From contig JAFLEH010000005.1 of NCBI GenBank assembly GCA_017301995.1, positions 214,189 to 278,188 of the forward strand: a DNA stretch of 64,000 bases, in the 5' to 3' direction. The notes under the pieces are model-generated. The model had not been told where the DNA came from, made no database searches, and saw only the letters and a list, made by a program, of their open reading frames with translations. Shown here in pieces: positions 1 through 64,000 of the stretch (position 1 is its first letter; each line of letters opens with the position of its first letter). The stretch comes from Verrucomicrobiota bacterium (GTDB lineage: Bacteria; Verrucomicrobiota; Verrucomicrobiia; Verrucomicrobiales; Akkermansiaceae). The translations under genes and the position numbers were made by a program.

Positions 1-950
1 GCGCCGCCCGTATCGCGCAGGGTATCTAGCAGATAGCGGAAGATGTCTTCGGCGGTCAGGCGGTGGACCTGATCGCGTGTGATCTGCCACGCGTCGAGAT
101 AGGCGAGGGCGAGTTGCGCCTGATCGTAGAGCATTTTCTCATAATGCGGGACGTGCCAATGGCGGTCCACCGAATAGCGGTGAAACCCGCCGCCAAGGTG
201 GTCGTGGATGCCGCCGGCGGCCATCGCCCGGAGCGTATGGCAGGCCAGGTCGGCGGCGAGCGCGCCATCAGGAGTTGCCAACCCATGGCGGTCCGCGATT
301 TGGAGTAACGCGCGCAGGACGACTGGACGGGGAAACTTCGGCGCTCCGCCGAATCCTCCGCACGAGGCATCGTGGGCGCTCGCACAGTTTGATAGATACT
401 CGTCGAACACGCCCGGACCGGCGACCCCTGTCGGCTCGGGAACGGCTGCGGTTTGCCCGCGTAGGTGGACCATGACGCGGTCGGCGCTTTCCAGAACGCG
501 TTCGCGGTCCTCCTGCCAGAGGCGGGCGAGTTCCTCGCAAATGCGTGGAAACCCCGGCCTTCCGTAACGGTCTTCGGGAGGAAAATAGGTACCGCCGGTC
601 ACCGGCTTTCCATCGGGTGTTAGCCACACGCTCATCGGCCATCCGCCTTGGCCGGTGGTGGCTTGGACGAATGCCATGTAGGCGGCGTCGATGTCGGGGC
701 GTTCCTCGCGGTCCACTTTGATATTGATCGCGCAGCGGTTCATGACGGCCGCGATCGCCGGATTCTCAAAGCACTCGCGCTCCATCACATGGCACCAATG
801 GCAGGTCGAGTAACCGACGGATAGAAACACCAGCTTGTCCTCCGCACGGGCCCGGCGGAAAGCTTCATCGCCCCATGGCAGCCAATCGACCGGGTTGTGG
901 GCGTGCTGGAGCAGGTAGGGCGAGGTCTCGCCCGCGAGCGCGTTGGGCAT
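1..950 (-). CDS. YyaL-type thioredoxin-domain protein (DUF255), partial
   Basis: The gene runs leftwards off the window, so only about 316 N-terminal codons are seen; the family is usually 600-700 residues. The N-terminus carries the family signature [14 protein letters not shown], then a thioredoxin-like segment with a CHWC motif (Cys50 and Cys53) followed by the [10 protein letters not shown] block. Further on, the [17 protein letters not shown] stretch matches the start of the (alpha/alpha)6 barrel that follows the thioredoxin domain in this family. The exact reaction is not established; homologues are annotated as spermatogenesis-associated protein 20-like. The start at 950 is chosen because MPNALAGE precedes the conserved block directly. 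It lies 15 bases after the lipoprotein gene and is probably the last gene of the hisD-led operon. Confidence 0.9.
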
Positions 951-966
951 CGGAAACGGATGGCGG

Positions 967-1722
967 TTAGGGCTTGCGCCGGTTGGTTTCCGTAAGTTCC
1001 TGGGTTTGGCGGAACAGCAGGGTTTCCGCCGTGTAGCGGGAGGTTTGTTCCTTGACGATGCCGATTCCCGGCGCGAACCAGATCGTGCGACGCAGTTCCA
1101 GTCCCGAATCCTTTCCGGTCATCAGCAGGCGGATGGCATGATAGGTTCCAGCGGGAACGGTGACATCTTCCCGACCGACCACCGAAATGCCGCGGCTTGA
1201 CTCGCCTTGGGCTACGGTCAGCGATGGCAGCGACGAGCCCGCGCGAATGTTGGATAGAACGAATGGCACCGGCGGGTCCAGCCACATCAGCTTTGGGTCC
1301 TCCCCTTTGACCAGCTTGACGGAACCGCGCATGAGAATCCGGTCCTGATAGATCTCGACCAATTCCCGTTCGACCGGAGAATCGGGCACGATCACCTCGA
1401 AGGTATCGACTTCCGGTTTGTCGGGCACGGGTTTGAGCTTGCCCAGATAGGTGCGGACGGATTGATAGGTTTTGGTGTCCGAATTGGCGCCGGACGGGTC
1501 TTTGGCGTTGACCTCAATGGACACCTTGTAGTTCCAGTGGTCGCCTTTTTTCAGCGGGAGAAGCGGGATTTCGGATGGAACATCGCCTGCGGATTCAGAG
1601 GGGGGCGGCGTGGGAGGTGAATCTGTCGCCGGAGTTTCCTGTTTGCGGTCGCAAGCCGCCAGGAAAAGAGCGGACCCGAGGATCAGGCTCGCCGGGAGGG
1701 TGTGGTTAGGGTATGTTTTCAT
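967..1722 (-). CDS. Predicted lipoprotein, unknown function
   Basis: A 251-residue protein with a clear lipoprotein signal: [16 protein letters not shown], then a hydrophobic stretch ending in the lipobox LAAC (Cys about residue 24). A proline/serine-rich linker follows. The mature part is predicted mostly beta, with phrases such as [12 protein letters not shown] near the front and [13 protein letters not shown] near the end, which recall uncharacterised DUF3108-like outer-membrane proteins; that assignment is only a resemblance. The ATG at 1722 overlaps the stop of the upstream TPM-domain gene by four bases (ATGA), so translation is probably coupled. No enzymatic motif is visible. Confidence 0.8.
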
Positions 1723-2516
1723 CGGGGGGTGGAGGGAGGGGCGCCTTGGGAAAGGCGGATGGATGAGTCGTTGCCGCCGGCATAGGGAGCGCCGAGGCGC
1801 CTTTGCCAGCGGGGAGTCGGAAATGCCAGGGATCGGCGGCGGCGGATACCTTGGTGGACGAGGGCGGCGCATGCTAACAATATGACGCTCGCGGCCGCCG
1901 ATACCGGCAGAGCCAGCTTTCGGATCCGCGCGTTGCGCATGAGGGTCTGTTGGTTCTCGCGATACGACTGTTGGTATTGATAGGCCCAGTAGGCGTTGTC
2001 GCCCAGCCAGATGCGGAGCATCTCGGAAGCCTCGGTGGTGGCGGCGGAAACCTTGCGGTCGTTGTTCGGCTCGAGAGCCGCCCGATGGCAGGCGTCCGCG
2101 ATCTGCCGTTTGACCGGTTCGGCGGCAAACCGTTTGAGAAGCTTGCCGCCCGGGAGGATCCACGGGCTTGCCGGATCGCCCGGAGAATGCAGGACCACGC
2201 AGTGGAAAAGCGGCGAGCACCAAGCCTCGGCGAACCGCTTGGCCACATGCTCCGGAGGCGCTCCCTTGAGGTCCGATACGACGACCAGAATATCCACGCC
2301 TTCGTTGCCGCGGATGGTTTCGAGTTCCTTGCCGATCATCGCAACCGTTTCCGGTTTCAGCACGTTCGCGGGATCAAACACCGAGTCCGGAGGACGATCT
2401 CCGAATTCGAAATCGGCGGATGCCGCTGGTTTCGCCGGGGCGGGCCGTGGCGGCGGCGCCGCCATGACCGTGATGGCGGATAGGATGGCTGCCAGAAAGA
2501 AGACGGTCGTTTTCAT
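1719..2516 (-). CDS. TPM-domain (TLP18.3/Psb32/MOLO-1) membrane protein
   Basis: 265 residues: a Sec signal peptide (hydrophobic from residue 4, AxA-like site VMAAPPP), a proline/alanine linker, then a TPM-like alpha/beta domain from about residue 45 (FDPANVLKPETVAMIGKELE ... VDILVVVSDL). A hydrophobic segment near residues 208-230 (LALPVSAAASVILLACAALV) suggests a membrane anchor, leaving a basic cytoplasmic tail. The TPM domain family is found in photosystem repair factors and bacterial proteins of poorly known function. The start at 2516 overlaps the upstream gene by one base (TGATG) and the stop overlaps the downstream lipoprotein by four, placing it firmly in the operon. Confidence 0.8.
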   Translation of the reverse strand: MKTTVFFLAAILSAITVMAAPPPRPAPAKPAASADFEFGDRPPDSVFDPANVLKPETVAMIGKELETIRGNEGVDILVVVSDLKGAPPEHVAKRFAEAWCSPLFHCVVLHSPGDPASPWILPGGKLLKRFAAEPVKRQIADACHRAALEPNNDRKVSAATTEASEMLRIWLGDNAYWAYQYQQSYRENQQTLMRNARIRKLALPVSAAASVILLACAALVHQGIRRRRSLAFPTPRWQRRLGAPYAGGNDSSIRLSQGAPPSTPR

Positions 2517-3121
2517 CACGCGGATTTTCCGGATAGAACGGCCTCGGCATGCCGCCATGAGTTTTCCAACAGAACCCGCGCGGTGTCGTGAAACGCCGCG
2601 ACCGATTTGCCGTAGTCGCCGTCTTTCCATGCGGGAATCATCGCCGCCAGGGCTTTGTCCCACTGGTCGTTTCCGAGCCATGGTTCGGCGGAGTATCCGG
2701 TGGCGACGGCCGCGCGGTTGGCGGCCACATTGATGACCAACAACACCGTCCACAATCGATCGGATTCGGACTCCTCGGGCTGGATAGGGAGGACATTGAG
2801 CATCCAGAAACCGTAGAGCCGCAAGTTGGTTTCAGCGGGGAGATTGACGGTGCAGACCCTCCAGCGGAATTGCGGAAACCGTCTGACCAGGCGGTTTTGC
2901 GAGCGGTCGATGACCTTGAGCGCCGATGAATCAAACAGATCCGCCTGGTCATTCATCGTTCGGATTTCCGGCACGGGACCCGGAAACATCCGCATGGTGT
3001 CGGCGCCGGTGAATTGGCAGTTAGGGCAACGGTCCACCGAGTCGATCTGGGTCTGGCACGCCGGGCAGGTGAATGCCACCCGCGGTGATCGGATTCGGGT
3101 GCGTCGCTGGCCGGAACTCAT
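2516..3121 (-). CDS. TPM-domain protein with N-terminal zinc ribbon
   Basis: 201 residues. The N-terminus holds a two-CxxC ribbon (CPACQTQ ... RCPNCQ, about residues 19-37), followed by a TPM-like domain (LYGFWMLNVLPIQ ... LWTVLLVINVAANRAAVATGYSAEPW). No signal peptide is seen, so a cytosolic location is likely, in contrast to the secreted paralogue next to it. The start at 3121 overlaps the hisD stop by four bases (ATGA). A tandem pair of a soluble ribbon-bearing and a secreted TPM protein is the context; partner proteins are unknown. Confidence 0.75.
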   Translation of the reverse strand: MSSGQRRTRIRSPRVAFTCPACQTQIDSVDRCPNCQFTGADTMRMFPGPVPEIRTMNDQADLFDSSALKVIDRSQNRLVRRFPQFRWRVCTVNLPAETNLRLYGFWMLNVLPIQPEESESDRLWTVLLVINVAANRAAVATGYSAEPWLGNDQWDKALAAMIPAWKDGDYGKSVAAFHDTARVLLENSWRHAEAVLSGKSA

Positions 3122-4407
3122 GGTTCGAGTCGGATGGAGGTGGATCGCCCGTGGGCGTCGAGGCCCTCGATGCGGGCGAACTCGGTGACCACCGGCAGCG
3201 ACTTGGCTACGGACTTCCGGTCGAGGCGGACGATGCTGGTGCGGCGTTGGAATTGGTCGGCCCGGAGGCCGGAGAACGAACGTCCCGCGCCGCCGGTGGG
3301 CAGGGTATGGCTTGGGCCAGCGAGGAAATCGCCCACCGCTACCGGCGAGTGATTGCCCAGATAGATGGCGCCGGCGGTGCGGATCTGCGGCAGCCAACGG
3401 GCCTCGTTCGCGGAGATCAGGGAAAGGTGCTCGGGCGCGAAGGTGTTGGCGATTTCCACCCCTTCGGCAAACGATTTCAGATGGAGCAGGAACGTGCCGC
3501 GCTTGAGCACCTCGCGGATGATTTTCGCACGCGAAAGGGAGGGGAGTTGTTTCTCAATGCTGGCCCTGACCTTGTTGAGGAGCGGCTTCGAATCGGTCGC
3601 GAAGCCGACCACGCTGTCGCCGCCGTGCTCCGCCTGGGCTAACAAATCCGCGGCGATGTAGTCCGGGTTTCCGGTTCGGTCGGCCAGAACGAGGATTTCG
3701 CTGGGACCGGGCAGCAGATCGATGGAAACCGCGCCGACCAACTGCCGTTTTGCCTCCACCACGAAACGGTTTCCCGGCCCGAAAATCCGGTCCACCGCAC
3801 GGATCGTGCGGGTTCCGATGGCCATGGCCGCGATGGCCTGCGCGCCGCCGATTTTGATCGCCTCGGTCACGCCGGCGGCACGCAGCGCGTGGAGGAGCGC
3901 GGGATTGACGGTGCCATCCAGTCCGCAGGGAGTGGCCGCCAGAATCTGCGGGACCCCGGCCGCGGAAGCGAAGCCGGCGGTCATCAGCGCGGTCGAAACG
4001 AGCGGTGCCTTGCCACCGGGCACATAGACGCCAACGCGGTCGAACGGGGTGAACCGCTCTCCAACAACCGCGCCTTCCGCGTTGCGGGCGCTCCAGTCCT
4101 TGCGCAGGCTGCGTTTGGCAAAGGCCCGGATATTGCGGAGGCTGCGCTGGACCGCATTGCGCGTGACCGCGTCAACCGCACGGTCCGCGGCGTCGAATTC
4201 CGCTTCGCTAACAAACAACTGCTTGGGCTTGAGAGTTACGCCGTCGAACCGCTTGGTGTAGGCGATGAGCGCCTTGTCGCCATTGGCCGCCACCTCCGCG
4301 ATGATCTCGCCCACAAGGTCGCGCACGCCTGGCTCCGGCAGGGCGCGGCGGTTCAGGCGGCGGACGAAGGTGGCGTATCCGGAATCGGTGTGGCTGAGCG
4401 TTAGCAT
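3118..4407 (-). CDS. hisD: Histidinol dehydrogenase
   Basis: 429 residues, the normal family length. It catalyses the last two steps of histidine synthesis, oxidising L-histidinol to L-histidine with two NAD+. Visible family blocks include the glycine-rich GGAQAIAAMAIGT segment, GPGNRFVVEAKRQL, the zinc-ligand block LLAQAEHGGDS, and the C-terminal HTLPTGGAGRSFSGL with its conserved histidine. No other his gene is in the window, so it is separated from the rest of the pathway; instead it heads a run of overlapping genes for two TPM proteins, a lipoprotein and a YyaL-type protein. The start at 4407 gives the typical N-terminus. Confidence 0.97.
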   Translation of the reverse strand: MLTLSHTDSGYATFVRRLNRRALPEPGVRDLVGEIIAEVAANGDKALIAYTKRFDGVTLKPKQLFVSEAEFDAADRAVDAVTRNAVQRSLRNIRAFAKRSLRKDWSARNAEGAVVGERFTPFDRVGVYVPGGKAPLVSTALMTAGFASAAGVPQILAATPCGLDGTVNPALLHALRAAGVTEAIKIGGAQAIAAMAIGTRTIRAVDRIFGPGNRFVVEAKRQLVGAVSIDLLPGPSEILVLADRTGNPDYIAADLLAQAEHGGDSVVGFATDSKPLLNKVRASIEKQLPSLSRAKIIREVLKRGTFLLHLKSFAEGVEIANTFAPEHLSLISANEARWLPQIRTAGAIYLGNHSPVAVGDFLAGPSHTLPTGGAGRSFSGLRADQFQRRTSIVRLDRKSVAKSLPVVTEFARIEGLDAHGRSTSIRLEP

Positions 4408-4616
4408 GGTGGGAAGGCGGCATTATGTCTGTTATTCCGCGCTTCGCCAAGCCCGATGGCGGGAAAATTTCAATTCAGCGCCATGCGCAAGCCGTCGGGC
4501 GGGTTCCGGGCATTCGGGCGCGGCGGATGGCGTTCGCGTCGGACTGCCGGCGAAGCCGTGGCGCCGGCGGTTGGATTCTCACTTGCGGTCGGTTGGGGAT
4601 CGGGCACACTCGGCGC

Positions 4617-5420
4617 GTGAATTCATCTCCCTTGGGATTTTTTGATTCGGGTGTTGGCGGCCTCACGGTGGTGCGGGCCGTGCAGGAGTTGCTGCCTGCC
4701 GAGAACATCGTCTATCTGGGGGATACCGCTCGTCTCCCGTATGGATCGAAGAGCCCGGAAACGATCCGCCAGTTCGCCGACGAGGACGTGAGGTTTTTGT
4801 TGGGTCACGGGGTCAAGGCGATCATTGTCGCGTGCAACACCGCCACCGCCCACGCGCTGCCGCAGTTGCGCGAACACTACCGGGTGCCGGTGCTGGGGGT
4901 GATCGAACCGGGCGTGGAGGCGGCGCTCGCGGACCCGCGCGCCGAGCGGATCGGTATCATTGCCACCCGCGGGACGATCGGATCGCACGCCTATCAGCAC
5001 GCGCTGGCCCTGCGCCGCACCGGGTTGATGATCCACGGACAGCCCGCACCGCTGCTGGTGCCTCTGATCGAGGAAAACTGGCTGGACCACCCGGCTACCC
5101 GGGAGGTTTTGCGGACCTATCTTGAGCCGCTGGTGGAGAAGGGGATCGACACGTTGCTGCTGGCCTGCACCCACTATCCGCTGCTGGTGCCCATGCTGCG
5201 GGAATTGTTGCCGCCGGACGTGCGGCTCGTGGACTCGGCAACCACCTGCGCGGAGCATTTGCGGGTGGAACTGGAGCGCCTGGATCTGCTGGCACCCGCC
5301 GGAAACGCGGGCACTCTGGAGTTGTTTCTGACGGACCTTTCCGAGCAGTTCGAGGAGTTGGCGCGGCGCTTTCTCCGCAAGTCGCCGGGGCGGATCCGCC
5401 GCGCGGCGCTGGGCGGTTAG
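4617..5420 (+). CDS. murI: Glutamate racemase
   Basis: 267 residues from a GTG start at 4617. It interconverts L- and D-glutamate for peptidoglycan. The enzyme begins with the signature LGFFDSGVGGLTV; the two catalytic cysteines are in IVACNTATA (about residue 71) and LLACTHYPLL (about residue 183), with GDTARLPYGSKS in between. An open frame extends upstream to 4425 but that part has no family similarity, while GTG places the conserved block at residue 6. The gene diverges from hisD; about 209 bases separate the two start codons and should contain both promoters. Confidence 0.96.
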   Translation: MNSSPLGFFDSGVGGLTVVRAVQELLPAENIVYLGDTARLPYGSKSPETIRQFADEDVRFLLGHGVKAIIVACNTATAHALPQLREHYRVPVLGVIEPGVEAALADPRAERIGIIATRGTIGSHAYQHALALRRTGLMIHGQPAPLLVPLIEENWLDHPATREVLRTYLEPLVEKGIDTLLLACTHYPLLVPMLRELLPPDVRLVDSATTCAEHLRVELERLDLLAPAGNAGTLELFLTDLSEQFEELARRFLRKSPGRIRRAALGG

Positions 5421-5479
5421 CAGTTCGTGCTGGCGTTTCCGATCATCTGGAGTAGGGTCTCGCCCGGAGGAGTTTCCCT

Positions 5480-6055
5480 ATGCGTCTGTTGATCCGTCTT
5501 GTCCCTTGTTTGCTCGTGGCTTCCTGCGCCACGAAGAAGGAGGAAAACGTCGTTCCGCTGGGTCAGCAAACGATGAACCAGAAGTTCAATTCTTCCAAAG
5601 CCCTCAAGCAGGACGAAAAAGGCAACTGGCCCGCCGAGGTCCGGGCCATGAACGTGGCCGAAACCAACCGGAAGTCGGCCTATTTCACCGGCGAAGCCAA
5701 TCAGCCGAAAGCCTTCAAAACCGAGCGGTTCCAAAAGGCCAAGTGGTGGGGTGGAAAAACCTATGAGGGCAAGCCCTACACCGGAAACACCGATGCCAGC
5801 CGCCTGAAAACCGCCGCGCGCGACCAGAACAAAGGCGCCCGAGAGGGCACCGTGGAGGCGCCCACCGGACGCTTTGGCACCGGCACCTATCCGACCGCCC
5901 AGGCCCGCGAGGCATCCGGCAAGCGCATGGACAAAACCGCCGACGCCAAGACGGAGAACCGCCGCGACACCTACCCGGAACCCGAAATCATGGGCTATCA
6001 GGAGCAGCGCAAGATGCAGATCAAGGATGTGAACAGCATCATGGGGAGGAATTGA
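5480..6055 (+). CDS. Predicted lipoprotein, unknown function
   Basis: 191 residues starting with MRLLIRLVPCLLVASC, a short lipoprotein signal with lipobox VASC at about residue 16. The rest is hydrophilic, lysine/glutamate- and threonine-rich, with little predicted globular structure, and ends MQIKDVNSIMGRN. I recognise no family. It sits 59 bases after murI in the same direction, then a 149-base gap leads to the SurA-N gene. Possibly a cell-envelope protein restricted to this phylum. Confidence 0.7.
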   Translation: MRLLIRLVPCLLVASCATKKEENVVPLGQQTMNQKFNSSKALKQDEKGNWPAEVRAMNVAETNRKSAYFTGEANQPKAFKTERFQKAKWWGGKTYEGKPYTGNTDASRLKTAARDQNKGAREGTVEAPTGRFGTGTYPTAQAREASGKRMDKTADAKTENRRDTYPEPEIMGYQEQRKMQIKDVNSIMGRN

Positions 6056-6204
6056 AGGCGCATCTCGGGGATTCTCCACCGCGCTCCACCCCGAAATCCC
6101 GCGCTTTGCCGCCGGAATCTCCGCCGCTTGCGAATTTGCCATTGATTCCCGCACCGCTCCGGTCATAGAGTCCGCCCGCCCGAACCTTCAGCGGGCTTGA
6201 ACGC

Positions 6205-7908
6205 ATGATCGAAAAACTTCACAGATACCGCACCCTGCTGGTCCTCGGGCTCATCCTAGTCGCCGCCGCCTTTGTTTTCGGCGATTTCTACGGCGGCCGG
6301 AGAAACTCGGCGGGCGGCCCGCGCTCGGTGCTCGGCGTGGCCGGAAAAACCTATACCAGCCGCGATTTCCAGAAACTCGCCTCCGGTCCGGTGGGATTGT
6401 TGCAGTCGATGGGCGACATCGCCGCATTCCAGTTCATCTTCGAACTCGCGAAAGGCGCGTCGGCCGATAGCGACATGGCGGAGAAGTTCTTCGTCGGCCG
6501 CGTGATCCTGCGCAACGCCCGCGACGAATACGGCATCCACCCCAGCGACGACGAGGTTTCCGCCTACATCCGGAAAATGCGCGCGTTTGCGGATACGGCC
6601 GCCGCGCCCAATCCGACCGGGGCCACCTTCGACGAGGCAAAATACAAGGATTTCATCGACAAAACCATCGGCCGCTTCGGCATGACCGAAAACGATTTTC
6701 TCGACCTTGCGGCCGACATGCTGGCACTCAGCAAACTCAAGAACATCCTCGCCTCCGGCGTGGTGGCCGACCGCGACACCGTGGCGCTCGAATCCAAATT
6801 GAAGAATCAAAAAATCGCCGTCGAACTGGCCAGGGTCGATCTCGGTCCGTTCGAGGAGAAGCTTCAGCCCACGGAGGAGGAAATCAAGGCGTATTGGGAA
6901 CCGATCAAGGACGCCTTCAAGACCGAGCTGCGCCGGAAGTTTTCCTATGTGGTGGTGACCCCGGTTTTCCCGCCTGAACCCGCCGACGAGGATCCGAAGG
7001 AAACCATCGCCGACGCCGCGGCCACCGATGAGGCCAAAGAGGCCGCCAAGAAGAAGCGCGAGGAGGAAAAGGCCCTGAAAAAAGCCAAATATGATGACGA
7101 GCGCCGGGCCGCCCAGCGGAAGACCGATGAAACCGTGAACACCTTCTACGATTTGCTGGTGGCCGAAGCCGAAAAACCCCAAGGCAAGACCCTCGAACAG
7201 CTCGCCGCCGAAGACGCCTACAAATGGGAGGTGAAGACCACCGACCTGTTCAGTGAAAAGGCACCACCGTCGGAAATCGACCTCACCATTCGTGCGTCCA
7301 GCCTGGGTGGCAAAGCCGTGGGTGAACTCTTCAAAATCCACCCCACCGAGGATCCGCTTTCCAAATTCACCCCGCCGATTCCCGTTGGCGACGGACAGTG
7401 GTTGATCGCCCGGATGGACGGTGAGGAAAAGGTCCGCGAGCAGACCTTCGCCGAAGCCCGTGCCGAAGCCCGTGCCAAGCTCATCGAGGAAAAGGCCACC
7501 GCCGCGATGAAAACCGCCGCCGAAGACGCGCTCAAGAAGATCAAGGAGTCCGTCGCCGCCGGCAAACCGTTCGCCGATGCCGCGAAAGAAGCGGGGATGG
7601 TGGAAAGCAAGTCGATCACGGATCTAACCAGCGCCCGCCGTCCGGACGCGGTCACCGAGCCGGCCAATCTGTTCCAGTCGGCATCAAAGGTCGATCCGGG
7701 TGCTTTCGCCGATGTGATCGTCGAATCCGAGCGCGCGTTCGTCGTCCAGGTTGTCAAGCGCGAGGTCACCAAGGATCCGAATGCCGAAACCACGCTCAAC
7801 TCCGAGGTCACGATGGCCAATAACTCCAACGAGACGCTGGTGTTCGACGCATGGCTGGCGGCCAAGGTGGACGATGCCAAGGTCGATCAGCTCTACAAGC
7901 ACCAATAG
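6205..7908 (+). CDS. SurA N-terminal-domain (PpiD-like) membrane-anchored chaperone
   Basis: 567 residues. An N-terminal anchor (LLVLGLILVAAAFVFGDF, residues 11-28) places the body in the periplasm. Residues 40-210 resemble the SurA/PpiD N-terminal chaperone domain (FVGRVILRNARDEYGIHPSDDEVSAYI). Then come a charged, lysine/glutamate-rich insert (roughly residues 265-305, EEEKALKKAKYDDERR) and a long helical C-terminus with further SurA-like segments. I see no convincing parvulin active-site set, so chaperone rather than isomerase activity is the safer inference. A role in outer-membrane or surface-protein folding would suit the large secreted proteins encoded downstream, but that link is inferred from context only. 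Confidence 0.75.
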   Translation: MIEKLHRYRTLLVLGLILVAAAFVFGDFYGGRRNSAGGPRSVLGVAGKTYTSRDFQKLASGPVGLLQSMGDIAAFQFIFELAKGASADSDMAEKFFVGRVILRNARDEYGIHPSDDEVSAYIRKMRAFADTAAAPNPTGATFDEAKYKDFIDKTIGRFGMTENDFLDLAADMLALSKLKNILASGVVADRDTVALESKLKNQKIAVELARVDLGPFEEKLQPTEEEIKAYWEPIKDAFKTELRRKFSYVVVTPVFPPEPADEDPKETIADAAATDEAKEAAKKKREEEKALKKAKYDDERRAAQRKTDETVNTFYDLLVAEAEKPQGKTLEQLAAEDAYKWEVKTTDLFSEKAPPSEIDLTIRASSLGGKAVGELFKIHPTEDPLSKFTPPIPVGDGQWLIARMDGEEKVREQTFAEARAEARAKLIEEKATAAMKTAAEDALKKIKESVAAGKPFADAAKEAGMVESKSITDLTSARRPDAVTEPANLFQSASKVDPGAFADVIVESERAFVVQVVKREVTKDPNAETTLNSEVTMANNSNETLVFDAWLAAKVDDAKVDQLYKHQ

Positions 7909-8016
7909 CCCTCGATCGGTCGGGCGGGCACCCCGCGATTTCAGCCAGTTGCCGCCGCCCATCCGGCGCCACGGCCTATTCCAACCGCATTTTCAATCCC
8001 GCACCCCGTTCCCACC

Positions 8017-9594
8017 GTGTTTTATCTAACTACCGCGATCGATTACACCAACGGCGCGCCGCACATCGGCCATGCCTACGAAAAAGTTCTGGCGGACGTG
8101 CTGGCCCGCCACCGCCGCCTGCGCGGCGACGAGACGTTTTTTCTAACCGGCGTGGACCAGCACGGCCAGAAGGTCCAGCAAACCGCCGAGCGCGAGGGTG
8201 TCGAGCCCTCCGAGTTCGTCGCGGGCGTGACCGCCAGGTTTCTCGCCCTTTGGGAAACCCTCGGGATCCGCTACGACGGATGGGCCGCCACCGTGGATGA
8301 CCGCCACAAAGCCTGCGTCCGGGCGATCCTGGATGACCTCAAGGCAAAGGGGCAACTCTACAAGAAAGCCCATTCCGGGCACTACTCGGTGCGGCAGGAA
8401 CAGTTTCTAACCGACCGTGACCGCGACGAGTCCGGAAATTTCGGACCCGAGTGGGGCGAGGTGGTGCTGTTTGAGGAGGAGAACTGGTATTTCAAACTGA
8501 GCGAGCATACCGCCTGGCTGAAGGATTATCTGGAAACCACGCCGGACGCCGTGCTGCCGCTTTTCCGCAAGGCGGAGTTGCTCAACGCCCTGGATCGGAA
8601 TTCCGGCACCGACCTATGCATCTCACGGCCCAAGGAGCGCCTGCGCTGGGGGATCGAGTTGCCGTTCGATCCGGAGTTCGTGACTTATGTGTGGTTCGAC
8701 GCGCTGATCAATTACATATCATTCGCCGGCTATCGGGCCGCCGCGGATGCGGGACTGCCGGATTTCTCCCGTCTCTGGACCGCAGGCGAACGGCCGATCC
8801 ACATCATCGGCAAGGACATCCTGGTGCCCGCCCACGGGATTTACTGGCTGTGCATGCTCCGCGCGATGGGGTTCCCGGACACCCTGATGCCGCGCCTGCT
8901 GGTCCACGGATGGTGGAACCGAAGCGGCGAGAAAATGAGCAAATCGTTAGGCAATATTGTCGATCCGGCGGAACTTGCCGGGCGCTTCGGCATCGAGGCG
9001 GTGCGCTACTATCTGGTGCGCGACATCCATACCGGCCGCGATTCGGACTTCGATGTCGAGCGGCTGATCATGCTGTTCAATACCGAACTGGCAAACGAGT
9101 TGGGCAACCTCTGCAACCGCGCGCTGAACATGAGCCAACGCTTCACCGGCGGCATCCTGCGCACCGGCGGCCCGGAAACCGACGACGATCGCGCTCTCCA
9201 GGCATCCCTCGCCGAATCCACCGCCGCCTATCAAGCGGCGATGGACGACTTCGAGGTCTCCCGCGCCCTTGAGGCGATCAACCGCCACGTGGTCCACTGC
9301 AACGGCTATGCCGAACGGATGAAACCCTGGGAACTTAACAAAAATCCCGAACTGCGCGACCGACTGGCGACCGTGCTCTATCATCTGGCGGAAAGCGTGG
9401 CCCACTGTGCCGTGCTGCTTTCGCCCGTCCTGCCCGACGCCGCCTCCAAACTGGCCGCCCAACTCAAACTTCCCGGTTTCGGATCATTCGGTCTATCCGA
9501 TCTGAAATGGGGCCTCCTGCCCGACGGCCACGAGATCGACAAACCCCAGCCGGTCTTCCCGCGAATCGTCATCGAGACACCGGAAGGCAAGTGA
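8017..9594 (+). CDS. metG: Methionyl-tRNA synthetase
   Basis: 525 residues from a GTG start at 8017. It charges tRNA-Met. The class I HIGH motif appears as APHIGHAYEKV (about residue 13-23) and KMSKS as GEKMSKSLGN (about residue 306). The anticodon-binding block follows (NRALNMSQRF). In the connective-peptide region, where many family members have zinc-binding cysteines, the sequence GHYSVRQEQFLTDRDRD has none, so this is a zinc-free form. The C-terminal EMAP/OB tRNA-binding domain of longer enzymes is absent. A stem-loop terminator follows at 9604. Confidence 0.96.
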   Translation: MFYLTTAIDYTNGAPHIGHAYEKVLADVLARHRRLRGDETFFLTGVDQHGQKVQQTAEREGVEPSEFVAGVTARFLALWETLGIRYDGWAATVDDRHKACVRAILDDLKAKGQLYKKAHSGHYSVRQEQFLTDRDRDESGNFGPEWGEVVLFEEENWYFKLSEHTAWLKDYLETTPDAVLPLFRKAELLNALDRNSGTDLCISRPKERLRWGIELPFDPEFVTYVWFDALINYISFAGYRAAADAGLPDFSRLWTAGERPIHIIGKDILVPAHGIYWLCMLRAMGFPDTLMPRLLVHGWWNRSGEKMSKSLGNIVDPAELAGRFGIEAVRYYLVRDIHTGRDSDFDVERLIMLFNTELANELGNLCNRALNMSQRFTGGILRTGGPETDDDRALQASLAESTAAYQAAMDDFEVSRALEAINRHVVHCNGYAERMKPWELNKNPELRDRLATVLYHLAESVAHCAVLLSPVLPDAASKLAAQLKLPGFGSFGLSDLKWGLLPDGHEIDKPQPVFPRIVIETPEGK

Positions 9595-9603
9595 ACGGAT
9601 AGG

Positions 9604-9641
9604 AAAATCGCTGCCGGGCGCGGGTTCGTGCGGGCGATTTT
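9604..9641 (+). terminator. Stem-loop terminator after metG
   Basis: Inverted repeat AAAATCGC (9604-9611) and GCGATTTT (9634-9641) ten bases after the metG stop; the 3' arm supplies its own T run. The symmetric A/T ends suggest it could act in both directions. The remaining 240 bases up to 9883 hold no gene that I can see and presumably the promoter of the surface-protein gene. Confidence 0.6.
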
Positions 9642-9882
9642 GCTTTCCAAGTTGAACGCTGTTTTCCCTAGGGAATTCCACCGGTTTCGGGATGTTGCCG
9701 CAGGGTGAGGGTATGACTGTCATACAGGATCCTGCAAGACCGGGTGCCTGAATGCGCCCATATTGAACCCATCGCCAAGCGGCGGAAGGAAATTCGTTGT
9801 TCCCGGAACTTAGCCCGTTCCGATCTCCGCGTCTAGCAAACGGCGAATCCATCAAAGCCAAAGCCTCAACCACCACCAACCC

Positions 9883-12800
9883 ATGAAAGCGAAATCCATT
9901 CTTCCGTTTATCGTCGCCGGACTCGCGCCGCTCGCCTCAGCCGCCAATATCACTTGGGACGGCGGCGGTGACGCCACGACGCTGGAACTCAACACCAACT
10001 GGACCGGTGATGTCCTGCCCAACGTCGCGACTCCCGACACCGCGGTTTTCGACGGCACCGCCGCAGGCAGCCTGTCGCTCGTTTATGCCGCCGGTCTCGG
10101 AGGCGTCGCGGGAAACACGGGAATCAATCTCAATCTGACCGCCACCCAGACGGGCTCGGTTTCCATCGATTCCGCCACCAACACGGCGCTCCGGATCAAC
10201 AATGTGACCCTTGATGCCGGATCCGGTGCGTTCGCACTGGGAAATGGCACCGGGTCGGGAGCGACCGCGTTTGCAATCACATTGGGTGGTGCGGTCAACC
10301 AAACCCATGTTTGGTCAAACAATTCGACGGCCGCGGCGACGGTTGGCTCAGACGTGCTTTTCGGTTTGGGTGGAGGAGGAGACCACGCGCTTAACATCAC
10401 CGGATCGGGCAACTGGAGTGTCGGCAACGCGCTTCAGGTCGCCGCCGGCCAGTTCGCGCTGATGAAAACCGGAACAGGGGAACTCAGTTTGTCCGGCGGA
10501 GGGAATTTAAACAATGCCGGCCTCGCGTTGTTTGGAGCGGTGCAATGCGCCGCGCTGAAGGAGGGAACCACCCGAATCACCGCGGGTACATACACCTGCA
10601 ATAGCAAGGAATTCACGGTCGGAGGCTTGGACACCGGAGCGGGCACCAATACCCAACTCATCATGGATGGCGGCGCTCTAACCGCGGTTAACTGGTTGAG
10701 CATCGGCAAGGGCAACGGCAACGGCACCGCCACGAGCGCTCTCGTTCTCAACAACGCCGCTACCGTTTCGAGCGCGAATATCAGCATGGGCTGGATGCAA
10801 ACCAACACGGTAGGTCCCAAGGTCTCGGCCACCCTAAACGGAACCTCCTCGATCACCCTCACCGGCACGGCCCACATCGCGGAGTCCAACGCGTCGTCCG
10901 CCACGCTCACACTCAACGATGGTTCCAGTTTTAGCATGACCGGCACTCCGGGGTCCGACAACCAGCGGAACCTCGGACTCGGCGGCGCGGCCACGATCAA
11001 TATCAACGGGACAGCCACCTTCACCGACGCATCGACGCGATTCCTCAGTCTCGGGCGCGACAACGGCACGGGCACCATCAACATGACCGGGGGAACTTTC
11101 AACAAGAGCGCCGGGGAATTGCGAGTGGGAACGACCGGTACCAACGGCGCCTACACGGCCACCGGAACCTTTTACATGAGCGGAGGAACCGCAAATGCCG
11201 GGGCGCTAACCGTCGGGCGCGGAAATAACAATCAGGCGCTGGTGAATGGAACCGTCACCGTGAACGGCGGCACCTTCAACGCGGGGGCGTCGGGTGACGT
11301 GATCATCGGCTACGCCGGTGCCGGAAATACCGGAACACTCAATATTTCGGGAGGCACTTTCAACGCCGGCACAACGGCGACACGCTGGTTCCATGTCGGC
11401 TACTGGGACACCACCAAAGGTGTGGTCAACATCAGCAACGGCAACCTGAACCTGAATCGGAACACTTCGATCAAGTTCAACCGGGGGACAGGCACGGGTG
11501 CCAATGTGATTACCCAGAGCGGAGGCAACGTGACATTCTTCAGCGATCTGGCGACCACTGTGGGCGGTACCGGAAACCTCGACATGATGTATGGAGGCGC
11601 GGCCGCGTCGAACACAACCTATCACTTGGACGGAGGCACTTTGGCCGTTCCCCAGATTATCTCGACGACCAACAATGGCACACGCACCTTCAACTTCAAC
11701 GGCGGCACACTGAAAGCGACCGGAAACCAGGCGGCGTTTATGAGTCTGGGCACGGGCAGCGCTTTTGCCAACCTCCGCAACGGCGGAGCCGTCATTGACA
11801 CCAACGGCTTCGATGTCACGATCGCACAACCGCTCCAACATAGCAACGTCGCTGGGGACAACGCGATCGACGGTGGCCTTTCCAAACAAGGAAACGGCAA
11901 GCTGACACTGTCATCCGCGGCCACCTACACCGGCGCCACCACCGTGAACGGCGGGACACTCGCACTGGGAGCGGCAGCTTCCATCAATACAAGCGCCGCC
12001 ATTGCGATCAATGGCACCGGAGCGAAACTTCTCCAGACAAGCGGCACGGCCATCACGCCCACAGTCACCCTGACCTCAGGAGCCGTGGATGGCACCGGCG
12101 GCATCGATACGCTCATCGTGGCGGATGCCGCTTCGAACGCCATCAGCGCGGGCAACGGCGGCATTGGCACGCTCAGTGTCGGAACCCTCACGTTCGGTGG
12201 TGCCGCGATGCTCAACGTGAGGACCAACGCCACCGGCGTGGACCAGTCGATCGACGCTCTAACGCTTTCGACATCCGGTACGTCGCCGATCACCATCAAT
12301 GCCACCAACTCGTCGGGTTTCTGGACCAGCGGTACCGACTACCCGGTTCTCACCTATGGCACTTATGGTGTCGCCGATGCCTCACATTTCGCGCTGGGCC
12401 CCGTGCCTAACCTGAATCCCAATCAGTCCGCGGAGTTGGTGAACACGGGGACCGCGATCGCGATCCGTGTGACGGGCGAGTCCTTGGTTTGGACCGGTGG
12501 CGTGAACTCCGACTGGACGACGACTCCGATTGGTGGCGCCAAGAACTGGAATTACCAAGGTTCGGGTATCGAGTTCTCCACCAACAGCCCGGTGATTTTC
12601 GACGACTCGGCGTCTCTGTTCACCGTAAACCTCGCGGAGAATGTAAGTCCCAGTGCGGTCGTGTTTTCCAATAGCGGAAACGATTACACGCTGTCCAGCA
12701 CGGGCGGTTTCGGTCTGGCGACGGGCGGTATCATTCTCAATGGCACCGCAAAGGTCACGATAGCGACCAACAACACCTCCACCGGTGCGATCACCATCAA

Positions 12801-15462
12801 CGACGGGACCTTGGAGGTGACAGGTTCAGTGGCGGCGAGCTCGCAAATCTCCAACAGCAGCAGCCTGATCCTGAATCCGGTCGTCGCCCAAACCTATCCG
12901 AATCCGATCTCCGGCGCGGGCGGGATCGAGAAGGCTGGCGGTGCCGCATTGACGCTTTCAGGCGCTAACACTTTCACCGGTAATTTCACCCTGACCTCCG
13001 GCACGCTCAATCTCAACAGTGCCGGCGCGCTTGGAGCGGCTCCGGGGACGTTTGTGCTGAACGGGGGAACACTCGACAACACCAGCGGCGTGGAAGTCGT
13101 CATGACCGGCAACAAGCCGCAGACATGGAATGCCGATGTGACGTTCACCGGAACCAACTCCCTGAACATGGGCAACGGTGCGGTGGCGCTCGCAGCATCC
13201 CGGACGGTGAATGTTCTGGCCAACAAACTCTACGTGGGAGCGATCGGCGATGCCGCGGCAGGATATGGACTAACCAAGACTGGCAATGGCACACTGGTCG
13301 TCAATGGCGGCAATATCGGCGGAAATCTCGATGTTCAGAACGGCATCGTGGGAACCAACCAGGATTTTCTCGGAGCCGCGCCGGTGGGAACCGGCATCCT
13401 GGAAAACGCCGGCAATGTCGGAACCAAGTGGACGTTCTGGTATGGCCCGTCCGATGTGACGTCCAATCTGCTGATCCGCAACAACGACGGGACCCACACG
13501 CGGCAGTTGGGTATCGTCAAGCGCGGAAGCGGCACGCTCACGCTGACGAATCCATCCAACAACGCCACCGCCAACCTTGCGGTTGATAGCGGCAAGCTCG
13601 TTGTTAGCGCCGGCACCTACGGCGGCGGCAACGACGACGGCAGCACCAATACCGGGCTGACCTCCATCATCGGCAACACCGCAGGTGCCAACGCGGTGCT
13701 TGAAATCAATGGTGCCACGGTCAATTACAACAATCGGAGCGCTGCTGGCACCGATGCATGGCGGAGCACTCTGGACATCGGCAGCAATGCGACGGGTGCC
13801 GGAGCGCTTAAACTGAACTCGGGCTCGCTGTCCACCAACATGCAGCTCGGAATCGGCCGCAATGGAGCATACGGCGGCATGGTGCAGACCGACGGCACCA
13901 CCACGGTTGGCGGATTCCTGGCGCTCGGCTTGAACGCGTCCCCAGCCGTGCTGAATCTCGCCGGGGGAACCTTCAACCAGCTAGGCCCGGTGACATCCGG
14001 TGCGGGCGCCGGTTCGGTCGGCGTCATCAGCCTGTCCGGTACGGCAAGCTATAACCAAACCAGCGTCGGCGACCTCGGGCTGTGGCTCGGTGAAAACGGC
14101 ACCGGAATCCTCAATCTATCCGGCAGCGCGTCGGTGTCCATCGTTGCCGGAAACAACGGCGTGCAACTGGGGCGCCTTGCCTCCGGCAATGGAATCGCGA
14201 ATCTTCTGGGCGGCACCCTTACCACCAAGGCGGTGGCCAAAGGCGCCGGAACGGGTACCCTCAATTTCAACGGTGGCAAGCTCGCCGCAAACACCGCCAA
14301 CACCGCGTTCGTCGCCGGACTCAATCACGCCTACGTCTATCCGGGAGGCGGGACCATCGACAACGGCGGCAATGCCGTCACGATCGCTCAGGCGCTTGAG
14401 GCGCCCACCGGCAACGGCGTCAGCGCGTCGGGCCTGACGGTCAGCGGCGGCGGCTACATCGCGCCGCCGGTCGTGACCATCGGAGGAGACGGAACGGGTG
14501 CCACCGCGGTCGCGGAAATCGACCCGAGCGGCAATCTGACCGGAATCACCATCACCAATCCGGGGGTGGATTACATGAACATCACCGTCTCCCTCAGCGG
14601 CGGCGGGGTTGGAAACACGGGATCGGTCAGCGGATCCGCGTCGTTCGTGGCGAATACGAGCGGCGGTGTCAGCTACTCGGGCGCGGGGACCACCACGCTT
14701 ACCGGGGTGAACACCTACACCGGAAACAGCACGGTGAGTTCCGGAACGACGCTCGTGTTGGCGGATAATGCCGGCCTCAAGTTTGTTCCGGGCGCGAACG
14801 GCGTGTGCAACAAGCTGACTGGCGCGGGATCCGCATTTCTCTATGGAGATTTCACCATCGACCTCAGTGGCGCCGCCCTGGCCAACGGCAACTCGTGGAC
14901 GCTGGTGGATACTTCTTCGCGGAACTTCGATCCGTTGCTTTTCACCGTCAATGGTTTCACCGAAGTATCACAGGGCGTCCATCAACTGGTTGACGGTGCC
15001 AACACCTGGACTTTCTCCGAATCCACCGGCGCGCTCACGTTGGCGGTGGCGGCACCCTCCGGCTATGCCGCGTGGGCGGGCATGAAGGGGCTTACCGCCG
15101 GAGTGAACGATGGTCCTTCCCAGGATCCCGACGCTGACGGTCTGAACAACCTGCTCGAATTCGTGCTTGACGGCGACCCGCTCGCCAATAGCGCGGCCGT
15201 GGCTCCCAGTGTGACCCGCAGCGGATCCAACCTGATCCTCACCTTCAAACGCCGCGACGACTCGGAAGCCGAGGTTGCCGTGAAGGTGGAGACCAGCCCG
15301 AATCTCGGCACCGGCACCTGGAATACCTACGCCACCATCGGCGCGACCAGTGGTGCGAACTATACCGTCGCTGAAAACGCCGCCGATCCAGACCTGATCA
15401 CGGTCACGATCCCGATCACCGGCGACAAGGCGTTCTATCGTGTTTCCTCCACCAAACCATAA
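9883..15462 (+). CDS. Giant autotransporter-associated beta-strand repeat surface protein
   Basis: 1,859 residues. A signal peptide (MKAKSILPFIVAGLAPLASA, cleavage near ASA-AN) leads into ITWDGGGDATTLELNTNW, the typical start of these Verrucomicrobiota proteins. The body is glycine/asparagine/threonine-rich with many degenerate repeats of the type SGGTFNAGAxG and LTKTGNGTLVVNGG, the hallmark of the autotransporter-associated beta-strand (PATR) family, predicted as a long beta-solenoid. Near the C-terminus is DPDADGLNNLLEFVL, a calcium-binding-type linker, then a beta-sandwich-like ending (FYRVSSTKP). No beta-barrel autotransporter domain and no PEP-CTERM tail are seen, so the export route is unclear. 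It is paralogous to the next gene. Likely surface or sheath protein. Confidence 0.88.
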   Translation: MKAKSILPFIVAGLAPLASAANITWDGGGDATTLELNTNWTGDVLPNVATPDTAVFDGTAAGSLSLVYAAGLGGVAGNTGINLNLTATQTGSVSIDSATNTALRINNVTLDAGSGAFALGNGTGSGATAFAITLGGAVNQTHVWSNNSTAAATVGSDVLFGLGGGGDHALNITGSGNWSVGNALQVAAGQFALMKTGTGELSLSGGGNLNNAGLALFGAVQCAALKEGTTRITAGTYTCNSKEFTVGGLDTGAGTNTQLIMDGGALTAVNWLSIGKGNGNGTATSALVLNNAATVSSANISMGWMQTNTVGPKVSATLNGTSSITLTGTAHIAESNASSATLTLNDGSSFSMTGTPGSDNQRNLGLGGAATININGTATFTDASTRFLSLGRDNGTGTINMTGGTFNKSAGELRVGTTGTNGAYTATGTFYMSGGTANAGALTVGRGNNNQALVNGTVTVNGGTFNAGASGDVIIGYAGAGNTGTLNISGGTFNAGTTATRWFHVGYWDTTKGVVNISNGNLNLNRNTSIKFNRGTGTGANVITQSGGNVTFFSDLATTVGGTGNLDMMYGGAAASNTTYHLDGGTLAVPQIISTTNNGTRTFNFNGGTLKATGNQAAFMSLGTGSAFANLRNGGAVIDTNGFDVTIAQPLQHSNVAGDNAIDGGLSKQGNGKLTLSSAATYTGATTVNGGTLALGAAASINTSAAIAINGTGAKLLQTSGTAITPTVTLTSGAVDGTGGIDTLIVADAASNAISAGNGGIGTLSVGTLTFGGAAMLNVRTNATGVDQSIDALTLSTSGTSPITINATNSSGFWTSGTDYPVLTYGTYGVADASHFALGPVPNLNPNQSAELVNTGTAIAIRVTGESLVWTGGVNSDWTTTPIGGAKNWNYQGSGIEFSTNSPVIFDDSASLFTVNLAENVSPSAVVFSNSGNDYTLSSTGGFGLATGGIILNGTAKVTIATNNTSTGAITINDGTLEVTGSVAASSQISNSSSLILNPVVAQTYPNPISGAGGIEKAGGAALTLSGANTFTGNFTLTSGTLNLNSAGALGAAPGTFVLNGGTLDNTSGVEVVMTGNKPQTWNADVTFTGTNSLNMGNGAVALAASRTVNVLANKLYVGAIGDAAAGYGLTKTGNGTLVVNGGNIGGNLDVQNGIVGTNQDFLGAAPVGTGILENAGNVGTKWTFWYGPSDVTSNLLIRNNDGTHTRQLGIVKRGSGTLTLTNPSNNATANLAVDSGKLVVSAGTYGGGNDDGSTNTGLTSIIGNTAGANAVLEINGATVNYNNRSAAGTDAWRSTLDIGSNATGAGALKLNSGSLSTNMQLGIGRNGAYGGMVQTDGTTTVGGFLALGLNASPAVLNLAGGTFNQLGPVTSGAGAGSVGVISLSGTASYNQTSVGDLGLWLGENGTGILNLSGSASVSIVAGNNGVQLGRLASGNGIANLLGGTLTTKAVAKGAGTGTLNFNGGKLAANTANTAFVAGLNHAYVYPGGGTIDNGGNAVTIAQALEAPTGNGVSASGLTVSGGGYIAPPVVTIGGDGTGATAVAEIDPSGNLTGITITNPGVDYMNITVSLSGGGVGNTGSVSGSASFVANTSGGVSYSGAGTTTLTGVNTYTGNSTVSSGTTLVLADNAGLKFVPGANGVCNKLTGAGSAFLYGDFTIDLSGAALANGNSWTLVDTSSRNFDPLLFTVNGFTEVSQGVHQLVDGANTWTFSESTGALTLAVAAPSGYAAWAGMKGLTAGVNDGPSQDPDADGLNNLLEFVLDGDPLANSAAVAPSVTRSGSNLILTFKRRDDSEAEVAVKVETSPNLGTGTWNTYATIGATSGANYTVAENAADPDLITVTIPITGDKAFYRVSSTKP

Positions 15463-15474
15463 CACACCACGCGA

Positions 15475-15507
15475 ATGGGTCCGGTCTCTTGCAACGGCCG
15501 GACCCAT
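15475..15507 (+). terminator. Stem-loop terminator after the first surface-protein gene
   Basis: Perfect 10-base inverted repeat ATGGGTCCGG (15475-15484) and CCGGACCCAT (15498-15507), 13 bases after the stop, loop of 13. The following bases are only weakly T-rich, so termination efficiency is uncertain. Confidence 0.55.
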
Positions 15508-15639
15508 CCTTGATGTGACCGTAATATCTAATTTTCGTTCCCCTTTGATGAGTTCCGGCCGTCCAATGCCTGTGGCCATCGCCGAATAGCCTTCCGAAAC
15601 CCAAACCGATCTTTCCAATTCCAACCTAGCAATTCTGCC

Positions 15640-18600
15640 ATGAAACCCCGCCAATATCGTCCATTCCATCAAGTCGCCGTAGGTCTTGCCGTTGGGGCAT
15701 GTACAATGCTGAACCCAGGCCAAGCGGCGACCCTGACTTGGGACGGCGGAGGCGGAAGTTCCGAGATGGGCACCGCTGCCAACTGGTCGGCGGACGCCCT
15801 GCCCAACGGCACGACCTCCGACGTGATGCAGTTTGACGGGACCGTGGCCGGCAACCTGAGCCTGACTTACTTGGTGAATGCGGCGAATCTGGGCAACTCG
15901 CCCGGTGTGTCACTCTCCATGACATCCGCCCAGACGGATAGTCTGACCATTGACGGTGGCAGCCTCACAAACAACCTGCGCCTCAATTCCTCAGGTGTGA
16001 ACATTGCCAACGGAGCGGGGGCACTCGTTCTCGGTAATGGCACGGGTAGCCCGAGCTTCAACATTACGATCCAGAACGCTCTTGATGGCTTCACCAACAA
16101 CTCCTCCAACACCGCGACCATCCGGTCCGATGTTTCGTTCGGCGTCTCCAGCGCGGGAGCAGCCGCCCTATCCTTTGGCGGCAGCGGCAATTGGGACATG
16201 CAGGCGGCAGCCGCACCCAGTAACGCCGCCTCCCTGGCCATTCTCAAGACCGGTACCGGGACATTGACTCTTAGTGGTGGTGGAAACCTGAAGTCGGGTC
16301 CTACCGGCTACGGCGGTTCTTTCGGCTCCGTTTTCAAGCAGGGCGTCACCAACATGACCGCCGGAACCTACGCTTACAACAGCACCGAGATTGTGATCGG
16401 CGGGCTTGATGTCGCTGGCACCAATACCCAGCTCAACCTGAGTAACAGCACCGTGGTCTCCGGGGTCTCCTGGCTGAGCGTCGGACGAGGCAACGGCACG
16501 GGCACGGTCTCCTCAGACCTGACTCTGAACAATAGTTCTTCCGTCAGCGCCACAAACATGAGTGGCGGCTTCAATGCGGGCAACGCCAGCACAGGTCCCA
16601 AGGGAACGGTCACCCTGAATGACACGTCCTCCATCATCGCCAACACGACGGTCAACATTGCAGAGTCCGCCAATTCGAACATCTCTATCAACCTCAACGG
16701 AACCTCGACCTTCACGCAGAACACCACTGGCAGCGGCCAAACCCGTCTCGGCATGGCGGATGGCGCGGTAGGAGTCATCAACGTGGGTGGCGGAACGGCC
16801 AACTTCGAGCGGGACTTCGTGTTGGGCTACTCCGGCACCGGTCAGGGCAAGCTCTACATCAACAGCGGGACGGTCAACGTGGCCACCGCCACGGAGCGCT
16901 GGTTGATCATCAACCAGAACAACACCGCCTCGGGTCTGTTGGAGGTCAATGGCGGAACACTCAATCTGAGCACCAACACCGACATCCGTTTCAGCACCAG
17001 CGGAACCTCCGCCGGCACAAGCGTGGTCACCTTGAACGGTGGTGCCATCACCGGATGGGCCGGAAACAAGACCGGCGGATACAGCGGAACCAGTGTCGTC
17101 GATCTTCAATACTCCGGCACCAGCGCGGCCAACAACACCTTCAACCTCAACGGCGGGGTCCTCACCATCGGGCAGGTCATCACCAACAACAACGGAGGCA
17201 CCGCGGCCTTCAACTTCAACGGCGGCACGATCCGGGCCGCCGCATCTTCCGCCAATTTCATTGATCTGGGGGGAGCCAATCAGAAGGTCTATGTGAAGGA
17301 TGGCGGCGCGGTCGTGGATAGCAACGGGTTCAACATCACCATTGTCGATGCCCTCCAGAACGGAGGCACCGGAGGACTGACCAAGCAGGGTGGCGGCATC
17401 CTGACCCTGTCGGCGGCGGCCAGCTATACGGGAGCTACTGCCGTAAACGCCGGCACCCTGGCGCTCGGCGGCAGTCTCGCCACATCCGGTGTCACCGTGG
17501 CATCCGGCGCGGCCTTGGCCGGCGGAAGTGCGATCGCCGGATCCGTAACCTCCTCCGGCCAACTCCTGCCGGGTGGGATCGGCAGCTACGGCACCATGAC
17601 CATCGGCAACGGCCTTGCCCTAGCGGGCGGAACCCTCACCCTCGATCTCAACGGTTCCAACAACTCCACCGGTGGCGGTATCAACGATCTATTCGCCGTG
17701 ACGGGAAATGTCGGAGCAAGCGGAACCGTTATCGTAAGTCCCAGCTTTTCCAGTACTCCGGCGCCAGCCACCACCTACACCTTCGCCACCTATAGCGGTG
17801 GGCTAACCGGGGGAGCGAGCTTCGCCGCAGGGAGCCGGGCCATCACGATCGACACGACCACCGCCGGACAACTCAATCTCACCTACACCGGAGCCGCATC
17901 CGGGAACTTGAATTGGAATTCCACGTCCAGTTCGGCTTGGGACATTCTCAATTCGCTCAACTGGCATAACACGGGAACCAGCTCCACCGACCGCTACTAC
18001 CAGGGAGACACCGTCACCTTCGACGACACCGCCGGACTCCAGACCAGCGTGGTGTTGGAAACCACCGTCTCGCCGGGATCGATCGTCGTCAATTCGGAAA
18101 GCTCCGGCAACAACTTCGGTTTCTCCGGAGTCGGTGGCATCGCCGGAGCCGCCACCACGCTCACCAAGAGCGGCAGTTCCGCGCTCACCCTCGCAACCGG
18201 CAACACCTACGGTGGGGGCACCACTCTCAACGGCGGCACCATCGTCCTCGGAAATGCGAGCGCGCTGGGGACGGGGACCGCCACTCTCAACGGCGGCACC
18301 CTCAATCTCAACGGCCAAACCATCGCCAACGCGCTCAATCTGAACGGCGGATCCCTGACCGGTGCCGGCACCGTCGATGGCGTGGTATCCGGAGGTTCTC
18401 TGGCAAAATCCGACACCAGCCTGCTTGTCCTCACCGGGGCCAACACCTACACGGGCGGCACAACCATCAGCGCGGGCACCATCGCCATGGGGCGCGCCAA
18501 TGGCACCAACACCAACCTCGGTTCGGGTGCCGTGACCGTGAACGCCGACGCCACCCTGCGGGTCGGCTATTTCGTGACCAGCAACCAAAACGTTTCCACC

Positions 18601-19824
18601 ACCGGAAACCAAATCTCGCTGAATGGCGGAACGATCCTCGCGGACGATGGCAACCAGCACCTGACCGGAAATGTCGATGTGACGGGACTTGGCGGCACGC
18701 TCGGTTCCACATACAACGCCGGCAACAACAGCGCCGCCGAGCGCGACAAGGGATTGTCCATCGATGGCGTGGTGAGCGGGAGTGGCGCTCTGACCATCCA
18801 GCACAGCCGCATTTCTACCGGCAACACTTGGATCACCTCGTTCGTGGCGTTATCCAACAACGCCAACAGCTACTCCGGAACCATCACCGTCAACCAGAAC
18901 ACAACCGCCAGCGAAGGTGGTGTCTATCTGGGCGTCAACGGCAGCACCGCATTGGCCAACGCTTCCGTTGTCCTTCCCTCGAATGTGCCGGGATCCGCAA
19001 GGAAGTTCGGCAACAGCCCGATCGTGTTCAAGACGGGCCTTGGCACCGCCACCTTGGGCTCGCTTTCCGGATCGGCCGATGTGGTGCTTACCGGCTACGA
19101 CCCATACAACCACATCTACGGCACCGACTCCATCGGTCTAACCGTCGGTGGAAACGGCGCCAGCGCCAGCTACTCCGGAATCCTCAGCGGTGGCGGCGGC
19201 CTGACCAAGACCGGAACGGGCGAGATGACATTGACGAATGCCAGCTCCTACACCGGCGCGACCACCGTCAACTCGGGCAAGCTGGTGGTCAACGGTAGCG
19301 TCTCCACCAGTGTTCTAACCACCGTCGGCGGGACCGGAACACTTGGCGGCATCGGAACGGTCGGCGCGCTAACAGCAACGGCGGGCGGCACGGTGGCCCC
19401 CGGCAACAGCCCAGGCATCCTCAACGCCGGCAACACCAGCCTGGAATCGGGTTCGACACTGTCCATCGAGATCAACGGCGACACCGTGGGATCGGGATAC
19501 GACCAACTGAATGTAACCGGCTCGGTCTCGCTGGCCGGCCTGCTCAGTGTGAACCTCGGATACACGCCCTCGCTGGACTCGTTGTTCTTCATCGTCGCCA
19601 ACGATGGCGCGGATCCGGTGTCGGGTAATTTCGCCGGCCTATCCGAAGGATCGGTCTTCAATGTGGGTGGCACCGATTTCAGGATCAGCTACACCGCGGA
19701 TTCGGGGGCGGCATCGTTCACCGGAGGCAACGACGTGGCGCTCAAGGTGATTCCGGAAGCGTCCTCCGCGTTGTTGCTCGGCCTGGGATCACTCGGATTG
19801 GCGCTGCGCCGCCGCCGCGCCTGA
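15640..19824 (+). CDS. Autotransporter-associated beta-strand repeat protein with PEP-CTERM-like tail
   Basis: 1,394 residues. After a signal region (VAVGLAVGACTMLNPGQAA) the mature start TLTWDGGGGSSEMGTAANW is clearly paralogous to the neighbouring 1,859-residue protein. Many PATR repeats follow (LTKTGTGEMTLTNASSYTGA, NTYTGGTTISAGTIAMG). The last 25 residues are a PEP-CTERM-type sorting signal: VIPEASSALLLG, a hydrophobic segment, then the arginine cluster LRRRRA; the motif reads PEA rather than PEP. Such tails are recognised by an exosortase that cleaves and anchors the protein; none is in this window. Upstream, 177 bases separate it from the first paralogue, so they may be transcribed separately. 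Confidence 0.88.
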   Translation: MKPRQYRPFHQVAVGLAVGACTMLNPGQAATLTWDGGGGSSEMGTAANWSADALPNGTTSDVMQFDGTVAGNLSLTYLVNAANLGNSPGVSLSMTSAQTDSLTIDGGSLTNNLRLNSSGVNIANGAGALVLGNGTGSPSFNITIQNALDGFTNNSSNTATIRSDVSFGVSSAGAAALSFGGSGNWDMQAAAAPSNAASLAILKTGTGTLTLSGGGNLKSGPTGYGGSFGSVFKQGVTNMTAGTYAYNSTEIVIGGLDVAGTNTQLNLSNSTVVSGVSWLSVGRGNGTGTVSSDLTLNNSSSVSATNMSGGFNAGNASTGPKGTVTLNDTSSIIANTTVNIAESANSNISINLNGTSTFTQNTTGSGQTRLGMADGAVGVINVGGGTANFERDFVLGYSGTGQGKLYINSGTVNVATATERWLIINQNNTASGLLEVNGGTLNLSTNTDIRFSTSGTSAGTSVVTLNGGAITGWAGNKTGGYSGTSVVDLQYSGTSAANNTFNLNGGVLTIGQVITNNNGGTAAFNFNGGTIRAAASSANFIDLGGANQKVYVKDGGAVVDSNGFNITIVDALQNGGTGGLTKQGGGILTLSAAASYTGATAVNAGTLALGGSLATSGVTVASGAALAGGSAIAGSVTSSGQLLPGGIGSYGTMTIGNGLALAGGTLTLDLNGSNNSTGGGINDLFAVTGNVGASGTVIVSPSFSSTPAPATTYTFATYSGGLTGGASFAAGSRAITIDTTTAGQLNLTYTGAASGNLNWNSTSSSAWDILNSLNWHNTGTSSTDRYYQGDTVTFDDTAGLQTSVVLETTVSPGSIVVNSESSGNNFGFSGVGGIAGAATTLTKSGSSALTLATGNTYGGGTTLNGGTIVLGNASALGTGTATLNGGTLNLNGQTIANALNLNGGSLTGAGTVDGVVSGGSLAKSDTSLLVLTGANTYTGGTTISAGTIAMGRANGTNTNLGSGAVTVNADATLRVGYFVTSNQNVSTTGNQISLNGGTILADDGNQHLTGNVDVTGLGGTLGSTYNAGNNSAAERDKGLSIDGVVSGSGALTIQHSRISTGNTWITSFVALSNNANSYSGTITVNQNTTASEGGVYLGVNGSTALANASVVLPSNVPGSARKFGNSPIVFKTGLGTATLGSLSGSADVVLTGYDPYNHIYGTDSIGLTVGGNGASASYSGILSGGGGLTKTGTGEMTLTNASSYTGATTVNSGKLVVNGSVSTSVLTTVGGTGTLGGIGTVGALTATAGGTVAPGNSPGILNAGNTSLESGSTLSIEINGDTVGSGYDQLNVTGSVSLAGLLSVNLGYTPSLDSLFFIVANDGADPVSGNFAGLSEGSVFNVGGTDFRISYTADSGAASFTGGNDVALKVIPEASSALLLGLGSLGLALRRRRA

Positions 19825-19893
19825 GTTGGCTGACAGCGGATGAATATTCCGCTTCCGGATTGCATTCCGGAGCGGACTGTTCAAGGTCGCGCC

Positions 19894-21600
19894 ATGATGC
19901 GTGCGCTTTGGATCATTGGATGGCTTGTGCTGGCGGTTTCCGCGTACGGACAGACGGCCGTGAAGCCCCCTCAGAAGGCGGCCAACGGGCAAACGGTGCC
20001 TGCCGCGGAAGCGCAGGAAAATCCGGACGCGAGGAAACTGGGTAGCCTGAAATCCCTAGTCGAATCCCTAACGGGAGCACTGGCGGAAGTGGACAAACTC
20101 CGGGCCGAACTCAAACAAACGACGTCCGAGGAGCGCAAAACCGAGATCAACGCCCGGATCGAGACCGAGCGCTCCCGCGTCCGCGATCTGCGGGGGAATT
20201 TCCAGGAAGTCGTGGGGGGCGCGGAGGCCGCGCAGTATGATGAGGTGACCGAGCGCGGAAAGGAGTCCACGATTCAGGAGGAACTTCAGGAGTTGGTTAG
20301 ACCGATCCTGGGAGAGTTGCGCGGCGCGACCGCGCGCCCGCGCGAGATGGAGGAACTCCGCCGCGGGTTGGAAAACTGGCAGGGACGGTTGGAGAAGTCG
20401 TCGGTGGTGGTCGAGCGGATCGACGAATGGCTGAAGAAGGCGGAGGATCCGAAGGTTAGGGAGGAGTTGAAGGAGGCCAAACGCATTTGGGACGGTAGGC
20501 GGGGTGATGCCAAGGGGCAGGTGGAGGCTCTAACCGTCCGAATCGCCGAACGCGAGCGGCTCACGCCGTCGCTTTGGGAGACGGTTTCCCGCATGTTCAT
20601 CGGTTTCTGGCGGAGCAGGGGGCTGAACCTGCTGATCGCCCTGATCGTGGCCTTGGCGGGATTCGTGCTGGTGCGCAAGAGCTATCAATGGCTGTGGCGG
20701 GTGGGTCCGCTGAAGCGCCGCAGCCGCGCGACGCTGATGGGGCGCCTGGCCGATGTGACGGCGGTGGCGGCAGCCTTTCTGGTGGCGATCTGTGGGGTGT
20801 TGCTGGTGTTCTACGTGCGCGGCGACTGGCTGCTGCTAACCGTCGCGGCGATTCTGTTGTTGGGTGCCGCGTGGGGTGGCAAGGCCGCGCTGCCGCCGTA
20901 TTTCGACCAGATCCGGCTGATCCTCAACCTCGGGGCTGTCCGCGAAGGGGAACGGGTGGTCTATCAGGGAATCCCGTGGAAGGTGAAATCGCTCGGGGTG
21001 TTCTCCACCTTCTCCAATCCGGCGTTGGCGGGCGGTGAGCTGCGCCTGCCGGTGCGCGAGGTGCTGCCGATGATCTCCCGCGAGTCGGAGGCCAAGGAAC
21101 CGTGGTTTCCAACCGACGAAAACGACTGGGTTATCATGTCCGACGGAACCTATGGCAAGGTGATCAGCCAAACACCCGAGCGCGTGGTGGTTCTCAAGCT
21201 GGGAGGCAGCCTGAAAACCTATCCGACCGCTTCGTTTCTCGACGAGCGTCCGGAGAATCTATCAACAGGATTCCGGGTCTCGTCGGTTTTCGGAATCGAC
21301 TACGCCCATTTGCCGATCGCCACGGATGAGGTGATCGGGATTTTCACCAAAGCGTTGACCGCCGCGGTGATCGGCGAGTTCGGCCGCGATCTGGTACGTT
21401 CGGTGCAGGTGGAATTCGCCAAGGCGGGTTCATCGTCCCTCGACTATCTGGTCCAGGTCGATTGTGCCGGCGGCTTGGCCTCGCGGCTGCGCCAGATCGA
21501 ACGGATGATCCAGCGGGTATGCACCGACGTTTGCGTCGCCCAAGACTGGACGATTCCGTTCCCGCAGATCACCGTGCATCGCGGAGAGGCAGTCATCTAA
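19894..21600 (+). CDS. MscS-like mechanosensitive channel family protein
   Basis: 568 residues from ATG 19894, chosen because MMRALWIIGWLVLAVSAYGQ is a good signal peptide. Residues 40-215 are a charged, probably coiled-coil periplasmic region. Three hydrophobic segments follow (about 240-259, 285-307, 312-330; the last, LLLTVAAILLLGAAWGG, corresponds to the pore region). The C-terminal part resembles the MscS cytosolic beta and alpha/beta domains (VVYQGIPWKVKSLGVFSTF, then SVFGIDYAHLPIATDEV). Such channels open under membrane tension to release solutes on hypo-osmotic shock; here similarity is moderate and the ion-channel role is inferred. It starts 69 bases after the PEP-CTERM gene and converges with the SDR gene (13 bases between stops). 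Confidence 0.75.
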   Translation: MMRALWIIGWLVLAVSAYGQTAVKPPQKAANGQTVPAAEAQENPDARKLGSLKSLVESLTGALAEVDKLRAELKQTTSEERKTEINARIETERSRVRDLRGNFQEVVGGAEAAQYDEVTERGKESTIQEELQELVRPILGELRGATARPREMEELRRGLENWQGRLEKSSVVVERIDEWLKKAEDPKVREELKEAKRIWDGRRGDAKGQVEALTVRIAERERLTPSLWETVSRMFIGFWRSRGLNLLIALIVALAGFVLVRKSYQWLWRVGPLKRRSRATLMGRLADVTAVAAAFLVAICGVLLVFYVRGDWLLLTVAAILLLGAAWGGKAALPPYFDQIRLILNLGAVREGERVVYQGIPWKVKSLGVFSTFSNPALAGGELRLPVREVLPMISRESEAKEPWFPTDENDWVIMSDGTYGKVISQTPERVVVLKLGGSLKTYPTASFLDERPENLSTGFRVSSVFGIDYAHLPIATDEVIGIFTKALTAAVIGEFGRDLVRSVQVEFAKAGSSSLDYLVQVDCAGGLASRLRQIERMIQRVCTDVCVAQDWTIPFPQITVHRGEAVI

Positions 21601-21613
21601 CCGCGGGCTCCGA

Positions 21614-22402
21614 TCAGATCGTCATCGCGTTGAAGCCGCCGTCCACGACGAGTTCGATACCGGTGATGAAGGATCCGGCTTTGGCCGAGGCCAGCAGGAG
21701 GGTGGCGCCGATGAGTTCGTGGGCGTCGCCGAATCTGGAGGCCGGGGTTTGGCGGAGAATGTCGAGGACGCGGGACTCGTCGAGCACCTTGCGGTTTTGC
21801 TCGGCGGGGAAGAAGCCGGGGACCAGCGTGTTGACCCGGATGTCCTTGTCCGCCCACTCGCGGGCCAGATTTCGGCTGAGGTTGTGGACCGCCGCCTTGG
21901 AGGCGGAGTAGGTGAACACGCGCGAAAGCGGCGAGAGCCCGGAAATCGAGCCCAGATTGATGATCGAGGCCGGGTGGGCGGCATCAATGAAATATTCGCC
22001 GAACACCTGGCAGGCGCGGAATACGGCGGATAGATTGGTGTCGATGATCCGCTTGAACTCGTCCTCCGTCACATCGAGAAACGGGGTGGGGGAGTTCACC
22101 CCGGCGCCGTTGATGAGGATGTCTACCTTGCCCGAGCGGTCGAGCACGGTATCGAGCATGCTCTGGAGCGATTCGCGGGAGGTCACGTCCACCGGGACGA
22201 AGTAGCCCTTGCCGCCGTGGGATGCGATTTCCGCGAGGCGTTTTTCGGCCTTTTCCGGGATGCGTCCTCCGAGGACCACCTCGGCGCCGGCGCGTGCCAG
22301 GCCCACGGCCATGGTGCCACAGAGTTCGCCGGTGCCACCGATGACGACGGCGGTTTTGCCTGAGAGATCGAAGAGTTCCTTGAGAAAAGAAGCGGTTTGC
22401 AT
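21614..22402 (-). CDS. Short-chain dehydrogenase/reductase (SDR), FabG-like
   Basis: 262 residues. The Rossmann cofactor loop is GGTGELCG near residue 22; the active-site set is Ser in NLGSISGLS, and Tyr/Lys in [11 protein letters not shown] (YxxxK). NxxG reads INGAGVN. The C-terminus [15 protein letters not shown] is typical of classical SDRs. Similarity to sugar-acid (fructuronate/mannonate-type) reductases of this family is plausible but the substrate cannot be read from the sequence. The start at 22402 gives [20 protein letters not shown]; upstream in-frame ATGs reach into non-conserved sequence. Confidence 0.88.
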
Positions 22403-22555
22403 GGGGCCGCGAGTGTGCCGGATTGGCGGGCGCTGCCAAGCGCGAATTTGGGGCGATTTCGGGAAATGTTCGTCACCCAACCGGCGGCCGATTGATTTCT
22501 CCGGAAAATCCGCTTGCATAGCGGGCGGGATGCGGCGCATCCTCCCGGCACCCAA

Positions 22556-22635
22556 GGCGGCTTGGCGGAATTGGTAGACGCGCTCGACTCAAAATCGAGT
22601 TCTTACGAGTGTGGGTTCGAGTCCCACAGCCGCTA
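22556..22635 (+). tRNA. tRNA-Leu (CAA)
   Basis: Class II cloverleaf: acceptor GGCGGCT paired with AGCCGCT (G-T at 1-72), D-loop with GG, anticodon stem CTCGA/TCGAG with loop CTCAAAA (anticodon CAA), long variable arm, T-loop TTCGAGT, discriminator A. CCA is not encoded (CTT follows). A normal chromosomal tRNA that serves as a contrast to the array at 49.8-51.4 kb. Confidence 0.96.
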
Positions 22636-22682
22636 CTTTTTTCCTGAGTCCGGGTCTCCGGGGGATCGTTTCACCGCCAGCC

Positions 22683-23501
22683 ATGCCAGCGCCCCGCACC
22701 ATCGGTATCATCGCCGGAAACGGAGTCTATCCGGAGACGTTTGTCGCCGCGGCACGGTCGCGCGCGCCGGAAGCCCGTCTGGTCATGGCCGCCTTCGAAA
22801 ACGAAACGAAACCGGAGAACGCCGCCAAAGTGGACGCGTCCGCGTGGTTCCGGGTCGGACAGTTGGGGAAAATGATCAAATTTTTCCGGTCGGAAAAGGC
22901 CACCGAGGCCGTCATGGTCGGCCAAATCGCCCCGAAAAACCTGTTTGATCTCCGGCCCGATCTGCGCACGCTGATGCTTCTGGCGCGGCTGCCGGAGCGA
23001 AACGCGGAGACCCTGTTTGGCGGAATCGCCGATGAACTGGCGAAGGACGGCATCACCCTGCTCCCAGCGACCACATTCCTGGAGGATCATCTTCCGGGCC
23101 CCGGCCATGTCTGTGGTCCGGCACTTGGCAAACGCCAGCTTGCCGACGCGGACTTTGGGTTCCGCATCGCCAAATCGACCAGCGCGCTGGACATCGGGCA
23201 AACGGTGGTGGTGCGTCATGGCACCGTGCTGGCGGTGGAGGCGTTCGAGGGCACCAACGCCTGCATCCGGCGCGGCGGCGAACTCGGCAGGGGCAAGGAC
23301 GTGTTGCTGGTGAAGGTCTCCAAGCCCAATCAGGATTTCCGCTTCGATGTCCCGGTCATTGGCTGCCAGACCATCGAAACCTGCGCCGAGGCCGGGATAT
23401 CCGGCATCGCCATCGAGGCCGGTCGTACGCTGCTGCTGGAAAAGGAAGCCGTCGCCCAACTTTGCATTAGACACAAAATCGGAATCCACGCGGTTTCCTG
23501 A
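22683..23501 (+). CDS. lpxI: UDP-2,3-diacylglucosamine pyrophosphatase LpxI
   Basis: 272 residues, the usual length of the LpxI (DUF1009) family, which hydrolyses UDP-2,3-diacylglucosamine to lipid X in lipid A synthesis. Recognisable blocks: TIGIIAGNGVYPETF at the N-terminus, VMVGQIAPKNLFDLRPD, the central LPGPGHVCGPAL, and the catalytic-domain blocks HGTVLAVEAFEGTNACIRR and KVSKPNQDFRFDVPVIG. The ATG at 22683 fits the family N-terminus; the frame upstream runs into the tRNA-Leu gene. Presence of LpxI implies a lipid A-containing outer membrane. It is transcribed towards the arabinose operon, with a shared terminator between them. Confidence 0.93.
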   Translation: MPAPRTIGIIAGNGVYPETFVAAARSRAPEARLVMAAFENETKPENAAKVDASAWFRVGQLGKMIKFFRSEKATEAVMVGQIAPKNLFDLRPDLRTLMLLARLPERNAETLFGGIADELAKDGITLLPATTFLEDHLPGPGHVCGPALGKRQLADADFGFRIAKSTSALDIGQTVVVRHGTVLAVEAFEGTNACIRRGGELGRGKDVLLVKVSKPNQDFRFDVPVIGCQTIETCAEAGISGIAIEAGRTLLLEKEAVAQLCIRHKIGIHAVS

Positions 23502-23572
23502 AAGCCTGACTGAAGGGCATGCGAAGGGCGGGAACCGCACGCAGAGCGACCCTCGGAAGTTGGCGGACACAT

Positions 23573-23609
23573 GAAAAACGCCGCCACAGGTGTTTCCACG
23601 CTGTGGCGG
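23573..23609 (-). terminator. Rho-independent terminator of the arabinose operon
   Basis: On the minus strand the sequence folds as CCGCCACAG / CTGTGGCGG (9-bp stem, 11-base loop; plus positions 23601-23609 and 23581-23589) followed by CGTTTTTC. It lies 31 bases after the symporter stop and so ends the ara operon. The same stem may also stop lpxI transcripts. Confidence 0.75.
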
Positions 23610-23639
23610 TGGTTGGATGGTTGGCTTGCGGGGCTGGTG

Positions 23640-25532
23640 TCAGCCGAGCCAGAAGCTGAAGTAGAGGTACATGCCGCCGACGAGCAGGAGGATGAGTCCG
23701 GCCATCAGCTTGTTGCCTAGGTCCCAACTGCCTTTGATTTCGTCGCCGGCGAGGTGGTGGATGGATCCGTAGGTGAGGCCGCGGGTCTTTTCCTCGGATG
23801 GAGCAGGGGTCATCAGCGAGAACACGATCATCACGATGACGCTGATGAGCATGAGCACGCCGGTGGCATAGAGGAAGTTGAAGTCGCCGATGGCCGCGAG
23901 GAATGCGGGATCGTGGAGTTTGCCCTCGGCCGCACCGTAGAACGACTGGAGGGTCAGCTTGATCATGCCGAGGACGAAACCGATAATCAGTGCGGCGGTG
24001 GCGCCGGCGGAGTTCATGCGCTTCCAGAACAGGCCGAGCAGGAACACGGCGGTGATCGGGGGAGCGAGGTAGCCCTGAACGCTCTGGAGGTATTGATAGA
24101 GACCGCCGTCGGAGATCTGCTTCATCACGGGGATCCAGATGATCCCGCAGCCGACGACCACCACGGTGGCGATGCGGCCGACATTGAGCAGGTGTTTGGG
24201 CGATTGGCCGGGGCGGAGTTTTTCATAGACGTCCACCGTAAAGAGCGCTGCGCTGGAGTTGAACAGCGAGGCGAGCGAACTCATCAGCGCGGCCAGCAGG
24301 CAGGCCACGATCAAACCGCGAACTCCGGCGGGCAGCAGGCGGGTGACGAGCGTCGGGAACACCTGGTCGCCCTGGATGGCGAACGCTTTCACGGTCTTTT
24401 TCACGCCGTTTTCGACGATCTCGGTGTCCTTCAGTTCGCGTTGGATGAAGAAACCTTGTTTGCCACCGGCGTCTTTGGTGTCGTTGAGTTCGCGCAGACG
24501 GGCATTGGCGGCGGCGGTGACTTTGGATTTCTCCTCACCGGAAATCGTGGTCTCATATTGCGCGGCGAGCTGCGGATCGGAGGCGCCGCGGTTGAATTTT
24601 TTATCGAGCGTCCAACCGATCATGCCGGGGATGAGGAAGATTAGCACCGGCCACACCTTGAGCAGACCTCCGAAGAGCGCGCCGCGGCGGGCGGTGGCAA
24701 GATCCTTGGCGGCTAGCGTGCGCTGCACGATGTATTGGTCGGTACACCAATACCAAATGCCGATGATCGGCGAGGCGATCAGCACGCCGAGCCACGGAAA
24801 TCCGGGGTCGGAAAGCGGCCGCCAGAGGGCGAAGTTCTCCGCGTTGGACTTGCAGGTCGTAACCATCTCGCCCCAACCGGCAACCACGCCGGCATCGCCG
24901 CCTAACCGGCCGAGGCCGATCGCGGTAATGACGAATGAACCGAACAGGATGATGAGCGCCTGCGGGGTGGAAGTGGCCATGATGGCGCGCATGCCGCCGA
25001 AAACCGTGTATAGGCCGGTGATGATAACGGTGGTGAAAGCACCAATCCAGAACGCGTCGAGGTGCAGGCCTCCGAGGTTCATGTTGACTTCGGGCAACAG
25101 CGCCTGGAACACGATGGCGCCGGCGTAAACCGTCACGCTGACCTTGGTGAAAACATAGGCGACCAACGAAACCAGTGAGAGCACCCAGCGGGTGAGGGCG
25201 CTGAAGCGCTTTTCGAGGAATTGCGGGATCGTTTCGACGCCGGACTTGTAATAGAACGGCACGAACAGTCCGGCGAGCATGATGAGGACCCAAGCGTGGA
25301 GTTCCCAATGCGCCATGGCCATCCCGGTGGCGGCGCCTTGGCCGGCCAGGCCTACGATGTGCTCGGAGCCGATGTTGGAGGTGAAGATGGAGGCGCCGAT
25401 GGTGATCCAGCCGGCGTTTCGGCCGGCAAGGAAAAAGTCGGTGGTGTCCTTCTGCTGGCGGCCATACCACCAGGCGACGAAGCCAATGAGCCCGAAATAG
25501 AGGGCGATTACAATCCAGTCGGCGAGTTGCAT
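23640..25532 (-). CDS. Sodium:solute symporter (SSS family), probable arabinose/sugar importer
   Basis: 630 residues with about 14 hydrophobic segments. Family blocks include TTDFFLAGRNAGWITIGASI near residue 30 and SNIGSEHIVGLAGQG (SSS signature region, core helix 1 with the sodium-site residues), and PITAVFLLGLFWKRMNSAGA near residue 500, typical of SGLT-like sugar symporters. It couples sodium entry to solute uptake at the inner membrane. A hydrophilic insert (roughly residues 310-395, EEKSKVTAAANARLREL) is unusual. As last gene of the araB-araA-araD run on the minus strand, its likely cargo is L-arabinose or an arabinoside; this is inferred from context. Confidence 0.9.
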   Translation of the reverse strand: MQLADWIVIALYFGLIGFVAWWYGRQQKDTTDFFLAGRNAGWITIGASIFTSNIGSEHIVGLAGQGAATGMAMAHWELHAWVLIMLAGLFVPFYYKSGVETIPQFLEKRFSALTRWVLSLVSLVAYVFTKVSVTVYAGAIVFQALLPEVNMNLGGLHLDAFWIGAFTTVIITGLYTVFGGMRAIMATSTPQALIILFGSFVITAIGLGRLGGDAGVVAGWGEMVTTCKSNAENFALWRPLSDPGFPWLGVLIASPIIGIWYWCTDQYIVQRTLAAKDLATARRGALFGGLLKVWPVLIFLIPGMIGWTLDKKFNRGASDPQLAAQYETTISGEEKSKVTAAANARLRELNDTKDAGGKQGFFIQRELKDTEIVENGVKKTVKAFAIQGDQVFPTLVTRLLPAGVRGLIVACLLAALMSSLASLFNSSAALFTVDVYEKLRPGQSPKHLLNVGRIATVVVVGCGIIWIPVMKQISDGGLYQYLQSVQGYLAPPITAVFLLGLFWKRMNSAGATAALIIGFVLGMIKLTLQSFYGAAEGKLHDPAFLAAIGDFNFLYATGVLMLISVIVMIVFSLMTPAPSEEKTRGLTYGSIHHLAGDEIKGSWDLGNKLMAGLILLLVGGMYLYFSFWLG

Positions 25533-25580
25533 ATTGTTGTGTTGGTGCGGGTTTTGCGGGGTTGTTCGGTTAGATCGGGG

Positions 25581-26273
25581 TCAGGCTTGGCCGTAGTAGG
25601 CTTTGGGTCCGTGTTTGCGGGTGAAATGTTTGTTGAGGAGGTGCGCGGGTGCGGGGATGGCGTTGGGGTTGATGGAGAGGGTTCTGATGGCCATGTCCGC
25701 GACGATTTCGAGTGCCTGGGCGGTTTCCACCGCTTTGGCGGCGGACGGTCCCCACGCGAACGGCCCATGGTTTCGGACAAGGACGGCGGGGATGTCAAGC
25801 GGAACCATCCCGGCAAAGCGCTCGACGATCACCTTGCCGGTTTCCCATTCGTAATCGCCGGCCACTTCCTCCGGCGTCATGCCGCGGGTGACGGGCACCG
25901 CGCCGTTGAAGTAGTCGCAGTGGGTGGTGCCGAGGCAGGGCAGGTCGCATCCCGCTTGTGCGAAGGCCACCGCCGCGCGCGAGTGGGTGTGAACCACCGA
26001 GCGGATGCCGGGAAAATGCAGATAAAGATGGCGGTGCGTGGGTGTGTCCGACGACGGACGCAGTGTGCCTTCGATGATATTGCCATCGAAATCGAGCACC
26101 ACCATGTCATCCGCGGTGAGTTTGTCGTAATCCACGCCGCTTGGTTTGATGGTGAAAACCCGCCGCTTGGGATCGGCCACGGAAACATTGCCGAATGTCA
26201 GGTCAACGAGACCGGTCTTCGGCAGCGCCAGGTTGGCGGCGAGGCATTCTTCACGGATGGATCGATAACTCAT
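25581..26273 (-). CDS. araD: L-ribulose-5-phosphate 4-epimerase
   Basis: 230 residues, normal length. It converts L-ribulose 5-phosphate to D-xylulose 5-phosphate, the last step of the arabinose isomerase pathway. Class II aldolase-type zinc site: VHTHSRAAVAFAQAG (two histidines) and the later RNHGPFAWG; the N-terminus LVDLTFGNVSVADP and IKPSGVDYDKLTADDMVV form the phosphate-binding and substrate region. The start at 26273 gives MSYRSIREECLAANLALP, the typical N-terminus; in-frame upstream codons are in the dispersed repeat. Confidence 0.95.
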   Translation of the reverse strand: MSYRSIREECLAANLALPKTGLVDLTFGNVSVADPKRRVFTIKPSGVDYDKLTADDMVVLDFDGNIIEGTLRPSSDTPTHRHLYLHFPGIRSVVHTHSRAAVAFAQAGCDLPCLGTTHCDYFNGAVPVTRGMTPEEVAGDYEWETGKVIVERFAGMVPLDIPAVLVRNHGPFAWGPSAAKAVETAQALEIVADMAIRTLSINPNAIPAPAHLLNKHFTRKHGPKAYYGQA

Positions 26274-26277
26274 GGAT

Positions 26278-26385
26278 TGAGACAGAAGACGTTGAGACAG
26301 AAGACAGAAGACTGGAAATGCGGATTGATTGGCGATACCCGGGAGCGAAGCATCTTCCCAATAACTAATAACCAATAACTAATTA
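26278..26385 (-). repeat. Dispersed intergenic repeat, copy A
   Basis: The araA-araD gap contains repeated GACAGAAGAC units followed by ATGCGGATTGATTGGC, GCATCTTCC and then CCAATAACTAATAACC-type units. The same order of elements recurs inside the tRNA array (minus strand, near 50,905-51,006). The gap holds no gene. The repeat is unrelated to arabinose metabolism by position elsewhere. Confidence 0.65.
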
Positions 26386-26391
26386 TCGGCG

Positions 26392-27912
26392 TTAGCCCCC
26401 AATCCCCTGCGCGAGATGATAGTAGAGATCATTCTGGCGGAGTTCGTTCTTGTAGGAGCGGAGCGAGGTTGCCTTGTCGATCACGGAGAGTTCGATCTTC
26501 GCCATTTCCGCGAGGTCTTCGAGGTGTTCGGTGGTTAGCGCGTAGGACAGCACCGTGTGATGCGCGCCGCCGGCGTAGATCCATGCGGCGGTGGCCGTTT
26601 TCAGATCGGGGAGGGGTTTCCAAAGCACGCGGGCCACCGGGAGCTTGGGCAGTTTGTTTTTCGGGGCCACGCATTCCACCTCGTTGACGAGGAAACGGTG
26701 GCGGCTGCCGAGGTCGATGATCGAGCCGTTGACCGCCATGCCCGGACCGCAGTCGAACACCATGCGGCAGGGATCCTCCTTGCCGCCGATGCCGAGCGGA
26801 TGGATCTCGATCTTCGGAACCTCGCAGGCGATCGACGGGCAGATTTCCAACATGTGCGCGCCGAGAATGAGCGGATTCTTCGGGTCGAGATGATAGGTGT
26901 AGTCCTCCATGAAAGTGGTGCCGCCCTTGAGGCCGTCGGCCATGACTTTCATGATGCGGACCAGCGCGGCGGTCTTCCAATCGCCTTCGCCGGCGAAACC
27001 GTAGCCGTCCTCCATCAGGCGCTGCACGGCGAGACCGGGCAGTTGTTTCATGCCGTGGAGATCCTCGAAGGTGGTGGTGAACGCGGTAAATCCGCCTTCT
27101 TCCAACAAGGCCCGCAGGCCGAGTTCGATGGCCGCCGAATCGCGCAGCGACTCATGCCGCGCGCCGCCTTTTTTCAGTTCCGGAGCCACGCGGTATTTCT
27201 CCTCGTAAAGCGTGCAGAGCTTGTCGATTTTCGCTTTCGGCTGGGCGTTGATCTTCGCCACCAGATCGCCGATGCCGAAGGTGTTCACTTCCCATCCGAA
27301 TCGGATCTGCGCGGAAACCTTGTCGCCTTCGGTGACCGCCACATGGCGCATGTTGTCGCCGATGCGGGCGACCTTGAGGGTGCGCGAGCAGTTCCATCCG
27401 CGGGCGGCGCGTGCCCATGCGGCGAGGCGCTCGTGGACTTCCGGGTCCTGCCAGTGCCCCACCACCACCTTGCGCGGCAGGCGCAGGCGCGCGCCGATGT
27501 GGCCGAACTCGCGGCCGCCGTGCGCGGTCTGGTTGAGGTTCATGAAATCCATGTCGATCTCGCCCCACGGAATGTCGCGGTTGAACTGCGTGTGCAGGTC
27601 TGCCAACGGCTTGCGGAGCACCTGCAGGCCGTCGATCCACATCTTGGCGGGGGAAAATGTGTGCATCCAGGCGATGATGCCGATGCAGTTGGGTGCGGAG
27701 TTCGCCTCGATGGCGCACTGGCTGATTTCGGCCGACGATTTAAGGACCGGCTTGAAGACGATCTTGTGCGGCAGCGTGCCGGCGGCGTTGAGCGCCTTGA
27801 CCACGGCTTTCGAATGCTTGTCCACCTGTTCGAGGGCGGCTGGACCATACAAATGCTGCGATCCGGTGACGAACCAGATTTCGAGGTTTTTGAATTTGTT
27901 GATGTCGGACAT
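26392..27912 (-). CDS. araA: L-arabinose isomerase
   Basis: 506 residues, normal length. It isomerises L-arabinose to L-ribulose using a divalent metal. Conserved blocks: [17 protein letters not shown] at the N-terminus, [16 protein letters not shown], the glutamate-bearing [13 protein letters not shown] and [11 protein letters not shown], and the histidines in [13 protein letters not shown] and [12 protein letters not shown]. It sits between araD and araB with intergenic gaps of 118 and 73 bases that both contain versions of the GACAGAAGAC repeat, so the operon is not as tightly packed as in enterobacteria. Confidence 0.97.
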
Positions 27913-27929
27913 GGTGCGGATTGATTTTG

Positions 27930-27976
27930 GTTGGTGAATTTCTTCTTTCTGAGTCTTGCAGTCTTGTGTCTGAGGC
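27930..27976 (-). repeat. Degenerate copy of the GACAGAAGAC repeat
   Basis: In the araB-araA gap the minus strand reads CAGACACAAGACTGCAAGAC followed by TCAGAAAGAAG. It resembles the other copies but is more diverged. Position between two co-oriented genes matches copy A. Confidence 0.4.
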
Positions 27977-27985
27977 GCAGCCCCA

Positions 27986-29650
27986 TTAGCGGCATTGGCG
28001 GGCCTTGATGGCGAGGAGGTCTTTCATCACATGCGCGAGGCTGGCGGACGGGGTGACTCCGCCAAAAGCGTCGTGCAGGTCGCGATAGAGCGCGTAGAGT
28101 TCCTGATAGATCGCCTGGTTGGCCGGATCGGGGCGGTAGCTCAGGTCCTTGAGTCCGGTCATCGCGGCTTGTGCGGTTTTAAAATCCGGATGGATGCCGG
28201 CCACCACCGCCGCGCCCACGGCCGAGCCGAGCGCGCAGGACTGGGCGGATCTGGAAACGCGCATTTCGCAGCCGGTCACATCGGCGTAGATCTGCATCAG
28301 CAGCGGGTTCTTTTCCGCGATGCCGCCGGAGCATACGATCCGCTCCACCGGCACGCCGTATTCGCGGATGCGGTCCACGATGGCGCGCGCGCCAAACGCG
28401 GTGGCCTCGATCAGCGCCCGATAGATCTCCGCCTTGGTGGTGTAGAGCGTCTGGCCCAACAGCAGTCCGGTTAGCAACTGGTCAACGAGGATCGTGCGGT
28501 TGCCGTTGTTCCAATCGAGCGCGAGCAGTCCGGTTTGTCCGGGCTTGAGCGCGGCCGCTTCTTCGGTTAGGGCGGCGTGCAGCGAGGCATCGCCCAGCAC
28601 GCCTTCCACGAACCACTTGAAAATGTCGCCCACGGCGGATTGCCCTGCCTCGACTCCGAAATAGCCGGGGAGGATCGCGCCTTTCACAATGCCGCAGATG
28701 CCGGGGATATCGGCCACGGTCTTTTCCGCGGAAACCACCGCGCAGTCGCAGGTGGAGGTGCCGATCACTTTCACCAGCGTGCCCTCGTCCACACCGCAGC
28801 CGATGGCGCCGTAGTGGACATCCATTTCGCCGATGGCGATGGGAATTCCCGCCGGGAGCCCGAGTTTGGCGGCCCATTCCGGGCAGAGATTTCCGGCAAT
28901 GGCGGAGGCGTCGTAGGCCACATCATAAAGGCGGTCGCGCAACGCGGCGAGCTTGGGATCGAGTGCGGTTAGAAACTCCTTGTCCGGCAGACCGCCCCAG
29001 TCCTCGGCATAAAGCGCCTTGTGACCGGCCATGCACACGCCGCGGCGGATGGCGGTGGGATCGGTGACGCCGGCCAGCACCGCAGGCACGAAATCGGATA
29101 GCTCCACCCACGAGTGGGCGGCATCGAATACCGCAGGATCCACCTTGAGGCAGTGCCAGACCTTCGCCCAGAACCATTCCGACGAATAGGTGCCCCCGAT
29201 TTTCGCCAGATACTGAGGTCGCATCTCGCGGGCGGTTTGGGTGATCGCCGCGGCTTCGGGGATGCTGGTGTGGTCTTTCCAAAGCCAGCATTGGGCGTTC
29301 GGATTGTTGGAAAACGCCGGTTGGTCGGCCAGCGGCCGATTGTTCGCATCCACCGGCAGCGGGCTGGATCCGGTGCCGTCCATGCCGATGCCCACCACTT
29401 GTTGCGGAGAAAACGAAGCGTCCGCCGCGCAAGCCGCCGTGAGCGCCTCCTTGGTGGCGCGTTCGAGGGCATAAAGATAGTCAGCGGGCCGCTGCCGGGC
29501 CAGATGGTGATCGGCGGGATCTAGCAAAATCCCCTGGTGCCCCGAGGGATAATCGACCACCGCGGTGGCGAGTTCGCGTCCCGTTGTGCAATCAACGACC
29601 AAGGCGCGCGCCGAGTTCGTTCCGTAGTCCAGACCAATCGTGTAGGGCAT
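27986..29650 (-). CDS. araB: Ribulokinase
   Basis: 554 residues, normal length. A FGGY-family kinase that phosphorylates L-ribulose with ATP. The first ATPase-fold loop is [17 protein letters not shown]; the substrate region [15 protein letters not shown] and the second ATP loop [13 protein letters not shown] are clear, as is the C-terminal [21 protein letters not shown]. The start at 29650 matches the family N-terminus [11 protein letters not shown]. It is the first gene of the operon and diverges from the LacI-family gene, with 107 bases between the starts. Confidence 0.96.
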
Positions 29651-29654
29651 GACG

Positions 29655-29684
29655 CAGCGAGGAATACCGGGTTTGGACCCGCTG
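29655..29684. promoter_or_regulatory. Candidate operator between araB and the LacI-family gene
   Basis: Nested inverted repeats just upstream of araB: outer CAGCG (29655-29659) with CGCTG (29680-29684), and inner CGGGT-TTGG-ACCCG (29668-29681). LacI-family regulators bind such short palindromes, and the position beside a divergent LacI gene is typical. No spacing or consensus test has been done. Confidence 0.4.
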
Positions 29685-29757
29685 TGGGAAGCCCGACCTC
29701 GTATTACCGTCATCTTTTTTGATCGACAGACCGTCGGACCGGCGTAAACTGGGGCGC

Positions 29758-30825
29758 ATGAGGACACCGACGATGGCGCAGGTGGCGAAAGCCGCCGGAG
29801 TTTCGAAGAACACGGTTAGCCTGGCGTTGCGGGGGAGCCCCCGGATCGCCGAGGAGACGCGCAACCGGATCTCCGAAATCGCGGTGAAAATGGGCTACAA
29901 CCTCAACCCGACGGTGGCCCACCTGATGTCCGAACTCCGGCAGAGCCGCGCGCCGGGCTATCAGGCCACGCTGGCGATCATCAACGCCTACCGCGACCGC
30001 GAAGCGTTCCGGACGCATCCGACGATTCCGAGTTATGTGAAAGGTTGCGTGCGGCGGACGGCTAAACTCGGCTACGGGCTCGACGAGTTCTGGCTGCACG
30101 ACCCCGAACTCACCGAGGCGCGCTGGCTATCGATCTTGCGCGCGCGGAACATCCGCGGGCTGCTGATCGTGGGGCTGATGCACCAGAACCGGCTGCCGGA
30201 ACGGCTTTCCTGCCTGTGGGAGGAATTTCCGGTGGTGATCACCGGGGTGCGGCTGCACGAACCGACGCTGTCGTTCGCGTGCAGCGACCACCATGCGCTG
30301 GCGCTGGAGGCGTTCGAAAAGGCGGTGTCGCTGGGCTACCGGCGGCCGGCGCTGGTGCTGGACGAGGTGATCGACCAATTGGTGGAAGGGCGCTTTACGG
30401 CGGGTTTTCTAACGGGTCAGAGCCGCTTCGTGCCGCCCCGCCAGCGGACCCGCCCGTTTTTCAGCGTCACGGCCGCCCGCCAGAATCCGAAGGTGTTCGC
30501 GGAGTGGCTGGAGGAAACCAAGCCGGATGTGATTTTCACCCTCTATCACGAAGTGCGGCGCTGGCTCCAGGCGCTCGGAAAGCGGGTGCCCGACGATGTG
30601 GGCCTCATTCAATACGAATGGCGCGACGACCACGGCGATTGGGCGGGCATGCACCAGCACAACGACCTGGTGGGCGAGGCGGCGGTGGACATGCTCGTCA
30701 CGATGATCCATCACCACGAGCGTGGCGTCCCCGAACACCCGCGGGCCACCATGATAGGCAGTTCTTGGGTGGACGGCACCACCGTCGCAAAACAAACCGG
30801 CCCGAAACTGGCGAGTATCCGTTAG
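29758..30825 (+). CDS. LacI-family transcriptional regulator of arabinose genes
   Basis: 355 residues. The N-terminal LacI helix-turn-helix and hinge are clear: TMAQVAKAAGVSKNTVSLALRG, with NRISEIAVKMGYNLNP following. The effector domain (periplasmic-binding-protein type 1 fold) is present but unusual in detail. Two ATGs are possible (29758 and 29773); the first is used. The gene diverges from araBAD and its transporter, so it most likely represses or tunes that operon in response to a pentose; most Gram-negative arabinose operons use AraC, so LacI control here is a lineage trait. The effector is not readable from the sequence. Confidence 0.88.
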   Translation: MRTPTMAQVAKAAGVSKNTVSLALRGSPRIAEETRNRISEIAVKMGYNLNPTVAHLMSELRQSRAPGYQATLAIINAYRDREAFRTHPTIPSYVKGCVRRTAKLGYGLDEFWLHDPELTEARWLSILRARNIRGLLIVGLMHQNRLPERLSCLWEEFPVVITGVRLHEPTLSFACSDHHALALEAFEKAVSLGYRRPALVLDEVIDQLVEGRFTAGFLTGQSRFVPPRQRTRPFFSVTAARQNPKVFAEWLEETKPDVIFTLYHEVRRWLQALGKRVPDDVGLIQYEWRDDHGDWAGMHQHNDLVGEAAVDMLVTMIHHHERGVPEHPRATMIGSSWVDGTTVAKQTGPKLASIR

Positions 30826-30903
30826 GGGGTGCCAATTGCGGCGGATTGCCGGCTTCGTTCGCTGCGGTTGGACGAAACGATAATTGAAAACCACATTGGG
30901 ATT

Positions 30904-31725
30904 ATGAAAACGTCTCGCCTGCCTCAAGGTGAAAGCGAAAGCCGGCAAGACCGTAACCGCGAGCATGAAACCGATCTTCACGCCATGAACGAGCCAAATG
31001 TACGTCTGCGTGCGTCGCAACGATCTTGGAAGCTGATCCTAGTTTCGGTTGGTGTTCTTGTAATAGTGCTATTCTATGGGGGATTGATCAGGTTTCAACA
31101 TGACAGTACACCGAAATTCAGAATTAATTTGCACCGAGTCTCTGTTCGAACAGAGCATTTGAAGCCGCCGCAGGAGGAGAATGTTTTTGACATGTGTATC
31201 GAAAATTACGGTGATCTTGATCTATGGTTTGTGTGGTCGGATAGCCCAGATCAACAGTTTCCCGAGGATTTTCACTATATGTCATCTGGCGAATCGTGCG
31301 GGATAGAAGAGAGTAGCATAGATTGCACAAAGCTTATGGGGCATGGTACCATTCGCTTGATCGAGTTCCTGGGAAATAGGGGGAGTGAAGACAGCTTCCA
31401 CGCTCTTTTGCTCAAGCCCGGTGCAAGGTTCGCGTGCAAGCGATTTCCGCTGGTGTCATGTGGAAGTCTCGATAGGCTCGTGGTGCGTGTTACGCCGTCT
31501 CTGATGGTCGACGGAACGACTCCTCTCGAAAATTGGCTGCCCTTTGACCCAGGAAATTATGGTGAAATATATCTTGACTCAAGCACCTATGAATTCGGGT
31601 CCGGCCTGAATAGGGGAACAAGAATCTGGAAGCCTGGAAAGGGAATTCCAGACTTCCTGCGACTGCGGCCTAAATATATAGAGGTTAAGCCAACTGACAT
31701 GTATGTATGGGAACCGGAAAAATAG
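30904..31725 (+). CDS. Single-pass membrane protein, unknown function
   Basis: 273 residues from ATG 30904 (an inner ATG at 30985 is also possible). A charged N-terminus leads to one transmembrane helix, LILVSVGVLVIVLFYGG (about residues 45-62), and a 210-residue outer domain with four or five cysteines (FDMCIENYGDLDLWFVW, SGESCGIEESSIDCTK, ARFACKRFPLVSCGSL). No family is recognised. The base composition is visibly more A+T-rich than the neighbours, suggesting recent transfer. It follows the LacI gene by 78 bases without other partners. Confidence 0.6.
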   Translation: MKTSRLPQGESESRQDRNREHETDLHAMNEPNVRLRASQRSWKLILVSVGVLVIVLFYGGLIRFQHDSTPKFRINLHRVSVRTEHLKPPQEENVFDMCIENYGDLDLWFVWSDSPDQQFPEDFHYMSSGESCGIEESSIDCTKLMGHGTIRLIEFLGNRGSEDSFHALLLKPGARFACKRFPLVSCGSLDRLVVRVTPSLMVDGTTPLENWLPFDPGNYGEIYLDSSTYEFGSGLNRGTRIWKPGKGIPDFLRLRPKYIEVKPTDMYVWEPEK

Positions 31726-32345
31726 GCGTGCAGGGTGAGAATTGCAATTTCCCAAAATGATAGAAATGAAAGGGCTTGCTACTGAGGGGGGCGGCGTGGA
31801 TCCGGGGCGTGAGCGGCAAACGATTTCTCAGCCGGTGGGAAGGATTCGACCGACAACCCCGTCATTTGCCACTGCGATTGACTTCACTCCGTTCAGTCCC
31901 TGCCAGGGTACGGCCTCCTTCTCCGGAGGCTGATTTGTTTGGTGGCGCAAGCGTCTGGGCGTTCCCGTGTCGTGGACCGGCGTTTTTGTGTTCGGCGATG
32001 CCAAGCGGGAGAGGCGCAAGGATGGGAGGGAACTGAGGGGCGGCGGGGGTGCTGTGGAGCGCGCGGGATTCGCGGGTGGAGGTGTGAGGATCGGGTGTTT
32101 TGCTTGGAGAGGGTGGCCTTTTGGTGGCAGCCGAGGAGGGCCTGCGGCCGGACCGACTGAAGTCGGCGGTCCGTTAGGATCGGGTGCTTTGTGTGGAGAG
32201 GGTGGCTTTTTGATGGCAGCCGAGGAGGGCCTGCGGCCGGGCCGACTGAAGTCGGCGGTCCGTTAGGATCGGGTGCGGCGGTTTGGTTTTGGGGCGTAGT
32301 CTTGACATGGCGGTTGGCCGGGCCGATATTCCGGCCGCACACGCC
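31726..32345. other. 620-base region without a recognised gene
   Basis: Open frames here are not convincing. The region contains a G-rich stretch and, at 32088-32265, two tandem copies of an 89-base palindromic repeat listed separately. Confidence 0.6.
32088..32265. repeat. Two tandem 89-base palindromic repeat units
   Basis: Units 32088-32176 and 32177-32265 are both exactly 89 bases and differ at only about six positions; a third start (GGATCGGGTGC) begins at 32266 and breaks off. Each unit contains GGCCTGCGGCC and CCGACTGAAGTCGG, so it can form two hairpins, and GGACC/GGTCC around the second in unit 1. It resembles REP-type intergenic elements. Confidence 0.75.
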
Positions 32346-32579
32346 ATGCCCACTTATCTGTACGAAACCCTGCCCGAGGATCCGGCCGCCGCGCCGGAGC
32401 GGTTCGAAGTGAAACAGAGCATGAGAGACGCCCCGCTGACCCATCATCCGGACAGCGGGGTGCCGGTGAGGCGGGTGGTTGTGGGAGGATTCGCGCCGAT
32501 GGGCATGACGAAGGCCCAGAAACCCGCGCCGCCTCCCGCGGGCAAGCACCCCGGCGGATGCTCGTGTTGCCGCCATTGA
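32346..32579 (+). CDS. FmdB-like small protein lacking the zinc-ribbon cysteines
   Basis: 77 residues. The order MPTYLYE ... RFEVKQSMRDAPLT ... VRRVVVGGF matches the FmdB/CxxC_CxxC_SSSS regulatory-protein family (typically MPxYxYxCxxCGxxFExxQ...), but both CxxC pairs of the ribbon are missing: the first is replaced by TLPEDPAAAPE and the second by HHPDSGVP. The only cysteines are in the C-terminal GGCSCCRH, which could bind metal by itself. Function unknown; in other bacteria the family is linked to amidase gene regulation. The ATG at 32346 starts the conserved part. Confidence 0.7.
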   Translation: MPTYLYETLPEDPAAAPERFEVKQSMRDAPLTHHPDSGVPVRRVVVGGFAPMGMTKAQKPAPPPAGKHPGGCSCCRH

Positions 32580-32650
32580 GGACCGGAGCACGCAACGCCC
32601 TCCGGCGGGAGCGAGGCCGGATGCCGGACCAACGGAAAACGCGTGGAAAC

Positions 32651-32821
32651 TCAGTAAACCGGGGCGTTGTCGTATTGACCGCCACCGCCGCCGCCGTTCT
32701 GGGATTCCTGGATTTTCCGGCTGCACCAGTCAAAGCCTTGCTTGGTATCTCTGCCGATGCCAATCATGGTGTTGCAGTTGGTGAGTGCCATTGCCGAGAT
32801 CGCGATCAGTACGTATTTCAT
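32651..32821 (-). CDS. Entericidin-like small lipoprotein
   Basis: 56 residues, read directly from the minus strand. MKYVLIAISAMALTNC is a lipoprotein signal with lipobox LTNC (Cys16); the following NTMIGIGRDTKQGFDW and a short amphipathic helix fit the entericidin EcnA/EcnB pattern (C-N-T-x-x-G-x-G-x-D). A glycine run and an acidic/aromatic end complete it. Entericidins are small membrane lipoproteins, in enterobacteria a stress-regulated toxin/antidote pair; only one member is present here. Confidence 0.75.
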   Translation of the reverse strand: MKYVLIAISAMALTNCNTMIGIGRDTKQGFDWCSRKIQESQNGGGGGGQYDNAPVY

Positions 32822-32963
32822 GCCGCGCCAAGATAGGTCTATCGGAACGATCTTGCAACCGGATCGTTAAGAAATCCGAAATATTTTTCCATTCTTGAAT
32901 CCAAGGCGATTGGCAGGCCGGGCTTGCCCGGAAGGGCGCGGCGTGGCATGCTGCGCGGGCACG

Positions 32964-33875
32964 ATGGCAGGTCCCTTGGTCATTTGGGTGCTCGGCGATG
33001 GAAAACCGGGGCACGAGAATCAATCGCTCGGTTTGGCCGAGGCGCTGGGGCGCGCGCGGGCGTGCGAGGTCCACCGCATTTCGCTGGCGGGCGTTTCGCG
33101 CTGGTGCCGGGCTTCACACGCGCTGCGCGAGACTTCCGGTTTCCCGCGACCGGATTTGATCGTGGCGGCCGGACACGGCACCCACTGGACGCTGTGGCGG
33201 TTGGCCTCCCGGATGAAATGCCGGTCGGTGGTACTGATGAAACCGAGCCTGCCGGTGGGTTGGTTCGGCCTGTGCGTGGCTCCCGAGCACGATTTCCCGG
33301 GGAAACCGCCCGGCGGAAACGTGGTCACCACCCTGGGCGCGCTCAACCGCGTGAAATACGATCCCAGTGCCCTCCGGCAAGGCGGCTTGCTGCTGGTCGG
33401 CGGCCCCTCCGCGAGCCACGGCTGGGACGAGGCTGATATGTTAGGCCGGTTGGAGGAAATCGCCGCCGGAAATCCCGCCGGTTATTGGCGGCTCACCACC
33501 TCGCGCAGGACGCCGTTGGGGATGTTGGTGAAACTGCGGGAACGCCTGGCGGGCGTGGAGGTTTGGTCGCACGAGGACACCGGCCCCGATTGGGTGCCCG
33601 CGCGTCTCGGCGAGGCGGCGGAGGTGTGGGTGAGCGAGGATTCGGTGTCGATGGTCTATGAAGCGCTCTCGTCCGGCGCGCGGGTGGGATTGCTGCCGGT
33701 GCCGCGCAAGTCGGCGGATTCCAGGGTCCTGCGCGGCATGGCGGATCTGCTGGATCGCGGTTTCCTAACCGATCACGACCAGTGGCGCGCCACCCGGGCA
33801 CTTGCCGCGCCGCCCCACGTCCTCCGCGAGGCGGACCGATGCGCCGCGTTGGTGTTGGACCGGTTTGGATTGTGA
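32964..33875 (+). CDS. ELM1-family (mitochondrial fission ELM1-like, DUF1022) protein
   Basis: 303 residues. The N-terminus LVIWVLGDGKPGHENQSLGLAEAL and the blocks DLIVAAGHGTHW, LMKPSLPVGWFGLCVAPEHD, VTTLGALNRV, GGPSASHGWDE and VSEDSVSMVYEALSSGARVGLLPVP mark the bacterial ELM1 family, a GT-B-fold group thought to be glycosyltransferase-like; the substrate is unknown. ATG 32964 puts the conserved block at residue 4. It stops 11 bases before the aldehyde dehydrogenase start, so the two may be co-transcribed. Confidence 0.85.
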   Translation: MAGPLVIWVLGDGKPGHENQSLGLAEALGRARACEVHRISLAGVSRWCRASHALRETSGFPRPDLIVAAGHGTHWTLWRLASRMKCRSVVLMKPSLPVGWFGLCVAPEHDFPGKPPGGNVVTTLGALNRVKYDPSALRQGGLLLVGGPSASHGWDEADMLGRLEEIAAGNPAGYWRLTTSRRTPLGMLVKLRERLAGVEVWSHEDTGPDWVPARLGEAAEVWVSEDSVSMVYEALSSGARVGLLPVPRKSADSRVLRGMADLLDRGFLTDHDQWRATRALAAPPHVLREADRCAALVLDRFGL

Positions 33876-33886
33876 AATATCCGCAG

Positions 33887-35458
33887 ATGAACGCGTTCCA
33901 CGGACATTCTCTGATAGATGGCGGCCTCCATGCCGGCGACGGCGGGGTGTTTCGCGCGTTGTGCGCGCGCGACCAGCGGGAGCTTCCCGGCGTTTTCCAT
34001 CGGGCGGGGTTAGCGGAGGTTGATCTGGCGATGACGGCCGCGCGACGGGATTTCCCGGCATTCCGGGGCGTGCCGGGGGCGGATCGGGCGGCGTTTTTGG
34101 AACGTATTGCGGAGATTCTGACCGGCTGCGAGGACGCGCTGATCGAACGGATCGACCACGAGGCCGGACTGGCCGAATCCAGGGTTCGCGGCGAGTTGGC
34201 GCGCACGCTTTGGCAGCTCCGGATGTATGCGGAAATCGCGAGGACCGAATCGTGGCGCGATCCGCGGATCGAAACGGCGGTGCCTGATCGCCAACCGCTG
34301 CCGAAGCCGGATTTGCGGCGCATGTTGGTGCCGATCGGTCCGGTGGTGGTGTTCGGGTCCAGCAATTTCCCGCTGGCGTATTCGGTGGCGGGCGGCGACA
34401 CGGTTTCCGCGCTGGCCACGGGCAATCCGGTTGTGGTCAAGGCCCACGCCGCGCATCCGGGAACGTCCGAGATCGTCGGCGGGGCGATCACATCCGCGCT
34501 GCGGGAAACCGGGATGCCGCCGGGAGCGTTTGCCATGCTTCACGGCGAAGGCGCGCGGATCGGCGTCGCGTTGGTCCGCCATCCGGATGCGCGGGCGGTC
34601 GGTTTCACCGGATCCTATGCGGGCGGCCGGGCGCTGATGGACGCGGCGGCCGCGCGTCCGGACCCGATCCCGGTTTTCGCCGAAATGAGCGGCCTCAATC
34701 CGGTGGTCATCCTGCCCGGCGCGCTGCGCGGGCGACCGCTTGAAATCGCCGCGATGCTGGCGGGGTCCATCACCCAGGGGATGGGCCAGTTTTGCACCAA
34801 ACCCGGACTGCTGCTGCTCTGCGAGGCTCCTGGGGCGCATCTGTTTCGCGACGCACTGGCGGATGAGATCCGACGGGTGGCACCGGCGCCGCTGCTCCAC
34901 CGCGGCATCGCGGAGGAATTCGCCGACGGCTGCCGGAATGCGCTGGCCCATCCGGCGGTCACGGCGCTTGCGGACGCTGGAAACGGCCGGCCCGTGCTCG
35001 CGGAAACCGATGCGGCGGCGGTGTTGGAAAGCCCGGTTCTGAGGCACGAGGTGTTCGGGCCGTTCGCGTTGATCGTGCGCTGTGCCGGGGTGGACGAATG
35101 CCGGCGGGTGCTGCGGTCGCTGGGCGGACAACTGACCGCCTCGGTGTTCGGCGGGGTGGGGGATCCGGGTGCGGACTTGCTCGACGATCTAGCCGATATT
35201 GCCGGGCGGGTGGTGGTCGATGGCGTGCCGACCGGCGTGGAAGTCTGCGACGGCATGCAGCACGGCGGTCCTTGGCCCGCCACTTCGGACGCGCGGTTCG
35301 GTGCCGTGGGCCCGCGGGCGTTCCTGCGCTTTGTGAGGCCGGTGGCCTTTCAGAACACCCCGGACGGATTGCTTCCCGCCGCTTTGAAAAACGCCAACCC
35401 GCTCGGCCTGCTCAGGCAGGTGAACGGCATCCCCGATACCGGAAAAATCGGCTCTTAG
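33887..35458 (+). CDS. NADP-dependent aldehyde dehydrogenase, ketoglutarate-semialdehyde type
   Basis: 523 residues. Aldehyde dehydrogenase fold: cofactor region MLVPIGPVVVFGSSNFPLAY, the glutamate in FAEMSGLNPVVILPG (general base) and the catalytic cysteine in GMGQFCTKPGLLLL. The sequence around GDTVSALATGNPVVVKAHAAHPGTSE and the C-terminal FQNTPDGLLPAALKNANPLG are characteristic of 2,5-dioxopentanoate (alpha-ketoglutaric semialdehyde) dehydrogenases, which feed pentose, sugar-acid and hydroxyproline breakdown into the TCA cycle. Other members of such a pathway are not in the window. The start at 33887 follows the family; an open frame extends upstream into the ELM1 gene. Confidence 0.88.
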   Translation: MNAFHGHSLIDGGLHAGDGGVFRALCARDQRELPGVFHRAGLAEVDLAMTAARRDFPAFRGVPGADRAAFLERIAEILTGCEDALIERIDHEAGLAESRVRGELARTLWQLRMYAEIARTESWRDPRIETAVPDRQPLPKPDLRRMLVPIGPVVVFGSSNFPLAYSVAGGDTVSALATGNPVVVKAHAAHPGTSEIVGGAITSALRETGMPPGAFAMLHGEGARIGVALVRHPDARAVGFTGSYAGGRALMDAAAARPDPIPVFAEMSGLNPVVILPGALRGRPLEIAAMLAGSITQGMGQFCTKPGLLLLCEAPGAHLFRDALADEIRRVAPAPLLHRGIAEEFADGCRNALAHPAVTALADAGNGRPVLAETDAAAVLESPVLRHEVFGPFALIVRCAGVDECRRVLRSLGGQLTASVFGGVGDPGADLLDDLADIAGRVVVDGVPTGVEVCDGMQHGGPWPATSDARFGAVGPRAFLRFVRPVAFQNTPDGLLPAALKNANPLGLLRQVNGIPDTGKIGS

Positions 35459-35581
35459 TTAGGCCGCGGCACCCGCCGGATGCGGGCTATCGCGGGAAAA
35501 ACACCGAATTCGCGATTTTTTCGAAAAATCGGCTTGCGTCGCCACCGGGGGAACGTGCATCTTCCGCCCGCAACCCGTTAC

Positions 35582-35654
35582 GGGGCGTTAGCTCAGCTGG
35601 TAGAGCACTTGCATGGCATGCAAGGGGTCAGCGGTTCGAATCCGCTACGCTCCA
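35582..35654 (+). tRNA. tRNA-Ala (GGC)
   Basis: Cloverleaf with acceptor GGGGCGT/ACGCTCC, D-loop containing GG, anticodon stem CTTGC/GCAAG with loop ATGGCAT (anticodon GGC), T-loop TTCGAAT and discriminator A. CCA is not encoded (CTT follows). Normal chromosomal type. Confidence 0.97.
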
Positions 35655-35695
35655 CTTTCCCTTGCGTTTTGGGAAAGTGGGTGCCCGCGGGCCTG

Positions 35696-37570
35696 TCAGG
35701 ACCGCTTGTGGGGATCGAAGAAGATCCGGACGTCCGCCTTGTCGGTGCCGAGGAGCTGTTGGGCGCGCTTGAGGGCGTCGCGGGTGGAAATGTTGGGGTT
35801 GGCGGGGGAGTTGAGGAAGATGTTGGTTTCCCCCAACTCGGTGTTGCAGCCCTCTTGGAGGGTGGTGAGGATGCCGGAGTTCTTGAGCACGCGGTGGACT
35901 TCGTCGGTGGCGCCGGAAACAAGCAGATGGAGTTGGCGCTCGCGCATGAAATGGACCAGGTCCTCCAGTGCCATCACGCTGGTGGCGTCGAGGTGGCGGG
36001 CGTTCTTGAGCCGGAGGATGATGACTTTCAACTGGGGATCGGTGATGGTCCGCTGGATCTGGGTGCGGAACAGTTCGGCGGCTCCGAAAAACAGATCGCC
36101 TTCCACGTGGACAATGGAAATCGCCGGGATCGAACGTTTCTGGTCGTCGCCCTTCTCACGGAGTTCGCCCACTTCGTTGAATTCGTATTCGGTTAGGAAC
36201 GGCCGACTCGCCTTGCGGAGAAACAGCCCGATGGAAATCGCCACGCCGATGAAGATCGCCACATGGAGCGGCGCGAGGATGGTGGCGATGAACGTGAGAA
36301 TCAGCACCGTGGCATCATCGCCGGTGGAGCGCAGGCAGATTTTGATGTGGCGGAGATTGAACAGCGAACAGGAAACCACGATCACCATGCCGGCCAAGGC
36401 GGCCTTGGGGACATAGTCGATCAGGCGGACGCCCCAATCCGCGGCCACGGCGATGGCGACGGCGAAGGCGAGCGTGTAAATGCCGCCGAACAGCGAGGAA
36501 AACCGGGTGGCCGCGCCGGAATCGTAGTTGAGCATCGAGCGGTTGAGCGATCCCGATGCCGGCATGCCGCCGGTGAACGCGGAGGCGAGATTGGCCATGC
36601 CGACGGCGAACATGTCCTGGTTGGGATCCGCCGGTTCGCCGGTCCGCGAGGCGAGGGTTTTCGCCATGAGGGTGTTTTCCAGTGACGCCAGAAACGTCAC
36701 CGCGAGCGCCACGCCTAGCAGATTTGAGACATCGTCGAAGATCCCTGCGTGCCAGAGGTCGGGGAGTTCCGGCACCAAGTCCTTCATGCCGAACGACGCG
36801 AAGGTCCGCACGCCGAGGAATGCCGGAACCGCGAATCGGATCATCAGCCCGAACACCAGCGACGTCAGCACCAGCGTGAGTGCGAACGCGGGCCATGTGG
36901 GGCGGATTTTCCGGATCAGCAGATAGATGCCGATGGTCGAGGTTCCGATCAAGAGCGGTTGCCATTGGGTGTGGGATATTCCGTGGCACAGGCCGATCAC
37001 CAGGCTGATGAAGCTCACGTTCGACTTCGAGCTCAGATAGTCCTCCAGCCCTAACATCGGCCCGGCCTGGGCGGCGATGATCAGTACGGCCGCGCCCGCG
37101 ATATAGCCCACCAGCACGCTGCGGGAAACGTATTGCAGCAGGTCTGCGAGCCGCAGAAACGCGCCAACGACCGCGAAAATCCCGACCATGATGCCCAACA
37201 GCGCGGCCAGCTCCCCGGCGCGGCTGGCCAGCGCGGGAGTGATCGAGAAGAAGCTGAACAACATGAAAGCGGTGGCATTGGTGGGGCCAAGGATCGTGTG
37301 GCGGGATCCCGCAAAAAACGGGGCCACCGTGGCGGCCACGCCGGCGCAAAGGATGCCGTAAATGATCGGCAACCCGGCGATGGTGGCGTAGGCGATCGCC
37401 TGCGGCAGCGCCAGCATGGTCACATTGGCGGCGGCACGGGCGTCGTTGCCCATTTTCGGCAGGCTGTAATTGCGGACCGATTCCACCCATGGGGCGAAGC
37501 TCACTTGCTCCGCGCCCGCCAATTTCCGGAGCTTGCCGGACATTTTGCCGAGGAAATCGCGGGCGCTCAT
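35696..37570 (-). CDS. SulP-family anion transporter with STAS domain
   Basis: 624 residues: about ten to twelve hydrophobic segments (family core FAGSRHTILGPTNATAFML, GGMPASGSLNRSMLNYDSGA) followed by a C-terminal STAS domain (about 505-600; VHVEGDLFFGAAELF, VIILRLKNARHLDATSVMAL). SulP proteins move sulfate, bicarbonate or other anions across the inner membrane; the STAS domain is regulatory. Substrate cannot be told here. It lies in a minus-strand run with the LptF/G permease (13 bases apart). Confidence 0.92.
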   Translation of the reverse strand: MSARDFLGKMSGKLRKLAGAEQVSFAPWVESVRNYSLPKMGNDARAAANVTMLALPQAIAYATIAGLPIIYGILCAGVAATVAPFFAGSRHTILGPTNATAFMLFSFFSITPALASRAGELAALLGIMVGIFAVVGAFLRLADLLQYVSRSVLVGYIAGAAVLIIAAQAGPMLGLEDYLSSKSNVSFISLVIGLCHGISHTQWQPLLIGTSTIGIYLLIRKIRPTWPAFALTLVLTSLVFGLMIRFAVPAFLGVRTFASFGMKDLVPELPDLWHAGIFDDVSNLLGVALAVTFLASLENTLMAKTLASRTGEPADPNQDMFAVGMANLASAFTGGMPASGSLNRSMLNYDSGAATRFSSLFGGIYTLAFAVAIAVAADWGVRLIDYVPKAALAGMVIVVSCSLFNLRHIKICLRSTGDDATVLILTFIATILAPLHVAIFIGVAISIGLFLRKASRPFLTEYEFNEVGELREKGDDQKRSIPAISIVHVEGDLFFGAAELFRTQIQRTITDPQLKVIILRLKNARHLDATSVMALEDLVHFMRERQLHLLVSGATDEVHRVLKNSGILTTLQEGCNTELGETNIFLNSPANPNISTRDALKRAQQLLGTDKADVRIFFDPHKRS

Positions 37571-37583
37571 GGTGGTGGGTCGG

Positions 37584-38765
37584 TTATTTGAACTTGGTTC
37601 GCTTGAAAAGCCACAACCCGAGGAGGACGCACGCCGCGTTGGGTGCCCACAGCACCGCCGTCGCCTTCGCGACGCTGCCCGATTGATCCGCCAGCACCGA
37701 AAAAAGGAAATAGGCGCCCGCCACCACCAGGCTCATCATCAGCCCCCGCGAGGATTCCTTGCGGCGCGACTGCATCCCTAGCGGAATCCCGACGAACGCG
37801 AATGCCAGGCAGGCCATCGAAAACGAATACCGCTGGACCATTTCCACCTGATAGGGAATGCGGAATTCCTCGGGCAGATCGGTACGCCGCGCCAGAAACT
37901 CGCGGATCTGGGCGTTGGTCATCGCCGAGGACTTGGTCTTCTGGAAAAGGACATCGCCGTAAGGCAGTTTGTAAGGCTCCACCTCGGCGGAGTAGAACAT
38001 CTCGGTGACGATTTCCGGAGGCGATTTGTCTTCAGGGAGATCTGCCGCAGCGGTTCCCTCGGGCTTTTCCTGTTCCTTCTCCCTGCGGACGAGAATGTCG
38101 GCCTGATAGAGTTTCAGCCGGAGTTCCTTGTTCACGTCGTCGTTCGCCACCAGGACGAACTTGCCGGCATGGATGGCCGCCTTCGGCCGGATTCCATCGA
38201 TGTTGGACAGGTCCGCTTCGGCCTTGGGATCGACTTTGTAGAGGTGCAAGCCGACGAGCGAACCGCCCTCCTGCCCCTCGATGAAAATCTTCACGTTCTT
38301 GAAGTTCGCGTTGGAAATACCGGGGCTGAGCAAGGCGCGGGGATCGCGTTTCACCTGATTGTACACCACCTCCTGGACCGAGGCCTTGGCTCTGGGCACC
38401 ACCTGGATATTGAGCCAAAGCCCGAGACCGGAAAACGCCGCCGCAAGGACGATCACCGGCAGCACCAGCCGGGTGAGGCTCACGCCCGCCACCCGGAAAC
38501 CGGTGATTTCCTGGGCCGACGACATCCTCCCGAAGGTGAGCAGCACGGCTGATAGAAATCCCCACGGCACCGAGAACATCAGCGAAACCAGCAGCGCGTT
38601 GAACATGAAACGGAGCACCAGCCAGAGCGGCGCCTGCCCATCCACCAGCAGCGGGCGGATCTGTTTGAAGAGGTTGCCCAGGACCAGCACCAGACTCAAT
38701 ACCAGCACCGCGAACAGCGTGCCGAAAAGCACCTGCCTGCCGATGTAGCGGTCGGAAATTCGCAT
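37584..38765 (-). CDS. LptF/LptG (YjgP/YjgQ) family permease
   Basis: 393 residues. N-terminal helices (GTLFAVLVLSLVLVLGNLF), the hallmark GFLSAVLLTFGRMSSAQEITGFRVAGVS block, a periplasmic beta-jellyroll-like middle, and C-terminal helices (FVGIPLGMQSRRKESSRGL). LptF and LptG form the membrane part of the LptB2FG exporter that drives lipopolysaccharide to the outer membrane. Which of the two this is cannot be decided; no partner or LptB lies beside it, but an unrelated-type ABC ATPase follows upstream. It fits with LpxI in the same window. Confidence 0.9.
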   Translation of the reverse strand: MRISDRYIGRQVLFGTLFAVLVLSLVLVLGNLFKQIRPLLVDGQAPLWLVLRFMFNALLVSLMFSVPWGFLSAVLLTFGRMSSAQEITGFRVAGVSLTRLVLPVIVLAAAFSGLGLWLNIQVVPRAKASVQEVVYNQVKRDPRALLSPGISNANFKNVKIFIEGQEGGSLVGLHLYKVDPKAEADLSNIDGIRPKAAIHAGKFVLVANDDVNKELRLKLYQADILVRREKEQEKPEGTAAADLPEDKSPPEIVTEMFYSAEVEPYKLPYGDVLFQKTKSSAMTNAQIREFLARRTDLPEEFRIPYQVEMVQRYSFSMACLAFAFVGIPLGMQSRRKESSRGLMMSLVVAGAYFLFSVLADQSGSVAKATAVLWAPNAACVLLGLWLFKRTKFK

Positions 38766-38849
38766 GGTCGTGGGCGTAGTTTGGTAGAGGACCCGCGCCG
38801 TGTCCAGAAGCGAGCGCGATTTTCCCTTCGAAAAATCACAGCTCCGCGA

Positions 38850-39782
38850 TCAATCGCGGCGGGTGAGTTCCACGAAAACGTCCTCCAGCGTGGCATCGTG
38901 GCGGAACAGCGAACGCAGCGGCCAGCCGTATTGAGAGGCCAATTGGCCCACCGGTTCGCGAACATCGGCGCCGGATTCCACCAGCAGCGAGAATTTCACC
39001 CATCCGTCGTCCAGCGGTTCGGGGGTCGCACGGCGGATGCCTTCGATCCGGCAGAGCGCCGCGGATGCCACCTCGGGGTCGGCCTGAATCTCCACCTGAA
39101 CCCGTCCTGCGGAGCGCATGCGGCCGATCAGGTTGGCCGGGGTGTCCGCGGCACGGATTTTCCCGCCGTCGATGATGATCACGCGGTTGCAGGTCATTTC
39201 GACCTCCGGCAGGATGTGGGTGGAAATGAGGACGGTGTGGTTGGTGCCGAGCTGTTTGATCAGTTCGCGGATCTGGCGGATTTGGTTAGGGTCGAGTCCG
39301 TTGGTCGGCTCGTCAAGAATCAGCAATTCCGGTTCGTGGACCAGCGCGTCGGCCAGTCCGACCCGCTGGCGGTAGCCTTTGGATAGGGTTTTGATCATCT
39401 TGCGGCGGACCGAGTCCAGCCCGCAGGTGTCGATCACCTCGCCGACCCTGCGGCGGGCGTCACCATTGGACAGCCCCTTGAGTTGGGCGCGGTAGCGGAG
39501 GTATTCGCGAACCCTCATTTCGCCATAAAGCGGTACGTTTTCCGGCATATAACCGATTTTCCGGCGGGCTTCCACCGACTGCCGGAAGACATCGAATCCC
39601 GCCACCTTGGCGCTGCCCGAGGTGGGCGGGAGGTAGCCGGTCAGCATGCGCAGGGTGGTCGTTTTTCCCGCACCGTTGGGGCCGAGAAACCCCACGATTT
39701 CGCCCTGCGAGACGGTGAAGGAAATGTCCCGCACCGCTTCGTGGCGGGCGTAGCGCTTGGTCAGGTGGGAGGCTTCGATCAT
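38850..39782 (-). CDS. ABC transporter ATP-binding protein (ABC-2/GldA type)
   Basis: 310 residues. Walker A GPNGAGKTT (about residue 35), signature LSKGYRQRVGLADAL, Walker B LLILDEPTNGLDPNQ and a H-loop histidine in LISTHILPEVE. The C-terminal 80 residues form the extra domain seen in GldA/NatA-type ATPases for ABC-2 exporters. The permease partner is not in the window (sucA lies upstream on the other strand), so it may act with a distant membrane protein. The exported substrate is unknown. Confidence 0.9.
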   Translation of the reverse strand: MIEASHLTKRYARHEAVRDISFTVSQGEIVGFLGPNGAGKTTTLRMLTGYLPPTSGSAKVAGFDVFRQSVEARRKIGYMPENVPLYGEMRVREYLRYRAQLKGLSNGDARRRVGEVIDTCGLDSVRRKMIKTLSKGYRQRVGLADALVHEPELLILDEPTNGLDPNQIRQIRELIKQLGTNHTVLISTHILPEVEMTCNRVIIIDGGKIRAADTPANLIGRMRSAGRVQVEIQADPEVASAALCRIEGIRRATPEPLDDGWVKFSLLVESGADVREPVGQLASQYGWPLRSLFRHDATLEDVFVELTRRD

Positions 39783-39885
39783 GGCGTGGGCGGCGGGCGG
39801 ACCCGGATGCGCGATTGACGCGGCGGGGCGCGCCCCTTATTTAGGCGGTTTGCGCGCATGGCCAAGCCGGAAATGCGCGCGCCGA

Positions 39886-42678
39886 ATGATTCCCGCCGTG
39901 AACCGCCCGCCCGCAGCCGCCAGCCTTGCCCTCCGCCATGACGCGGACGCTCTGGCGCGCCTTTACGACGCGTGGCGAAACGATCCGGCATCGGTGGACC
40001 CTAGCTGGGCGGCGTTTTTCGAAGGCTACGACCTCGGACGCGTCCGCGTGGAAGCCGCCGGGGTAGGGGGGGACGATGGATTTTCCGGCCGGGTGAGGCG
40101 TCTGGTGGAGGACTTCCGCAGGCTCGGCCACACCCAGGCACGGGTGGATCCGTTAGGGCGGCGCGGCAGCGATAACGCCCATCTCGCGAAGGCGCTCTCC
40201 GGGTTTTCCGATGCGGAAATGGACCGCGCCGTGACCCTGCCGGACTTTCGCGACGGACGGGAAATCACGCTGCGCGATCTGGCGGAAGCGCTCGCGCGGA
40301 CCTACTCGGGCGCGATCGGTTTCGAGTTCATGCACATTCAGGATCCGGTCGTCCTCGACTGGGTGCGGAGCCGTGCGGAAGGGCGCGCCGACGAGGCCCC
40401 GGCGGACGCGGATGAGGCGGTTAGGGTGCTGAATTGGGTGCTTGAGGCGGAGGCGTTCGAGCAGTTTCTGGGGCGGAAATTCCTCGGGGAGAAACGGTTC
40501 TCGCTGGAAGGGGCCGAGGGGCTGATGGTGCTGCTCAACGCGCTGTTGGAAAAATGCCCGGCCGCCGGAGTGGAGGAAATCGAAATGGGCATGTCCCATC
40601 GCGGCAGGCTCAACGTGCTGGCCAATTTCCTGCGCAAAACCCTAACCACCATCCTCTACGAGTTCACCTCCGACTACATCCCCGACGGAACCACCGGCGA
40701 TGGCGACGTGAAATACCACCTCGGCTACGAAAACCACCGCGATCTGGCCGATGGACGGGTCCGCGTGAGTCTGGCGGCCAATCCCAGCCACCTGGAAGCG
40801 GTCAACCCGGTGGTGGAAGGCAAGGCCCGCGCCCGCCAGCGGGTGCTTGGCGACGACGGCACTCTAACCGCCCGCAAGCGGGTGCTGCCGCTGCTGCTGC
40901 ACGGGGACGCCTCGTTCGCGGGCCAGGGTTCGGTGGCGGAGGTGCTCAACCTTTCCCAGCTAACCGGCTACCGGACCGGCGGCACGGTCCACGTGGTGAT
41001 CAACAACCAAATCGGTTTCACCACCACCACCGCCGACGCCCGCACCGCGGAGAACGCCACCGATGTGGCGAAAATGATCGGCGCGCCGATTCTTCATGTG
41101 AACGGCGAGGATCCGGATGCCCTGACATGGTCGGCGCGGTTCGCGCTGGAGTTCCGCCAGACCTTCGGGATGGATGTGGTGGTGGACCTTGTTTGCTATC
41201 GGCGGCAGGGCCACAGCGAGTCGGATCAGGCGGCGTTCACCCAACCGCTGGAGACCCGCGAGATCGCCGCGCGCGACGGATTCGGACAGGCGCTCAAGCA
41301 ACGGCTCACCGGGGCGGGCTTGATCGATGCCGAGGAGGCGGATTCGATCGAGGAAACGATCTGGCAGAAACTGGAGGCCGGCTACACGCGGATGACCGAA
41401 CTCAGCGAAGCGGGCGACCGGTCGGAATTCACCGGCTCCACCGCGGTGCGCCAGCCTCCGTATTCGCACGCCCCGGTCGCCACCGGGGTCGATGCGGATT
41501 TGTTCCGCAGGGTGGGGGAGGCGCTGGTTTCGCTGCCGGACGGATTCACGCCGCACCCCACGCTGGCACGGCGGTTTTTCCCGGCCCGCAAGGAGGCGCT
41601 GGCCGAAGGCCGGGGCATCGACTTCGCACTGGCGGAGGCGCTGGCGTTCGGAACGTTGCTGGCGGAAGGCACCCCGGTTAGATTGTCGGGGCAGGACAGC
41701 CGGCGCGGCACGTTTTCCCAACGCCATGCGGTGCTTTACGATTATCAGACCCGCGACCGCTATATTCCGCTCAACCATCTCGGCGGCGAACAGGCGCTTT
41801 TCAGCGTCCACAACTCGCCGCTCTCGCAGCTCGCGGTGCTGGGCTTTGACTACGGCTATTCGTTAGGCTATCCCGCGATGCTGGCGCTGTGGGAATCGCA
41901 ATTCGGGGATTTCGCCAATGGCGCGCAAACGATCATCGACCAATTCGTCGCGTCCGCCGAAGCGAAATGGCAGACGCCGAGCGACCTGGTGATGCTGCTG
42001 CCCCACGGCCACGAGGGCATGGGGCCCGAGCATTCGAGCGCGCGGCTGGAACGGTTCCTCCAACTGTGCGCCGGCGACAACCTGATCGTGGCGAACTGCA
42101 CCACGCCGGCCCAGTATTTCCATATCCTCCGCCGCCAGAAGCACCGCGCGATCCGCAAGCCGCTGGTGCTGATGACCCCGAAGAGCCTGCTGTTCCGCAA
42201 GGAGGCGCTGTCGTCCGCCAGCGAGTTTCTGGGGGGCTCGTGCTTTCAGGAAGTGCTGCCGGATCCCATGCCCGCCGCGGATCCGGATGCGGTGAAACGG
42301 GTGATCCTGTGTTCGGGAAAAGTGTTCTACGAACTTGATGCCCACCGCCGCGAGGAGGGCCTCACCGATACCGCCATCCTCCGGATCGAGCAGATCCATC
42401 CGTTCCACCGGGAAATGTTGGAGGCGATGCTGGTTCCCTATCCGGTCGTGCGGGACTTCATCTGGTTCCAGGAGGAACCCGCCAACATGGGCGCGTGGAA
42501 CCATCTCGCGCCGATCCTCGATCTGGCCACCGCCGGGCGGATCCGCTACGTCGGACGTCCCGCGTCCGCCAGCCCGGCCACCGGCGCGCGCGCCATCCAT
42601 TTCCGCGAGCAGAAATCCCTGGCCGCCGCGGCCTTCAGCGAATTCCAACCCCTCGTTTCCCCGAATTTCCCCCGATGA
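39886..42678 (+). CDS. sucA: 2-oxoglutarate dehydrogenase E1 component
   Basis: About 930 residues, normal length. Thiamine-diphosphate enzyme that decarboxylates 2-oxoglutarate and passes the succinyl group to E2. Blocks: RLYDAWRNDPASVDPSWAAF at the N-terminus, MGMSHRGRLNVLANFL, ANPSHLEAVNPVVEGKARAR, the ThDP motif HGDASFAGQGSVAEVLN ... INNQIGFTT, and LPHGHEGMGPEHSSARLERF. Start taken at ATG 39886 (MIPAVNRPP); GTG 39898 is equally possible. The stop overlaps the next gene by four bases (ATGA), so the E2-like protein is translationally coupled. Diverges from the ABC ATPase gene. Confidence 0.97.
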   Translation: MIPAVNRPPAAASLALRHDADALARLYDAWRNDPASVDPSWAAFFEGYDLGRVRVEAAGVGGDDGFSGRVRRLVEDFRRLGHTQARVDPLGRRGSDNAHLAKALSGFSDAEMDRAVTLPDFRDGREITLRDLAEALARTYSGAIGFEFMHIQDPVVLDWVRSRAEGRADEAPADADEAVRVLNWVLEAEAFEQFLGRKFLGEKRFSLEGAEGLMVLLNALLEKCPAAGVEEIEMGMSHRGRLNVLANFLRKTLTTILYEFTSDYIPDGTTGDGDVKYHLGYENHRDLADGRVRVSLAANPSHLEAVNPVVEGKARARQRVLGDDGTLTARKRVLPLLLHGDASFAGQGSVAEVLNLSQLTGYRTGGTVHVVINNQIGFTTTTADARTAENATDVAKMIGAPILHVNGEDPDALTWSARFALEFRQTFGMDVVVDLVCYRRQGHSESDQAAFTQPLETREIAARDGFGQALKQRLTGAGLIDAEEADSIEETIWQKLEAGYTRMTELSEAGDRSEFTGSTAVRQPPYSHAPVATGVDADLFRRVGEALVSLPDGFTPHPTLARRFFPARKEALAEGRGIDFALAEALAFGTLLAEGTPVRLSGQDSRRGTFSQRHAVLYDYQTRDRYIPLNHLGGEQALFSVHNSPLSQLAVLGFDYGYSLGYPAMLALWESQFGDFANGAQTIIDQFVASAEAKWQTPSDLVMLLPHGHEGMGPEHSSARLERFLQLCAGDNLIVANCTTPAQYFHILRRQKHRAIRKPLVLMTPKSLLFRKEALSSASEFLGGSCFQEVLPDPMPAADPDAVKRVILCSGKVFYELDAHRREEGLTDTAILRIEQIHPFHREMLEAMLVPYPVVRDFIWFQEEPANMGAWNHLAPILDLATAGRIRYVGRPASASPATGARAIHFREQKSLAAAAFSEFQPLVSPNFPR

Positions 42679-43373
42679 ATCCCACCCGGCGCCCGCTCTC
42701 TCAGTTAGAAATCCGACTGGCGGAACAGTTGGTCCACGCCCGGCTCCATGCGACAACACTCACGATTTTCGGAGAGCTGGACTGCGCCGCGCTGAACGAC
42801 CTCCACGATCAGGTTGCCGGCGCGTTCCGGATGAAATATGGATCGGATCTGAACCTGACACCGTTTCTGACAAAAGCCGCCGCACGCGGACTTTCCCAGG
42901 TTCCGAGCCTAATGAACCGGATCGAAGGCGACGAATGCGTCACCGCCGCCACCGCCGATATCGCGGTGGAAATCGCGGGCGCGTCCGGGCGTTTCCAACC
43001 GGTTGTGCGCGATTGCGGCCATCTGGCAATCCCGGATTTGGCGGCCGCGCTCCGCGATCTATCCGACAAGGCCGCGGCCGGCACCCTAACCCTTCCGGAA
43101 CTTCATGGCGGGGTGATGACGCTCATTTGTTACGGCCCGGATGGTCCCGACAATTCCACACCCGCGCTCAGCGCGCCGCAAAGCGCCGCACTGGCCATCC
43201 ATCCGGTGCGCCAGCGCCCGGCCGCCCGCGACGGGGAAATCGCCATCCGCCCGATGGCCCGGATCGCGCTGTCCTACGACGCGCGGATCATCCCAACCGC
43301 CGATGCCGCCGCGTTTCTATCCGCCTTCTGCCAGGCCCTGCAATCGCCGGTGGGGCTGCTGCTGGACGCGTGA
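42675..43373 (+). CDS. E2-like acyltransferase domain protein, catalytically degenerate
   Basis: 232 residues that align with the catalytic domain of 2-oxoacid dehydrogenase E2 (sucB/odhB type): LNLTPFLTKAAARGLSQVPSL, then ALSAPQSAALAIHPVRQR and EIAIRPMARIALSYDARIIP. The lipoyl and E1/E3-binding domains present in a real E2 (about 400 residues) are absent. The universal active site SxDHRxxDG reads SYDARIIPT: the catalytic histidine and the Asp-Gly are both gone. It overlaps sucA by ATGA, so it is made together with E1. It may be a structural or regulatory partner, or a decaying remnant; a true E2 must lie elsewhere. Confidence 0.82.
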   Translation: MNPTRRPLSQLEIRLAEQLVHARLHATTLTIFGELDCAALNDLHDQVAGAFRMKYGSDLNLTPFLTKAAARGLSQVPSLMNRIEGDECVTAATADIAVEIAGASGRFQPVVRDCGHLAIPDLAAALRDLSDKAAAGTLTLPELHGGVMTLICYGPDGPDNSTPALSAPQSAALAIHPVRQRPAARDGEIAIRPMARIALSYDARIIPTADAAAFLSAFCQALQSPVGLLLDA

Positions 43374-43472
43374 TCCCGGTGTGGGGAAATCACAGGGCGC
43401 CCACAGTCTAGCCGATAGGCGATAAACCTAAAATGGAACCGCGAATGGACGCCAATTGACGCGAATTTATGT

Positions 43473-43934
43473 TCAGCCGTATATCACGGTGACGATCACG
43501 GTGCCTCGATCCGGATGATGAAGCAACGAGGTGGATACCTCAGAAACCGGTGGTCGTTGTGGGATGATGTAGAGAATGGATCCATCGTCGTTGTGATGAG
43601 GCAGACACTCAGGGTCTTGGACGCCAGGACAAGAGGAAACCCACCTCGAAATCTCGTCGATGTCGCCGAAGAAGGAAATCTGAAATTTGCTGGCAAAAGG
43701 CCCGCCCGTTGAGGCCATGGATAACTCGGAAGTTCTCCTCGGAAATGGAGCGAGCCTCGCTACATCTTCGGTATGATGTCTCGCACTTTCTGGTAGTAAC
43801 GGAAAACCACTCGGACCAAAGCTCATGCCGAGCGTGATTATCGAAACCGCTATAATCGCCGCACCCGTCAGTGCGCCAAGGAGGAATGGCACGGAAGATC
43901 GCAAACGGCCTTTCTTTTGGTGTGTGGGTGTCAT
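43473..43934 (-). CDS. Small single-pass membrane protein, unknown
   Basis: 153 residues from ATG 43934. A basic start (MTPTHQKKGRLRSSVP) precedes one hydrophobic segment, FLLGALTGAAIIAVSIITLG (about residues 16-36), and a hydrophilic outer part with two cysteines (SSCPGVQDPECLPHHND). It ends in a beta-like VIVTVIYG. No family recognised. The frame stays open to 44156 but the upstream part looks non-coding. A plausible but unproven gene; codon pattern is acceptable. Confidence 0.5.
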   Translation of the reverse strand: MTPTHQKKGRLRSSVPFLLGALTGAAIIAVSIITLGMSFGPSGFPLLPESARHHTEDVARLAPFPRRTSELSMASTGGPFASKFQISFFGDIDEISRWVSSCPGVQDPECLPHHNDDGSILYIIPQRPPVSEVSTSLLHHPDRGTVIVTVIYG

Positions 43935-44262
43935 GCGGGTATTCTGCCCAACAGGATTGATCCGTAGCGTTTCGGAACGTGATATCCGGACGGGTGCTCG
44001 GCGGGAATTTGGCCGGAACTCGTTGATATCGCAAGGCAGTTCTCTCCTGCCGTGCGTATGGGACCGGCCATTGGTCCATCCTCTATCCTCAAGCTCCTTG
44101 GTGTTTTGGCGGCGACACTCTTCGACAGAGGAACGCCTGGGAGGCCACGCTCTCACGAGCGCGGCTACGGGGCGCTTTGCATCCAGAAATCGCCATCTGA
44201 GATCTTCAATCCCCTTGGCGGCTTGGCGGTGAAATGCTCCGGTTGGAGCGCGGCCGGCTTGG
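43935..44262. other. Gap between a small membrane protein gene and gcvH
   Basis: 328 bases with no gene that I can support. Composition is slightly less GC-rich than the flanking metabolic genes. It should hold the promoter of the minus-strand 153-residue protein gene and the end of the gcv transcript. Confidence 0.5.
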
Positions 44263-44640
44263 TCAGGAAATCAGCGCCGTATAGGCAGCCGCATCCAGCA
44301 GACCGTCCACGTCGGCGGTGCTTTTCACGCGGAGCTTGAACAGCCAGCCGTTGCCGTAGGGATCGGTGTTGACCAGGGCCGGATCGGCTTCCACAGCAGG
44401 GTTGATTTCCACAACCTCGCCGGAAACGGGAGCGTAAATGTCGCTGGCCGCCTTAACCGATTCGACCACCGCGGTGGGATCGCCCATATCGACCGCGCGG
44501 CCGACTGACGGGAGTTCGACAAACACCACGTCGGTCAGTTCGGCCTGGGCGTGGTCGGTGATGCCCACAGTGGCGACATCGCCTTCGAGGCGGAGCCATT
44601 CATGGGAGGAATTGTAGCGGAGATCGGAAGGAACATTCAT
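44263..44640 (-). CDS. gcvH: Glycine cleavage system H protein
   Basis: 125 residues. Carrier protein whose lipoyl-lysine shuttles the aminomethyl group; the lipoylation site is in [19 protein letters not shown] (Lys about residue 63). N-terminus [14 protein letters not shown] is typical. It follows gcvT by 41 bases on the minus strand; gcvP is not in the window. Needs a lipoyl-modifying enzyme from elsewhere. Confidence 0.97.
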
Positions 44641-44681
44641 GATCGGTGCGGGTAGGTTGGTTGGATGCCTGGGGGTTTCGG

Positions 44682-45755
44682 TTAGGATTTGCGATAGAAG
44701 GGTTTCTTGACCACGGTGGCGGGGAACAGCCGGCCGCGGACGTCGATTTTCAATGGCGTTCCGGGTTTCGCCAGTGCGGCGGGCAGATAGGCCATGCCGA
44801 TCCCGGTCATCATCGAGGGGGAAAGCACGCCGCTGCAGAGTTCGCCGACCACGGCGCCGGTCTCGTCGGTTACCGGGTAGTGCGCGCGGGGCGGGGCTCC
44901 TTTTTCGGTGTATTGGATGGCGGCCAGTCTAACGGCAGGACCCTCCGCTTTCTGGCGGGCGAGCACCTCGCGGCCGGTGAACTCCGGTTTTTCCAGATCC
45001 ACGAAGAACCCGAGTCCGGCCTCGATCGGCGTGCGCTCGGGCGAGAGGTCGCTGCCATTGAGCGGATAGCACATTTCCAGGCGAAGCGTGTCGCGCGCGC
45101 CAAGCCCGCACGGGGCGGCTCCGGCGGCGATGAAACGGTCCCAGCACGGGATCGCATCGGCGCTCGGGCTGAAAAACTCGAATCCGTCCTCGCCGGTGTA
45201 GCCGGTGCGGCAGACGATCGCTCCGGAGGCGGTCACCGCGTAGCCGTTTCGCGGCGGCAGCGTTTCGCCCGGGCAGGCGGCGGCGAAAACGGCGGGAGCG
45301 TCCGGCCCCTGAACGGCCATACCGGCCCAGGCGGAGCTTTCGTTGCGCAGTTCGATCCCCGGAGCCAAGTGGCCGGTGAGCCACGCGTAGTCCTCATCGA
45401 CTTTGGAGGCGTTCACCACCAGGAAAAACGCGTCTTCGGCGGTGCGGTAGATGATCAGGTCGTCGATCACGCCGCCCTGCGGATTGAGCATCAGGGTGTA
45501 TTGTCCCTGGCCGGGAGCCAGACGGTCCACGTTGTTGGTGAGCAGGCCGTTGAGCCATGCGGCACAGTCCGGGCCACTGGCGAAGAACTGGCCCATGTGG
45601 GAAATATCGAAGATTCCGGCCTTGTTTCGCACGGCCTGGTGCTCATCGATGATCGAGGTGTATTGGACCGGCATATTCCAGCCGGCGAAGGGGACAAGAC
45701 GGGCACCCAATGCCAGGTGCGCCGCCTCAAGAGGCGAGTGTTGCAAATCGTTCAC
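44682..45755 (-). CDS. gcvT: Aminomethyltransferase (glycine cleavage T protein)
   Basis: 357 residues from a GTG at 45755. It releases ammonia and transfers the methylene group from the H-protein arm to tetrahydrofolate. Blocks: [63 protein letters not shown], and [20 protein letters not shown] with the catalytic-site aspartate and arginine. The frame extends upstream beyond the GTG (to 46622), but that part overlaps the divergent membrane-protein gene; GTG gives the family N-terminus. Confidence 0.95.
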
Positions 45756-45821
45756 GGGCGGAGCCTGTGGCAGAAAGCCGGGACTTGTCAACCGGCCATT
45801 GCGCGCCATCATTCCGGCGCG

Positions 45822-46634
45822 ATGGTTTTTTCCAACAATTTCGAGCGCCGCTTCGGCTGGCTGTCGTTTCCGGGGTTCCTGAGGTACTACGCGATCCTGC
45901 AGGTTCTCGCCAGTGCGCTGATCCTCTTGAGGCCCGACCTGCCCGACCAATTGTGCTTCGGTTGGGAAGAGGTGTTTGTCCGCCACGAATGGTGGAGGTG
46001 TGTGACCTGCCTGTTCAGCGCCGGCTATTTGGACCCGCGCCACCCCGTCAAGGTGATCTATCTGGTTTTCACGGTGCTTGTGGCATTCATGACGAGCGAG
46101 GTCCTGGAGCAAACGTGGGGAAAAGCGAAAACCAGCCTGTTTTTCTACCTTGGCACTCTGGGGTGCATCGGCGGGAACGTGCTCGGGGGGATGGGTGGCT
46201 GGTCGTTGCTGGAATCGGCGTTTTTCGCGTTTGCGACGATCCTTCCCCGCTATGAGTTCCGGTTCCAGTTCATCATCCCGATGCAGGCCAGGTTCATCGC
46301 GCTGCTCTACGCCTGCATTATTCTCTATCCGATAGTGAAATACTCCCTCAAGGGCCAGTTCTTCGTGGCGGGCTACTTCGCGCTGATCGCGATGCTGGGC
46401 CTCGGAAACTACGTTGTCCTTGTCGGCATTCCGGCCGGTTTCAGGCTGTTGAAACGGAAGACCCTCGGTACATCCAAACACGCCGGAAATTTCAAGAAAG
46501 CCGTCCGCGAATCGGCCCAGTCGGCCCTTTACCGCTGTGCCGTCTGTGACCGCACCGACTCCAGCGACCCGGAACTCGAGTTCCGCGTGGGACCAGATGG
46601 CCGGGACTACTGCACGGACCACATCCCGGAATAG
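45822..46634 (+). CDS. Derlin/rhomboid-like membrane protein without catalytic residues
   Basis: 270 residues with about six hydrophobic segments (LRYYAILQVLASALILL, VIYLVFTVLVAFMTSEVL, GTLGCIGGNVLGGMGGWSLL ...). The topology and the WR-like segment HEWWRCVTCLFSAGYLDP resemble rhomboid/Derlin proteins, but the catalytic GxSG is replaced by SLLESAFFAF and no catalytic histidine is evident, so it is probably a pseudo-rhomboid. The cytosolic tail carries CAVCDRT ... DYCTDHIPE, which could bind a metal. Diverges from gcvT by 66 bases. Confidence 0.7.
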   Translation: MVFSNNFERRFGWLSFPGFLRYYAILQVLASALILLRPDLPDQLCFGWEEVFVRHEWWRCVTCLFSAGYLDPRHPVKVIYLVFTVLVAFMTSEVLEQTWGKAKTSLFFYLGTLGCIGGNVLGGMGGWSLLESAFFAFATILPRYEFRFQFIIPMQARFIALLYACIILYPIVKYSLKGQFFVAGYFALIAMLGLGNYVVLVGIPAGFRLLKRKTLGTSKHAGNFKKAVRESAQSALYRCAVCDRTDSSDPELEFRVGPDGRDYCTDHIPE

Positions 46635-46970
46635 TTCGCCAGGTAGCGCGGCACCGCCGGGGCCGCAGGAGAACGGGGGGAGAATGAGTGGAGCGTTCGC
46701 GGTCGGTTATTCGCCGTTTCATTCTCCTGCGCTCTCATCGAGAGCGCGCCACCTTTGCGAGCGCGCGCCACCTCGGGGAGATGCGAAGTCCGGATTTCAT
46801 AACCCACCCAGGATCAACTCCATATCGGACTCCGCATTACATACATTGTAACAAGTTGTATTTGGGAAATGGGCCATACTCCACCGGTTGCCTGCGTTTC
46901 TTCCGGCGCAGAAGGCCCGAAATCCCCAGACTGGACACACGCCTTGCATCGCTTAGAATGCCAGCGCCCT
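46635..46970. other. Intergenic region with inverted repeats before the S10 peptidase
   Basis: 336 bases without a gene that I can support. It holds a perfect hairpin GCGCTCTC-ATC-GAGAGCGC (46729-46747) and a wider inverted pair GAGAATGA (46680-46687) / TCATTCTC (46719-46726). The first may terminate the upstream membrane-protein transcript. Confidence 0.5.
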
Positions 46971-48467
46971 ATGCATGCAGCACTCATCCTTGCCTTCGGA
47001 TCCTTTCTGACACTTCCCGGATTCGCGGGTCCCGCCGAACCTCAGGCGGACGCAAAACCGAACCCGCCCGCAGCCGAATCAAAGCCGATCAAGCCGGTCT
47101 CCAAGAAAGCAATAATCACCATCGCCGGAAACGACATACCGTACGAGGTCACTGCCGGAAAACTTGTTATCGAGAGCGACGACGGAAAACCGCGCGCATC
47201 CGTGTTTCACGTCAGCTACGTCCGGACCGACGCCGATCCGGCGGTTCCGCGTCCGGTGATGTTCGCGTTCAACGGCGGGCCGGGATCGTCCGCTGTTTGG
47301 CTGCATCTGGGTGTGCTGGGTCCCAAACGTGTGGACCTACCTGGCGATGGCACGGCTCCGCCCATGCCGCCCGCGCGCGTCGTCGATAACCCGGAGTCGA
47401 TTCTCGACGTCTGCGATTTGGTGTTCATAGATCCAGTTTCAACTGGTTACAGCCGAGCCGAGAACGAGTCCAAGGCGGCGGATTTCCATGGTTTGAACGG
47501 CGACGTTGAATCGGTCGGCGATTTCATACGCCGCTGGGTCACTGAAAACAAGCGCTGGAACTCCCCGAAATATCTGCTAGGTGAGTCGTATGGCGGCGTC
47601 CGTGCGGCCGGTCTATCAGGCTATCTGCAATCCCGTCACGGGATGATGCTCAATGGCGTCGTGCTGCTCTCGTCATTGCTCGATTTCTCCACTTTGGGCG
47701 GCGATCTCGGAGCGGCCGTCTATCTGCCCGCCTACACCGGGGTCGCCCATTTCCACCGCAAGATCCGCGGTGATCGCGACGCGCTGGTCAAAGAGGCCGC
47801 CGATTTCGCGTTTGGCGATTATTCGACCGCGCTGCTCAAGGGAAACAGCCTTGGCTCGGATGCGAAAAAGACCCTGGCCACGAAACTGGCGCGCTTCACC
47901 GGCATCGATGCCGGGGTTTGGGCCGATCACGATCTACGGATCGGGCCGACGCTTTTCCGTGCCGAACTGCTGCGCAAAGAAGGCAAGATCATCGGCAGAT
48001 TCGACGCGCGGGTCGCGTGGGACGCATCCGACCGCACGGCCACCTCTCCGGATTGCGATCCTTCGTTCGAGCTGGCCTACGGGGCATTCTCGACGGCCGC
48101 GCTCGACTACCTCGGCCGCGAGATCGGATACCGCGAGGACCGGCCCTACGAAGTGATGAGCGGCCGGATCGGGCGATGGAATTGGGACGCAGACAACGAA
48201 ATCGTCAATGTCGGCGCTCGTTTGGCAGGCGCGATGCGGGAGAACCCCCATCTGCGGGTGCTGGTGATGGCCGGCCACACCGATCTCGCGACGCCGCCTG
48301 AGAATGTCGCCCATTCGATTCGGCAGATGCTCAATCTGCCCGAGTCAACCTTACGCAATATCCGGACCGTGCATTACGAAGGCGGCCACATGTTCTATCT
48401 GAATCCGCCCGATCTCAGGAAAACCCGCACCGACCTGGTTGAATTTCTAACCCAAGGCAAACCATGA
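46971..48467 (+). CDS. Secreted serine carboxypeptidase (peptidase family S10)
   Basis: 498 residues with signal peptide MHAALILAFGSFLTLPGFAG. Family S10 alpha/beta-hydrolase: RPVMFAFNGGPGSSAVWLHL (oxyanion region), nucleophile serine in YLLGESYGGVRAAGL (about residue 206), catalytic aspartate in VLVMAGHTDLATPP and histidine in VHYEGGHMFYLN. It trims C-terminal residues of peptides outside the cytoplasm. The ATG at 46971 is chosen because it begins the signal peptide; an in-frame ATG at 46869 lies upstream. The stop overlaps the next gene by four bases. Confidence 0.92.
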   Translation: MHAALILAFGSFLTLPGFAGPAEPQADAKPNPPAAESKPIKPVSKKAIITIAGNDIPYEVTAGKLVIESDDGKPRASVFHVSYVRTDADPAVPRPVMFAFNGGPGSSAVWLHLGVLGPKRVDLPGDGTAPPMPPARVVDNPESILDVCDLVFIDPVSTGYSRAENESKAADFHGLNGDVESVGDFIRRWVTENKRWNSPKYLLGESYGGVRAAGLSGYLQSRHGMMLNGVVLLSSLLDFSTLGGDLGAAVYLPAYTGVAHFHRKIRGDRDALVKEAADFAFGDYSTALLKGNSLGSDAKKTLATKLARFTGIDAGVWADHDLRIGPTLFRAELLRKEGKIIGRFDARVAWDASDRTATSPDCDPSFELAYGAFSTAALDYLGREIGYREDRPYEVMSGRIGRWNWDADNEIVNVGARLAGAMRENPHLRVLVMAGHTDLATPPENVAHSIRQMLNLPESTLRNIRTVHYEGGHMFYLNPPDLRKTRTDLVEFLTQGKP

Positions 48468-48913
48468 ACGAAACCAACCCGCCGCCAGTCCCCCAGCCCT
48501 CTCCGCCTCCGGTTCCGCAGAATATCCCCTGCAACCCGTATGCGGTGGTTCCCCCGCCCCAGCCGCTAACCGGCCCGTCATCCGAGGATCGCACCCTGGC
48601 GATGCTGTGCCATCTGTTGGGCTTGCTAACCGGATTTCTCGGGCCGCTGGTGCTGTGGCTGGTGAAAAAGGACAGTTCGCCGTTTGTCGATCATCACGGA
48701 CGGGAGGCGCTCAATTTCCAAATCACGCTGATGGTGGTGATGTTCGCGCTCGGCATCGCGACGTTCGTCCTGATGTTCGTGTTCATCGGATTTCTCCTCA
48801 TCCCGGTGATCGCTGTTGTTGGAATCCTGGCCTTGATCGCCGAGATCATGGCGGCCGTGGCCGGGCAGAATGGCGAGTGGTACCGCTATCCGTGCTGCAT
48901 CCGGTTCGTCTGA
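48464..48913 (+). CDS. DUF4870-type small membrane protein
   Basis: 149 residues. A proline-rich N-terminus (about 40 residues) precedes the DUF4870 pattern: DRTLAMLCHLLGLLTGFLGPLVLWL, KDSSPFVDHHGREALNFQITL, then two more hydrophobic stretches. It is translationally coupled to the S10 peptidase (ATGA overlap). Function of the domain is unknown; the proteins resemble Tic20-like small membrane proteins. Confidence 0.85.
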   Translation: MNETNPPPVPQPSPPPVPQNIPCNPYAVVPPPQPLTGPSSEDRTLAMLCHLLGLLTGFLGPLVLWLVKKDSSPFVDHHGREALNFQITLMVVMFALGIATFVLMFVFIGFLLIPVIAVVGILALIAEIMAAVAGQNGEWYRYPCCIRFV

Positions 48914-49042
48914 GGTCCCCCACCCTGCGGCCTGCCACATCTCCCGTCGTCGTACCGATCTGATGGTTGATTGCTACGGATCCCCGGAAGCCACCTCCGA
49001 TCCGCCGGTTTCGCCCAATGCCTTCGGATTGCGCCCAGCCGC

Positions 49043-49627
49043 TCACCGTTTGAGGAAGTGCCGCCAGTCGCGGATGTCGTGCGGATTGCGGATGAGGACG
49101 GTCGCGGGCAACGCACGCGGTACCAACGGGTGTTTGACCAACCGCAGACCCACCTCGTGCGGCAGGCGGTCACCTTTGCGGGAGTTCACTTCACGGTGCG
49201 ATAGCACGCAGTTCTCCCAACTGGAATCCCCTCCCCGCGAACGCGGCACGATGTGGTCGATGTTGCCTTCACCCGGCGCGAGCTTGCGGCCGGTGTATTG
49301 GCAGATCCCACCATCGCGTTCCCAAATCCCCCGGCTGCCGAAGCGTGGGCGACACAGCGGGACTTTCGCATAGTTGGCCGCGACGATGACGGTTGGCACC
49401 CGCACCGGACCGCGCGGCGTGTTGACTTGGTTGTCGTCCTCGCGCACGGGCAGCGTGAGCCAGTCCTCCCAGCTAACAGGAATGATGTGGTCATCGCCCT
49501 GCACGTCGAGACCGGTCGCGCTGCCGGACGCCATCATGCAAAACGCCTCGGCCGGCGTCTTGACATGGATCGCCTGCCAGTTGCGGTTCAACACGAGCAC
49601 TGTGGATAGGTGAAGGAGGTGTTTCAT
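49043..49627 (-). CDS. HNH endonuclease-domain protein
   Basis: 194 residues from ATG 49627. The N-terminal 60 residues (TVLVLNRNWQAIHVKTPAEA) and the HNH domain CQYTGRKLAPGEGNIDHIVP ... GGDSSWENCVLSHREVNSRK match a widespread group of stand-alone HNH proteins; metal and active-site residues (Asp-His in NIDHIVP, Asn in WENCVLSH, His) are present, though only one classic zinc CxxC half is visible. A longer start (49777) is possible but lies in non-conserved sequence. It borders the tRNA array by 163 bases and is the last chromosomal-looking gene on this side; role unknown (DNA repair, defence or mobile origin). Confidence 0.85.
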   Translation of the reverse strand: MKHLLHLSTVLVLNRNWQAIHVKTPAEAFCMMASGSATGLDVQGDDHIIPVSWEDWLTLPVREDDNQVNTPRGPVRVPTVIVAANYAKVPLCRPRFGSRGIWERDGGICQYTGRKLAPGEGNIDHIVPRSRGGDSSWENCVLSHREVNSRKGDRLPHEVGLRLVKHPLVPRALPATVLIRNPHDIRDWRHFLKR

Positions 49628-49790
49628 GGGGATGGACGGATAGGTTATGGAGCTTTCATCACTGAGAGTGGCTGAAATGAAACCGGAGCCTCCGGAATGA
49701 CCAAATGGCGGTGTTTGTTTTCGATGGATGATCGGCGCGAGTGGTGGCCTGTTGTTTGTTGGCTGGCGCGGCCTCATTGCCGGCGGAAGG

Positions 49791-49865
49791 TGGTGAACCC
49801 GCAGGGATGTGCGCCCTGCTCGTCCGGTTAAAAGCCGGATGCTTCGCTCTCAAAGCTTCGGGTCC
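49791..49865 (-). tRNA. tRNA-Lys (TTT)
   Basis: Acceptor GGACCCG/CGGGTTC, anticodon stem TCCGG/CCGGA with loop CTTTTAA (TTT), discriminator A and encoded CCA. T-stem CAGGG/CCCTG holds the aberrant loop CGCACAT (C54, G55, C56, C58). The D-loop has AG where GG is expected. Confidence 0.85.
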
Positions 49866-49873
49866 ATGGAAGA

Positions 49874-49948
49874 TGGGGTGACCAACGGGATTCGCACCCG
49901 CACAACGGCCGTCACAGGGCCGGATGCTGCTGTTACATCATGGTCACC
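49874..49948 (-). tRNA. tRNA-His (GTG)
   Basis: Acceptor GTGACCA/TGGTCAC with the extra G at -1 and discriminator C expected for His; anticodon stem CGGCC/GGCCG, loop CTGTGAC (GTG); T-loop TGCGAAT (G55); D-loop CAGC; CCA encoded. Confidence 0.9.
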
Positions 49949-49959
49949 ATTCCTAATGG

Positions 49960-50034
49960 TGGCGCTTCATGCCGGTGCCGCCCCGGCTGCCGCGGCTCGA
50001 CAGGCCGCTGTGTTAGCTGATACACCAATGGAGC
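49960..50034 (-). tRNA. tRNA-Asp (GTC)
   Basis: Acceptor GCTCCAT/ATGAAGC (one C-A mismatch at 4-69), D-arm GTGT/ACAC with CAGC in the loop, anticodon stem GCGGC/GCCGC, loop CTGTCGA (GTC), T-loop GGCGGCA, discriminator G, CCA encoded. Close sister of the Glu gene at 50745. Confidence 0.85.
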
Positions 50035-50042
50035 TTGGTAGG

Positions 50043-50120
50043 TGGTGGTCGCGGCGGGAGTTGAACCCGCACTCGCGGCGTTCTCGACGCCGTGCCTCTG
50101 CCAGGTTGGGCTACGCGACC
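50043..50120 (-). tRNA. tRNA with Leu anticodon GAG, class I fold
   Basis: Acceptor GGTCGCG/CGCGACC, discriminator A, CCA encoded; anticodon stem CGGCG/CGCCG with loop TCGAGAA (GAG, but C at 33); five-base variable loop CGAGT instead of the long arm of bacterial Leu tRNAs; T-loop TTCAACT and D-loop TGGC are of the canonical kind. Amino-acid identity is uncertain. Confidence 0.75.
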
Positions 50121-50132
50121 CTGGATTGAAAA

Positions 50133-50225
50133 TGGCGGAACGCGGAGGACATGCTCCCCATCCCGATCTGAGCGGGACGTATTCACTTCCGATGAAACCC
50201 GGCGCGCTGGTCCGGTTCACGTTCC
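50133..50225 (-). tRNA. tRNA-Ser (GGA)
   Basis: Class II, 93 bases with CCA. Acceptor GGAACGT/GCGTTCC, discriminator G as in Ser; D-arm CCGG/CCGG with CAGC; anticodon loop TCGGAAG (GGA, C at 33); long variable arm TCCCG-CTCAGAT-CGGGA; weak T-stem with loop AGCATGT (A54, G55, C56, T58). Confidence 0.75.
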
Positions 50226-50226
50226 T

Positions 50227-50303
50227 TGGTGCCCACGGCGGGACTTGCACCCGCACTGGCCGGTGTTTGAAGCCGGTGCCTCTGCTGATTGGGCTACGCG
50301 GGC
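50227..50303 (-). tRNA. tRNA with Leu anticodon CAA, class I fold
   Basis: Acceptor GCCCGCG/CGTGGGC, discriminator A, CCA encoded; anticodon stem of four pairs plus a C-A next to the loop TTCAAAC (CAA); variable loop CCAGT; T-loop TGCAAGT (G55); D-loop CAGC. Only one base separates it from the Ser gene. Confidence 0.75.
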
Positions 50304-50319
50304 AAGACATCTGGACAGG

Positions 50320-50393
50320 TGCTCCCGGCCGGAGTCGAACCGGCACCGGGCCGGGTTTAAAGCGGCCGCCTCTGCCAATTGGGCAACGGGAGC
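50320..50393 (-). tRNA. tRNA with Leu anticodon TAA, class I fold
   Basis: Acceptor GCTCCCG/CGGGAGC, discriminator A followed by CCT (no CCA); anticodon loop TTTAAAC (TAA) on a stem with a C-C mismatch at its top; variable loop CCGGT; canonical T-loop TTCGACT with GG in the D-loop. Confidence 0.75.
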
Positions 50394-50405
50394 GATCATG
50401 AGAAG

Positions 50406-50479
50406 TCCCGGCGGCAGGACTCGCACCCGCACTGGCTCCGGTCTGAGCGGAGTGCCTCTGCTAATTGGGCTACGCCGGG
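50406..50479 (-). tRNA. tRNA with Leu anticodon CAG, class I fold
   Basis: Acceptor CCCGGCG/CGCCGGG, discriminator A, CTT follows; anticodon stem CTCCG/CGGAG, loop CTCAGAC (CAG); variable loop CCAGT; T-loop TGCGAGT (G55); D-loop TAGC. Shares its D-arm (AGCCCAA ... GCAGAGGCA) with the other three Leu-anticodon genes. Confidence 0.78.
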
Positions 50480-50485
50480 AAAAAA

Positions 50486-50561
50486 TGGCGGCCCCGGACG
50501 GACTTGCACCGCCAACCTTCCGAGTCAAAGTCGGACGCTCTGCTGATTGAGCTACGGGGCT
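50486..50561 (-). tRNA. tRNA-Gln (TTG)
   Basis: Anticodon stem TCCGA/TCGGA, loop CTTTGAC (TTG); acceptor AGCCCCG/CGGGGCC with an unpaired A1-C72, discriminator G and encoded CCA; T-loop TGCAAGT (G55); D-loop CAGC. An open first pair and G73 suit recognition by GlnRS. Confidence 0.85.
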
Positions 50562-50574
50562 GGATGAAACAGGG

Positions 50575-50647
50575 ACGCGCATCCCGGACTCGCACCGGGT
50601 GAACTGGTTTTGCGGACCAGCGGTTCGTCGCCTTCACCGTATGCGCG
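50575..50647 (-). tRNA. tRNA-Cys (GCA)
   Basis: Acceptor CGCGCAT/ATGCGCG with the Cys-specific discriminator T; anticodon stem CTGGT/ACCAG, loop CCGCAAA (GCA, C at 33); T-loop TGCGAGT (G55). CCC follows instead of CCA. Confidence 0.85.
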
Positions 50648-50654
50648 ATGAAAA

Positions 50655-50731
50655 TGGTGCTTCCGCGAGGACTTGCACCTCGATCCTCCGCCTTCGCAGG
50701 GCGGTGTGCAGGACTCTTACACCTCGGAAGC
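50655..50731 (-). tRNA. tRNA-Arg (GCG)
   Basis: Acceptor GCTTCCG/CGGAAGC, discriminator A, CCA encoded; anticodon stem CCGCC/GGCGG, loop CTGCGAA (GCG, rare in bacteria, which normally use ACG); T-loop TGCAAGT (G55). Confidence 0.85.
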
Positions 50732-50744
50732 TATGGAAATACAG

Positions 50745-50816
50745 CACTCCATGCCGGTGCCGCCCCGGCTGCTGCGGCGTGAAAGGCCGCTATGTTAGCT
50801 GATACACCAATGGAGC
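50745..50816 (-). tRNA. tRNA-Glu (TTC)
   Basis: Acceptor GCTCCAT/ATGGAGT (G-T at 1-72), D-loop CAGC, anticodon stem GCGGC/GCCGC, loop CTTTCAC (TTC), T-loop GGCGGCA, discriminator G; CTG follows, so CCA is not encoded. Nearly the same body as the Asp gene. Confidence 0.85.
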
Positions 50817-50826
50817 ATTGGGAAAA

Positions 50827-50900
50827 TGGCTCCCCGCCGTGGACTCGCACCACGACGACCCGCTTAACAGGCGGGCATGCTGCTTTGACATCAGCGGGGA
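50827..50900 (-). tRNA. tRNA-Asn (GTT)
   Basis: Acceptor TCCCCGC/GCGGGGA, anticodon stem CCCGC/GCGGG, loop CTGTTAA (GTT), T-stem CGTGG/CCACG with loop TGCGAGT (G55), discriminator G, CCA encoded. Confidence 0.88.
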
Positions 50901-50904
50901 TAGT

Positions 50905-51006
50905 TGTTGGATATTTGATATTGGTTATTGGTGGAAGATGCCAATCAACCGCACATAGAGTGCTGGATCTTGTCTTCTGTCTTCTGTCTTCAGGTCTTCT
51001 GTCTTG
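50905..51006 (-). repeat. Dispersed intergenic repeat, copy B
   Basis: Between the Asn and Pro tRNA genes the minus strand reads GACAGAAGAC units, then TGTGCGGTTGATTGGC, GCATCTTCC and CCAATAACCAATATC, the same order as copy A upstream of araD. Confidence 0.65.
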
Positions 51007-51010
51007 AGAA

Positions 51011-51085
51011 TGGTCGCGCGCCCCGGTGCTGCCCCGGGTGTCTCCTCGTCCCAAGCGAGGCGGATTGCTGTCTTCCTCGCGCGCG
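51011..51085 (-). tRNA. tRNA-Pro (TGG)
   Basis: Acceptor CGCGCGC/GCGCGCG, anticodon stem CCTCG/CGAGG, loop CTTGGGA (TGG), T-stem CCCGG/CCGGG with loop GGCAGCA (G54, G55, C56, G58), D-loop CAGC, discriminator A, CCA encoded. Confidence 0.85.
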
Positions 51086-51130
51086 AATATGCAGGAATGA
51101 CAGAAAGCGGCTCAAGAAGCGCAAATGAAA

Positions 51131-51180
51131 TGCGAATTCTTGTCTTCTGTCTTTTGTCTAACAGTCTTCTGTCTTATGAT
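51131..51180 (-). repeat. Dispersed intergenic repeat, short copy C
   Basis: Minus strand AAGACAGAAGACTGTTAGAC, then AAAAGACAGAAGAC and ATTCGCATTTC; matches only the first half of copies A and B. Lies between the Pro and Met tRNA genes. Confidence 0.5.
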
Positions 51181-51185
51181 TTGGA

Positions 51186-51258
51186 TGGCGGGGGCCGGGA
51201 TCGAACCGGCGCATGGGCGGCGTATGAGGCCGCTGCCTTTCCTCTTGGCTACCCCGCG
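51186..51258 (-). tRNA. tRNA-Met-like (CAT)
   Basis: Anticodon stem GCGGC/GCCGC, loop CTCATAC (CAT); acceptor CGCGGGG/CCCCGCC leaving C1-C72 unpaired; discriminator A, no CCA; T-loop TTCGATC and D-loop GAGG are canonical. Could be elongator, initiator-like (open first pair) or an Ile-CAT precursor; not decidable here. Confidence 0.75.
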
Positions 51259-51268
51259 GTTGAAATAA

Positions 51269-51356
51269 TGGTGGGTTGTGCCGGTAACGCTCCGGCGCCG
51301 GCCCATCGGGCGGCTGTTTTACAGACAGCTCACGGTCTTTACGTGACTAACAACCC
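51269..51356 (-). tRNA. tRNA-Tyr (GTA)
   Basis: Class II. Acceptor GGGTTGT/ACAACCC, anticodon stem GCTGT/ACAGC, loop CTGTAAA (GTA), variable arm GCCC-GAT-GGGC, T-stem GCCGG/CCGGC with loop AGCGTTA (A54, G55, C56, T58), discriminator A, CCA encoded. Confidence 0.85.
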
Positions 51357-51376
51357 TTATATATGAAAACAAACAC

Positions 51377-51476
51377 CGCTGCCAGTCCGGTGAGGAACTC
51401 GCACCCGCAGGAGATTTTCACGGCGGATCTTTCGGTGTTTCAGGCACACCTCCCCTGCTGCCATGATATCATATAT
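51377..51476 (-). other. Degenerate tRNA-like segment
   Basis: The minus strand contains a T-arm-like GCGGG-TGCGAGT-TCCTC (one mismatch) and a perfect hairpin GGTGT-GCCTGAA-ACACC, but no matching acceptor 5' half at the right distance. A separate 8-bp stem (51407-51414 with 51451-51458) encloses the hairpin. Possibly a decayed tRNA gene at the head of the array. An AT-rich palindromic stretch (ATGATATCATATATCAT) follows to the right. Confidence 0.4.
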
Positions 51477-51553
51477 CATAACATGCAAAGCCTCTGGTTT
51501 GTGATGGTTGTCCCAGGGGCGGGGAAAACGCGGACCATACAGCGCGGGTAGCC

Positions 51554-51701
51554 AGTTATCCGATGATAACTCGCTTGACAGGGGTGGCATGAGCTGCGAC
51601 CGTCATTGCGGTTGCCGGCTCACGGACGTCTCCGTCAGGGACTTTGCTGGATGGTGACCGTTTCCGCCCCGCCGCCAGTTGCCGCTGGCGGCGGGGTTTT
51701 T
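51554..51701 (+). ncRNA. Candidate structured RNA ending in a terminator
   Basis: In order on the plus strand: AGTTATC-CGAT-GATAACT (51554-51571); GAGC/GCTC closing GCGACCG-TCATTG-CGGTTGC (51591-51621); ACGGA-CGTC-TCCGT (51622-51635); and a strong terminator at 51667. No open frame of note is present. It is opposite to the tRNA array. No known RNA family is recognised and the 5' end is not defined. Confidence 0.4.
51667..51701 (+). terminator. Strong rho-independent terminator
   Basis: Stem of 12 perfect pairs, CCCCGCCGCCAG (51667-51678) and CTGGCGGCGGGG (51685-51696), loop TTGCCG, then TTTTTC. Orientation is plus, although no plus-strand gene precedes it, which is the main reason to suspect an RNA gene upstream. 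Confidence 0.8.
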
Positions 51702-51790
51702 CACGCCCACATGGGTGGATCAGATTGTCTCAGTGGTGGTATTGAGTGGGTTGTGGTTGGTTTGGTGGCCCGCAGGCCTTGTGGAATAAA

Positions 51791-51817
51791 GAAAAACCCC
51801 GCCGGCTTGGTAGCGGG
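51791..51817 (-). terminator. Weak terminator-like hairpin, minus strand
   Basis: On the minus strand CCCGC and GCGGG pair around TACCAAGCCG and are followed by GTTTTTC. It could stop transcripts arriving from the hsdR remnant. Confidence 0.4.
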
Positions 51818-52407
51818 CAGGGTGCTCGGAAAAGTCGATGTGAATCGGATTCTGAACTACCTGCCTGCCTCCTTGGTTAGATACCACGCGACAAAACCAG
51901 GTTGCGGTTTTCCGCCGTCGGAGGAAATGCCGAACAGGAACTCTCGCATGCGCAAGTTCATCCCCGAACAGGACGACCACCGGGTCGGCTGCGGTTGATT
52001 GGGGCATGGATGGTTTGAGCGCATGGTTTGTGTTGGCGGCGGAGTATTGTGATCATATAACGAATTCGTCAACAAAAATCTTCAACTTTTTTCAGATTTT
52101 TTTTCCAGCATCCAAATTCGGCTTCCGAATCCGGGATATCCTCCGCCGCCGAAGATGGTCGTGATCACGGTCAAACGTCTATCTAACATAGACGGCGGTA
52201 TCCGGCAAATCGCGGGCCGGATGCCGGATGATGCATCCGTTTTCGTGACCTCACGAAGTCGATTCCATCCGATTTCTAACTCAAAAAATTGCCATCAAAT
52301 TCCCCTTCCCTTTGCCTTGACGGATTGTTTGAAAATGGCAATCCTCAGTTGTCTTCCGGCCATCCCGGGCGACACCCAACATTCTGGGGAGGCAACACCG
52401 CCAGGAC
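51818..52407. other. Region without recognised genes between the array and the hsdR remnant
   Basis: 590 bases. Short open frames exist on both strands but none shows a motif or convincing coding pattern. A strongly AT-rich stretch lies at about 52,050-52,110 (AAAAATC and GATTTTTT pair weakly). Confidence 0.5.
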
Positions 52408-53080
52408 TCACACCACCGCCGCATACACGCTCGCCCCCTGATCCGGGTATTTCTCCAGCACATGCTGGAACAATGCCCCGCACTTTGTCTCGAATAGCTC
52501 CGTCGTGTATTTCTCCGGCAGCCCGGAATCGAGCATCTTCTCGATCTCCACCCGCACCGCCGCGCGTGTCGTGCGCTTGGTCCGCCATGCAAGCACCAGC
52601 TTTTCGGTCTTCAACTTGGCGAGCAGGTCCTTGCACACCTTCTTGATCGCCTCGGTTTCCTGCGGCGTCAGATCCGGGCCGGGCCGGGTGAGAATATCGA
52701 ACACCGCCAGTTCTTCCTCGCTCAGATTCTCGCGGAAATGCCGCTGTTCCTCCTCGTTCAGCTCCCGGGTGAAGGTCACCAGTTCCGCGAACAACTGCTC
52801 GATGCTCAAGGCCCCGCTGTTATATGCCTCGATCATCTTCTGGAAGCGATCGAGGAAATCGTAGCGGCTGGCGTTCAGGCGGATCAGATTGTCCAGCTTG
52901 CGCTCGATCAGGGCCCGCAGCTTCTGTGCCTCGATGTTCTTGTTAGGAGTCTTGGCGAATTTCTTCTCCAGCACCGCGAAGTCGATCTGGCTCAGGTCGA
53001 TCGTCTTCGCTTCCGCTCCGGGCCGCTTCAGCGCTTCGGTTACGATGGACTTGTCCAGCACCTCCGAGATCACCGACCGC
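52408..53080 (-). pseudogene. hsdR: C-terminal remnant of a type I restriction enzyme R subunit
   Basis: About 220 residues matching only the helical C-terminal region of HsdR: EVLDKSIVTEAL, IDLSQIDFAVLEKKF, EAQKLRALIERKLDNLIRLN, LNEEEQRHFRENLSEEELAVF and KYTTELFETKCGALFQHVLE. A full R subunit has about 1,000 residues with nuclease and helicase domains; these are absent. Homology begins near 53,080, exactly where plus-strand phage-like coding starts, so the gene was cut by insertion or deletion. No hsdM or hsdS is seen. The open frame continues upstream into unrelated sequence and has no good start. It can have no restriction activity. Confidence 0.82.
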
Positions 53081-53431
53081 GATACCGACGAACTGGCCGC
53101 CTCGTGGCTGGCGCAACTGGAGCGGCAGCAGCACGACCCGTTCGTCACCGATCCGCCCGAGGGGTGGCCGCACCGGGGATGGTCGAAGGCCCTGCCCAAG
53201 TTCGATTCCATTCCGGAGCGCGAGGACCGGGTGCGGGCCTATCTGGCATGGTGCCGCGACCATGTTGCCGCGCTGGAGGCCGGGTTCCCCGGCATGGTCC
53301 GGCACATTGACACGGCAGACATGAACGACCCGGCGGAAATCAACGGCCTGCTCGACTGGATCGGCATGCCCGCCGCCGGCCGCCGCCTCGAACTTCTCGG
53401 AACCCCCGTCAACACCAGCCCACCTCCATGA
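53045..53431 (+). pseudogene. 5'-truncated phage-side gene, possibly sulfotransferase-like
   Basis: The frame reads through the junction: its first residues (MDLSSTSE) come from the antisense of the hsdR remnant, the rest (DELAASWLAQLERQQHDPF ... REDRVRAYLAWCRDHVAALE ... EINGLLDWIGMPAAGRRLE) is a genuine-looking C-terminal portion of about 115 residues. Spacing of the last helices recalls the C-termini of sulfotransferase-family proteins, a weak assignment. It overlaps the next gene by ATGA, as intact phage genes do. The missing N-terminus marks the left edge of the prophage remnant. Confidence 0.5.
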
Positions 53432-53781
53432 ACCTCCGCTCCGCACTCGCCCGCATCGACGGTGCCTTCGCCGCCCGCATCCGCCGTGGTATTACCGTGG
53501 CCGGCATCACCCTGCGTGCCGCCGACTCCGACCGCACCGCCTTCACCCAACTGCTGACCATGCTCAACGAGGCCGAGCGGATGGGGATGCTTCCGGAGCA
53601 AACCGCCATCGCCGACCGGGACGGCCAGCCGCACACCCTGCCGACAGACCACGTCCGCGCCCTGCTAGTCCAATACGGCGGGATCTATCAGGCGCTCTGG
53701 CTCCAAAAGGTCGGCCTGGAGAACGCGGTGAAATCCGCCGCCGATGACACCGCCCGCGCCGCAATCGAAATCCAATTCTGA
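53428..53781 (+). CDS. Phage DUF4376-like protein
   Basis: 117 residues: RGITVAGITLRAADSDRTAF, a helix-rich middle, ADRDGQPHTLPTDHVRALLV and a C-terminal helix. The order (short beta hook, then helical hairpin with DG-x-P) resembles DUF4376, common at the distal end of phage tail modules. Overlaps the truncated gene before it (ATGA) and is followed after eight bases by a small membrane protein, typical of a tail-to-lysis transition. Confidence 0.6.
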   Translation: MNLRSALARIDGAFAARIRRGITVAGITLRAADSDRTAFTQLLTMLNEAERMGMLPEQTAIADRDGQPHTLPTDHVRALLVQYGGIYQALWLQKVGLENAVKSAADDTARAAIEIQF

Positions 53782-53789
53782 CACCCGTC

Positions 53790-53984
53790 ATGCGCATTCC
53801 CATCAACATCGACATCGAATACACCGCCAAAGCCGTCGTGGGCATCGCCTCCCCGCTGCTGGGCGTCGTCACTTCGTTCCAGGAACAGATCGAATGGCAC
53901 CTGCGGATCGCCTCGCTTTTGGTCGGCCTGGCCGTCGGCATCCTCTCGCTCGTGGCGATGGCGCGGAAGATGCGGCGGAGGTAA
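53790..53984 (+). CDS. Holin-like small membrane protein
   Basis: 64 residues with two hydrophobic stretches (VVGIASPLLGVVTSF and IASLLVGLAVGILSLVAMA) and a basic end ARKMRRR. Size, topology and position after a tail-type gene suggest a holin or a lysis-module protein; no family signature is firm. Confidence 0.55.
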   Translation: MRIPINIDIEYTAKAVVGIASPLLGVVTSFQEQIEWHLRIASLLVGLAVGILSLVAMARKMRRR

Positions 53985-54078
53985 GGTGGGACCATCACGC
54001 CAGCTCCAGCCAACGGTAGCGGACGCTTGGCTTCCTGGTAGGCTTGCCATGGCAGGCAATTTGCCATAAAGTCCCGTC

Positions 54079-55155
54079 GTGACGAGCCTCCCAATCAAGA
54101 AATCGAAGTTCTCCCCGCCGTTCCTATGCCGGGCGTGGGTTTCGTTTGCGGGTGGGGTGGCCGCGCTTGCTCTGATCTGGAATGCCCAAGGGGCATTCGT
54201 CCCCACCGCTGCCGACATTCCGGCTGCTCAGGCTCTTGGTGCCGCTCAGGAGGATACGGTGTGGTACAAAGGAACCGTCAATACAAATTCAGTTTATGCC
54301 TCAGGAACACTGATAAGAGGCAGGGACTACGATTGGGTATTAACCGCCGCTCACGTGATAAGGTTCCCGGGGGGCACTATAGGTATCGCCAACATGACCG
54401 TTGGGAATGGCACGAGCTATAAGAGCGACCTCGGCGATACCGCTGGGGTTTCGTCAATATTCATCAGCCCCACCTATGTACCAGGCACCAACGGAGGCGC
54501 TGATTATGCGTTCTTGAGACTGGATAGAAGGATTTCTTCAGCCAATCTGGTTTTCACGCTTGGTGCAGCACCGCGAGACGGCGATCCTATCCTATTCGCC
54601 GGATTTGGACTGCCGAGTTCCTTGGCGGAAGGCACTCTGCCAAATGCCGGATATGTGATGGGCTTTTACGCCAGATATAATTCGGCCAATGTGCCGGGCT
54701 GGAACCCAGCAGATGATTTAGGATTATTCGCAGACCAACATGATTCCGGAGTTGCTAACGACAGGGACTCCGGTGGAAGCGTGAAGCAATTCAATCCTTC
54801 CACTGGCAGATGGCAAAATATTGGCACCATCATAGGCAGTGATTTCTCCACCATTTCCATCTTCTATCCCTATCACAAAGCGGACCAGGCCTTCCTCGAC
54901 TACCTGGCCAACACGGTCCAGCCGGTAGCCTCGCCGTCAGCGCCGCCGCAAGTGAAGCTCATCACTTCTCCCACCACCGCCCAACTCACCTTCACCAACC
55001 TCGATCCCACACGCGAATACCGGGTCATGCGTTCCTCCACCTCGGCAACCTGGGAGGAAGCCAACCGATTCACGGCCACCACAACCACGGGCACCTGGAG
55101 CGAGCCGCTGGCCCCGGATGGCCGGAGGTTCTACCGGCTTGAGTGGAACCAATAA
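54079..55155 (+). CDS. Trypsin-like serine protease with C-terminal module, paralogue 1
   Basis: 358 residues from a GTG at 54079. A hydrophobic segment (WVSFAGGVAALALIW) directs export. Chymotrypsin-family triad: His in VLTAAHVIRF, Asp in GADYAFLRLD, Ser in NDRDSGGSVKQ (usually GDSGG). After the protease domain a 60-residue module (TTAQLTFTNLDPTREYRVMR ... GRRFYRLEWNQ) ends the protein and is shared with the next gene. Located between a holin-like gene and an integrase, it looks like phage cargo; a role in surface processing or defence is open. Base composition is lower in GC in the protease part than in the module. Confidence 0.78.
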   Translation: MTSLPIKKSKFSPPFLCRAWVSFAGGVAALALIWNAQGAFVPTAADIPAAQALGAAQEDTVWYKGTVNTNSVYASGTLIRGRDYDWVLTAAHVIRFPGGTIGIANMTVGNGTSYKSDLGDTAGVSSIFISPTYVPGTNGGADYAFLRLDRRISSANLVFTLGAAPRDGDPILFAGFGLPSSLAEGTLPNAGYVMGFYARYNSANVPGWNPADDLGLFADQHDSGVANDRDSGGSVKQFNPSTGRWQNIGTIIGSDFSTISIFYPYHKADQAFLDYLANTVQPVASPSAPPQVKLITSPTTAQLTFTNLDPTREYRVMRSSTSATWEEANRFTATTTTGTWSEPLAPDGRRFYRLEWNQ

Positions 55156-55166
55156 GGTCCCGAATC

Positions 55167-56195
55167 ATGAAACACCGCCTCACAGCCGCAATTCTCGCTC
55201 TCGCACTGCCGATGCCGCAAGGAGGGGCGTGCGTCATGCTTGCTCCTGGCGCGTCCTTACCAGCCGTTCCCGAAACGGATCATTATATTTTGCCTGCCAT
55301 TCCGTATGTTAATAGAGTAGTGGCGATTGGATGCAGGGATTCGATCACTGGCACGGTCAGCTACTCATCCGGATTCGTGGTAGGCCCCAATAAGGTTTGG
55401 ACGGCAGCTCACGTTGTTGATTCCAATTCCGGATTTAGAGACGCGGGTAGCCTCACTGTTGTGGGTGGCGCGAATTTTAATACGCCGATTTCTTCGACCT
55501 CCGTAACTAGTTATGTTGTACATGATAGCTGGGGCGCTGGAGGGCACCCTGATATGTTGGCAGGGACAGCTTTTGATGGTGCCATTTTGACAACCGCTGG
55601 AACATTTGATGGCCCTTTCTTTGAAATGTCCACCCTGCCAGTTGCAATCCCTAATGGATCAATATTGACATGTGTAGGGTTCGGTAGAGCCACGCTATCT
55701 TCGGGGGAATATTCTGACGATGGTTTCTTAAGAGCTTTTCAAATGCGGGCAGTTACCCCGAGTAGTTCTTTTAGTGATGCGTTATACGGAGCCGGTTCTG
55801 GATCCAACTTCACATCAACTAATCCAGGTGCTGCTTCTTCTGGTGATTCAGGAGCTATCGTTCTATATAATGGCAAGCCTGTAGGATACTTGGTAGCTGG
55901 TAGCTCCCCCAGATCGACGTTCACCGATACTACGACATCAACAGCCCAAGCGTTCTTTCGCGCAAATGTTCCCGGGCCGGCTCAGCCCGCACTTGCCTGC
56001 ACGGTCACTCCCACCACCGCCCAACTCAACTTCACCAACCTCGTCCCCAGCCGCGAATACCGGATCATGCGCTCCGCCGCTTTGGCAACCTGGGAGGAAG
56101 CCCACCGGTTCACGGCCACCACAGCCACGGGCACCTGGAGCGAACCGCTGGCACCGGACGGCCGGCGGTTCTACCGGCTTGAGTGGAATGAGTGA
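55167..56195 (+). CDS. Trypsin-like serine protease with C-terminal module, paralogue 2
   Basis: 342 residues. Signal peptide MKHRLTAAILALALPMPQGG; triad His in KVWTAAHVVDS, Asp in TAFDGAILTT and Ser in SSGDSGAIVLYNG. The protease domain has diverged far from the neighbour, but the last 60 residues (TTAQLNFTNLVPSREYRIMR ... GRRFYRLEWNE) are nearly identical, also at DNA level. Eleven bases separate the two genes. The protease core is A+T-richer than the ends, consistent with a swapped catalytic domain on a common tail. Confidence 0.78.
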   Translation: MKHRLTAAILALALPMPQGGACVMLAPGASLPAVPETDHYILPAIPYVNRVVAIGCRDSITGTVSYSSGFVVGPNKVWTAAHVVDSNSGFRDAGSLTVVGGANFNTPISSTSVTSYVVHDSWGAGGHPDMLAGTAFDGAILTTAGTFDGPFFEMSTLPVAIPNGSILTCVGFGRATLSSGEYSDDGFLRAFQMRAVTPSSSFSDALYGAGSGSNFTSTNPGAASSGDSGAIVLYNGKPVGYLVAGSSPRSTFTDTTTSTAQAFFRANVPGPAQPALACTVTPTTAQLNFTNLVPSREYRIMRSAALATWEEAHRFTATTATGTWSEPLAPDGRRFYRLEWNE

Positions 56196-56385
56196 AAAAG
56201 CACTGGTGTAAAGTCGGGTCAAACTGCCGCGTCCACCTAAGAGGGCTTGCGCAGGGCAGCGTGAACCGCCTAGAAGTGGAAGATAAGAAATTGTCGGTGA
56301 TATCCAGTCCCCTGAAGAATCCCATTTGTTGATCGAGCGGAGGCTGACCGACAGGGGCAATCGTTGACACCACACCCAGGTCACC

Positions 56386-56577
56386 ATGAAAGCGCTCAAA
56401 TACCTCAGTTTCGTCGGCAAGGTCGCCGGCCTTGTATCCGCCCTCAACGTCATTCCGTTCGTCGATCCGAAGGTTGGGGTGATCGTGTTCGCCGCCGCCT
56501 CGATCCTCAAGGACGCGGTGAACCGGATCGGAGACCTGCTCGACGACGGCCAGCCAAACTCCAGCTTCAAGGGCTGA
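56386..56577 (+). CDS. Small hydrophobic phage-type protein
   Basis: 63 residues: MKALKYLSFVGKVAGLVSA, a hydrophobic middle (PKVGVIVFAAASILKDAV) and an acidic end. Resembles small proteins found in prophage lysis regions; no named family. It lies 190 bases after the second protease and before the integrase on the other strand. Confidence 0.5.
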   Translation: MKALKYLSFVGKVAGLVSALNVIPFVDPKVGVIVFAAASILKDAVNRIGDLLDDGQPNSSFKG

Positions 56578-56782
56578 CGGCGGGCGGAAATGCCACAAAA
56601 GCGGATCCGGGGTTGGGAACCAGAATTCCAAGCCCCGGATTTTGCGTTTGGTGCTGCGTGGGAGCACGTGCCAGCCGCACAAGGTATGGCAATATGGCCG
56701 GCCCTCTCATCCACCATCCGCGTTGGTTAGACGCACCGTTAGGCAAAAATCAGCCCCGTTGGCGCGCGGTTTGAACGGGCGG

Positions 56783-58132
56783 TCATTCGGTGGCGACGCC
56801 GTTGAGCACCACGCGTCCTTTCTTCCGGTCGAAGAAGAACCGGTTTTCCCACTGGCCATCCTTCGGCACGATGGCGAACCACTTCTCCGCGATCTCAGGC
56901 GTGGTCAGCTCCCGGTAGTGTTTGAAGATGATCGACGGCGAGTTGCCAGATTCCAGGGCCACCTGGTCGGCACTCTGGACCACGGCGATCCGGTAACTGA
57001 TGAACGAATGCCTCAGCACGTTGCGCGGCCAGTCGATCTTGAGGGCACGGGCCAGCGCGGGCACATGGGTTTGCAGCTCCTTGGTCCGGACGATCTTCCC
57101 CTTCCGTTCCAGCGGCGTCAGCCACGCGGCCAGATTGTCGGTGATCGGGATGACCCGGCGGGAGGCGGTCTTGGCTTGGCCGGCCCGCACCTCGATAATC
57201 CTGCGGTCCAGATCGACGGCTTTCCAGTCCAGCCGGTTCAGCTCGGCCATGCGGATCCCTGAAAACGCCCCGATGGCGAGGATGGGCACCAGCTCGGGCG
57301 GCGCGTTGTGGAGCAGCTTCGTAATCTCCGCCGGGGTGAAGATCACCACATCGTCGGATTTGACGCGCACGAGTTGGATTTGCTCGACGGCGGTGGTCTT
57401 CTCGTCGGGCAGGTAGTTCTGGGCCTTGGCGAATGAAAAGAGCACCTTGATGCACCGCAACATGGAATTGCGGGTCACAGCCGTGACTTCCAGACCGCGC
57501 AACCAGGCGTCCACATCCGGGCCTGTCACTTCAAGGACGGGTCCGGGGAACCGGGTGGCGAAGCGGTTCAAAGTGGTGCGGAGCTGGCCGAGATAGGCGG
57601 CGCTGGCCCCGTCCTGCTCGCGGATCTTGAGCAGTTCGGCTACCACCTCGGGCACTGTGGCGCGGCGGACGATCTTGCCGAACATCTTGCCGTATTCCGT
57701 CGCCATAACCGACAGGGATTCGCTGCCGGCAAGCTCGCGGGCACGGACGTAATCCTCCACGGCGGCGAACAGCGGAATCCCGAGCTTCGCCAGCAGGGTT
57801 TCCGCCGCCTTGAGATTGTCGCGCTCGTGCGGCTTGATGTCGGTGACGTGCTGCATGCCCGCCTGGATTCGCTGCGCCACGAACTGCGCCTCCTTTTTGG
57901 CAGCTTCGAGGGTGGTGAAGAACTGCCGCAGGCGTTTGCCGTCCCGGTAATGGGAGATGGCGAAGCGGACCCGGCCGCCGGAGTCGCAACGGTAAACCGG
58001 CACGCTGGCCGAGCCGAATTTGGCGGTGGCAACGGGTTTGCCGTGCTTGCCACGCTTGGGGGCCGGGGGATTGAGGACCGCTGAAGTGGGTGCCTCCTGA
58101 GTTGTCGCCATTTTGTCGCCAGGGTCTTCCAT
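56783..58132 (-). CDS. Tyrosine recombinase (integrase) 1
   Basis: 449 residues from ATG 58132. N-terminal SAM-like core-binding region about 110-280, catalytic domain after it: Arg in AFSGIRMAELNRLDW, His-x-x-Arg as LRHSFISYRI and the tyrosine in IFKHYRELTT. The longer frame to 58225 begins with MEVRVLFRALPLYF, which is an antisense translation of a tRNA 3' end, so it is not used. The gene starts next to the tRNA-Leu fragment, the normal position for an integrase beside its attachment site. Confidence 0.88.
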   Translation of the reverse strand: MEDPGDKMATTQEAPTSAVLNPPAPKRGKHGKPVATAKFGSASVPVYRCDSGGRVRFAISHYRDGKRLRQFFTTLEAAKKEAQFVAQRIQAGMQHVTDIKPHERDNLKAAETLLAKLGIPLFAAVEDYVRARELAGSESLSVMATEYGKMFGKIVRRATVPEVVAELLKIREQDGASAAYLGQLRTTLNRFATRFPGPVLEVTGPDVDAWLRGLEVTAVTRNSMLRCIKVLFSFAKAQNYLPDEKTTAVEQIQLVRVKSDDVVIFTPAEITKLLHNAPPELVPILAIGAFSGIRMAELNRLDWKAVDLDRRIIEVRAGQAKTASRRVIPITDNLAAWLTPLERKGKIVRTKELQTHVPALARALKIDWPRNVLRHSFISYRIAVVQSADQVALESGNSPSIIFKHYRELTTPEIAEKWFAIVPKDGQWENRFFFDRKKGRVVLNGVATE

Positions 58133-58198
58133 GACGCTGGAAATGGTGTCAACCGAGGCGGGATTTTCCGCCGTAACCCTTTGAAAATAAAGGGGAAG

Positions 58199-58246
58199 TG
58201 CTCGAAAGAGGACTCGAACCTCCACGGGTTACCCCACTAGATCCTT
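58199..58246 (-). other. 3' fragment of tRNA-Leu, attachment-site core
   Basis: The minus strand reads AGGATCTAG, the variable arm TGGGGTAACCCGTG, T-arm GGAGG-TTCGAGT-CCTCT and TTCGAGC plus discriminator A: the 3' half of a tRNA-Leu, most likely the TAG isoacceptor. The 5' half is missing; upstream bases do not pair. Such fragments are left where an element integrates into the 3' end of a tRNA gene. Confidence 0.8.
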
Positions 58247-58342
58247 AGAGGCTCGGGGCATTCATACCACACTGATTTTCAGTTCATTAAAATACCACGT
58301 GGAGACCATGGACGGTATGTTCTTGACTTTTAACTGCGATAA

Positions 58343-59575
58343 ATGCACAAATCCCGTGTGCCACGATGCCCGAAATTCCAGGTGCGCAACACCCCACGGG
58401 GGTGGCTCCTACACGTGCCCGCGAGTATCTCAGACACGGGGAAACTTCAGCGTCGGTATTTCAGAACGCGGGACGCCGCCTTGTGTGAAGCATCGGCCTT
58501 CAGGACCAGCTACAAAGCTCATGGAGAAAAGGCGACCGTTTTGCCTCCGCGCGTGGCGGATCAGGCTTTGGCTGCCATCAAGCTGCTCGATGGCACCGGG
58601 GCAAACCTAGTTGACGCCGCCCAGGCCTACCGCAAGGCATGGGTGGAAAGAAACAGCAGCCAAATCTTCGAGATAGCCGTGAAGACCTACCTCGCCGCGC
58701 GTGAGGATCTGCGTAAGTCCACCGTTGGCAGTTACAAATACACCTTGGAGAAAGTGGCCCAGTCTCTCAATCCTCGAATTCTTGCGGACCTCAAGACATC
58801 GGATTTCGAGGAGATTCTAAGCAACAAGGGAGCCACGGCCGCTCGCATGCACCGCGCGAATCTTCGTGCTTTCTGGCGATGGGCCGCGAAACCTCCTCGC
58901 GGATGGTGCGACGTCGGGGTGATCGAAGCTCTGGAGACAGTCCGCGCATCGGATGATTCCGATATCCAGATTCTGAAACCTGGCGATGTGGAGGCACTAC
59001 TCAGGGCCGCCGAGTCCGAGGGGGCCGGCGCCTCGGTCGCATACGCCATCGCGGTCTTTGGTGGTGTGCGGATGGCGGAATTGGAAAAGCTCACATGGGC
59101 CAATGTCCATCAGGAGCATATTGAGATCGGGAGGAACGTCGCCAAAAAACACAGCCGACGCCTGATTCCCTTGTGTGCCAGCCTAAAGGCCTGGTTGGAT
59201 GTCTACCGGGAAGGGGCAGTTGCGGATCAACTTATTGTTCCGGCCAACTGGACGGACGTTTCGAAATCCGTCCGCCGTCGTGCTGGCTGGGAGGTTTCGG
59301 CCAGGCTGCTACATGATCCCCCGGAACCGACCCGGGGGGCATGGCCCGCGAACGCCTGCCGCCACACATGTGCCAGCGTCCAGGTGGCAATTGGAACCCC
59401 GCTGGAGGAACTGATTTTCAAGTTCGGGCATAGCGGGGGGCACGACATGCTCCGGAAACACTACGTTTCCCGCCTCACCAGGAAGGATGCCCTGGAGATT
59501 CTTTCAATCCATCCTTCAAAACCCGTCGCCGCCCTATCACAAGATTCTCCACCAACTGCTTGCCATGAATGCTAG
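58343..59575 (+). CDS. Tyrosine recombinase (integrase) 2
   Basis: 410 residues. Core-binding region about residues 110-190 (IFEIAVKTYLAAREDLRKST), catalytic residues: Arg in FGGVRMAELEKLTW, Lys in VAKKHSRRLIPL, His-x-x-Arg in ACRHTCASVQVA, His/Gly in KFGHSGGHD and the nucleophile in LRKHYVSRLT. It diverges from integrase 1 across a 210-base region with the tRNA-Leu fragment. Its end overlaps the next gene by 11 bases. Probably drives the element to the right. Confidence 0.88.
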   Translation: MHKSRVPRCPKFQVRNTPRGWLLHVPASISDTGKLQRRYFRTRDAALCEASAFRTSYKAHGEKATVLPPRVADQALAAIKLLDGTGANLVDAAQAYRKAWVERNSSQIFEIAVKTYLAAREDLRKSTVGSYKYTLEKVAQSLNPRILADLKTSDFEEILSNKGATAARMHRANLRAFWRWAAKPPRGWCDVGVIEALETVRASDDSDIQILKPGDVEALLRAAESEGAGASVAYAIAVFGGVRMAELEKLTWANVHQEHIEIGRNVAKKHSRRLIPLCASLKAWLDVYREGAVADQLIVPANWTDVSKSVRRRAGWEVSARLLHDPPEPTRGAWPANACRHTCASVQVAIGTPLEELIFKFGHSGGHDMLRKHYVSRLTRKDALEILSIHPSKPVAALSQDSPPTACHEC

Positions 59576-60761
59576 GGAACGAGGTGCCGCGTTGGACTCG
59601 GCAATAAAGGGACTCAAAATGGCCATCAAGTCCGCAGACATTGGCGAGCTAGCTGGGGTAATCGCCCAAGACATCGGGATCCCCTCCCGGGAGGACCCCG
59701 ACTCTCTGTCTGATTGGATGGATGATGTCGCGGATCTCGCCTTCCTTGGAAACAGGGACGCGATTGTGCAACTGATCTTCGTCGGTCGGCGGGCAGCGGA
59801 AACGCTTAAGAGTCTCGCAATTCCAATCCCTCCAAGGCAAGGCGAGCAAACGGAACAGCGGTCCGTTGGCACAATCCGATCCGGGACCGGCGCTGAACAG
59901 CCTGAAAAATGGAGGGAAATGTTGAATAAAAGTGCCGGAGCTCTATTTGAGATAATGGAGGACGCTAGTCCCGCAGAACTTGAAGAGGTGCGGCAATCCT
60001 TAGCAGAATTGCCGAATGCCCGGTTTAACTTCCCACTGGACTTCTTGGTCGGACATTCCGAACCACCGGGCGAGGCGATGCAAATAGTGAGCGACTTGTG
60101 CGACCGGTTCATTGAACGGAGATTGAGAAAGTGGCGTGCTCAACTCGTTCAGGAAGAGGCATGTATGGCGCAGGAGTGGCCACTGGTGGTTTCCGCTTTG
60201 GATCTTAGAAGGGATTCAAAAATATCAGACCTCGCCCCCGGTTTGAACATCGGGTCTTCGACCCCATTCGGGCTGCTGCCTGCCGGCAGTAGAGACGATG
60301 GGCCTAGCCGGATAGCGTTGTCGCTGTTCATGATACTGGATAAGGAGAGAAGGACACCCAAAGCACAAAGCCATTTGGATGAATTGCGAAAGGCCGAGGA
60401 GGAAAACATCCCTAACCTCGACAGTTTAATCAGGGGGGCACCATCGAGGAGCAGGAGACTATCCCCAAAAATCACACCCCCGATTCCCGGCCAAAGAGAA
60501 GAATGGACCATCCGGAACATTTGGCGCAGGAAAGCGGCACTCCTTCCCGCGTTGGCACCAGATTCGCACGACAGGTGGATGGAAGCCGCTTACGCCTTGG
60601 CGGCGGCGGAATGCGCGGGGGATTTCGAGAATCATCATTGGCCCAAGTGCATCAGCGATCGGGTTGAAGGTGTGGGATCCGTGAGGGCTGCATTGAGGAG
60701 GGTCTTGAAGGAAGGGTTTGAATTGCTTGCCCGGGAATTCATCAACCCAACACCATCGTGA
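59565..60761 (+). CDS. Unknown protein of the right-hand element
   Basis: 398 residues from ATG 59565, overlapping integrase 2. Predicted mostly helical and soluble: ERGAALDSAIKGLKMAIKSA at the start, SDWMDDVADLAFLGNRDAIV, RIALSLFMILDKERRTPKAQ, and a basic/proline-rich stretch followed by RWMEAAYALAAAECAGDFE at the end. No family, nuclease or membrane motif recognised. The tight coupling to an integrase suggests a function in the element's maintenance, but this is only context. Confidence 0.65.
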   Translation: MNARERGAALDSAIKGLKMAIKSADIGELAGVIAQDIGIPSREDPDSLSDWMDDVADLAFLGNRDAIVQLIFVGRRAAETLKSLAIPIPPRQGEQTEQRSVGTIRSGTGAEQPEKWREMLNKSAGALFEIMEDASPAELEEVRQSLAELPNARFNFPLDFLVGHSEPPGEAMQIVSDLCDRFIERRLRKWRAQLVQEEACMAQEWPLVVSALDLRRDSKISDLAPGLNIGSSTPFGLLPAGSRDDGPSRIALSLFMILDKERRTPKAQSHLDELRKAEEENIPNLDSLIRGAPSRSRRLSPKITPPIPGQREEWTIRNIWRRKAALLPALAPDSHDRWMEAAYALAAAECAGDFENHHWPKCISDRVEGVGSVRAALRRVLKEGFELLAREFINPTPS

Positions 60762-60932
60762 TTGCGCGATGCGACCTGCGGAGCCGGGTCAGCAGCAAGT
60801 ATCCATGCCGATCCGGCGGCGACCCGCAGCGGGTCTGCACCGAAGTCAAGAAAATTCTGTGACGCCAGAAGTGGGCTCAATCGTCATTTAACAGGCATGA
60901 CGGGTGGCGGGCGGTGGCGGCATATTCGCGCC

Positions 60933-61211
60933 ATGCGGCACATTCAGTCCACACCACTACCAACGGCGTTACAAGCACCAGCGAACCCTGTGCTTCGCGT
61001 CCCTTGCACGTCTCGAAGCGATGTGATCGTCGATGCCCGAGCCATCGGCGCATGCTACTCCGTTTCCGCGCGCTACATTCTCAAACTCGCGGCCCAAGGA
61101 CGAATCCCTTGCATTCGCCTGGGCAGGAAATGCGTGCGCTTCCGGCCCGACGACGTCGCACACGCGATTGAAGGACTGTCAGGCCCCCCCCCCTCTAATT
61201 TCAGCCGCTAA
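60933..61211 (+). CDS. Excisionase-like helix-turn-helix protein
   Basis: 92 residues from ATG 60933. The block DARAIGACYSVSARYILKLA followed by GRIPCIRLGRKCVRFRPDDV is the winged-helix HTH_17/excisionase pattern (helix-turn-helix, then R-x-G-R-x-x-R-F). It most likely bends attachment-site DNA to help excision by integrase 2. A run of ten C residues lies just before the stop (61194-61203), which could shift the C-terminal end. Confidence 0.7.
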   Translation: MRHIQSTPLPTALQAPANPVLRVPCTSRSDVIVDARAIGACYSVSARYILKLAAQGRIPCIRLGRKCVRFRPDDVAHAIEGLSGPPPSNFSR

Positions 61212-61262
61212 ACCTGGGAGCGTGCGGCTGAGAAAGAACACCCTCGGGAAACAACAAAAAAA

Positions 61263-62018
61263 ATGAACAACAAAATAGTGCCCCAATCGGGCGAAGACAA
61301 CGCCGGCCGCCTCTGTGAAGGCGGGGAAACGCGTCATCACGGTGGCGAAGAACAAATCGGCGGCACCGAGCAAACGGTGCCGCCTGCGGAAGGGCCCTCC
61401 GTCGACGAAAACGAGTCCTCTTCCGGGAAGGACCATACCCAAAACACCGAGGAAGTCACGCAAAAAAAGCGCGATATCTTCGACGACTTGGCGGCCTTGG
61501 GCCGACCTATCGACGAAATCGTCGCCTCCGAGAAACTGCTGACATCACTGTTAGTCCGTAAGCCCAAACGCGACGAATGGGTGAGAGTTCATCCAACAAT
61601 CTCCGCGCGGGTCTACATCTACGAGGCTCGCGAGGAAAATGCGCACTACATAGTGCTCCCCGAGGTGGTGGAGCCTTTGCGGGATGTCGTCAGGTATGTG
61701 CAGCTAAGTTTGGCCACCAACTACTCCGGCGGCCACTTTGTGTGGCCGGTTCCCGTCCCGACAGAGCGCAGACCACACCGCGCGCACGTGACGGCTTTTG
61801 CCGCTGCCGAGAGGGCCGCGCGCGAATGGATCCGCATCTCGTGGGGCAAAGACGACTACGATCTCTATCGCCGTTCATCCGCCCAGGTCGATCCGGTGTG
61901 GTCGACCGAAATCTCTACTCCCAGCGAAATGATGCGCTTTGTGGCAAAGACCGGCGGCATCGAGATCATCGACACCCTGGACCACCCGGTTGTTCGCGCG
62001 CTTCTGGGGACCGACTGA
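61263..62018 (+). CDS. Unknown protein upstream of the DNA polymerase
   Basis: 251 residues. A hydrophilic, glutamate/glycine-rich first third (about 70 residues, probably disordered) leads into a folded part: KRDIFDDLAALGRPIDEIV, EWVRVHPTISARVYIYEARE, and AAERAAREWIRISWGKDDYD. No known family. It overlaps the polymerase start by one base (TGATG), so the two are likely translated together and may act together in element replication. Confidence 0.65.
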   Translation: MNNKIVPQSGEDNAGRLCEGGETRHHGGEEQIGGTEQTVPPAEGPSVDENESSSGKDHTQNTEEVTQKKRDIFDDLAALGRPIDEIVASEKLLTSLLVRKPKRDEWVRVHPTISARVYIYEAREENAHYIVLPEVVEPLRDVVRYVQLSLATNYSGGHFVWPVPVPTERRPHRAHVTAFAAAERAAREWIRISWGKDDYDLYRRSSAQVDPVWSTEISTPSEMMRFVAKTGGIEIIDTLDHPVVRALLGTD

Positions 62019-63820
62019 TGGAGATAGTCCCCGGTCCGCTTCCTCACCAGCGGACCGGGGATGCTTCTTCCAATGTTATGCTAACATATATTGCAGATTT
62101 TGAATTCCTCAGTCGCCCAGGAAGCAATCCGCGTCCGTGGTGTGTCGCATATCACTGCATGGAAACCGGAGAGGAGGACGCCATCTGGCTGGACGGTCTG
62201 GAGATTCCCAGCCCCTTCCCGGACACTTTCCGCATGATTGCGCATTATGCGCTCGCGGAGTTGGGTTGTTTCCTTGAACTTGGCTGGAAACTGCCCACGG
62301 AGGTGATTGACACCCTGCCCGAAGTCCGGGTTGCGCGGGGGCAAGTCCCAACCTCCGGCGGTTCCTGGGGTCTACTCGCAGTTGCCACCCAACTCGGCAT
62401 CCCCACCATGAGTTCGGACCACAAGGAGGCCATGCGCCACTTGGCCATGGAAGACGAGATCCCGGAACACAGCCGGGGGGACCTGATGCGCTATTGCTTG
62501 GCTGACGTCCTAACAGGCCGCGCCATTTGGCAAACACTGGAGTCTCGTGTTGCCCCCCAGGAGGCAGTGCTCCGCGGTCGTTATCTCAAGGCTCTGGCGC
62601 GAGTGGAAAGGCGCGGCATCCCCGCCGATGCGGATTTGGTTCGCCGACTAACTGAATCAATGCCGCTGATCCGCGACACGGCTTGGCTGAAGGCGCGCGG
62701 TGAATATCCCGGAGTCATCGATACCGGGGGGCGCTTTTCGTCAAACGGTTGGCGCCAATGGTGTGCCGACTCCCACATACCATGGCCCAAACTGCAAAAC
62801 GGCGCCCCCGCTCTTGATGGGGACACCTTCAAGAAGATGGCCGACCGTCATCCAGCAGTGCAAACCATGGCATACGCACGCAAGCTCCGGGGACAAGGCC
62901 GCAAGTTTGAGTTTCCTCTCGGAATCGATTGCCGCTTGCGTTGCATGCTGTCTCCCTTCGCGTCGGATACGGGCCGAAACCAGCCTTCCAACAGCCGCTA
63001 CATTTTCGGCGCAAGCGCATGGATGCGGTCGGTTATCATGGCGGAAGCCGGGACGGTATTGGCCTACATCGATTTCTCCGCACAGGAGGTTGGCCTCGCC
63101 GCCGCACTTTCGCGTGACGGGGCTCTAATGAAGGACTATCAGACTGGCGACCCTTACATGGCTTTCGCCGTCCGCTCTGGTGCCGCGCCGGAGGGGGCTA
63201 CCAAGAAGAGCCATCCGTCCGAGCGGGCGACCTACAAGACGGCGGCGCTGGCGATTCAGTATGGAATCGGCGACGAAACTTTGGCCCAAAACCTCGGCAT
63301 CCCGACATCGGCTGCGCGCCGCCTGATCATCGCTCACCAAATTGCCTACCCTGCCTACTGGCGTTGGCGCAGCGCTATTGTGGACGAGGTCATGTGCGGT
63401 GGCGCCCTTGCAACACGCTTTGGTTGGACCCGGAAGGCAAAGCGGGGGGACAGCGCGAACTCGATTGCCAATTTCCCGGTGCAGGCCGCCGGTGGGGAGA
63501 TCCTCCGCGTCGCTGTCATTGCTTTGGAGGAGGCCGGCTATCGTGTTGTAGCCCCGGTCCACGATGCCCTCCTTGTCGAGTTGGACATCGACCATTGGGA
63601 GGAGGCGTTGATGGATGTCCGACACCTGATGGAGAAGGCGGCCATGATCGTCACAGGGGGGCTGAAGGTGGCGACCGATGTCGACCTGGTGTTCCCGGGG
63701 GAGAACTACATGGACGGCCGAGGAGTCGAGTTCTGGGACATCGTATCCCGTGTCATCGGGCGCACCCCCCATCGCCTGACAGAACGGGATCGGCAAATGT
63801 TCGCCACATCTCAGATCTGA
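62018..63820 (+). CDS. Phage-type family A DNA polymerase
   Basis: 600 residues. An N-terminal 3'-5' exonuclease-like part starts YIADFEFLSRPG (Asp-x-Glu) and ends in YCLADVLTGRAIW (Tyr-x-x-x-Asp). Polymerase motifs: A in LAYIDFSAQEVGLAAALS, B in RATYKTAALAIQYGIGDETL (Arg/Lys/Tyr-Gly) and C in VAPVHDALLVELD. It lacks the 5'-3' exonuclease of chromosomal PolA (about 900 residues), as in phage and integrative-element enzymes. The motif A residue usually read as Tyr/Gln-Ile-Glu is Phe-Ser-Ala-Gln-Glu here. Last gene of the visible element. Confidence 0.87.
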   Translation: MEIVPGPLPHQRTGDASSNVMLTYIADFEFLSRPGSNPRPWCVAYHCMETGEEDAIWLDGLEIPSPFPDTFRMIAHYALAELGCFLELGWKLPTEVIDTLPEVRVARGQVPTSGGSWGLLAVATQLGIPTMSSDHKEAMRHLAMEDEIPEHSRGDLMRYCLADVLTGRAIWQTLESRVAPQEAVLRGRYLKALARVERRGIPADADLVRRLTESMPLIRDTAWLKARGEYPGVIDTGGRFSSNGWRQWCADSHIPWPKLQNGAPALDGDTFKKMADRHPAVQTMAYARKLRGQGRKFEFPLGIDCRLRCMLSPFASDTGRNQPSNSRYIFGASAWMRSVIMAEAGTVLAYIDFSAQEVGLAAALSRDGALMKDYQTGDPYMAFAVRSGAAPEGATKKSHPSERATYKTAALAIQYGIGDETLAQNLGIPTSAARRLIIAHQIAYPAYWRWRSAIVDEVMCGGALATRFGWTRKAKRGDSANSIANFPVQAAGGEILRVAVIALEEAGYRVVAPVHDALLVELDIDHWEEALMDVRHLMEKAAMIVTGGLKVATDVDLVFPGENYMDGRGVEFWDIVSRVIGRTPHRLTERDRQMFATSQI

Positions 63821-64000
63821 ACCCTGAAGTCGCACATCCGGACATTCTCATTCTCTTATTTCTTGTCATGAATACTAGTGCAACGTTCCATTAGTTCGTG
63901 TGCATTTGTTTTTGATATGATTGAGTCAACTGGACGATGCGCCGCAGTTTCTCTGGACCTTTCGTCCAGACAAACGGGCCGCACGTCTTATTGTATTCGC

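Follow-up and report, generated by a model that had tools for sequence, protein, structure and literature searches.

A Verrucomicrobiota tRNA array in which most tRNAs carry A18 and G55 in place of the elbow bases G18 and T55

Dense runs of tRNA genes, redundant with those of the chromosome, are known from mycobacterial plasmids and from phages as tRNA array units, and the excerpts describing them report a mobile context, an HNH gene embedded in or adjacent to the run and some short-armed tRNA-Leu (PMC5966550; PMC12803027). The array described here shares the density, the redundancy, the HNH gene and the short-armed tRNA-Leu, and may share the mobile context. Such arrays were proposed as putative antidefence systems (excerpt of PMC12803027), and the tRNA-Tyr of phage T5 resists variable-loop cleavage by retron-Eco7 (excerpt of PMC13096335). 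Jumbo phages provide tRNAs from arrays and counter tRNA cleavage with repair enzymes, RtcB and TROVE among them (PMC7824862), and archaeal tRNA gene clusters are accompanied by a TROVE gene in 20/29 cases (PMC6333295); the available parts of these two sources mention no change of the elbow. A review of the tRNA elbow describes pseudouridine 55 (Psi55) as universally conserved (excerpt of PMC4810234). Natural departures from the common elbow include eukaryotic tRNA-Ala, where pair 54-58 became A54/A58 and the excerpted text reports no 18-55 change (PMC7566577), and the staphylococcal cell-wall tRNA-Gly, which are poorly used in translation (excerpt of PMC4810233).

The window, i.e., the whole stretch of 64,000 nucleotides analysed here, belongs to a Verrucomicrobiota bacterium of the Akkermansiaceae (contig JAFLEH010000005.1) and harbors 16 tRNA genes of 13 isotypes within 1.56 kb (Table 1), as located by ARAGORN, by a cloverleaf finder blind to D-loop and T-loop sequence, and by hand. 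The array is a high-density, multi-isotype run with an HNH gene, as tRNA array units are, and is best read as a variant of that known unit. No tRNA for Ala, Gly, Val, Ile, Thr, Phe or Trp was found in it by ARAGORN or the finder. The finder placed 14/16 array tRNAs with intact stems, Tyr and Ser being placed by hand, and the yield of 11/16 with ARAGORN and 9/16 with Rfam (E up to 10) is a warning for the annotation of such loci. Single-sequence folding gave a cloverleaf for Pro and Asp, and none for Tyr or Ser, whose ranges were shifted by one and three bases, respectively; none of the four folded much better than its own shuffles (z -1.8 to 0.7).

Table 1. Genes of the array locus, the tRNA genes being given in their order along the minus strand (positions in the window).
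Feature	Position	Strand	Elbow and remarks	Detection
tRNA-Tyr (GTA)	51273..51356	-	long variable arm; D-loop GTAAAGACC, T-loop AGCGTTA (A54, G55, C56, T58); D-arm irregular	by hand; missed by ARAGORN and finder
tRNA-Met (CAT)	51187..51258	-	canonical, G18G19/T55C56	ARAGORN, Rfam, finder
tRNA-Pro (TGG)	51015..51085	-	D-loop GACAGCA, T-loop GGCAGCA	finder, folding alone gives cloverleaf; missed by ARAGORN
tRNA-Asn (GTT)	50831..50900	-	D-loop CAAAGCA, T-loop TGCGAGT	ARAGORN, finder
tRNA-Glu (TTC)	50746..50816	-	D-loop ATCAGCTA, T-loop GGCGGCA	ARAGORN, finder
tRNA-Arg (GCG)	50659..50731	-	D-loop AAGAGTCCT, T-loop TGCAAGT	ARAGORN, Rfam, finder
tRNA-Cys (GCA)	50576..50647	-	D-loop AAGGCGACG (18 ambiguous), T-loop TGCGAGT	finder; missed by ARAGORN
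tRNA-Gln (TTG)	50490..50561	-	D-loop AATCAGCA, T-loop TGCAAGT	ARAGORN, Rfam, finder
tRNA-Leu (CAG)	50407..50479	-	short variable loop; D-loop AATTAGCAG, T-loop TGCGAGT	ARAGORN, Rfam, finder
tRNA-Leu (TAA)	50321..50393	-	short variable loop; canonical, AATTGGCAG / TTCGACT	ARAGORN, Rfam, finder
tRNA-Leu (CAA)	50231..50303	-	short variable loop; D-loop AATCAGCAG, T-loop TGCAAGT	ARAGORN, Rfam, finder
tRNA-Ser (GGA)	50137..50225	-	long variable arm; A18G19, T-loop AGCATGT; C33 in anticodon loop (TCGGAAG); the least secure of the 16	by hand; no cloverleaf by folding (range three bases off)
tRNA-Leu (GAG)	50047..50120	-	short variable loop; canonical, AACCTGGCAG / TTCAACT	ARAGORN, Rfam, finder
tRNA-Asp (GTC)	49964..50034	-	D-loop ATCAGCTA, T-loop GGCGGCA	ARAGORN, finder, folding
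tRNA-His (GTG)	49878..49947	-	D-loop AACAGCA, T-loop TGCGAAT	ARAGORN, Rfam, finder
tRNA-Lys (TTT)	49795..49865	-	D-loop TGAGAGCG, T-loop CGCACAT	Rfam, finder; missed by ARAGORN
HNH endonuclease gene	49043..49777	-	directly downstream of array, same strand; true start probably internal	Pfam HNH_4, E 5.7e-13

The preliminary description of this locus had reported G55 next to a retained C56 for 13 of the 16 tRNAs, and its coordinates and counts hold with the finder and hand placement: the U55 of a canonical elongator tRNA, which pairs with G18 and is the pseudouridine site, is replaced in these 13. As it had also stated, an A precedes G19 in these tRNAs, A18-G19 standing at the canonical D-loop position in 12/13; the ambiguity of base 18 in Cys, with its D-stem of three pairs, persists. 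In the Rfam RF00005 alignment, which is independent of the finder, each of the six displayed G55 array tRNAs has A at the place of G18. The three tRNAs said to keep T55 with GG (Leu-GAG, Leu-TAA and Met) do have G18-G19, so that bases 18 and 55 are associated within the window alone (Fisher p = 0.007). Pair 54-58, which that description had passed over, is also changed in the array, being T-A, G-G (Asp, Glu, Pro), A-T (Tyr, Ser) or C-C (Lys). The two other tRNAs of the window are canonical as described, namely Ala at 35582 (AGCTGGTA / TTCGAAT) and Leu at 22556 (AATTGGTAG / TTCGAGT, read from sequence), and so are 29/29 distinct tRNAs of the own genome (T55/G18G19; 30 loci including the window Ala, part of 53 Rfam matches in the genome). 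The host genome encodes TruB, but since U55 is absent, Psi55 is impossible in the G55 tRNAs of the array, which thus fall outside the reach of this enzyme. By blastn, the array matches seven actinobacterial plasmids; the two plasmid arrays that were read have T55 in 25/25 and 24/25 finder hits, whereas the window array has A18 and G55 in 12/16. The odd plasmid hit lies on the other strand and is probably false.

Covariation was assessed on 1943 distinct tRNAs called by the finder in loci selected by pattern scans of genome and viral collections, after removal of tRNAs scoring <48 and of duplicates by key regions; 1914 are from outside the own-genome loci, and the 29 from the own genome (L001-L030) were left out of the counts and tabulated apart. 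These scans cover the matches listed and no prevalence is derivable from them. In this set, tRNAs with GC at 55-56 have A18-G19 in 805/866 cases, and those with TC have G18-G19 in 779/812; base 18 of the 866 G55-C56 tRNAs reads A 805 times, C 21 times, G 11 times and T 3 times. The A18/G55 swap is hence seen, at the level of the genes, in hundreds of tRNAs of other bacteria and of virus-collection contigs. A second way of losing U55 is C55 with G18 (138/141 tRNAs with CC at 55-56), while A55 occurs in 1/1914 tRNAs and A55-C56 in none. Mutual information was used for 18-55 because A-G is not a standard pair in structure-pair counting. When pairs outside the four stems were compared by corrected mutual information in 567 non-redundant tRNAs, all with D-loops of seven bases, 18-55 came out on top (raw 0.851 bits, at most 0.024 after shuffling), followed by 54-58 (raw 0.730); 19-56 covaries too (raw 0.240, at most 0.032 after shuffling). 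Pair 19-56 takes all four Watson-Crick forms and 54-58 occurs as T-A, G-G, A-T, C-A and C-C. The three contacts change together across array tRNAs, as far as gene sequences tell. According to the excerpt of PMC7566577, bacteria and archaea lack A54-A58, which was counted here in 10 of the G55-C56 tRNAs. When 56 is not C, a matching base 19 with A18 was found in only 22/45 G55 tRNAs, compared to 39/45 for T55. Among 57 disjoint pairs of close T55 and G55 tRNAs, GG became AG in place in 44 and AG stood at a neighbouring permitted place in 10; two were otherwise changed, one had no GG at the outset and none kept GG, whereas both members had GG in 77/82 close T55/T55 pairs.

All 20 isotypes are represented among the 911 G55 tRNAs of the collected loci, and their predicted identity determinants agree with the anticodons, as those of canonical elongator tRNAs do. 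G3:U70 was present in 44/45 G55 tRNAs with an Ala anticodon, an isotype absent from the window array, vs 3/866 others, T73 in 43/43 Cys, and G at position 73 in 35/35 Asp and 34/35 Asn. About half of His keep G-1 (22/42, vs 29/975 others), and the identity bases are less tidy in Glu, Gln, Arg and His. T33 is found in 88% of G55 tRNAs and CCA is encoded in 67%. The earlier argument that a paired change speaks for selection on a rebuilt, working fold and not for decay is supported by the contingency counts, the close pairs, the mutual information and the identity bases, and a check for independent variation of 18 and 55 in homologous arrays did not refute the pairing.

The array, whose context may be mobile, stands 5-8 kb from two tyrosine-recombinase genes, and its occurrence is patchy (13/387 genomes of the phylum). 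Among the matches listed, at least one G55 tRNA was found in 43/114 genome loci and 88/120 viral loci, the rest being chance matches or missed tRNAs. Many collected arrays mix G55 and T55; 28 loci with at least four tRNAs, some sharing a contig, are entirely G55, up to 28/28 tRNAs. Nine of the 11 chromosomal places fetched have at least three G55 tRNAs. A locus of the window's own genus (L418) has no G55 tRNA at the standard threshold, and one A18/G55 tRNA-His at a looser threshold and with ARAGORN; the remaining place (L420) has no G55 tRNA by the finder, and a pattern match alone is therefore no proof. The search of plasmids with the array of a chromosomal relative gave no match. Of 24 IMG/VR contigs tested for phage genes, 5 encode a terminase (PF03237), 5 a tail sheath (only one above cut-off) and 6, one of them weakly, phrog_2, which we take to be a terminase; jointly, phage genes support 9/24, and the viral status of 15 is unconfirmed.

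Relatives of the window HNH occur in 22 further loci with at least four G55 tRNAs. With loci left out if they have only two or three G55 tRNAs, or a total of tRNAs below four, this HNH family neighbours 23/84 G55 loci vs 1/41 controls (p = 0.0005), RtcB adjoins 10/84 vs 0/41, and the enrichment of TROVE is not significant (7/84 vs 1/41, p = 0.27). The HNH gene and its nearest tRNA gene share a strand in 23/23 cases with a tRNA inside 3 kb, and the mean G55 share is 65% with HNH (22 loci) and 45% without (85 loci). TROVE, RtcB, RlaP and a sigma factor are present in some chromosomal relatives, repair genes lying at the array in L415 (by Pfam) and L417 (by similarity), whereas the own genome encodes rtcA, rtcB and TROVE on contig C1, away from the contig of the array. 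HNH was rejected as a G55-specific partner: among 10 regions of phage records found by HNH similarity, five have tRNAs (Mx1, Tunturi_5, S-CBWM1, Rctr197k, Mimi), none of them G55, and five have no tRNAs by the finder; the two arrays read from mycobacterial plasmids likewise combine T55 with an HNH gene. No named phage with a G55 array was found by the finder among these 10 and 5 array-similar regions, several of which are uncultured records. HNH, TROVE and RtcB also stand beside canonical arrays, and the module is therefore not specific to G55.

Most likely, the array is a tRNA reserve with which translation would continue after housekeeping tRNAs have been disabled by an agent that reads the ordinary elbow, an account in which we place about as much trust as doubt. 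A18-G55 would act as a working replacement pair and G55 would keep the T-loop turn, and the array tRNAs would be charged and used by the ribosome. The loss of U55 likely serves escape from a putative reader of the normal elbow; the preliminary description had proposed host tRNA nucleases or modification enzymes as what is escaped, which may hold. The selective agent would be blind to isotype; it may cleave tRNAs, depend on their modification or read the elbow in some other way, although no nuclease reading G18-Psi55 was identified in this analysis. The linked HNH, RtcB, TROVE and RlaP genes may help to maintain or repair the set, and, to judge by sequence, the array tRNAs might resist cleavage or replace cleaved host tRNAs, as anti-defence phage tRNAs do. 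More tentatively, bacteria and viruses may have a second tRNA class, in which A18-G55 replaces the G18-Psi55 contact and 54-58 and 19-56 are free to covary. Whole mobile sets so marked would stay charged and in working order when host tRNAs are removed by a weapon directed at the normal elbow regardless of isotype.

A rather unlikely competitor is drift to another optimum: T-loop modification enzymes would constrain array tRNAs less strongly, and the elbow would have wandered among pairs without gain. The variety of 54-58 and 19-56 fits this account, as does C55 as a further solution, but the uniformity of the 28 all-G55 loci, across all isotypes, is unexpected under it, as is the near-constant A18 next to G55-C56. 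Rather unlikely, too, is an escape at the DNA level, in which the T-loop stretch GGTTCRANTCC is the target of homing endonucleases or integrases, array genes mutate to survive cutting and A18 repairs the fold of the RNA. SegB cuts inside tRNA genes, and its cleavage motif RAWTSGAAC, present at 23/83 sites (excerpt of PMC13096335), reads as the T-loop consensus in reverse complement; the enrichment and strand bias of the HNH genes at G55 loci may point the same way. However, many arrays with the HNH gene are T55 or mixed (mean G55 shares as above), and HNH-bearing phage records and mycobacterial plasmids are without G55 tRNAs.

The preliminary description had raised a non-translational use and had named the staphylococcal cell-wall tRNA-Gly, which avoid EF-Tu, as a precedent limited in scope; a role of the array tRNAs as such donors for cell-wall or other peptides appears very improbable. 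Both groups have the GTGC T-loop (TGCAAGT and alike), but four Staphylococcus petrasii tRNA-Gly (L082), which we take to be of the cell-wall type, have T-loops with TGC or TGT and D-loops AACTTTCA, AACTCTTA (twice) and AACTTTTA: 18-19 is TT or CT, in contrast to AG in 12/13 here, so that re-pairing of the loops is lacking, and the type is restricted to Gly, whose anticodon is absent from the window array. The precedent is thus not supported as a model, and the span of all isotypes with fitting identity bases argues against non-translational use. Least credible are decaying pseudogenes, to which the short Rfam list and the irregular arms of Tyr and Ser might point, given the intact stems of 14/16 tRNAs, the covariation and the identity bases.

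Whereas Psi55 was held to be universal, the matches listed contain hundreds of natural tRNAs without it, compensated at 18-55, 54-58 and 19-56. The shares of folding and of reader enzymes in the conservation of the T-loop are now directly testable. If the array is indeed a reserve set, one would expect a weapon against tRNAs for which the elbow is the recognition site, whatever the isotype.

The preliminary description held that most tRNAs of the array had exchanged the elbow pair G18-T55 for A18-G55. With coordinates re-derived by a purpose-written cloverleaf finder and by hand placement, G55-C56 is indeed found in 13 of the 16 array tRNAs, and 12 of these 13 carry A18-G19 at the canonical D-loop position, tRNA-Cys being ambiguous. 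The three T55 tRNAs all carry G18-G19 (Fisher p = 0.007 for the 18-55 link within the window), and the Rfam alignment places A opposite G18 in all six G55 array tRNAs displayed. Leu-TAA (GG, TTC) and Leu-CAG (AG, TGC) are neighbours in the array and have the 18-55 pair among their differing bases. The two other tRNAs of the window are canonical (GG/TTC), as described, and so are all 29 tRNAs from 30 loci of the 7.0-Mb genome (window at 214189-278188 of contig C45), a partial sample given its 53 Rfam matches.

The finder scores stems only, with a bonus for T33, and recovered 14 array tRNAs with scores of 53-59; ARAGORN detected 11 and the Rfam tRNA model listed nine. tRNA-Tyr and tRNA-Ser have irregular arms and were placed by hand. 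When the window was dinucleotide-shuffled once, the finder made two matches (scores 41 and 44), and shuffling 120 loci gave seven in 773 kb (46-49).

Features of the array and its surroundings
Feature	Position	Strand	Basis
tRNA array, 16 genes	51356-49795	minus	finder, ARAGORN, Rfam, hand placement
HNH endonuclease gene, next after the array	49777-49043	minus	
Array Leu tRNAs	50047-50479		
tRNA-Ser	50137-50225		
Possible 17th tRNA remnant, upstream of tRNA-Tyr	51386-51460	minus	
ORF, likely restriction-enzyme remnant	52408-53211	minus	
Two tyrosine-recombinase genes and a DNA polymerase A family gene, near the array	56783-58225, 58343-59575, 61577-63820	minus, plus, plus	

U33 is nearly universal in tRNA anticodon loops, and the loop of tRNA-Ser reads TCGGAAG, apparently with C33. 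The possible 17th remnant contains GCGGGTGCGAGTTCC, which resembles a T-arm; a full cloverleaf was not found there. The match of the ORF to a type I restriction enzyme is confined to the C-terminal part (T1RH-like_C), and the recombinase and polymerase genes possibly belong to a mobile element.

Two consecutive GGTGCRANTCC T-loops spaced by 60-90 bases served as the search pattern, and arrays of the kind described were recovered in other genomes. The pattern occurs in at least 114 stretches of genome contigs and at least 120 of viral contigs; among the matches listed, 43/114 genome loci and 88/120 viral loci hold at least one G55 tRNA. With C at position 55, 77 viral stretches were found, 35 of them with a C55 tRNA; with A, 30 viral stretches, none with an A55 tRNA. 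Of 387 genomes from the window's phylum, 13 (own genome included) have the G55 pattern and none has the reversed pattern. Among the matches listed, 30 genome loci have at least four G55 tRNAs: 23 in Verrucomicrobia groups, four in Planctomycetota, and one each in Myxococcales, a deltaproteobacterium and Staphylococcus petrasii, the last of which we take to be the known cell-wall tRNA-Gly locus. At least three G55 tRNAs stand at 9 of 11 fetched places in chromosomal relatives; at one other (L420) the finder gave no G55 tRNA despite the pattern match. Three G55 loci (L411, L413, L419) lie inside contigs of 5.7-6.0 Mb, so that these arrays are not merely phage contamination of bins. In L418, from the same genus as the window (genome G215), one A18/G55 His passes at a looser threshold only. 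Positions 9600-10100 of this locus hold, in window order, Met (T55), an Arg remnant, this His and a Lys-like stretch (T-loop CGCATAT), the remnant and the stretch being read by eye; this looks like an array that has shrunk.

The collected loci gave 1943 distinct tRNAs, 29 of them from the own genome and kept outside the 55-56 classes; as the loci were selected by T-loop pattern, frequencies are not prevalence. When 55-56 is GC (n = 866), 18-19 is AG in 805, GG in 11 and otherwise in 50; when it is TC (n = 812), GG in 779, AG in 6 and otherwise in 27. The link is not built in, because sampling used the T-loop and the finder is blind to D-loop sequence, nor does it depend on alignment choice, since trying AG first gave agreeing counts (GC class, AG 814; TC class, GG 751 and AG 34). 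In 7-base D-loops, where position 18 is fixed, the figures are AG 305/325 and GG 203/210. Among 567 sequences below 85% identity, 18-55 tops all non-stem pairs by corrected mutual information (18th among all pairs), followed by 54-58, 54-60 and 58-60 and then the known core contacts 9-23 and 8-14; 19-56 is 31st. Positions 18 and 55 might have varied independently in homologous arrays, but they covary: in 57 disjoint T55/G55 pairs at least 75% identical outside both loops, chosen so as to control for relatedness, GG becomes AG in place in 44 and AG at another permitted place in 10, two are otherwise, one has a T55 member without GG, and none retains GG. Where 56 is not C, a Watson-Crick partner at 19 plus the expected 18 is seen in 39/45 T55 and 22/45 G55 tRNAs, the latter perhaps including false cloverleafs; the 19-56 forms A-T, T-A and C-G are present in both. 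The C55 class (TCCRANT; L295-L371) has G18-G19 in 138 of 141, by sequence a second route to U55 loss. Of the 1914 tRNAs from loci other than those of the own genome, one has A55 and none A55-C56. These counts show that U55 loss nearly always leaves a pair predicted to keep an elbow: A18 accompanies G55, and G18 accompanies C55.

Neighbouring genes were compared between 84 loci with at least four G55 tRNAs (window included) and 41 controls with at most one; loci were cut, some share contigs and controls come mostly from other scans. The window's HNH family is found in 23/84 versus 1/41 (p = 0.0005), RtcB in 10 versus 0 (p = 0.03), TROVE in 7 versus 1 (p = 0.27) and other HNH in 8 versus 4 (p = 1). 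In 23/23 cases with a tRNA inside 3 kb, the HNH gene and the tRNA closest to it are on one strand. As a G55-specific partner this HNH is contradicted by five phage records (Mx1, Tunturi_5, S-CBWM1, Rctr197k, Mimi) and two mycobacterial plasmids, which bear HNH and no G55 among their tRNAs. In the sequenced Synechococcus phage S-CBWM1, whose host is named, there are tRNAs with G18-A19/T55-T56 and A54-T58, which makes it a named system whose elbow pairs are altered. Fuller loci are seen in some chromosomal relatives. In locus L415 (17/17 finder matches G55), TROVE and RtcB are joined by a divergent LysR regulator, and L417 has TROVE and RtcB by similarity. L413 (26/26 G55) carries HNH and two RlaP repair nucleotidyltransferases together with a sigma-70 family factor, whose gene (12464-13186) lies immediately behind the array's HNH gene; the RlaP genes are close by, and the array may be under its own switch. 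In the own genome, rtcA, rtcB and a Ro60-type TROVE are grouped on contig C1 (80000-99999), with TruB about 5 kb or less away.

Identity bases were tallied in 911 G55 tRNAs. G3:U70 marks 44/45 Ala versus 3/866 others, and N73 is T in 43/43 Cys, G in 35/35 Asp, 34/35 Asn and 7/7 Trp, and A in 51/51 Ile and 48/48 Lys, being less regular in Glu, Gln, Arg and His; G-1 occurs in 22/42 His versus 29/975 others. T33 is retained in 88% of G55 versus 94% of T55 tRNAs, CCA is encoded in 67% versus 56%, and all isotypes are covered, Ser and Met least. These features point to charged, translating tRNAs.

G55 tRNAs cannot carry Psi55. GNRA and U-turns are alike. From T-loop anatomy, as treated in parts of PMC7912444 and PMC4810234, G55 could form the same turn as U55, and a purine at 18 would still stack between 57 and 58. 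An antidefence role for tRNA arrays has been proposed (PMC12803027, in part), and excerpts of PMC13096335 report that Septu and retron-Eco7 cleave the tRNA-Tyr variable loop and that T5 tRNA-Tyr resists retron-Eco7. A mark shared by all isotypes would fit a threat blind to isotype; we therefore prefer escape from a putative elbow reader to escape from anticodon nucleases. Escape at the DNA level, by a T-loop change in the gene that evades DNA cutting, is a rival worth considering, as RAWTSGAAC, the motif of SegB, is the reverse complement of the T-loop consensus (PMC13096335, in part). In the array, Leu tRNAs differ from ordinary bacterial Leu in that their variable loop is short, as it is in 47/72 G55 and 45/93 T55 Leu tRNAs of the collected loci. 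This could be a second escape change, because Septu and retron-Eco7 cut a long variable loop (same excerpts).

tRNA arrays with their HNH genes (PMC5966550, PMC12803027) and tRNA clusters linked with TROVE and RNA repair (PMC6333295, PMC7824862) are in print, to judge from portions of these papers; no paper listed by searches of an open-licence library gave a sign of an A18-G55 elbow. We file the A18-G55 arrays as a variant of the tRNA array unit, distinguished by the elbow itself.
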